DNA from: a virus
Strand: one strand, 5' to 3'
Virus record (IMG/VR): IMGVR_UViG_3300030389_004697
Span: 1 to 29,648 of that record
DNA: 29,648 nt
This document shows, one piece after another, positions 1 to 29,648 of this stretch. The position numbers were made by a program, and so were the translations under genes. Each line of letters starts with the position of its first letter. The stretch's first letter is position 1. The notes beneath the pieces were generated by a model. It had not been told where the DNA came from, ran no database searches, and was given only the letters and a program-made list of their open reading frames with translations.

Positions 1-191
1 CTACCGTTACCATTTCCAGAACCATTCCCATTATTCCCATTTCCGTTAGAACTTCCGTTAGATTTGCCATTACCATTTTTTTCGTCGTCTCTCCTGAGAT
101 AACCACCATAACCGATTCGATACCCAGTAGGAATCTTCTTACACTTCTTGTCAGTGTAGCAATAATAGTAGCCTTGTTTACATTTCTTCAT
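1..191 (-). CDS. Small Cys/Tyr-rich protein with Gly/Asn tail (3' end outside window)
   Basis: This open frame begins one base after the gene 16 stop and is still open at the window edge: 63 complete codons are visible. The first 20 residues are rich in Cys, Tyr and Lys, with cysteines at 4, 11 and 17. Next comes a Tyr/Gly segment (GYRIGYGGYLRRDD, about residues 23-36). From residue 39 it becomes an almost pure Asn/Gly/Ser tail that runs off the window. The start is supported by a good ribosome binding site (TAAGGAAG, 201-208) nine bases upstream. Similar short proteins occur between genes 16 and 17 in cyanophage genomes as far as I recall, but I know of no assigned function. The cysteines could bind a metal or form disulfides, which is only a guess. 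Confidence 0.8.
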   Translation of the reverse strand, partial: MKKCKQGYYYCYTDKKCKKIPTGYRIGYGGYLRRDDEKNGNGKSNGSSNGNGNNGNGSGNGNG

Positions 192-192
192 A

Positions 193-603
193 TTATTTAG
201 CTTCCTTAGACTCGTTATTATTTAGAAAACCCTTTTTGAGCATCTTTGATAGGTCAGATGTAGAACCTACAAACAATGCATTATTAGTGACACTACTTGG
301 ACTTTTTGGAGAATCTTCATCCAATTCTTTAACTTTCTTTTGTAAGTCAACTAACTTATCAGTTGTATCTGCAACTGACTTAATTAATTGTCCTGCAACT
401 TCATATGCTCTTGGACTTGCAGTTTCGCCAGCAACTTCCATTATACCATTAATTGCTTCTTGCCCCTTCTCAATTAGTGAATATAAATTACCTCTAGTAT
501 ATGAATAATCTTTCTCAACATCCTCTATTTTCTGCAACTGACCTTTATCAACAGGAGTTGCATCTACGTTTACTATTTGATTTTCAGAGTTTTGGTTATC
601 CAT
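193..603 (-). CDS. 16: Terminase small subunit gp16
   Basis: Small subunit of the DNA-packaging motor. In T4, gp16 forms ring oligomers that help recognise DNA and stimulate the large terminase gp17. The 136-residue protein matches the T4 gp16 (164 aa) pattern: a DYxxxR segment (32-37), a helix ending in SPRAYEV (63-69), a TTDKL helix (80-84) and a C-terminal NALFVGST segment (108-115) corresponding to T4 NATVFMGSP. The central part is predicted helical and could form the coiled-coil oligomerisation core. It follows gene 15 as in T4, with a two-base gap. A ribosome binding site AAAGGAAA (615-622) lies 11 bases upstream and supports this start. Gene 17 itself is not in the window. Confidence 0.92.
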   Translation of the reverse strand: MDNQNSENQIVNVDATPVDKGQLQKIEDVEKDYSYTRGNLYSLIEKGQEAINGIMEVAGETASPRAYEVAGQLIKSVADTTDKLVDLQKKVKELDEDSPKSPSSVTNNALFVGSTSDLSKMLKKGFLNNNESKEAK

Positions 604-605
604 AA

Positions 606-1403
606 TTAAATGTCTTTCCTTTGTGTAGGACTATATGTTTTACCATCAGAGAAGAATGAGGTTGTTTCACTAAATCCAAAATCATCATCAGGACCTGCTG
701 ATAGTGGATCGGGTTCAACAGTGTACCTCACTTCACGTTTTGCAGTTTTGGTATCTGTATTAGCAGCCATATCAACTTGAACTTTCTTAATGATACCCTC
801 TGAGGATGATGGTACAGGTCCGAACAAGTAAGTCTTTGCTGTAAATCCTAATGTATATATTAATGCCCTTCTTGTTGCAAAATCTCCTTCATAATCATCT
901 TGAAAATTCATTGAATCCAAAATGATTGGTATATCTCTCTTTTCACCAATTGCACTGACTAAATCAATCGTTAAGTTAAAAGATGGTTGGAAATATGGTA
1001 ATATCTGCTCCACAATCTGCAACGCATCATCATTTAACTTTGCAAGAATATTTAATTCAAAACCAATATTATAAGGAACAGGCATAAAAACTTTTTTTAA
1101 GTTAGTGCCATCAGATGCTTTGAATGTTTGTGTAACTCCAAGTTTTCTTGCAGAGTCATATTGTATTGATGTCATCTCAAATGACATTCTTGGTAATGTA
1201 ATTGCGACTGGTTTATTTAAATCTGCTTGTTGTTCTAATCTTGCTAGAAATTTTTGAGAAGGACCGTATGCTAATGGTACTTTTAATTCACTAAAAGTTT
1301 TTCCATCTGAACCATCATGTCGAATGTTTATATCATTAAACAAAGTTCCAAACGATATAATCGTCTTTCTTATGATTTCATGGTAGTAATAAGTTCCTAA
1401 CAT
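606..1403 (-). CDS. 15: Proximal tail sheath stabilisation / tail completion protein gp15
   Basis: T4 gp15 forms a hexamer that caps the finished tail tube and sheath and provides the surface that binds the neck of the filled head. This product is 265 residues, against 272 for T4 gp15. It begins with the characteristic MLGTYYYHEIIRK segment, followed by an F-x-x-L-F-N-D-I-x-I-x-R segment and the YGPSQKF motif (about 46-52) of the family. Its place between genes 14 and 16 is the T4 order. The start codon overlaps the gene 14 stop by one base (TAATG), which suggests translational coupling. A late-promoter-like box lies 79 bases upstream inside gene 14. Identification rests on recalled family motifs plus gene order. 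Confidence 0.93.
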   Translation of the reverse strand: MLGTYYYHEIIRKTIISFGTLFNDINIRHDGSDGKTFSELKVPLAYGPSQKFLARLEQQADLNKPVAITLPRMSFEMTSIQYDSARKLGVTQTFKASDGTNLKKVFMPVPYNIGFELNILAKLNDDALQIVEQILPYFQPSFNLTIDLVSAIGEKRDIPIILDSMNFQDDYEGDFATRRALIYTLGFTAKTYLFGPVPSSSEGIIKKVQVDMAANTDTKTAKREVRYTVEPDPLSAGPDDDFGFSETTSFFSDGKTYSPTQRKDI

Positions 1404-2842
1404 TAAAATGTACCAAATGGATTGCCTTCTGAGAAATCAATAATTTCGTCTGCTGCGACTTCAATTTCACTTGCCTTATCATATTTATCATTAAAACCAT
1501 CAGATAGTATTCTATCAATAGCATATTGAGCACCTGAAACTGTTCCAATTCCAAGTTCACCTGGTTGAAATTCTTTATTTGTAGAACCCAGTGTGAGAAT
1601 CTTATCATCCAAATCCCATTTCTTAACTCTTCCCCTTGCACCAGATTTTGAACCAACAACAAGTTCTCCGAACTGATAAGTTCCGATGCCACTTATGATT
1701 GCAGGACTTGAAACTGAAATAATTGGACTTGAAGTGTATCCAATACCAGCATCTGAAATTAGCACTCTGGAAATCCTATTATTATCAGCATCAATCTGAA
1801 CGACACCTGTTGCTGTAACTCCTGAAGATGGTGCTGATATTGTAACTGTTGGTGCAGTATCTGATGTATATCCAGATCCTTGTTCGGATACTGAGATACT
1901 ACCAATACCTGCAGAATTAGTTACAAGAACTGAAGTTGCAGCAGCACCTACACCAAATGTGGTTGAACCGATACCTGCAATTGTTGACAAGAAACTATTA
2001 ATTGTAATTGTTGGAGCAACAGTATATCCAGAACCTGGATTGATGAGTAGTATTTCTTTAACTGAAAATACATCAGCAACAGATGTTGTGATTGCGACTG
2101 CTGAAGCGTTTGTTCCACCTGCAGGTGCTGGTGTGATTGAAACGGTTGGAACTTTTGTATAACCAAATCCATCATTTGTAAGTTCAATTTTTCTAATATA
2201 TCCTGAAACTGTACCTACACCTAAACTTGCAGTTTGACCGACTGAGACAACTGATAGACTTGTCATATAACCATAATCAGTCATCTCATCATCTACTTCT
2301 TGTGCAATTGTCTCAAGTGCATCACCTGATATGTTGCTAAGTTCATCTTCAAGTTCGAATAGTTCACACTTCAATTGATAGACATAATTTTTACCTAACT
2401 GATAAAAAGGTTGTTCATGCTCTACAAATTTAATTTCAAATACTCTTTGTCCTAACGGGAAAAATATTAAGTCTCCTTCGCAAGGTCTTGTTGCAATTTC
2501 TCTTTCACTTGAAGGCAAGTCTGCTAAAAATGTGCTTATAAAATCTTCAAATCTTTCTTTTGATATTGTGACTGTTAACTCATCTTTTAAACTCATTCCA
2601 AATTTAGTCATAATATCACCAGCACCAGTATATCCTTCATAGGTATTGATATATGCTTCAATCGCATAGTTATCATTAAATGTAGATGACTGAACTTCAG
2701 TTAATATTTCATCTTTCGATAGAATTTTTCTAGGTAGATAGATTACATCTACACCATAAATTTGTAATTGTTCATTGATTAAACTCTGAACAAGTCTCTG
2801 CTCACTTTGTGATCCTTGTAGAAAAAAGGGATTTAATGCCAT
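1403..2842 (-). CDS. 14: Neck protein gp14, enlarged by an internal repeat domain
   Basis: Head completion/neck protein: in T4, gp13 and gp14 close the filled capsid and form the tail-docking platform. The N-terminal 165 residues track T4 gp14 closely: EAYINTYEGY (62-71) against T4 AAYLNSFEGY, GDLIFFPL (123-130) against GDLIYFPM, and PFYQLG (145-150), which is identical. At 479 residues it is almost twice the T4 length (256). The extra sequence is mostly a block of four repeats with a G-x-GYT core (about 214-383), followed by a module with a SGA core (about 395-445). It ends in a short acidic tail with NPFG. The gene starts six bases after the gene 13 stop, and no strong ribosome binding site is visible. 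Confidence 0.93.
   Translation of the reverse strand: MALNPFFLQGSQSEQRLVQSLINEQLQIYGVDVIYLPRKILSKDEILTEVQSSTFNDNYAIEAYINTYEGYTGAGDIMTKFGMSLKDELTVTISKERFEDFISTFLADLPSSEREIATRPCEGDLIFFPLGQRVFEIKFVEHEQPFYQLGKNYVYQLKCELFELEDELSNISGDALETIAQEVDDEMTDYGYMTSLSVVSVGQTASLGVGTVSGYIRKIELTNDGFGYTKVPTVSITPAPAGGTNASAVAITTSVADVFSVKEILLINPGSGYTVAPTITINSFLSTIAGIGSTTFGVGAAATSVLVTNSAGIGSISVSEQGSGYTSDTAPTVTISAPSSGVTATGVVQIDADNNRISRVLISDAGIGYTSSPIISVSSPAIISGIGTYQFGELVVGSKSGARGRVKKWDLDDKILTLGSTNKEFQPGELGIGTVSGAQYAIDRILSDGFNDKYDKASEIEVAADEIIDFSEGNPFGTF
1482..1489 (-). promoter_or_regulatory. Candidate late promoter upstream of gene 15
   Basis: GATAAATA read on the minus strand fits the T4-type late promoter core (T4 TATAAATA; cyanophage NATAAATA). 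It lies inside gene 14, 78 bases before the gene 15 start. Because it also encodes ordinary residues (around KYDK), chance occurrence is possible. Confidence 0.4.
1695..2205 (-). repeat. Four G-x-GYT repeats inside gene 14
   Basis: Within gp14 four units of roughly 40-60 residues carry the cores GFGYTKVP, GSGYTVAP, GSGYTSDTAP and GIGYTSSP. Each is followed by a beta-strand-like P-x-[IV]-x-I/V stretch and an Ala/Gly/Thr-rich segment. The units have diverged in DNA sequence and are recognised at protein level only. Confidence 0.8.
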
Positions 2843-2848
2843 TTGTCA

Positions 2849-3688
2849 TTAACCAATAAAATCAAGAGGAGGTGTCTCATACTCAAGTTGCATTCTTTGT
2901 CTGATATTTTCTAAATCTCTTTCACCATCTTCATATATTTCTCTACCATTTAATTCAATTCCACCTGCTAATTTTACCCCTCTAAACTTCATTAGGTTTT
3001 GTCCCCACTGTCTCTTAATAAGTGCAGTCAGATATATTTTTAAGAAACTATCATTATATACACTGGTGAATGTATTTGGATCTAAGATTCTTTGACAATC
3101 AATCACAATAAAATCATCTTTATTCACTGCAGTATAATCCATATCCAAGTATAAACGATTTTGTCTCTTGTTAAATCTAACTTGTTTCTCAGGTGTCAAT
3201 AAGAAATCAATGTCTTCAAGATAAGTCTTTGTCATTGAATATTGTAGTAATTCAACGGAATTAAATCGATAAAGATCATTCAAAAATAATTGATATTTAA
3301 TACTAAACATACCACCTGATATTGTGCTGGTATCGAATTTAAATATTCTTTCTATTCCTATTACTGAATCTGGAACTTGTATATAGTTTGATGTTTCATA
3401 AAAATTACTTGAAACAGTGGTTGCAGGATTAGTTGATATACCTGTTGTTGTTACAATTCCAACTCCTGATGTTCCATCTGCCTTTCCTCTATCAATATCA
3501 TCTTGTGTAAATTTATATTTTAAATACATTCTTTCAACACCATCAAAATGACGTTCATTGAAGACTTGTAGAGCATCATCAACTAAATCATCTATTTGGT
3601 CATCATCAACATTTATTTCCAGCACAGGAGCACCTAATCTCCTTAAAGAGTAATCTATTAATTCTTGTCTACTACTTGGTTTTGCCAT
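2849..3688 (-). CDS. 13: Neck protein gp13
   Basis: Head completion protein that, with gp14, seals the DNA-filled head and connects it to the tail. It has 279 residues, against 309 in T4. The N-terminus is the conserved part: RQELIDYSLRRLGAPVLEIN, followed by an acidic D-D-Q-I-D-D-L-V-D-D-A-L-Q segment and an ERHFDGVER segment, as in cyanophage gp13. Residues around 75-105 form a Thr/Ser/Gly-rich loop. It stands directly upstream of gene 14, as in T4. A GGAGG ribosome binding site (3701-3705) sits 12 bases before the start, inside the end of the preceding gene, so the two are probably co-transcribed. Confidence 0.9.
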   Translation of the reverse strand: MAKPSSRQELIDYSLRRLGAPVLEINVDDDQIDDLVDDALQVFNERHFDGVERMYLKYKFTQDDIDRGKADGTSGVGIVTTTGISTNPATTVSSNFYETSNYIQVPDSVIGIERIFKFDTSTISGGMFSIKYQLFLNDLYRFNSVELLQYSMTKTYLEDIDFLLTPEKQVRFNKRQNRLYLDMDYTAVNKDDFIVIDCQRILDPNTFTSVYNDSFLKIYLTALIKRQWGQNLMKFRGVKLAGGIELNGREIYEDGERDLENIRQRMQLEYETPPLDFIG

Positions 3689-3690
3689 TT

Positions 3691-4284
3691 TTAATAAAAA
3701 CCTCCATCTATCAATCCAGCAGTGAGTGTTCCGGTTATATCAGCATTTGCACCAACAGTTAATGCACTTGTGATATCTGCATTTCCACCGATATCTACAT
3801 TACCGCCAACAGTAAAATTACTGGTAACATTAGATGTTACTGCAGTTAAAATACCAGTGATGTTTCCATTTCTGGCATTGAATTCGTCAAATCTTAAATC
3901 ATCTCCAACATATAGGTCACCACCTACAAAAAGGTCGCTTCCAGTTGTGACAATTCCAATAAATGACGAAACACCTGCAATATTTAGTTGTTTTGCAAAT
4001 AATGTAGGTGCTGTGACTGTTGTGATTCCATTTAATGTTGTTAAACCATCAATGGTAACAATGTCTTTGAAAAAAGATCCTCCAAAAAAAGTGGAGACAC
4101 CTGGCATTCCAGAAACTTCACCAACTGATAGTTGAGAAACCGAAGCAATACCACCAACTACATTAATAGCGGTATCAGCACTTATCGCTCCACCTGAGGC
4201 AGCAGCGATAACTTTAACAGCATTTGATTGTCCGACACGGGCTTTGATACTATCTCCACCTACACGAACTTTGATGTTTGCCAT
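3691..4284 (-). CDS. Repeat-rich fibre-like structural protein (197 aa)
   Basis: Probably a virion appendage protein. Residues 1-30 hold two similar halves (KVRVGGDSIKARVG). From about residue 45 the protein is a run of short beta-like repeats with G-[IVL]-[ST]-[TV]-x-x cores, including GGDLYVGDDLRFDEFNARNG and, near the end, NVDIGGNADITSALTVGANADITG. This pattern is common in cyanophage tail-fibre-like proteins and suggests a trimeric beta-structured shaft. It lies immediately upstream of gene 13, where T4 has wac (fibritin, the neck whiskers), but I see no coiled coil or sequence match to fibritin. AAGGAGT (4294-4300) is a good ribosome binding site, and the start overlaps the previous stop by one base (TAATG). 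Confidence 0.72.
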   Translation of the reverse strand: MANIKVRVGGDSIKARVGQSNAVKVIAAASGGAISADTAINVVGGIASVSQLSVGEVSGMPGVSTFFGGSFFKDIVTIDGLTTLNGITTVTAPTLFAKQLNIAGVSSFIGIVTTGSDLFVGGDLYVGDDLRFDEFNARNGNITGILTAVTSNVTSNFTVGGNVDIGGNADITSALTVGANADITGTLTAGLIDGGFY

Positions 4285-4622
4285 TAACGGGTTACTCCTT
4301 CTCGAACTAACACATTCCCTTCAACGACCGTTTGTTTATTAGCATCCTTTGTAATAACAATATCATACACATAACGACCAGGTTTCAATGTAGCAGTTTG
4401 AGATGCAGTAAGACCTAGTATAATCTGACCAGAGGTAAGAGGATCCTGAAATTCAACTGTAAAAGATGTTGCTGTTGAACTACCAGCATGTTTTCTCATC
4501 TGCGCAGCACCAGCATATCCAGTTAAATTAAACGCTGAATTAGTAGTGGCAGATTCCAAAGTAAATGTCTCTGAAAAAGTTGTGCCTGAATTGATTACAA
4601 TATTCGATACATATACAGCCAT
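4284..4622 (-). CDS. Small beta-sandwich-like virion protein (112 aa)
   Basis: I do not know an experimentally assigned function. The pattern is a single small all-beta domain: an N-terminal strand (MAVYVSNIVINSGTTF), a LTGYAGAAQMRK strand-loop, an alternating segment with ITLGL-type periodicity (QIILGLTASQTATL) and a PGRYVYDIVI strand near the C-terminus ending in VVEGNVLVREG. The T/S-x-x-Q-T-A-x-L-x-P-G-x-Y-x-Y-D pattern is typical of short Ig-like or BppU-N-like domains of phage baseplate and receptor-binding complexes. Its neighbours suggest a baseplate, fibre or neck accessory protein. A late promoter box lies just upstream (4649-4656). No clear ribosome binding site is seen. Confidence 0.7.
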   Translation of the reverse strand: MAVYVSNIVINSGTTFSETFTLESATTNSAFNLTGYAGAAQMRKHAGSSTATSFTVEFQDPLTSGQIILGLTASQTATLKPGRYVYDIVITKDANKQTVVEGNVLVREGVTR

Positions 4623-4640
4623 CTATTTAACAATACTATA

Positions 4641-4859
4641 TTATTTACTATTTATGACTAAGTTAATCCCCTCCTTCAATTCTTTTAAGGCATCTTTGAT
4701 ATCTTGTATATCATTCTTCATCTGATCAATTTCATTTTTCTTCATTTCTGATGCCTTTACACTACGAACATAATTATCATAGGCAACATCATCACAGTTT
4801 ACAATTGCACCCGTATTCTCATCACGATAAAGATTTTTATGTCCTTCAACTTTAATCAT
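4641..4859 (-). CDS. Small coiled-coil protein (72 aa)
   Basis: A short protein of unknown function. Residues 1-35 contain a compact segment (GHKNLYRDENTGAIVN, then YDNYV). Residues 36-66 are strongly charged with heptad-like spacing of Met/Ile/Leu (MKKNEIDQMKNDIQDIKDAL), so a coiled coil and oligomerisation are likely. The start codon overlaps the stop of the preceding 2515-codon gene in the ATGA arrangement, which points to translational coupling and co-expression. Its 3' end contains the late promoter box of the next gene. Similar small proteins accompany large structural genes in cyanophages as far as I recall. A role as chaperone, connector or small virion component is a guess from context. 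Confidence 0.75.
   Translation of the reverse strand: MIKVEGHKNLYRDENTGAIVNCDDVAYDNYVRSVKASEMKKNEIDQMKNDIQDIKDALKELKEGINLVINSK
4649..4656 (-). promoter_or_regulatory. Candidate late promoter for the 112-aa gene
   Basis: CATAAATA on the minus strand matches the cyanophage late promoter core NATAAATA. It lies at the very end of the 72-aa gene, 26 bases before the next start codon, which is a plausible leader length for T4-type late transcripts driven by gp55-like sigma factor. Confidence 0.6.
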
Positions 4860-7800
4860 CTGACAGCGATAGTTCTTAAATCCTTAAATCTAGGAGGTCT
4901 TGCCTGATTTGTACCAGACATCACAATTTTAATTATATATCCTGTAAATTCAGGTAGATTTTCTGCAGTGAATTGATATTCTAAAAATTCATTATCTAAA
5001 CTTGCAGGTACGAATACATCAGGTCTTCCATCATTTTTTGAAGGATCACGAACTAATCTTCCAATTTCATCTTCCCTTGTGTTTAATATGTTATTGTAAC
5101 CAGGAAATAGTTCAAATTTAACTTCACCACCATCATCAGGTTTTTGTAATGCATACAATACCCTGAAGTCAGCACTCTCATCTCTGTAAGCAGAGATAAG
5201 AACTTTTAATGAAGTTGCAGGTTTAACTAATTCAATCACTCTTGACATGTATGATGCTGAGTGTGGATCATTTGCGATGTTGTCAACTCTTGGATCAATT
5301 GAATAGTCCTCTGCTCCAACTGGATTATTCAAACGATGATTAATCAATTCAACAAATGCAGTATCTGTTCTAATAATAGGTGATAATGCGGAAGAATCAG
5401 TTTTATTTAATGTAAGATTAACTGTTAATGATTTATTTCTTGGTAAATTATTAAGATAAGCAGTTTCATTTACTTTTGAAGCAACTAAACGAGGAGTTGA
5501 AAACTCATTATATTCATTAATTTCAACTGTTTCAAAACCTTGATCGATAAAGGAAACTTCAGAACCACCAACACTTGTACCAGACACAGTTCTAATTGAT
5601 GCAGTTGTATTAGTATCAGAACCAGGATTTAATATATTGAATGTTGGGACAGCAGCACCAAACATGATATTAGTTGATGAGTGAACATTATCACCGCCAA
5701 CAAATCTCTTTTCTTTAAATGATAATGCAGGTGCAGATCCTATTCCAGCACTTACACTTGCCACATCTGCACTTCTATCAAGTCCATTAGCACTACTATC
5801 AAAATTAATATTATACGAATCAATATCAATACCTGATGCATTTATATTTTTCTCTATACCATTGATTCTTCTTAATGAAATTCCACTAATTTCATATTTT
5901 TGCAATTCAACAGCGTTTACTTGACCATGAGGTTGAGCGATTGTATTGTCGATACCTCTTCCAAGATTATTAAGTGTAGTTGCACCCACTTGGTTGTAAG
6001 AAATAATCTCATCACCAATTTTTATATAACCTGGATTTTGAGCTCCAACAGGAATTCCCTCAAAGACTGAAAAACCAGTGGTTGAACCAACGGATAACTG
6101 AGTATCTGTTGCTGATATTGCTCCTACTAAATTAGTAGTTTCAGTATCTGGAGAAACACTCTTCAAGATTGATTTATTAACACTGGAGTATCCACCATGC
6201 TCAAAATCTTGAATTGTTAATGTCTGACCATCATGTGGCGCACCATCAGCACTGTAACTCAATATCTTGTATGTTGTTAAACCAACAGTTCCATTTGCAT
6301 TAGTGCTATCATTATATCTTAATTGTTGATTAACTGAGTTTGTCCAAGAACTATCTTGACCTTGTATGTCTGTTAGGTATAGTGTATCTGTGCTGCAAAT
6401 ATTAGATATTTCAAGTTGAGCACCTGAACCTGTTGATTTATCTGCTGTTGATGTTACGAGACCTACAATGTCCCCTATTTTGTATCCTTTACCTAATCCA
6501 ACTTGAGTAATCGTTAATATACTACCATCACCATTTACAGAATTAATATTTACTTTTAATCCAGTACCTTGACCAATTATATTGTAAGTTTCAACATCAG
6601 TTGAACCGTTTGCTTTATAATTAAGTCCACCTCTTGCTACACCAACACCACTTATCTCCCCTCCGAGACCCTCAATCACAGCTGTATTACGTATCTTATC
6701 GTGAGCATGAATTTTTCTTCCCACAACTAATTTACTGAATATGCTTGAGTCAGTATCGTTGAAATGATTAACTACAACTCTACCTTTCTTTGGTAGTGTA
6801 ACGATTGGATTACTTAATAATCTTGGAACTTCAACACTATTTTCATCAGGTGTTGCGTTATCAGGGGTGATAATATCTGGGTTATAGAAAACTGCAGTTC
6901 CTGAATTAGATGTAAAGTTTGCCTTATACAATTTAAACTTCATATCCTGATACTGGTTTTCAGTCCAGAGTGATCCATTTTGAGATTTAAATAATGCACC
7001 CATAGCATACTGCGTAGAGTATGTGGTCTGTTCTGCAGTTGGTAAATTCTGAGTGTTTACAGTGGGTTCATTCATAATCGCTGTCCACACTTCATAATCC
7101 ATACTCTTATCAGACACTAATACTAATGCATATTCAGTTCCGGGTGGTAACCATATTGGTTCTGGGAACGTTACTTTTGTACCTACAGATGCATCTGTGG
7201 ATGTATTATTTTTAAGTAAAATGTTATTACCATTATCATCTGTACCAACCACTGAATCTGGGAAAAGAACAACAGGTGTACCAATAACTCTACGAGTTGG
7301 TATACCTAATTCTGTAGTCCTTATCTGGAATGTAATCGGTGCTGTTTTTTGATCACACTTTGCAAAAAATACTTCGATTGCAGTTAAAAATGCACCATCT
7401 ATATCATCGTTTGTATCAATATCAGAAGGTGCTTCAATGTTTCCACCAACAACAAATGTTTGTGCAAGAGGGTCATAGAATTCTGTTGTAATTGTATCAA
7501 CATTAATTGTGTTTACAGAGAATCCAATATTTGTACTTAGATTTACATTATTAACAATATTTGTGGTATTAACTTCATTTTGCCATCTCTCAACAGTACC
7601 ATTTGAGATATAGTTTATTTCTGCAAAAGAAACATCACTGCTACCTGGTAGACCAGGATCATTATTTGGATCAGATGATAATCTAAATGTTTTTGTTCCA
7701 GTTTCAACTTTTACACTTGGTCCTGGTGGTGTTGAATTAGGATCTCTTAGGAAGAATGTTCCAAGAACGTCTCCTATTGAATCTGAAATGAGTTTTACAT

Positions 7801-10800
7801 CTTTAACATACGCAACTGCACCACTTTCTTGTCCAACAAGTTTCATATCCTTTGTAACATAACCAAAGTAAGTTCCCTCTGCCTCCTCTGCCATCGCCTC
7901 AGTGTCTACATTTAACACAGATGATGTTTGACTATAAAGAGTTGGTAACGCCTCTGCTGTGCCCCCTGCAGGTGTGGATATGTAAGGATTAAATGAATAT
8001 GTAGTGCGAGGACTATCAAATTTACCTCTCTTATGGTTTGGTTGAGCAAGTCTAAATCTTACTCTTGTTTTATTTCCAACTGAACCAACAACTGTTTCAC
8101 CAATTGTGAACACACCATCTGATCCGTCCACACCACTTGAGTTTTTAATTTCAATTAATTTTGGAACTAAATCAATACCTCTCTTATTATCTAAGAAATG
8201 ATAGTAGCGAGTTTTTGGTTTTAAGTTTGATGCAACAAATTCTGTATTTCTTGATCTCATAAATGAGTCACGATCAGATGAAATTAAGACGTTTCTAATT
8301 GATACATCTGTGGTTGTAAATGTAGATCTAGTTGTTTGATTTATATTTTCATTTCTTTGACCTCCAACATTAACCTGTGAACTTGTTTGTGTTGAACCTG
8401 CAAGAGAAGCATTTGCTTGTCTTCTTCTTCGATTTGTACGATTAATTTCAGCAAAATTGAACTCACTTAAATCTATGTTATTGTTTAAATTTACTTCATT
8501 ATTGCGAGTGCTTGTTATGTTGCGATCTTCTAATTGAACTGTCCTTGTCCAAATATCAGTCGTAGGATCTAATACAAGATTACCAGTATAAACAACAACA
8601 TGAAATGGATTAACATTTTCAACAGTCGTCGCAAATGTTTGTTCTAACCAACCAACTTCATCATACTTCAAAGTAATTGCTCTTCCTGTTTTTTGAAGAT
8701 TTGAATCAATCAATGGGAAGTTTTCAGATTTATTATTTAAATCTGCTGGTGCCAAATCAAGTTTAATGGCGTTTCTTGACCTAACTGGAACCAATTCATT
8801 TGTATTTGGATTTATCTCAGCAGAGGTAAATTCCCTTGTCATGAAATTGGTTGTTTTGAAATCATCTACAAAGAAACCAGACTTAAATCGATTACGACCC
8901 TCTGAATCCTGAATCTGAAGTGTCTTTGTATCTAATTCAAGAAGAGTTAGTGATGTAGTAGTTTCTAAATTTTTAACTCGATTATCAATTCCACCAATAT
9001 CTCTCATTGTATATCTACGATTATCAATTAATTTAAATATTGCATCCTGTGGATTATAAAGATATGCTGGATATGAAATTTGAGCAATTTCTAGTAAACC
9101 TTCACTCTTTTGTGGAGGTTTTGGATATCTTGCAGGAATACCCTTTTGAACGATAAATTCTTCCTTTGTATTTAAATACAACTTATCAATTCTAGGTAAG
9201 TAATATTCATAATCTAAAAGAGAACCCTCATTCGGTTTTAAGAAGATATTTGATGCACCAGTAAATGTTCTTGCAGTAAAATCAAATGGTGATTTTGTAT
9301 CAACAGTAAAGTCAGCAACTCTAGGTCTAAAATCTAAAGTGTCTGATGCTCTAAAATTCCCATCAATAGTAGGTATATCTGTTGCATATCTTTCATCATC
9401 GTAACTTAATACTGTAAATACATCTCCAGTATCACCTGATGGCACTGTATAATGATCAAATATAACTAAAAGTGGTCTGGTTGGTTCTGCAACATCTTGG
9501 TTTCTTACAATACTAGAGTAATCGTAAAATTCTTTATTCTGTCCTTTGTCGAGTTTGTAAGAACTTGTCAAATCCTTTTTGATACCTAGAGTTATTGTTT
9601 GGACTGGTGCTTCAATATTTGATTCATCAAAAGTCACCACTTCCCCAGTGGTGAGTATTGAATCATTTAGATATACAACTTCAATACTATTTGCGTCACC
9701 ACCTGCACTTGTAGAAATGACTCTTGCAATTGCATTTGAATCGGAACCAATAATATTTTCACCAACTACACAATTTTCAGAAACTGCGATAGAAGCACTA
9801 AATGTCAATTTATCTAATGTAGGAGTTGCTCCATCTACAGATTCATATACTGCAATTAATTTGGCAGCATCAGGGCGATTTAATGATATTCTCTCATCTT
9901 GAACTCTTAAACCAAAAAACTTATTGTAAACTAATCCATCAGCAAGTTCCGATGTTCCACCACCAAGTGCTGTTGAACCAGAAGCTGGATATTTTGACTT
10001 AGCAACTACTAGTTTTGTGCTTCGATTATAAGTTTTTATTTTACTATCAACTTTACTTTTCTGAACAGTTGTATTAACAACAATACCAGGACTACTAGTA
10101 ACCTGCTGTGGGTTGTTCATTGTAATTGTGATTTCATTCGCCGCCGAAAATCTAAAATTACTATTAGATATCGCAGTTGAAATACCAGAAGGAAAATGAA
10201 CTGAATATCTGTCTTCATCAAACGCTGAAAATCCAACATCAGTAAGTCCTGATAACTGAGTTGTATCAAATTTTAATAATCCAGCAGTATCTGTTTCCTC
10301 ACCAGTTATTTGTCTACTAATTAATAAATTAGAAGCATCCAAATCCACTGAAGCAATATTACTATCAGGTAATGGTGCAAATAGACCAGTCTCATTTGTG
10401 CGAATATCAGGTATACCTAAAAATCCTTTTACTCCAATTCCATGTAATGGTAAATCTGGGTTAAACGTATTTGTAACTCCAAGACCAACTCCAGTAATTG
10501 CACTTAATGTAACTTCTGTAGATCCAGAACCGACAGCACTAACTCTATTAAATACGTCATGAATTTTTTCAGGATCATTGTAAATGATTATGTCATTAGG
10601 TTTTAATCCAAGAAAACCACCATTCACATTTACTGCAGTCGTTAATCCACTACGACCAACTAGCATATCAACTGTTCCATTTGGTAGAGGTGCCTTTCGA
10701 AGAACAGTTCTTGCCTGAAAGTTAAGAGCGTCTCCTCCACCAGAGTTTAAATTAACGGTACCACTTATCCCTCCACCTTGTCTAACAGATTTAATATCAT

Positions 10801-12403
10801 TAATACCAAATGTAGTGACTGTACCAACACCAACAGGAAAATCAATACCATTTATTTGTAGTGCCTCTCCTGCTTGAAATTTACCATTAGTCTGTGTTAG
10901 TTTTAATATACCACCTGGTGCACCTGGAACTGCGGCAAATCCCACAGCACCACTACTTTTTCCAACAACAAATGATGTTAGTGGTATATCTCCGCTGCTA
11001 ACAGTTCTGTGTAATGTTAAATCAGTTCTTACTTGAATATCATACAAATGTAAGTCCCATTCAGTCGAACCATCTTTATATTCAGCGTTCTTTAAGTTAA
11101 ATCCATATACCCTTGCAATACCAATTTCGTCATCAAAAGGTTGATTTTGGATTGTTGAATAAAGATCAATTGTTTCACCTTGTTTTGGAACTCCATGCAC
11201 ACTATAAACTGATAGTGTATTTGGTGCTTTAAATGGAACAGTTACATTCTTAATTTTTTCTGTATCTCTTGGTTTTTCTACATCAACAATTGAAGTAAAT
11301 GGTTTGTCTACCTGATATCCTCTTACGTATGCTCTACCTGGTGATAATTTAATTACTGCTAAATCATCTGATGGTGTATTTCCTTGATCTGTTTTTTGAT
11401 CTTCAAAGTAAATACCATTACTTCCAAGATTATCATTTAATGAATTGTGTAATGATGGTATGAATTGTTTAGTTGTATAATTTCCTGATTCATCATAAGT
11501 TCTCTCAGCAATATAATCTTTAAGTAAATTATATTGTGTTTTAGATTGTATTTTCTTAAGTTTACCCTGATCGACACGAAGTAGTTCAACAAAATCTGTG
11601 TCGTCAAGATCAGTGATTAGTTTTTTAGTTAATGTTAATGTAATCTTTAATCTATCGGCACCAGGTGCTGCAAAATTGGTAAATCCCTTCGCATTATCAT
11701 ACAATGAATCATCATCCTTTGCTCCAACAAATGTCTCAGTTACTTTCAATCCAACTCTATAAGATGGAGTATTAGTATAATAATCAAGTAGTATTGTCTG
11801 TTGAGATACATTTACAAAGTATCCACGAATAAAATATACACCCTTACCTATTGATGCGGCAGATCCAATTGAAGTTGCATCTTCACTAATTAGTCCAGCA
11901 AAATCTGTATTTGCTTGAATTGTTGTATTCCCGTAAGTAACATTCTCATCACAGATTAATGCTTCACCGTCTGTAAATGCACTTGTTTCAAAATTATCAT
12001 TACCACCAATATATTTTACGTAAATTGTTATATCATCTACTGGATCTGTAGTTGGCAATGCAACCTTTTCTACTGTTGCACTTACGTTAGATATTTTTCC
12101 TGTAATCGTCTTACCAACAAAATTGTTAATATAAAGTGAGATGTCTATCCCAAAATTAGTTGAATTTAATTTAACTGAGTGATATCTATTATCATAAACT
12201 AAATTACCAGGTATAACTACTGAACCATTTTTGAATATATGACTTCCAAAATCTTCAATTTGGTTTTGTAATATTGATTGTGAAGTTGTTAACTCTCGTG
12301 CCTGAACTGGGAATCCTGGATTAAATAATACTTTGTAAAAATTATTATTTGAATCGAAGTCATCGAAGTATGGACTTACATTTAAATTTGATTTTTGCGC
12401 CAT
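4856..12403 (-). CDS. Giant DUF4815-type baseplate/tail structural protein (2515 aa)
   Basis: The N-terminus (residues 4-66) carries the DUF4815 signature: NLNVSPYFDDF, then FYKVLFNPGFPVQARELT and an SILQNQIEDFG helix. This family is found in large tail-associated proteins of T4-like phages. Further segments are three SGA-type modules (about residues 470-525, 870-935 and 1514-1560), an Asn-rich then Arg-rich stretch (about 1300-1325), a galactose-binding-like beta segment (LTAIEVFFAKCD then ITFQIRTTELGIP, about 1645-1690), G-x-x-Y modules (about 1905-2005) and a KIGDEIISY-type module (about 2095-2160). The C-terminus ends in a conserved IKIVMSGTNQARPPRFKDLR segment. It lies between gene 8 and the small genes, where T4 has genes 9-12. 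A baseplate-periphery or host-contact role is inferred; the identity with any single T4 protein is not established. Confidence 0.85.
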   Translation of the reverse strand: MAQKSNLNVSPYFDDFDSNNNFYKVLFNPGFPVQARELTTSQSILQNQIEDFGSHIFKNGSVVIPGNLVYDNRYHSVKLNSTNFGIDISLYINNFVGKTITGKISNVSATVEKVALPTTDPVDDITIYVKYIGGNDNFETSAFTDGEALICDENVTYGNTTIQANTDFAGLISEDATSIGSAASIGKGVYFIRGYFVNVSQQTILLDYYTNTPSYRVGLKVTETFVGAKDDDSLYDNAKGFTNFAAPGADRLKITLTLTKKLITDLDDTDFVELLRVDQGKLKKIQSKTQYNLLKDYIAERTYDESGNYTTKQFIPSLHNSLNDNLGSNGIYFEDQKTDQGNTPSDDLAVIKLSPGRAYVRGYQVDKPFTSIVDVEKPRDTEKIKNVTVPFKAPNTLSVYSVHGVPKQGETIDLYSTIQNQPFDDEIGIARVYGFNLKNAEYKDGSTEWDLHLYDIQVRTDLTLHRTVSSGDIPLTSFVVGKSSGAVGFAAVPGAPGGILKLTQTNGKFQAGEALQINGIDFPVGVGTVTTFGINDIKSVRQGGGISGTVNLNSGGGDALNFQARTVLRKAPLPNGTVDMLVGRSGLTTAVNVNGGFLGLKPNDIIIYNDPEKIHDVFNRVSAVGSGSTEVTLSAITGVGLGVTNTFNPDLPLHGIGVKGFLGIPDIRTNETGLFAPLPDSNIASVDLDASNLLISRQITGEETDTAGLLKFDTTQLSGLTDVGFSAFDEDRYSVHFPSGISTAISNSNFRFSAANEITITMNNPQQVTSSPGIVVNTTVQKSKVDSKIKTYNRSTKLVVAKSKYPASGSTALGGGTSELADGLVYNKFFGLRVQDERISLNRPDAAKLIAVYESVDGATPTLDKLTFSASIAVSENCVVGENIIGSDSNAIARVISTSAGGDANSIEVVYLNDSILTTGEVVTFDESNIEAPVQTITLGIKKDLTSSYKLDKGQNKEFYDYSSIVRNQDVAEPTRPLLVIFDHYTVPSGDTGDVFTVLSYDDERYATDIPTIDGNFRASDTLDFRPRVADFTVDTKSPFDFTARTFTGASNIFLKPNEGSLLDYEYYLPRIDKLYLNTKEEFIVQKGIPARYPKPPQKSEGLLEIAQISYPAYLYNPQDAIFKLIDNRRYTMRDIGGIDNRVKNLETTTSLTLLELDTKTLQIQDSEGRNRFKSGFFVDDFKTTNFMTREFTSAEINPNTNELVPVRSRNAIKLDLAPADLNNKSENFPLIDSNLQKTGRAITLKYDEVGWLEQTFATTVENVNPFHVVVYTGNLVLDPTTDIWTRTVQLEDRNITSTRNNEVNLNNNIDLSEFNFAEINRTNRRRRQANASLAGSTQTSSQVNVGGQRNENINQTTRSTFTTTDVSIRNVLISSDRDSFMRSRNTEFVASNLKPKTRYYHFLDNKRGIDLVPKLIEIKNSSGVDGSDGVFTIGETVVGSVGNKTRVRFRLAQPNHKRGKFDSPRTTYSFNPYISTPAGGTAEALPTLYSQTSSVLNVDTEAMAEEAEGTYFGYVTKDMKLVGQESGAVAYVKDVKLISDSIGDVLGTFFLRDPNSTPPGPSVKVETGTKTFRLSSDPNNDPGLPGSSDVSFAEINYISNGTVERWQNEVNTTNIVNNVNLSTNIGFSVNTINVDTITTEFYDPLAQTFVVGGNIEAPSDIDTNDDIDGAFLTAIEVFFAKCDQKTAPITFQIRTTELGIPTRRVIGTPVVLFPDSVVGTDDNGNNILLKNNTSTDASVGTKVTFPEPIWLPPGTEYALVLVSDKSMDYEVWTAIMNEPTVNTQNLPTAEQTTYSTQYAMGALFKSQNGSLWTENQYQDMKFKLYKANFTSNSGTAVFYNPDIITPDNATPDENSVEVPRLLSNPIVTLPKKGRVVVNHFNDTDSSIFSKLVVGRKIHAHDKIRNTAVIEGLGGEISGVGVARGGLNYKANGSTDVETYNIIGQGTGLKVNINSVNGDGSILTITQVGLGKGYKIGDIVGLVTSTADKSTGSGAQLEISNICSTDTLYLTDIQGQDSSWTNSVNQQLRYNDSTNANGTVGLTTYKILSYSADGAPHDGQTLTIQDFEHGGYSSVNKSILKSVSPDTETTNLVGAISATDTQLSVGSTTGFSVFEGIPVGAQNPGYIKIGDEIISYNQVGATTLNNLGRGIDNTIAQPHGQVNAVELQKYEISGISLRRINGIEKNINASGIDIDSYNINFDSSANGLDRSADVASVSAGIGSAPALSFKEKRFVGGDNVHSSTNIMFGAAVPTFNILNPGSDTNTTASIRTVSGTSVGGSEVSFIDQGFETVEINEYNEFSTPRLVASKVNETAYLNNLPRNKSLTVNLTLNKTDSSALSPIIRTDTAFVELINHRLNNPVGAEDYSIDPRVDNIANDPHSASYMSRVIELVKPATSLKVLISAYRDESADFRVLYALQKPDDGGEVKFELFPGYNNILNTREDEIGRLVRDPSKNDGRPDVFVPASLDNEFLEYQFTAENLPEFTGYIIKIVMSGTNQARPPRFKDLRTIAVR
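6390..6680 (-). repeat. G-x-x-Y beta repeats in the 2515-aa protein
   Basis: Two units with the cores GGLNYKANG and GKGYKIGD, separated by G-Q-G-T-G-L-K-V and G-S-I-L-T-I-T-Q-V strands, correspond to the G-x-GYT repeats of gp14 and of the 4271-aa protein. Confidence 0.6.
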
Positions 12404-12408
12404 TTGTT

Positions 12409-13995
12409 TTAGAATTCCAGAATAATTTTAACGTCTTCTTTTTGCCTTGCGTCTCTTGCGACCAGGTCTCTATTATCAATATAAATTATATCACCTGTCT
12501 GTTTATTTATCTCAGGTTTCGCAAGACCTCCTGAGAAGGTTACTCCTAAACCCACTACTTTATTACCTACAGATACTGTAGCACCATTAAAATCTTCTAC
12601 ATTTAATGTGATATTACCTCCGGATACTTGAGTTATAGTGATATCACCTGTTGTAAACTCAACAATTTTACTTTCTAAGTTTACACCTACATAATCTGTT
12701 TGATTAGTAGGACTTTCAGAATTAAAATATAAAGATCTATCTCTCGAATATTTCAAAACTTTTGTTTGTCTATCATATGAAGTAACATAACCCTTTGCAT
12801 TTCCCTGAGTGATTTTAGAACCTACTTCTGGGTCATTGGTTGGATTTGCAGTAATTTTTGCAGCAAAGGAGGATGAAAAATTTATACCATCGAATATAGT
12901 GCTATCGGTAAATTTCTCAGGGTTTTTTAAAATTCCAACTTGAGAGAATTTTGTTGAAGTTGGAAAACTTTGTGTTGAATCATCAAATCTAGAATAAATT
13001 AAAATTTTATCCGCACCAAGTTCTGTATATAAATCAAATCCATGTCCTCTAGAAGGTGGTATAATTGGAATTAATTTCGCTCTATCAGCCAAATTTATTG
13101 ACGATGATGTTTGTACTGGAGTTAAATCGACAATTCCGTATGTATAACCCTGACCACCAGAGGTTACCTCAGTATCAGTTATTTTTCCATTTTTATCAAC
13201 AGTAACAGATACCTGACCACCTGTCCCATCTCCTAGGATATCACAAGTAAATGTTCCTGAGTCATATACAGACGCAGAAGTACTACCTCTATTTTCGATG
13301 TATACCTTTTTAATCTGGTTATTATTAATTCGAGAATCACCTGCCTCCCTTACAGTTTGTATTTGACTATCAGTTGATGTTGGCCAATCGTTAGGTAAGG
13401 CAATGAATTCAGTAGAGTCAAATTTAATAATATCACTAGGTGCTATTGTATAAAGGTACTTCCAAACATACCCATCACCACTCGTACCTGCTGGAGATGG
13501 TCTAGTATTCGTAAATGTTGGTTCGTCTAATGAAGTTCCTCCCCTTGCAGTATCAGAACCTGGTGCACCTGAGGATCCATTATCAATGCAGATATAAACT
13601 CTTAGATCGCTGTTTATAACATAATAATTTGATCCATATAAATTTGTACTCTCCGAATTAGGTGATTTATTACTCGCACTATAATCGTGACGATACATAT
13701 CATACCTAGTATTTGAAACCCAACTATTTTTTTTAACAACTCTTCTGACATTTGATGGTAATATTTTTTTACCAAATAAAGTTGTGTCTCTATAGTGAGA
13801 AAGATACTGAAAATTATCGACTGGGGGTGTATTATTTGGCCAATTGGCATCGGTTGCTCTTCCGAAACCAGCGGATGGATTAGTGGGATTTGATAATCCT
13901 AAAAATACATAATAAGAATTTGATGAATCAAATAATGAGTCAACAAAGTTATTTGCATTAAATATTCTAAATTGGTCTGTAACTACGGCTGGCAT
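12409..13995 (-). CDS. 8: Baseplate wedge protein gp8
   Basis: gp8 dimerises and binds the gp7 arm of the baseplate wedge in T4. Family matches: PSNVRRVVKKNSW followed by NTRYDMY (T4 PSMLDAVIPRRDW then DTRYPDPY), GDGYVWKYLY (about 171-180; T4 GDGYVWEYLF), an F-I-A-L-P segment, and the C-terminal end DIIYIDNRD followed by an acidic K-x-x-I-L-E-F (T4 EMIYMENRP, then ILFTF). It is 528 residues, against 334 in T4. The additional length is in the second half, where a G-x-GY repeat (GGQGYTYG) and an AKGYVTSYD module are found, so the core seems to have gained inserts shared with its neighbours. It lies directly after the gp7-like gene, as in T4, with its own late promoter. Confidence 0.9.
   Translation of the reverse strand: MPAVVTDQFRIFNANNFVDSLFDSSNSYYVFLGLSNPTNPSAGFGRATDANWPNNTPPVDNFQYLSHYRDTTLFGKKILPSNVRRVVKKNSWVSNTRYDMYRHDYSASNKSPNSESTNLYGSNYYVINSDLRVYICIDNGSSGAPGSDTARGGTSLDEPTFTNTRPSPAGTSGDGYVWKYLYTIAPSDIIKFDSTEFIALPNDWPTSTDSQIQTVREAGDSRINNNQIKKVYIENRGSTSASVYDSGTFTCDILGDGTGGQVSVTVDKNGKITDTEVTSGGQGYTYGIVDLTPVQTSSSINLADRAKLIPIIPPSRGHGFDLYTELGADKILIYSRFDDSTQSFPTSTKFSQVGILKNPEKFTDSTIFDGINFSSSFAAKITANPTNDPEVGSKITQGNAKGYVTSYDRQTKVLKYSRDRSLYFNSESPTNQTDYVGVNLESKIVEFTTGDITITQVSGGNITLNVEDFNGATVSVGNKVVGLGVTFSGGLAKPEINKQTGDIIYIDNRDLVARDARQKEDVKIILEF
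12504..12511 (-). promoter_or_regulatory. Candidate late promoter upstream of the 2515-aa gene
   Basis: GATAAATA on the minus strand, inside the end of gene 8 and 100 bases before the start of the giant DUF4815-type gene. It matches the NATAAATA core, but it also encodes residues around EINKQ, so it could be coincidental. Confidence 0.4.
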
Positions 13996-14013
13996 ATTAA
14001 TAGTTTTTTTATA

Positions 14014-14021
14014 TATTTATA
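14014..14021 (-). promoter_or_regulatory. Late promoter for gene 8 (perfect TATAAATA)
   Basis: An exact T4 late promoter core, TATAAATA, overlaps the stop codon of the 4271-codon gene and lies 18 bases before the gene 8 start. The leader would be very short and contains an A-run rather than a clear ribosome binding site. Confidence 0.7.
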
Positions 14022-17000
14022 CAGATTTAGGTAAAGCACCTGTATTCCTCAGAGTGTAATCCCCTCCCGCCCTTTGAATGGTTGGGAAAGTTGACAAATT
14101 AGAATCTACTGTTAAACCTGTGACTGTTATTGAAATTGGGTTTGAACCCCTAGTAATGTTGTTCAATCTACCAAATGATAATGAACCTAAGTCATCACCA
14201 GTTGTTGTACTTATATCTGAATTAGGAACAACTGCTCTACACCTAATTGTTCCAGTAACTCCAGTATTAGAGACTCCAGATACTTGATATACATTATCAA
14301 AGAATGTCGATCCTATGCATACGTTAGCAGAACCAGATGTATTTCTAGATACCACACCATTAGTAGTATGCACTGTAGTATCTTTTACAAGTATAAAATC
14401 TCCAAAATTCAATCCCGATCCATCACCTTTCTCATAATCAGTAAATCCATCATCTCTTTTTGTTGTAAATACGATATCTGTTCCACCTGTTCCTACAGCT
14501 ATACCTGTAATTCTTGCTGTAAATCCAGTTATAAAACCAACATTACCTGTTCTTTCTCTAAGTACGACTGGAGGTTGTACAAGAACACTTGGAGCAATTG
14601 TATATCCTAAACCTGGATTAGTAATTGCAAATCCATCAATCGCACCACCACTTACTGTTACTGTTGCAGTTGCAGTTGTAGCAACAGCGACTGAACCATC
14701 TGCTTTTATGAAAGTTCCTACTCCAACTGATGGTGATGAGATTGATACTGATGGTGCACTTGTATAATTAGCACCACCTGAGACGATTGATAATCCTGAT
14801 ACAGTTCCAACACCTGATACCGCTGCTGTAAGTGAACCAACAGTGGGTAGAACTGCATTTGAAATTATTTGAATAGGGAAATTTGGAGCCGTATGCTCAT
14901 AATTAAATAATTTTACATCGTCCACATATAAGTTATTGGTGCCATTACCAGTTGATGTGGTGATATCAGCAATAACTTTTGCAGTTGGAAATATTTGTGC
15001 AGCAATAGAATCTCTTGTTTTTGGAACAATTCTGGAATTTATTATTTTATCAACTTTCTGTTTATACAAATGCATGGGTCTGTCGATAACAGAATTGATT
15101 CCATCTCCAGTATACAAATTAGTTTCAAATCTATCCTTAGATGTAAGATTTACAATTGTTCGTTCTTCCTGTAGAGGCACAGTGCCAATCCCTGTTAATT
15201 GAACAGTGTCACCCTCTTCAAGAACTTTATCAATACTTGTATTAATAACAGCGTCTGCTCCACTTCCTTTATAGAAGTATATTGCAACATCATCTTCCTC
15301 AGTAGGTGGTGTCGTGAACGCAAATGTAGTTCCCCCCTCAAATTGATAATTTACACCTGGTTTTTGATTGACACCATTTACAAATATCAATAGTAAATTT
15401 TGAGATATAATGTCTGATCCTTTTTGTGCCTGTATGCTTAATAGTTCACCATTATAGAATAATGGGAATATATTTCTTGTGCCATCTTGTAAAGACTTAA
15501 TTGAATCAATAAAATCAAATTCACCAAATTGCCAAGATGAGAAATTATCTTCATAGACTTCTTCAACTTCTAATATGAACGTAGTTATTGGTCTTGCAAG
15601 ATTCCTTTCCGTTACAAGTCCTACAGGTGTGAACTTATCACCTTTTCTAAATTTATATCCTCCTCTTGATAATTCAAAGTTTTTAACTGAGAATAAAGTT
15701 GAACCAATTCCAGTAGGTAGACCAGATGAATTTACTTCTACACTTATTAGAGCACCGATTCCTGTTTCAGGACCAGTTCCAAATCCAACTCTTGAAATAC
15801 CTTCAATCGCCATATCATCATATGATGGACTTGGTAAGAATATTTCTGGTTCTTTGTAATTTGTACCACCATGAGCAACATTAAATGATAGTACACCACC
15901 TTTTCCGATTGTTGTGGTAACGTGTGCGCCAGTACCTACATTCTTACCTACGTTTACTGTAATTGAATTGGTAGTAAAGGAAGTAATACTTAGTGTTTGT
16001 CCTGCTGCTGGATCGGTTGCTCTTGGATATGCATGATTTGTTCTATAATCATCTTTTGAACAAGTGAATGAAATTGAACCTGTTGCTATTGTAACTGTAT
16101 TGCTTCCTGTCAAACCGTGACCATTTATGAATAAAACAAGATCTCCTGTTACTGGGTCATATGTTGCATCAGATGGGGTAAACTGTGCTCCTGTATTTGC
16201 AGTTACTGCATTTGTAGATGCACTTGCAAATACATGGTCATAACCAGGATCAAATACTGTTGCTGGAACTGATACACCATCTGTTGTGACTCCAATATTG
16301 TATCCAGAACCGAATGTTAAATCACCATACCATTCTCTTACAAATCCTCCACTTGTGTAAGTGTGGGGAATTGTGCTTGTTCCAACTTGAGCTGTGAATT
16401 TTTTATCTGTTGCAATTTCAACAACTGAGAATTTATCACCTATTGTCCCATCAGGGAAGACTCCTGAACCTATGGGATTACCACCAGAGGTGCAAGAGAA
16501 GTTTAAACCTGAAAGTAATACTTCATCATTATATCCAATTCTCAAATTATGTTTGTTAGTTGTCGTAATATCTAAAAGTCCAGTTAAGTTATCATAGGAA
16601 GCAGATGTAATATTATTTACTGCACCACTATATGCAGCTCCAACTATTCCAGTGATTGCTCCGGAACCGTTAAGTTGAGGTTTTACTTTTGCAGGGAGTA
16701 AAGGAGCGTATCCTAATCCACCTGTAGAACCAAGAGATACAATTACACCACCTCTTGGTAGGTCATTTTGATTAATATCAATGTCACTTCTAAATATTGA
16801 TCCACCTTGATTAACACCAGAGAAAATCGCAGTTGTTGTTGTCACCCCTGAAGTTTCATTTTCAACTATATTAAAATTACCGTCTGCATTGTTAACAGTT
16901 GTTGGTCTTTGGAAAATATTATTGATAAACATGATTCCATTTCCACCAGTATTACCAAGACCAGATGTTGATGAACCACCAGATTTTAATTCAAATGCGT

Positions 17001-20000
17001 TTTTGATACCATCAAATTGATTTGAGATATCGTCATATATTCTATTTCCTGTATAATCATTTCTAAAGTATACTCTACCTTCAAAATCAGATTTAGCAGG
17101 AGGTAAATTTGATTCATCTACAACAATTGATGAATTACCTCTTGGTGCCTCAGTAAAGTGAATTTCATTTCCAACAATGTTGTAGGCACCTCTGAATACC
17201 TTTGCATTAGCATTATTTGCATGAGTGGCTTTCAGAGTTCCTATGTAACCTCTCTTTACACCAACTAATGGTAATGTACCTGTTCCACTAATTGGACCTA
17301 TTGCCAATGTTCCAAGTCCTACGTTTGTAACTCTCATAAACTCATTATCAATCTTTAATACATCTTCAATATTGATGCCAGAAATATTTGATAAACTAAA
17401 GATTGTAGATGCTGCACTTATTGATCCACCATTATTTGCCACTTGGTAAACTATATTTGTCTGTGCTATCGGATGTTGAACTAATCCGTCAATAGTTATT
17501 AATGCCTTTGTAAGTGACTTAGACATTTCAAACCTGTGATTATTACCTTCTCCAGGTTCCATAAATGTAACAGCAGTTCCAGCTTTTGTTAATGATATTG
17601 AAAATACATCATCACTTTCTTTTATCGCAAATACGCTTGTTGGTAGTGTATTAATATTTCCTCCTGAATCTTTGTACATCATTGGGGTAGAACCAACTCC
17701 TACAAATGATGCTTGTGGTGTGTAAATTAATTCCTCACCTGTTCTAAAGAAGTGATTAGGTATTGTGAATTTACCAGTTCCAAAACTAACGATTCCAGTA
17801 TTTGATGGATCAAATGTTTTAGCAAAAATTGGAGTTCCATTAGATGTGAGTTCAAAATCTCTTCGATTAATTCTTGCTCCATTCAGAGAGTTAAATAATT
17901 TGATATTTGATGTTTGTGTTAATTTTCCGATGACAAGTGGTGCTGGATTATTGACTGCTCCTGCTGCTGATTTAACATCGCTGTCTCTGTAGAAAACTTC
18001 ATTAAAAGATCTTACCGTTGTGTATCCAACATTAGGGAGTGTTGTATCATAACCAATTTGAATATCAGGAACAAATTCTAGATTTAAATTATTACCTATA
18101 AATCTAGCTTTAAATGTACCAATTCCAGATGGAGTATTGCCACCAGGATTATCAACAGTTCCTCCAGATAAAAACTGATTTTGATTTATAAAGACTGTAT
18201 CAGTTGCACCTCTTTGAATTACACCATATACTTGATGTAATGCTTCTCCATATGTTGAGGCAACTGAAACCGTTGATTTAAATGAAGAGAATAGATTTTT
18301 ATTGAATCTTCCAATTGTACTTAAACCTATCTGTGTATCATGTTTTGATTCAAATAATTGAGTTCTCTCACTACCATTTGATTGTCCTGGTGCTAAGAAT
18401 CTATGTGTACCAGTTCCATCACTCGTTGGTCCAAATCCAATTATACTTGATCTGATTTTTACAGGATTTGCTCCTTCATTTGTAAAGATTAGTGCCAAAA
18501 CACCACCATTTGTAGATGCACCAAATGTTCCAATAAAATTAGAACTAAATGAACCCTGACTACTATCAGTAAATGCCTGAGACATAAATGTGATACCAGA
18601 GTTGATTCCCACTAGGGTTTCAACAAAATTCATTTCATTCGTTACTAAATCAGTGACTTGTGAGTTAACAAATAGACTTTGTGATGTTGTTAAAGGTGTA
18701 GATATCAAGGATGATGTAGTTCCGGTTGCTACGTTTACAATAGAACCTGTTAGATTTACAAGTCCAAACGCACTTGATCCAGTTCCTGCTAGAGTTGAAT
18801 TAAATTTAGACTCATAGAATTTAATGTCATAATCAACGTCAAACTTAAATTTATCAAATGGTGTAAATCTTAATACATTCCTATCACCTGTTTTATCTAA
18901 TGTAAATTTTGTAAAATCAGGACTCTGGGTTGTAGTTAAACCAATTCCTAAACTAACTTCATTTGATATGCTGGTTTTATTTTTTTCAAGTAAATAAACT
19001 CCTGAATTATTATTCAATATTACTAATTCAACGATTTGATTTTGATTATTATTTGTATCTTTAATTGTCGCAAGAATACGATTAAAACCATCACCTGCCT
19101 CAACTTCTAGTAAGTCAGTGAATAAATTAGGATTAGTTTCTAAATTAGAATATTGTGAACTGATGTCATCAATATTTAAAACGTTATTTGTCTTTGCTTC
19201 AACAAAATCTGTTAGATTTATATTTTCTAATTGAATGAATTTTGAGGATTTTTGATTTAAACTTAATCCAGTTGTTGTTCCTGCACCACTAACTGAAAAT
19301 CCTTCAAAAATATCTTTTGCGGTATCAAAATTATAAAGAGAATCAACTCTAACCTGTCTTAAAAACTCAGGAAAAACATCTAAAAGTACTGAGATTCTTG
19401 CGGTTCCAATACCAGGAAATGCACTTGAAGTTGATGTGATGCCTGTATCTGAGAAATTTTTAAATCCTGAAGTATGAACTAAGTTATTAACAGGACTATT
19501 TAAATTATTCCAAGTTATAGGACTTTGTATTGAATATGATAAATTTTGATAGTAATCATTATCAGGTAAAACTTGAATGTCTTCATTTAATTTACCTACA
19601 TTAGTCTCCCATCCTAAATCTTTAATTAACGAATAATTTACTTCAAATTGACCTTCGTTTATGAATAAGTCTTTAATGACACCCTTATTTCTTGATGAAG
19701 CACCGACAATAGTATCATTATTTTTTAAATCATATAAACCTATAAGTTTAACAAAATTTTCACCTGAATCAACAACAGTTAAATCCCTCTCAATTCCATC
19801 AATTATAATTTTTTCACCAATGGTAAATCCACCTTCAACTAAATTTAATCTAAATCTTGGATAATCTCTACTATTAATAATTTCTCCAAATGAATCAATT
19901 GTTTCAACTGCTTTACCAGTATTTGTAGTGTATTGAGATACGTCAATTAAAATTTTATCTAAAACACCACTACTATCATAATTAGTGACTGGTAAAAATT

Positions 20001-23000
20001 TAAATCCGTAATCTTCTGAATTAAATCCAGATCCTGCAGTTCCTACCTTTTGAAGACCCTCTATGAATACAGAATCTCCTGCTGCAAATGGGTTTGTAAT
20101 ATATCCTCCTGCTGGTTTTGAAATTGAAACTACGAAAGTGCTGACACCTGTATAAGATTCTACGTTTTGAATACTTACCCCATTTGAATTTTCAGTCGTA
20201 AATAATCCGACTCTACCTACAGATAAACCAGATGGTGATTGTTCTACAATTACCGAATTAATTGAAGTCCCAACTAATAATGCATTTAATGAAGTTTCTT
20301 CAAATACTTTTCCAGTTTCTGTATCTACTACAACTAATGAAGGAGTACTCAAATAATTAGAACCTCCACTGACTATATCGACACTTGATATTTTTTTAGA
20401 TCCTCTTAATTGAACGAAAGATGGAATTAAAGCTTCTGGTTGTAATGTAGGATCAGATGCATATTCATAACCCTCATTTATAACTCTGGTTTTTTTGATA
20501 TTACCAATTGTTTTTGATTTTGGAAGAACATTTACATCAAGTATTGTAGTTGTGCCTACGCTTACAAAGGATGGTAATTTCTTATAATTTGAACCACCTG
20601 TGATAATGTTTACTGAATTTATTGATCCAGTTACAATTCCTGATTTTGTGCTGTATTTTAAAATATCACAATCATCAGATGTAATTGTTGACCTTAATGG
20701 TACTTTTAAAGAATCAAAAGTGAATGTATTTAAACCTACGTTTGAAATTTTATGAGTGCCTTTTAAATTATTATCTACAAAAATAATTTCAGAATAACCT
20801 TGAACAGTAGTATCTGCAGTTACTTCTTCACCTAATTTTTTAAGACCATAGTATAGTCTATCAGGTAAACTCTTTCCAAATCCAGTTGAAACTGTTAATT
20901 TATCAGTATAATCAAGTGGCACATTAAAACCAACGCTTGAACCAGTGGATACAAATTCATTTTTAAACTCTTTATCATAGAAAAGTTTTAATTTATATCC
21001 AGAAAGTGATGAATCTGTTAAGTTAAATACTAAATTGTCATTCTTTTCTACAAAAATTTGTGGATTAATTTTTTCAAATGTATGAATTGCTGAACCTGTA
21101 ATTGTAGGTATGTCAAAAATAACTGGAGGATTCGCAATTGCATTTTCATAAGAATCACACAATTTAAATGTATTTGTATCAATTCCACTAACAAAGAAAC
21201 CGCCATTTTTTAATCCAGTATTCGTTGAGAAATGTTGAACTTTATCTCCTGTCTTAAGACGATGATTATTTAAAGTTACTTTATTGTCTGCAGAACTTAT
21301 CGCACCTACAAGGCATTGCACAGAGTCTGCAAGTATGAATCCAGTATTTGAATCTCTACGAACTACAACTTCAGATAATTCACCTATTCCAACTGAGGTG
21401 TTAGAACGTACATCGAGTGTAATTAAATCATTGTCTTTTAACTGGTGGAAGGGTGAACTTAGAGATACAGTATTTTTAATATTTTGTACATCTACCTTTT
21501 CTTGTACAAAAGTTGATTCAAAGAAATACTTATCACTATCAGCAACTATTGAAGCACCAACGTTGTCTTCTAAAAATACCTCAGGTCCTCCAAGAGTTAA
21601 TTTAAGTCCAATAATATTTTTATTTTTTCTAACTGCAAAAACAGTTGATGGCATAGGATAATAACCTACACCTGGTACTGTTGCTGATACTCCTATCGGA
21701 TTTCCATCATTTGTAACTGTTAATTTTTGATTAGTGACAAATGGATGATTTTCAAGATATATTCCCTTCACAGGAATATTTCTAGTAATAGTGGTTGCAC
21801 CAAACCTAAATGTTCTTGCTACCGATTTACCAGTGGTCGCTCCAAACCCAACTGCTTTTCTGGGATTGAAGTATTGTTTTTGATTTACAGTTGATTTAAT
21901 TTTATCTACAGATTTTTTAATTGTAAATGAATCTGGAACCACATAAATTGATGTAGAAATACCATGTGATATATTTGCATCTAAACCTCTTTGAACTGTT
22001 ATTATATTAGGTTTATCATAGGTGTTGAGAACTTTAAATGTTTCATTATTTGCTATTAATGCATTACCAGGTTCAACTTTAGATGCCAAATCAGTATACA
22101 TTTCAATTGTCGTAGATCCAGCACTAGTTTGAGCAGCAATGGCAACCTGAAGCGTCCCTGTGACAGTTGTAACACCAACAATATATGATCCATTAATATC
22201 TGATAATGACGATGTTAAACCTGATATAACTGCTAAATCTCCATTGCTCAAATTATGATTATTTGTTGGTGTGATTCGAAGAGTATCATTATCTTCTTTT
22301 GTGATGACAGCATCATTATATTTTAATACGTCTGTAACAATACTTGTAATTGGTTCACCTTTAATAGAATCAACTTTTGCAATAATTCCATCACCTTCAG
22401 TACCATCATTGTTAAACTTTAATATATCTCCTACTTTTTGATTAGTTCCACCTTCAATTATTTCTATTGAATTTACAGAACCAGACTCTACTGTTTGAAT
22501 CTCTATTTTTTGAGTTTGTAAATCACTTGCTTCTGTTAAGAAATCATTTCCAGCAGTTTTTTCAGATACATTGTAAGGAAAAGTATTTCTTCTTAAAGAA
22601 GAATTTATAAAATCGAATGATTGATTAATTCTAAAGTTATCATCTTCTACTTTAGATCTGTACTTATCTCCGATAAAATATGGAAACTCAGGATCACCAT
22701 TTGCATCAATTGTAGCGTGATATGCATATACACCATTTGGATAGTCATCATTAATTTCAAATCTACCATTATACTCATCCAAATCACCATTATTTGTGAA
22801 TTGATAATCCTCAATAAAAAATCCCGAATCAAGATTAGGTCTATCAATAATTGATGATGTGTTTTGATATCCACTTACTAATCGTTTTGGTTCATCTATT
22901 TTCTTTTCAGGATCACGTCCATAAGGTCCATAAATTGGATTTCCATCATATGCCCATCCTATAATTCCAGATGGGGTATTTTCATTCTCATTAAATGACT

Positions 23001-26000
23001 TAGTTGAGTATCCTGTAACAACATTTTGAAGAATACCGTTATTTTCCTGTAAATTTACATTAACTCCTGCCCCATATTTAATTGTATTGTTAACATTCAG
23101 TTCTCTGACATTTGCAGTAATTACAGCACCATTTCCTGATGGTGTAACACGCAGTGATGTTGTTGAATCTGAATATCCAATTCCTGCAGATATAACCTCA
23201 ACATCTATAAAAGAACCAGTTTCAAAATCTATAATTGGATTTAACTTTGCTCCACTACCTTCTCCAATGACTTCAACATCTGGAGTTGAGAAATAACCTC
23301 CACCAATCTCATCTACAGCGATTGATGATATACCACCTGTATTTTTATCTATGATGGGTATTAATTGTGGAAGTCTACCATCTGAACCATTTTTAATTGT
23401 TACAATAGGATTATTCTCAAAGTTTAAGATTGTTGATCCATACCCTGCTCCCCTTTCATGTAAATATACATCACTTATTTCTCCTCTAACTATTGGTGTT
23501 ATTTTTGCTACCACTTGTGTATTTGTTCCCTGAATCACTGTACCAGTAGTAACACCAACATACTCTACAAATGCTTCAATATCTGGATATTTAAATGTTT
23601 GAGTCCCGATACCTGTGGATTGTAAATCAACAAATAATTTTTGACTATAATTTAATAATGAAGTTCCACCTATACCAGCATCAGATAGTTTAAATGAATT
23701 GTCATTAACTCTAGTAACTATGTACTGTTGATTAGGTGCTGTAGATAATCCACTAATTGTAGTTCCAACGTGTTCATATATTATTTTGTCACCATCTCTA
23801 AAGTTATGACCTTCAAAAGTAATCTGATTGAATATTGTTGAAATACCTGTTGGTTGAACAAATAATTTTCGATTTTCATAACCATGACCAGATGAAAGAA
23901 CACTCACTCCTAAAATTGTATTGTTTGGACTACCTACAATTAATTTTTGTGTTCCTCCAGTTGTACTTACGAGTTGAATTGCTTCATCTGGAGTTACTTC
24001 ACTAAATGCTAGGTCTTGTGATCTGAAAAATCTAACACTTTTTTCATTTACAACATGTACAAAATATTCTTGATTGGATGCAAAAATACCTAAGTTTGAT
24101 GTACCAATTCCTACATTTTCCGAAGTTTGACCAATTGATACAGATCCTAATGTATCATATATCACTCTATCACCAGTTAGTAAATTATGACGGTCTTTAA
24201 ATGTTAATGTTGTCAAATCTCCATCAGCAGTTCCAATACCAAAATCATCATCTGAGTTAAATGGTTGTACTTTAAATAATATTTCTCTTGATCTCTTTCC
24301 TATAATTGGTTCTAAAACTGCACCTGAACCATTACCACCAGTAACACCAATTGACACAACTCTGTCAAGATCGAAAGGTAGTTCTCCTATTAATGCATCT
24401 ACTACTTTACCTTTAACACAGGGTTGAACCGATGCTCCAGCACCAACAGTTTTAGAAACTTCAATTATGGGAGGATTTATTACATCATATCCACTACCAC
24501 CAGATAATATATTAACTTTAGAGAGAGGACCAAAAAATATTTTATCATTTGCCTTATAATTAAATATTTCAACACCATTAATTAATTTACCAATTGTACC
24601 TGGTAATGTTGAGTCAACTCCCCCATTTTTTAAATTTGGTGATAATGGAAATTTCTTTAATGATTTTGCAGGTTCTATCTTGTTTGATCTTTGAGAATAT
24701 AAAGTAAAGGTATGTGTTAAACCAGAAATTATACCTCCACTATTATCTTTTGGTAATTCTAATTCTATCCCAGAACCGCTAGAGATGAATGATCTTGAGG
24801 AATATAGTTTGATTAACTGCTGATTTTTATCAACTACTTCTACAAAATATGAACCAGTTTCAATACCAACGGTTAATATCTCATCACCAGTTCCAAACTG
24901 ATTAAAAGTAGCACCAGATGATTCATAATAAATCTCATCTCCTGTAACTAAAGGTATTTTACTTGCATCAGTTAAAAATCCTTTTACTTTAATTTTTCTA
25001 TATTTCTTAGTATCATTGTTTAAATCTGTAAGTTCTTCTAAAACAACTTTGTTTAAATTTGATGTGATATTTTCTCTAAATGGTGCTGCTGTTCCTAACT
25101 TACTATCAAATTCTGAATTTTTACTTGATGGTAATGAATTAGACGCTGTATAACCATGATTATTATCAAAATACACATTGGTAACATCTGATGTAAGATC
25201 ATTTAATAAAGGAACATATTGACTAAATGGTGTATTTAATTTCCTTCTTAAGTTCCATCTATCAGAATCCTTATTGAATGAATCTGGTACTACATTTAAT
25301 GTTACTTCATTATTTGCTATCCCTTCAACGTATGGTTGAGTGTCTGTTTCTGTGGGGAATATGATTGAATCAGGTTGATTTCGGTCTACAAACTCTACGT
25401 AGTCACCTACTTTTAAGGTTGATCTATCTACAGGAGTTTTTAAAACCACGTCAGTACTATCAATATCTTCAATTTCAAAATATGATGATGTATTGTAAAT
25501 CCAAGAATTTGCAAATATCTCTCTCCTATCTTTGACTAATGGATTAAAAACTTTAACTCCTAAATTTTTAATACTTAATATATCCCCCTCCGATACGTTT
25601 ACATTTTCCGAAGTTTGTTTAAATTTAGATATAATTCCTGCAATTCTAAATTCTACCTTTTTAGTTAAATCTCCATCCTCGAATCCAAAGTAGATTTCAT
25701 CAGAGTGAACACTATCAGATTGTTTAATTTCATCATTTATACCTGTACAACCTAAAAATTGATTAATAGTCTTATCTGAATAAGATATTGTATTGTTACC
25801 TGAAATAATCGAACCTGTTTGAGCAAATCCGATTGTTGAGTCAACAGTAATGGTTGATGAACCACTGGATACCTTTACTACAGATTTACTACTTGGTGTA
25901 ATTTTAAAATTACCTTCAACTAATGATGCACCACCATAACCTACAAAAAGTTGAAATTTGAAATATTGTTTTCCCTGTCTTGTAAAAGGTTCAACCTCTG

Positions 26001-26832
26001 AAACTGATGCTTGAGTTTCTGGATCATTTAATTTTTCAATTTTTTTAATTGTTTGACCAACCAACCCAATTGGATCACCGGATAAAACTTCTACAATAAC
26101 AGTTTCTCTTCTTAAATACTCAGCTGCTGATGGTTTGAATAATAAATCTTCTAAATTTATAATTCTTGGATTGACACCATATAAAACACGGAATAATATT
26201 TTAATCGCATCATCAGTCCCTTTCGATTCATAAAAAGATTTTATTTCCTTTAAAAAATTACCGACATTAAGATTATCATCAAATTTAAGGTTTTCAAATC
26301 CTGGTGCAAACGTGCGTTTGAACTTATTAAAAAATTCTTTTAAAAATAACTTACTTAAATTTTGAACTGGAGACGAATCTGCATGTTCTGCTGCATCTGA
26401 TGTTGTAAAAACTAATTCCTCTTCATTTAAATCATCACGATAAGATGATATACCACTAAATCCACGAGTAATACCAGTAAAGCTATTTGTAGTTAGACCT
26501 GTATAAGTAATAATCTCATTATCTATTTTTAATAAACCATATTGACTTGGAAATCCCTTGGTACTACTGACTTGTATAGTATCAGCACCAATTGTAGTGA
26601 TACCAGTCGTAGTGATATTATCATTGATAACTTCAGGTGTTAAATTGTCAAGATTAAGATATTGATCTAAATTTTCAACAATATCTACTACCCCACTTTG
26701 ATATTCCTGTGAGATATAGTATTGCTTTAAAAAATCAGCAGTCTTTGGACTCTCATCCAAAATAAAATTTGGAAGTTGAGAAGATATTACATCTTGTATT
26801 TTAACTCTAGATTCAATACCTGTTTGTATCAT
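14017..26832 (-). CDS. Giant gp7-like baseplate wedge protein (4271 aa) with many beta modules
   Basis: An uninterrupted frame starting one base after the gene 6 stop. Position (6, this gene, 8) is that of T4 gene 7, whose product (1032 aa) links two gp6 copies in the wedge. Residues 1-60 and 150-241 look like a wedge core: FLKEFFNKFKRTFAPGF, then FYESKGTDDAIKILFRVLYG (about 200-220), resembling the KGT helix of P2 gpI-type tail proteins. The remainder is mosaic: KIDNE-type modules (near 76-131, 323-364, 1566-1624, 3138-3209), H-x-L-x-x-GD repeats (874-942, about 1005-1052, 1521-1560, 1852-1894, 3022-3087), G-x-GY repeats throughout, a YHYH-type domain (about 1288-1390) and a LLLIFVNGVNQKPG module (about 3811-3862). 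It probably sits in the baseplate and extends outward. Assignment as gp7 is by position and motif, not alignment. Confidence 0.82.
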   Translation of the reverse strand: MIQTGIESRVKIQDVISSQLPNFILDESPKTADFLKQYYISQEYQSGVVDIVENLDQYLNLDNLTPEVINDNITTTGITTIGADTIQVSSTKGFPSQYGLLKIDNEIITYTGLTTNSFTGITRGFSGISSYRDDLNEEELVFTTSDAAEHADSSPVQNLSKLFLKEFFNKFKRTFAPGFENLKFDDNLNVGNFLKEIKSFYESKGTDDAIKILFRVLYGVNPRIINLEDLLFKPSAAEYLRRETVIVEVLSGDPIGLVGQTIKKIEKLNDPETQASVSEVEPFTRQGKQYFKFQLFVGYGGASLVEGNFKITPSSKSVVKVSSGSSTITVDSTIGFAQTGSIISGNNTISYSDKTINQFLGCTGINDEIKQSDSVHSDEIYFGFEDGDLTKKVEFRIAGIISKFKQTSENVNVSEGDILSIKNLGVKVFNPLVKDRREIFANSWIYNTSSYFEIEDIDSTDVVLKTPVDRSTLKVGDYVEFVDRNQPDSIIFPTETDTQPYVEGIANNEVTLNVVPDSFNKDSDRWNLRRKLNTPFSQYVPLLNDLTSDVTNVYFDNNHGYTASNSLPSSKNSEFDSKLGTAAPFRENITSNLNKVVLEELTDLNNDTKKYRKIKVKGFLTDASKIPLVTGDEIYYESSGATFNQFGTGDEILTVGIETGSYFVEVVDKNQQLIKLYSSRSFISSGSGIELELPKDNSGGIISGLTHTFTLYSQRSNKIEPAKSLKKFPLSPNLKNGGVDSTLPGTIGKLINGVEIFNYKANDKIFFGPLSKVNILSGGSGYDVINPPIIEVSKTVGAGASVQPCVKGKVVDALIGELPFDLDRVVSIGVTGGNGSGAVLEPIIGKRSREILFKVQPFNSDDDFGIGTADGDLTTLTFKDRHNLLTGDRVIYDTLGSVSIGQTSENVGIGTSNLGIFASNQEYFVHVVNEKSVRFFRSQDLAFSEVTPDEAIQLVSTTGGTQKLIVGSPNNTILGVSVLSSGHGYENRKLFVQPTGISTIFNQITFEGHNFRDGDKIIYEHVGTTISGLSTAPNQQYIVTRVNDNSFKLSDAGIGGTSLLNYSQKLFVDLQSTGIGTQTFKYPDIEAFVEYVGVTTGTVIQGTNTQVVAKITPIVRGEISDVYLHERGAGYGSTILNFENNPIVTIKNGSDGRLPQLIPIIDKNTGGISSIAVDEIGGGYFSTPDVEVIGEGSGAKLNPIIDFETGSFIDVEVISAGIGYSDSTTSLRVTPSGNGAVITANVRELNVNNTIKYGAGVNVNLQENNGILQNVVTGYSTKSFNENENTPSGIIGWAYDGNPIYGPYGRDPEKKIDEPKRLVSGYQNTSSIIDRPNLDSGFFIEDYQFTNNGDLDEYNGRFEINDDYPNGVYAYHATIDANGDPEFPYFIGDKYRSKVEDDNFRINQSFDFINSSLRRNTFPYNVSEKTAGNDFLTEASDLQTQKIEIQTVESGSVNSIEIIEGGTNQKVGDILKFNNDGTEGDGIIAKVDSIKGEPITSIVTDVLKYNDAVITKEDNDTLRITPTNNHNLSNGDLAVISGLTSSLSDINGSYIVGVTTVTGTLQVAIAAQTSAGSTTIEMYTDLASKVEPGNALIANNETFKVLNTYDKPNIITVQRGLDANISHGISTSIYVVPDSFTIKKSVDKIKSTVNQKQYFNPRKAVGFGATTGKSVARTFRFGATTITRNIPVKGIYLENHPFVTNQKLTVTNDGNPIGVSATVPGVGYYPMPSTVFAVRKNKNIIGLKLTLGGPEVFLEDNVGASIVADSDKYFFESTFVQEKVDVQNIKNTVSLSSPFHQLKDNDLITLDVRSNTSVGIGELSEVVVRRDSNTGFILADSVQCLVGAISSADNKVTLNNHRLKTGDKVQHFSTNTGLKNGGFFVSGIDTNTFKLCDSYENAIANPPVIFDIPTITGSAIHTFEKINPQIFVEKNDNLVFNLTDSSLSGYKLKLFYDKEFKNEFVSTGSSVGFNVPLDYTDKLTVSTGFGKSLPDRLYYGLKKLGEEVTADTTVQGYSEIIFVDNNLKGTHKISNVGLNTFTFDSLKVPLRSTITSDDCDILKYSTKSGIVTGSINSVNIITGGSNYKKLPSFVSVGTTTILDVNVLPKSKTIGNIKKTRVINEGYEYASDPTLQPEALIPSFVQLRGSKKISSVDIVSGGSNYLSTPSLVVVDTETGKVFEETSLNALLVGTSINSVIVEQSPSGLSVGRVGLFTTENSNGVSIQNVESYTGVSTFVVSISKPAGGYITNPFAAGDSVFIEGLQKVGTAGSGFNSEDYGFKFLPVTNYDSSGVLDKILIDVSQYTTNTGKAVETIDSFGEIINSRDYPRFRLNLVEGGFTIGEKIIIDGIERDLTVVDSGENFVKLIGLYDLKNNDTIVGASSRNKGVIKDLFINEGQFEVNYSLIKDLGWETNVGKLNEDIQVLPDNDYYQNLSYSIQSPITWNNLNSPVNNLVHTSGFKNFSDTGITSTSSAFPGIGTARISVLLDVFPEFLRQVRVDSLYNFDTAKDIFEGFSVSGAGTTTGLSLNQKSSKFIQLENINLTDFVEAKTNNVLNIDDISSQYSNLETNPNLFTDLLEVEAGDGFNRILATIKDTNNNQNQIVELVILNNNSGVYLLEKNKTSISNEVSLGIGLTTTQSPDFTKFTLDKTGDRNVLRFTPFDKFKFDVDYDIKFYESKFNSTLAGTGSSAFGLVNLTGSIVNVATGTTSSLISTPLTTSQSLFVNSQVTDLVTNEMNFVETLVGINSGITFMSQAFTDSSQGSFSSNFIGTFGASTNGGVLALIFTNEGANPVKIRSSIIGFGPTSDGTGTHRFLAPGQSNGSERTQLFESKHDTQIGLSTIGRFNKNLFSSFKSTVSVASTYGEALHQVYGVIQRGATDTVFINQNQFLSGGTVDNPGGNTPSGIGTFKARFIGNNLNLEFVPDIQIGYDTTLPNVGYTTVRSFNEVFYRDSDVKSAAGAVNNPAPLVIGKLTQTSNIKLFNSLNGARINRRDFELTSNGTPIFAKTFDPSNTGIVSFGTGKFTIPNHFFRTGEELIYTPQASFVGVGSTPMMYKDSGGNINTLPTSVFAIKESDDVFSISLTKAGTAVTFMEPGEGNNHRFEMSKSLTKALITIDGLVQHPIAQTNIVYQVANNGGSISAASTIFSLSNISGINIEDVLKIDNEFMRVTNVGLGTLAIGPISGTGTLPLVGVKRGYIGTLKATHANNANAKVFRGAYNIVGNEIHFTEAPRGNSSIVVDESNLPPAKSDFEGRVYFRNDYTGNRIYDDISNQFDGIKNAFELKSGGSSTSGLGNTGGNGIMFINNIFQRPTTVNNADGNFNIVENETSGVTTTTAIFSGVNQGGSIFRSDIDINQNDLPRGGVIVSLGSTGGLGYAPLLPAKVKPQLNGSGAITGIVGAAYSGAVNNITSASYDNLTGLLDITTTNKHNLRIGYNDEVLLSGLNFSCTSGGNPIGSGVFPDGTIGDKFSVVEIATDKKFTAQVGTSTIPHTYTSGGFVREWYGDLTFGSGYNIGVTTDGVSVPATVFDPGYDHVFASASTNAVTANTGAQFTPSDATYDPVTGDLVLFINGHGLTGSNTVTIATGSISFTCSKDDYRTNHAYPRATDPAAGQTLSITSFTTNSITVNVGKNVGTGAHVTTTIGKGGVLSFNVAHGGTNYKEPEIFLPSPSYDDMAIEGISRVGFGTGPETGIGALISVEVNSSGLPTGIGSTLFSVKNFELSRGGYKFRKGDKFTPVGLVTERNLARPITTFILEVEEVYEDNFSSWQFGEFDFIDSIKSLQDGTRNIFPLFYNGELLSIQAQKGSDIISQNLLLIFVNGVNQKPGVNYQFEGGTTFAFTTPPTEEDDVAIYFYKGSGADAVINTSIDKVLEEGDTVQLTGIGTVPLQEERTIVNLTSKDRFETNLYTGDGINSVIDRPMHLYKQKVDKIINSRIVPKTRDSIAAQIFPTAKVIADITTSTGNGTNNLYVDDVKLFNYEHTAPNFPIQIISNAVLPTVGSLTAAVSGVGTVSGLSIVSGGANYTSAPSVSISSPSVGVGTFIKADGSVAVATTATATVTVSGGAIDGFAITNPGLGYTIAPSVLVQPPVVLRERTGNVGFITGFTARITGIAVGTGGTDIVFTTKRDDGFTDYEKGDGSGLNFGDFILVKDTTVHTTNGVVSRNTSGSANVCIGSTFFDNVYQVSGVSNTGVTGTIRCRAVVPNSDISTTTGDDLGSLSFGRLNNITRGSNPISITVTGLTVDSNLSTFPTIQRAGGDYTLRNTGALPKSV
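14560..14810 (-). repeat. C-terminal G-x-x-Y repeats of the 4271-aa protein
   Basis: Two units with cores GGANYTSAPSVSISSP and GLGYTIAPSVLVQPP, joined by a Thr/Ala/Val beta-rich linker. They are the closest look-alikes of the gp14 repeats. Confidence 0.7.
15245..15400 (-). other. LLIFVNG...PG...GGT module near the C-terminus of the 4271-aa protein
   Basis: A recognisable beta module: LLLIFVNGVNQKPGVNY, a GGTTFAF strand, a PP-x-EED turn, then VAIYFYKGS. It is preceded by QDGTRNIFPLFYNGELLSI. This pattern recurs in phage tail fibre and baseplate proteins, where it is thought to be structural. Confidence 0.55.
16400..17770 (-). repeat. KIDNE and H-x-L-x-x-G modules, late part of the 4271-aa protein
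   Basis: Three units are visible: IPNHFFRTGEELIYTP at about 17740, VLKIDNEFMRVTN with a trailing KRGY at about 17230-17400, and TNKHNLRIGYNDEVLLSGL at about 16500-16560. They repeat module types seen near the N-terminus. Confidence 0.55.
21150..21280 (-). repeat. H-x-L-x-x-GD repeat unit
   Basis: A clear single unit: NNHRLKTGDKVQHF, then GLKNGGFFVSGI and NTFKLCDS. It matches the H-G-L-x-x-G-D ... Y-x-V ... F-x-L pattern that databases often label FCCH-like in phage proteins. Confidence 0.6.
22664..22970 (-). other. YHYH-type domain in the 4271-aa protein
   Basis: Residues about 1288-1303 read IIGWAYDGNPIYGPYG, the hallmark first motif of the YHYH domain. About 65 residues later comes VYAYHATIDANGDPEFPYFI, in the place of the second Y-H-x-x motif. 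The domain function is unknown; in bacteria it occurs in secreted, often metal-associated proteins. Here it is embedded in a virion protein. Confidence 0.7.
23095..23460 (-). repeat. Cluster of three G-x-GY repeats in the 4271-aa protein
   Basis: Cores GAGYGSTI, GGGYFSTPDVEV and GIGYSDSTTSLRV follow each other with spacers of 30-50 residues containing G-x-G-A-x-L-x-P-I-I strands. This is the densest cluster of the repeat in this protein. Confidence 0.7.
23676..24210 (-). repeat. Two H-x-x-x-x-GD repeat units
   Basis: Units RHNLLTGDRVIYDTLG and GHNFRDGDKIIYEHVG, each followed by an EYFVHVV or QYIVTRV strand and a FFRS or FKLSD ending. They lie about 130 residues apart and are easily aligned by eye. 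Confidence 0.7.
24295..24515 (-). repeat. G-x-GY repeat in the 4271-aa protein
   Basis: Unit GGSGYDVINPPIIEVSK followed by a V-G-A-G-A-S-V strand and a second half with VTGGNGSGAVLEPIIG. It is related in pattern to the gp14 repeats. Confidence 0.6.
26440..26605 (-). repeat. N-terminal KIDNE module of the 4271-aa protein
   Basis: TTIQVSSTKGFPSQYGLLKI continues to DNEIITYTGL and ends in GITRGFSG. It is the best conserved copy of a module seen at least four times in this protein and once in the 2515-aa protein. Confidence 0.7.
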
Positions 26833-26833
26833 A

Positions 26834-28771
26834 TTAATCTCTTATTAAATTACCATTTGAATAACTTGATGTATAAAAATCTCTAGTAAACTGTGTTCCA
26901 GATATTTCGTCACCAGATGAAATGACATCCCTTAACATATTTATCGTGCTTTTTGATACACTTAATTGAAGATATAAATCTCTCAATCCAACTACGTCAT
27001 TTGATTCTGGGAATGCTTGAATTTCAATAATATTATTTTCTTTGACAGTAGATAATATATTAATAGTTGTAAGTTTTACTTCACCATGAATGTAATCGAC
27101 CACTCCAGCAGATTTACTCACAACTCTAATTTCACCATTTTCAATTGGTTTTACAATTGATAATACGCCAGTTTCACCATCTGCATTTGGAATATCAGTG
27201 ATGTATACAGGAGATGATTCACCTGAAACAAAGAATCCTGTCGATTTAATGTTGTAACCGTTCGGATCTACATGAAAACGATTTCCAAAACATAATTCAT
27301 ATTGAGCAAATTGGTTTACTGTTGCCTTCAAATCTCTTCGAATGATGATTTTTGTGATATTACTTGTCAATGCTGTATCAGTTTTGTCAATAACTTGTAA
27401 CACTTTACTATATTTAAACCTTCCACCAAAACGGTTAAAGTTAACAGACTGTGAATATTTTGTTAATGAATTTATAATTTTTGCTTTAAGTGTATCTTCC
27501 GTAGTAACCTGAGAATAATTATAGTAAGCTGAAATATCAAGTTCAACATACAGTATTTTAAGATCAATTAATTTTTGATTGATACCTGCAACGGTATACT
27601 TTTTAAGTTGTGATAGTATTCTTGATTTTGTAAAGTCAGAGATATATGTGGCACCTTTTGGTTTAATACTAATCTGCACTGTACCAAATTCAGGTGGATC
27701 TAACTCTTCTCCACCAACAACTGCAACTGATTCAGTTTCTGGAAATATTTGTTTAATTATACCTTCATAATCTCTAGGAGTTACTGCTCTATTCTGCGCA
27801 GAGTAAATTTTAGGTGAATAATACTTAATTGAATCTATTGGTTCAATATTAGCACCACCTTGTGATGGGGTTATAGTTGTAACAACAACACTTGTGATGT
27901 CAGGAGAAATATTTGGACTTGAAGTCCTAATAACATTACCGGAGAATGAAAATCCTGATGCTCCATTACCACTTTCACCATCTGATACAATATAATCTAC
28001 AGTTATTTCAGTTCCATCATTTGTGCTTCCTAATTTTTTTCCTAATAAACCATCACCAAAACGAATTTCATATTTTTCATCTTGAACTTCTTGTAAAAAA
28101 TAAACTCTTGAATTGCTATCTATGTTTGTAATATCATCAGAAATGATATATTCACGTTCACCAACGTATACATGAATTGTTGAAGTATCGATGAAAGAAT
28201 TATCTAAAATAAATTTTTGATCTAGAGAATTATCAAATGTAAATTTCTTATTTAAATATGTACCTTGACTCACAGTTATATTATTAAAATTAGCAAAATA
28301 ATGGTCACCCTCAATGGTAACTGGACTTACAATATTTTCAGATATTGAAAATGTAAAAGATGAATCTTGAACATTGCCAGTGCAAACTAAACCTTTAGTA
28401 ATTTCAACTGTTGTGCCATATGGTTGTGCGACAGTTTTGCCATCAACTCTTTCTGTTGATACTTCACCTAAGTCTAATTTAATAGACACTACTGCCTCTG
28501 CAGCAGACCTTGAGCGAGGAATATATCCAATGTTACGTGCAAGTGAAACAACGTTCTCACGGAGCGTTGCAGAGTCCAAAAACGACTCATTCACAATCAT
28601 ATTTGAGTTGAATGCAGTTATATATGTATTATACGCTAAAGTATCAAGTAATACAGAAAAGTTCGACCCTTCAAAGTCAAATCCATCAAAATCAGTGTTT
28701 GCTCTGAGATAATCCTTGATTGACGTTTTGATTTGATCAAAATCTAAATTTGTAAACTTGGTTATTGGCAT
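26834..28771 (-). CDS. 6: Baseplate wedge protein gp6
   Basis: gp6 forms the inner ring of the T4 baseplate: two copies bind one gp7 to build each wedge. The product has 645 residues, against 660 in T4. The N-terminal region shows the gp6/J-like pattern: FDGFDFEGSNFSVLLDTLAY (about 29-48), then FNSNMIVNESFLDSATLREN (about 54-73) and VSLARNIGYIPRS. The RFGDGLLGKKLG segment at about 230-245 is also characteristic, as is AVTPRDYEGIIKQIFPE in the C-terminal half. It lies three bases after the gene 25 stop and one base before the gp7-like gene. The start follows an A-rich stretch without a strong ribosome binding site. Confidence is high because both sequence pattern and context agree. Confidence 0.94.
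   Translation of the reverse strand: MPITKFTNLDFDQIKTSIKDYLRANTDFDGFDFEGSNFSVLLDTLAYNTYITAFNSNMIVNESFLDSATLRENVVSLARNIGYIPRSRSAAEAVVSIKLDLGEVSTERVDGKTVAQPYGTTVEITKGLVCTGNVQDSSFTFSISENIVSPVTIEGDHYFANFNNITVSQGTYLNKKFTFDNSLDQKFILDNSFIDTSTIHVYVGEREYIISDDITNIDSNSRVYFLQEVQDEKYEIRFGDGLLGKKLGSTNDGTEITVDYIVSDGESGNGASGFSFSGNVIRTSSPNISPDITSVVVTTITPSQGGANIEPIDSIKYYSPKIYSAQNRAVTPRDYEGIIKQIFPETESVAVVGGEELDPPEFGTVQISIKPKGATYISDFTKSRILSQLKKYTVAGINQKLIDLKILYVELDISAYYNYSQVTTEDTLKAKIINSLTKYSQSVNFNRFGGRFKYSKVLQVIDKTDTALTSNITKIIIRRDLKATVNQFAQYELCFGNRFHVDPNGYNIKSTGFFVSGESSPVYITDIPNADGETGVLSIVKPIENGEIRVVSKSAGVVDYIHGEVKLTTINILSTVKENNIIEIQAFPESNDVVGLRDLYLQLSVSKSTINMLRDVISSGDEISGTQFTRDFYTSSYSNGNLIRD
26938..26945 (-). 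promoter_or_regulatory. Candidate late promoter upstream of the 4271-aa gene
   Basis: GATAAATA on the minus strand, inside the end of gene 6 and 105 bases before the giant gene's start. It fits NATAAATA. The distance resembles that of the box before the 2515-aa gene (100 bases). Confidence 0.4.
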
Positions 28772-28774
28772 TTT

Positions 28775-29176
28775 TTATCGTGTTGCTTCGAGAATGAATG
28801 AAAATTCTTGTCTAGGGAAATCTTGACCTATAATATCGAAAATAACTGTAACTTCAAAATTATTATCATCAGGACGAGGTTCGACTTCGACTTTTACATT
28901 ATTAATTCTTTTTTCAAAGTTATTTAATGCAGTTTTGATTTGTTCTTGTATAATTGATGCAGTACCAAAGTCTACAAAGTCAAATAAACTGCGATATACA
29001 TCAGAACCAAATAAAGAATTAAAAAATTTCTCAGTAGGTATCGTTTCAACGATATTTCTCACAGATCTTGTGATTGCTCTCTCATTTTTGAGAATTGGAA
29101 GATCTTTTGTCACAGGATGAGGCTCAAAAGACAAACTAATGTCCTTAAAAGACCTTGATATCCTTGTGATTGCCAT
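28775..29176 (-). CDS. 25: Baseplate wedge protein gp25 (lysozyme-like fold family)
   Basis: gp25 binds the gp6-gp7 core of the wedge and initiates sheath polymerisation; its relatives are P2 gpW and TssE of type VI secretion. The protein has 133 residues (T4 132). It carries the family pattern LKNERAITRSVRNIVETIPT (29-48), an FGSD-x-Y-x-S-L-F-D segment (56-66), and the conserved EPR triplet at residues 99-101 within a beta strand, followed by FEVTVIF. In T4 gene 25 lies in a different baseplate gene cluster; here it directly precedes gene 6. Two overlapping late promoter boxes lie 14-18 bases upstream, so it likely opens a late transcription unit. Confidence 0.94.
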   Translation of the reverse strand: MAITRISRSFKDISLSFEPHPVTKDLPILKNERAITRSVRNIVETIPTEKFFNSLFGSDVYRSLFDFVDFGTASIIQEQIKTALNNFEKRINNVKVEVEPRPDDNNFEVTVIFDIIGQDFPRQEFSFILEATR

Positions 29177-29190
29177 TTTTATACAGTTTT

Positions 29191-29202
29191 TATTTATTTA
29201 TG
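29191..29202 (-). promoter_or_regulatory. Tandem late promoter boxes for gene 25
   Basis: CATAAATA (29195-29202) and AATAAATA (29191-29198) overlap by four bases on the minus strand. Both match NATAAATA and are 14-18 bases upstream of the gene 25 start. They overlap the stop codon of the small upstream ORF. Confidence 0.65.
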
Positions 29203-29320
29203 ACTCTTTTAACAATTCTTTTTGGTCTTCCTCGTCTTCATAAAGAGGTTGACCATCATCATACATCAATTCTTTCAAAATTTTTTGATTTGAATTTGAT
29301 TTTGAGGTATTTTCAGTCAT
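29198..29320 (-). CDS. Small acidic ORF between speD and gene 25 (40 aa)
   Basis: A 40-residue frame beginning MTENTSKSNSNQKILKELMY and ending in an acidic segment (YEDEEDQKELLKES). It has no hydrophobic segment, a Ser/Asn/Lys start and an amphipathic, acidic second half. It fills almost exactly the gap between speD and gene 25, has late promoter boxes on both sides and shares the coding strand. These facts favour a real gene. No ribosome binding site is evident, and I cannot assign a function or a family. Confidence 0.55.
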   Translation of the reverse strand: MTENTSKSNSNQKILKELMYDDGQPLYEDEEDQKELLKES

Positions 29321-29329
29321 TTTTAAGTA

Positions 29330-29348
29330 TATTTATTATCTATTTATG
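29330..29348 (-). promoter_or_regulatory. Two late promoter boxes before the 40-aa ORF
   Basis: CATAAATA (29341-29348) and AATAAATA (29330-29337) on the minus strand, 20 and 9 bases before the ORF start. The first is inside the last codons of speD. The distal one leaves a more plausible leader. Confidence 0.55.
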
Positions 29349-29648
29349 TCTTTCATCACATAATCTTCTGTATCGAAGTGTTCGAGTATCCACCAAGCAA
29401 CCATTCTTGGATTTTTGTTGCCACAAGTGAAAATATCGAAGGCAACACACCCCTTTTCTGGCCAAGTATGCAAACTTAGATGACTTTCTGCCAAAGTTAT
29501 GGTGCAAGTCACTCCCTGAGGATGAAATTGATGCGTATAATTGTTTAAAACTTGCAAATTTTCGATTTTACATGCTTTGAGGCACACTTCTTTAAGTTTA
29601 ATCGGGTCATTTAACTTTTCAAAGGGCACATTATACACTTCAACGAGT
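29336..29648 (-). CDS. speD: S-adenosylmethionine decarboxylase proenzyme SpeD (5' end outside window)
   Basis: Makes decarboxylated S-adenosylmethionine, the aminopropyl donor for spermidine. The proenzyme cleaves itself before a serine, which becomes the pyruvoyl cofactor. The diagnostic block AESHLSLHTWPE is present; numbering from the GTG at 29638, the cleavage serine is residue 52, the catalytic His 57 and the Cys of DIFTCG 72. HPQGVTCTITLA just before it is also typical of the bacterial short (about 120-130 aa) class. The frame stays open upstream to the window end (Leu-Val-Glu before the GTG), and LVEVYN fits the family N-terminus. The GTG is therefore most likely an internal Val codon and the true start lies outside. 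speD is a known auxiliary gene of T4-like cyanophages. Confidence 0.93.
   Translation of the reverse strand, partial: LVEVYNVPFEKLNDPIKLKEVCLKACKIENLQVLNNYTHQFHPQGVTCTITLAESHLSLHTWPEKGCVAFDIFTCGNKNPRMVAWWILEHFDTEDYVMKDINR

Follow-up and report, generated by a model that had tools for sequence, protein, structure and literature searches.

A giant protein in the gene 7 slot of a T4-like cyanophage fragment carries a gp7-type wedge core and a long modular extension

The window analysed here is an IMG/VR virus fragment of 29,648 bases in which the baseplate genes are read along the minus strand in the order gp25, gp6, the protein under study (P0001), gp8 and VrlC/DUF4815. A gp25-like wedge protein (28775-29176; PF04965, 4e-12) and a gp6-like wedge protein (26834-28771; PF21379, 5e-17) are followed by a single uninterrupted frame (26832 to 14017) encoding P0001, a protein of 4271 amino acids and 459 kDa that matches PHROG 2885, 'baseplate wedge subunit', with E=0. 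After it come a gp8-like wedge protein (12409-13995; PF09215, 1e-9) and a VrlC-type (DUF4815) giant structural protein of 2515 amino acids (4856-12403; PF16075, 5e-55; phrog_358), whose counterpart in S-SM2 carries the annotation VrlC. The strand continues past VrlC with small genes, their matches being to L-shaped fibre assembly, one baseplate wedge family, families of the gp13, gp14 and gp15 types, and the terminase small subunit. The gp25-gp6-slot-gp8 gene order is identical in annotated cyanophages. The sequence-only reading had described a 4271-residue uninterrupted frame between genes 6 and 8, and this position is correct, since P0001 is flanked on the same strand by genes that Pfam identifies as gp6-like and gp8-like; the minus-strand orientation is an addition to that reading. 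A PF10844 (DUF2577) match, and an ATG17-like match on gp25, were disregarded as weak. At the window edge lies a fragment of an S-adenosylmethionine decarboxylase gene (29339-29638, minus strand), a cyanophage auxiliary metabolic gene.

The frame itself was confirmed as an open reading frame, and shuffle and codon-bias tests agree with it. In 50 shuffles of the window the longest open stretch was 180 codons versus 4271 for P0001, and its GC content is 14% at the third codon position versus 40-43% at the first two. The frame remains open to the end of the sequence in 78 of 80 metagenomic relatives, with 3597 or more open codons in about 30 of them, and the long frame is therefore not an assembly artefact. 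Broken or split slot frames do occur in S-SKS1 and at two metagenomic loci, as might be expected if the long frame were a fusion artefact, or were processed so that the core alone entered the virion. We regard this explanation as very improbable, as the slot frame is intact at nearly all the loci as far as their sequence reaches, and as a homologue of P0001 by sequence comparison, S-SZBM1_208 (6619 amino acids, 724 kDa), was detected with 71 peptides and 13.5% coverage by mass spectrometry of CsCl-purified particles (PMC9146016). These peptides were published without mapping along the chain, but 13.5% of roughly 6600 residues is more than a core of about 250 residues could supply. The slot protein of S-CREM2, the counterpart of P0001 by position, has also been detected in virions (PMC10665884). 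The earlier expectation that the protein is a virion component is supported through the S-SZBM1 homologue. T4 gp7 is a monomer present in six copies per virion (PMC3004832); with T4 copy numbers assumed, P0001 would account for 30-46% of the mass of a wedge made of gp25, gp6, gp7, gp8 and VrlC, depending on the number of VrlC copies.

PHROG 2885 has a model length of 4179, and its best matching stretch covers residues 2-3399 of P0001. A search with residues 1-277 gave matches in 458 phage records at E<=1e-5; almost all come from Synechococcus or Prochlorococcus phages, and many already carry the annotation 'baseplate wedge initiator' or 'gp7'. The protein also aligns collinearly with six annotated slot proteins through to the C-terminus. 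Slot proteins range overall from 896 to 7312 amino acids, with P0001 in the middle of the range: 896 in Melnitz-1, 1007 in phiM19, 1937 in S-CREM2, 3048 in S-PM2, 3533 in ACG-2014h, 3895 in S-SRM01, 4156 in S-SM2 (YP_004322253), 4225 in ACG-2014f (YP_009134330), 4314 in S-CAM7, 4749 in S-T4, 4878 in Sf-CH8, 6076 in Syn9, 6619 in S-SZBM1 and 7312 in P-SSM4. The size of P0001 had been taken as remarkable; it is unexceptional, because 3000-7300 amino acids is usual in cyanophages. In marine cyanophages this gene normally encodes a giant gp7, in the present case a small conserved core followed by about 4000 residues of beta-rich modules. In the deposited S-SKS1 genome (L082 14991-25186) the gp7 slot is spread over three successive frames, mostly unannotated, while its relatives are intact; these breaks are probably deposition errors. 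The slot gene is also interrupted in two metagenomic relatives (L067 7216; L072 ~11620), with one in-frame stop and one frame change, which may reflect either a split gene or an error of sequencing.

The proposal that the first 240 or so residues form a wedge core holds as to homology with gp7-type cores, but the figure is approximate, because the core is not one block. A beta module separates the N-terminal helices (residues 1-70; 26623..26832) from the KGT helices (residues 155-250; 26083..26370). This module, with the pattern 'GFPxxGxIxIDNEIIxYTG' (residues 70-125; 26458..26625), belongs to a family, C, that self-comparison also finds at residues 312-364 and 3129-3199. The insertion point is variable, with this beta module in P0001, a different insert in Melnitz and about 500 amino acids in S-SZBM1. 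When a profile of 42 relatives of P0001 was compared by hhalign with one of 17 T4-type gp7 proteins, residues 190-356 aligned with T4 residues 721-859 (E=8e-6; the KGT helices fall against T4 ~721-860), and with the insert removed the core matched T4 gp7 at E=5e-7 with a score of 52, the best of 60 column shuffles reaching 24.4. Within T4 gp7, residues ~721-760 are the homologous counterpart of the KGT helix region. For the N-terminal helices a direct comparison of the cyanophage and T4 gp7 profiles was not significant, and the link runs only via a Melnitz intermediate: the cyanophage N-terminus matches the Melnitz-type N-terminus at E=2e-8, and the latter matches the helical domain of T4 gp7 at E=4e-4; in neither comparison did any of 60 shuffles do as well. 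For domain V, after the core, 1 of 60 shuffles scored as well as the comparison of the P0001 family with T4 gp7.

In five complete cyanophage genomes (ACG-2014f, S-CAM7, S-SM2, P-SSM4 and Syn9) searched from end to end, a T4 gp7 profile had a single place of match, the KGT helix of the slot gene (E of 5e-5 to 2e-4); it found no match in the window, S-SRM01 or Sf-CH8. Melnitz, phiM19 and P-SSM4 exceed the cut-off of PF23786 (Baseplate_wedge), and P0001 falls below it at 19.4 versus 27 bits. Neither Gp7_5th nor Gp7_6th matched P0001, and the core gave no match when searched by phmmer and by profile against PDB sequences. An AlphaFold model of residues 1-560 was weak (pLDDT 64, with the core below 50 in places); its best two Foldseek matches in the PDB were 9f4a_A0 and 5iv5_BJ, gp7-length chains from entries containing T4-type gp7, with TM-scores of just 0.12. 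Taken together, the profile match, its genome-wide specificity and these weak structural matches provide the gp7-type likeness that the sequence-only reading had looked for in residues 1-240, and at the level of sequence both the slot and the core homology of P0001 to T4 gp7 are established. The further suggestion of a KGT helix like that of P2 gpI-type proteins stands through relatives, TIGR02242 being matched by 26 of 26 cores of the short Melnitz type, but not directly, as searches of the window with PF09684 (P2 gpI) and PF06996 (TssG) gave no match. A profile of P2 gpI relatives was not usable, as the sequences gathered hardly differed from one another. Both outcomes that the sequence-only reading had named as refuting it were looked for, and neither was seen.

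It has been stated that in pelagimyophages and cyanomyophages T4 gp7 is missing and VrlC stands in for it (PMC7029224). If this were so here, the VrlC-type protein at 4856-12403 would do the job of gp7 and the slot protein would be an unrelated structural protein. However, the slot protein bears the gp7 KGT core and the VrlC of the window matches DUF4815 only, while phiM19 encodes a T4-sized slot protein with PF23786 close to VrlC in one gene cluster, from which it follows that gp7 and VrlC coexist. The substitution of VrlC for gp7 is already contradicted, and we give it hardly any credence. P0001 belongs to a known kind of protein. The published claim of absence (PMC7029224) is corrected for cyanophages by the homology of the KGT core to T4 gp7.

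After the core, P0001 remains collinear with its relatives to the C-terminus, with an alignment occupancy of 0.8-1.0 except around residues 3500-3600. Identity to relatives is 31-42% over residues 301-3400, compared with 41-60% for the core, 44-63% for gp8 and 42-50% for VrlC. Self-BLAST revealed no repeats in P0001 at E<=0.001, and only profile self-comparison brought out three divergent module families: A (about 100 amino acids, six copies), B ('GGxxYxxxPxVxI', about eight) and C (three). The second C module (residues 312-364; 25741..25899) is followed by an A module (608-714; 24691..25011), a B module (755-845; 24298..24570), two further A modules (867-972; 23917..24234, and 990-1087; 23572..23865) and a pair of B modules (1113-1235; 23128..23496). 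A YHYH domain then occupies residues 1283-1378 (22699..22986; PF14240, E=1.8e-18, 67.6 bits against a cut-off of 25). Past it lie A modules at residues 1691-1780 (21493..21762) and 1839-1928 (21049..21318), two B modules at 2038-2218 (20179..20721), the last A module at 3013-3105 (17518..17796) and the third C module at 3129-3199. A length-variable zone (3501-3600; 16033..16332; occupancy 0.44) precedes a B module (3629-3740; 15613..15948), the best-conserved stretch near the C-terminus (3701-3960; 14953..15732; 35-50% identity to relatives) and a final pair of B modules (3995-4104; 14521..14850). From these alignments, the conservation of the P0001 family through to its C-terminus is clear.

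Each of nine cyanophages tested has the YHYH domain in its slot gene, whereas T4, phiM19 and Melnitz-1 lack it there; among the phages tested the domain is restricted to those of cyanobacteria. Its name motif is degenerate (YAYH in P0001): the majority of 39 sequences read YAY[HYF], and the name-giving histidines are mostly lost. An AlphaFold model of residues 740-1490 (pLDDT 72) consists of beta domains in a row, and no PDB structure matched it at E<=0.001; among its viral matches, wedge-initiator and structural proteins of cyanophages rank highest. Foldseek also gave V-ATPase beta barrels and capsid proteins, which were dismissed as generic beta folds, and a 1aps match (E=0.05) from a PDB sequence search with 300 residues around the YHYH domain was taken as chance. 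The gp14-like neck protein (1406-2842, minus strand) is extended at its C-terminus by a part whose modules recur in the gp7-slot family (phrog_2885 positions 3912-4012) and in gp8, and one module pool thus serves several virion proteins.

The extension had been proposed to reach out as a fibre and to replace missing T4 parts such as gp9-gp12. In its strongest form this would mean a built-in fibre from each wedge that binds the host receptor itself and replaces both gp9-gp12 and the fibres. No significant match to gp9/10 (PF07880), gp11 (PF08677), T4 gp10 or T4 gp12 was found in the complete genomes of five close relatives (ACG-2014f, S-SM2, S-SRM01, S-CAM7 and Sf-CH8); P-SSM4 and Syn9, however, both have a longer gp7 and keep a gp9/10-like gene, so gp7 length is no simple trade against gp9/10 genes and simple replacement is doubtful. 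S-SZBM1 shows no long tail fibre by electron microscopy or in its proteome (PMC9146016), the YHYH domain is present throughout the cyanophage slot genes tested, and S-PM2d081, the slot gene of S-PM2, gained non-synonymous changes during coevolution with Synechococcus (PMC9910659), all of which would suit a fibre. Against this, the YHYH motif is degenerate; the gp7 chain is presumably monomeric as in T4, whereas fibres are trimeric; and adaptation of S-TIM4 to new hosts brought heavy mutation in a separate YadA-type adhesin-type protein (PMC6224464). The extension also has no hypervariable tip; it stays collinear and steadily conserved to the end and evolves like a baseplate component and not like a hypervariable fibre. 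A built-in fibre is therefore not established, and we consider a receptor-binding one improbable.

The best explanation overall, in which we have considerable confidence, is that P0001 is a gp7 wedge protein, the gp7 orthologue of a Kyanoviridae-type T4-like cyanophage, whose extension would build the outer baseplate. The first ~250 residues would join two gp6 subunits into a wedge heterotrimer, like T4 gp7 and the T6SS protein TssG, and the remaining ~4000 residues would form a chain of beta-rich domains running from the wedge to the outer baseplate. There the extension would do the structural work of T4 gp7 domains I-IV and gp9-gp11 and would offer docking sites for separate adhesins, while contact with the cell surface may also come from some modules, YHYH among them. 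For the extension we lean modestly towards the role of an adhesin-bearing scaffold in the outer baseplate; direct contact with the receptor is possible as well. It is rather unlikely, in our view, that cyanophage gp7 has taken the outer baseplate up into one chain, with the extension as a covalent, monomeric replacement of the separate gp9-gp12 rim of T4 that shares in host-surface sensing.

Marine cyanophages are among the most abundant contractile viruses. In the literature searched we found no baseplate structure of a T4-like cyanophage, and the present analysis places the largest structural protein of marine cyanophages on the T4 map. The question of a fibre can now be put in a testable form, namely where along the extension the host-facing part lies.

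P0001 shares with PHROG 2885 and the cyanophage 'baseplate wedge initiator' gp7 proteins a common slot, core, collinear modules and YHYH domain, and differs from other cyanophage gp7s in its length and in the variable zone near residues 3500-3600; in Syn9 and S-SZBM1 the core is split by an insert of about 500 amino acids, unlike the small beta module of P0001. In published structures T4 gp6(2)-gp7 and TssF2-TssG are equivalent wedge heterotrimers, and TssG and P2 gpI (Tail_P2_I) take the identical wedge place to gp7 (PMC6300606). With T4 gp7 (5IV5), which has 1032 residues, P0001 has in common the slot between gp6 and gp8 and a homologous KGT helix region. The core of T4 gp7 lies at residues ~643-762, in the C-terminal third, with peripheral domains before it, whereas the core of P0001 begins at residue 1 and the mass follows as a C-terminal extension of about 4000 residues that T4 gp7 does not have; the peripheral domains I-IV before the T4 core, and domain VI after it, were not found in P0001. 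Melnitz-1 and phiM19 resemble P0001 in having the core near the N-terminus, with PF23786, and differ from it in being short and without a YHYH domain. T4 is thus the odd one in the placement of the core, and a wedge core can carry peripheral mass on either side of itself in the chain, before it in T4 and after it in cyanophages.
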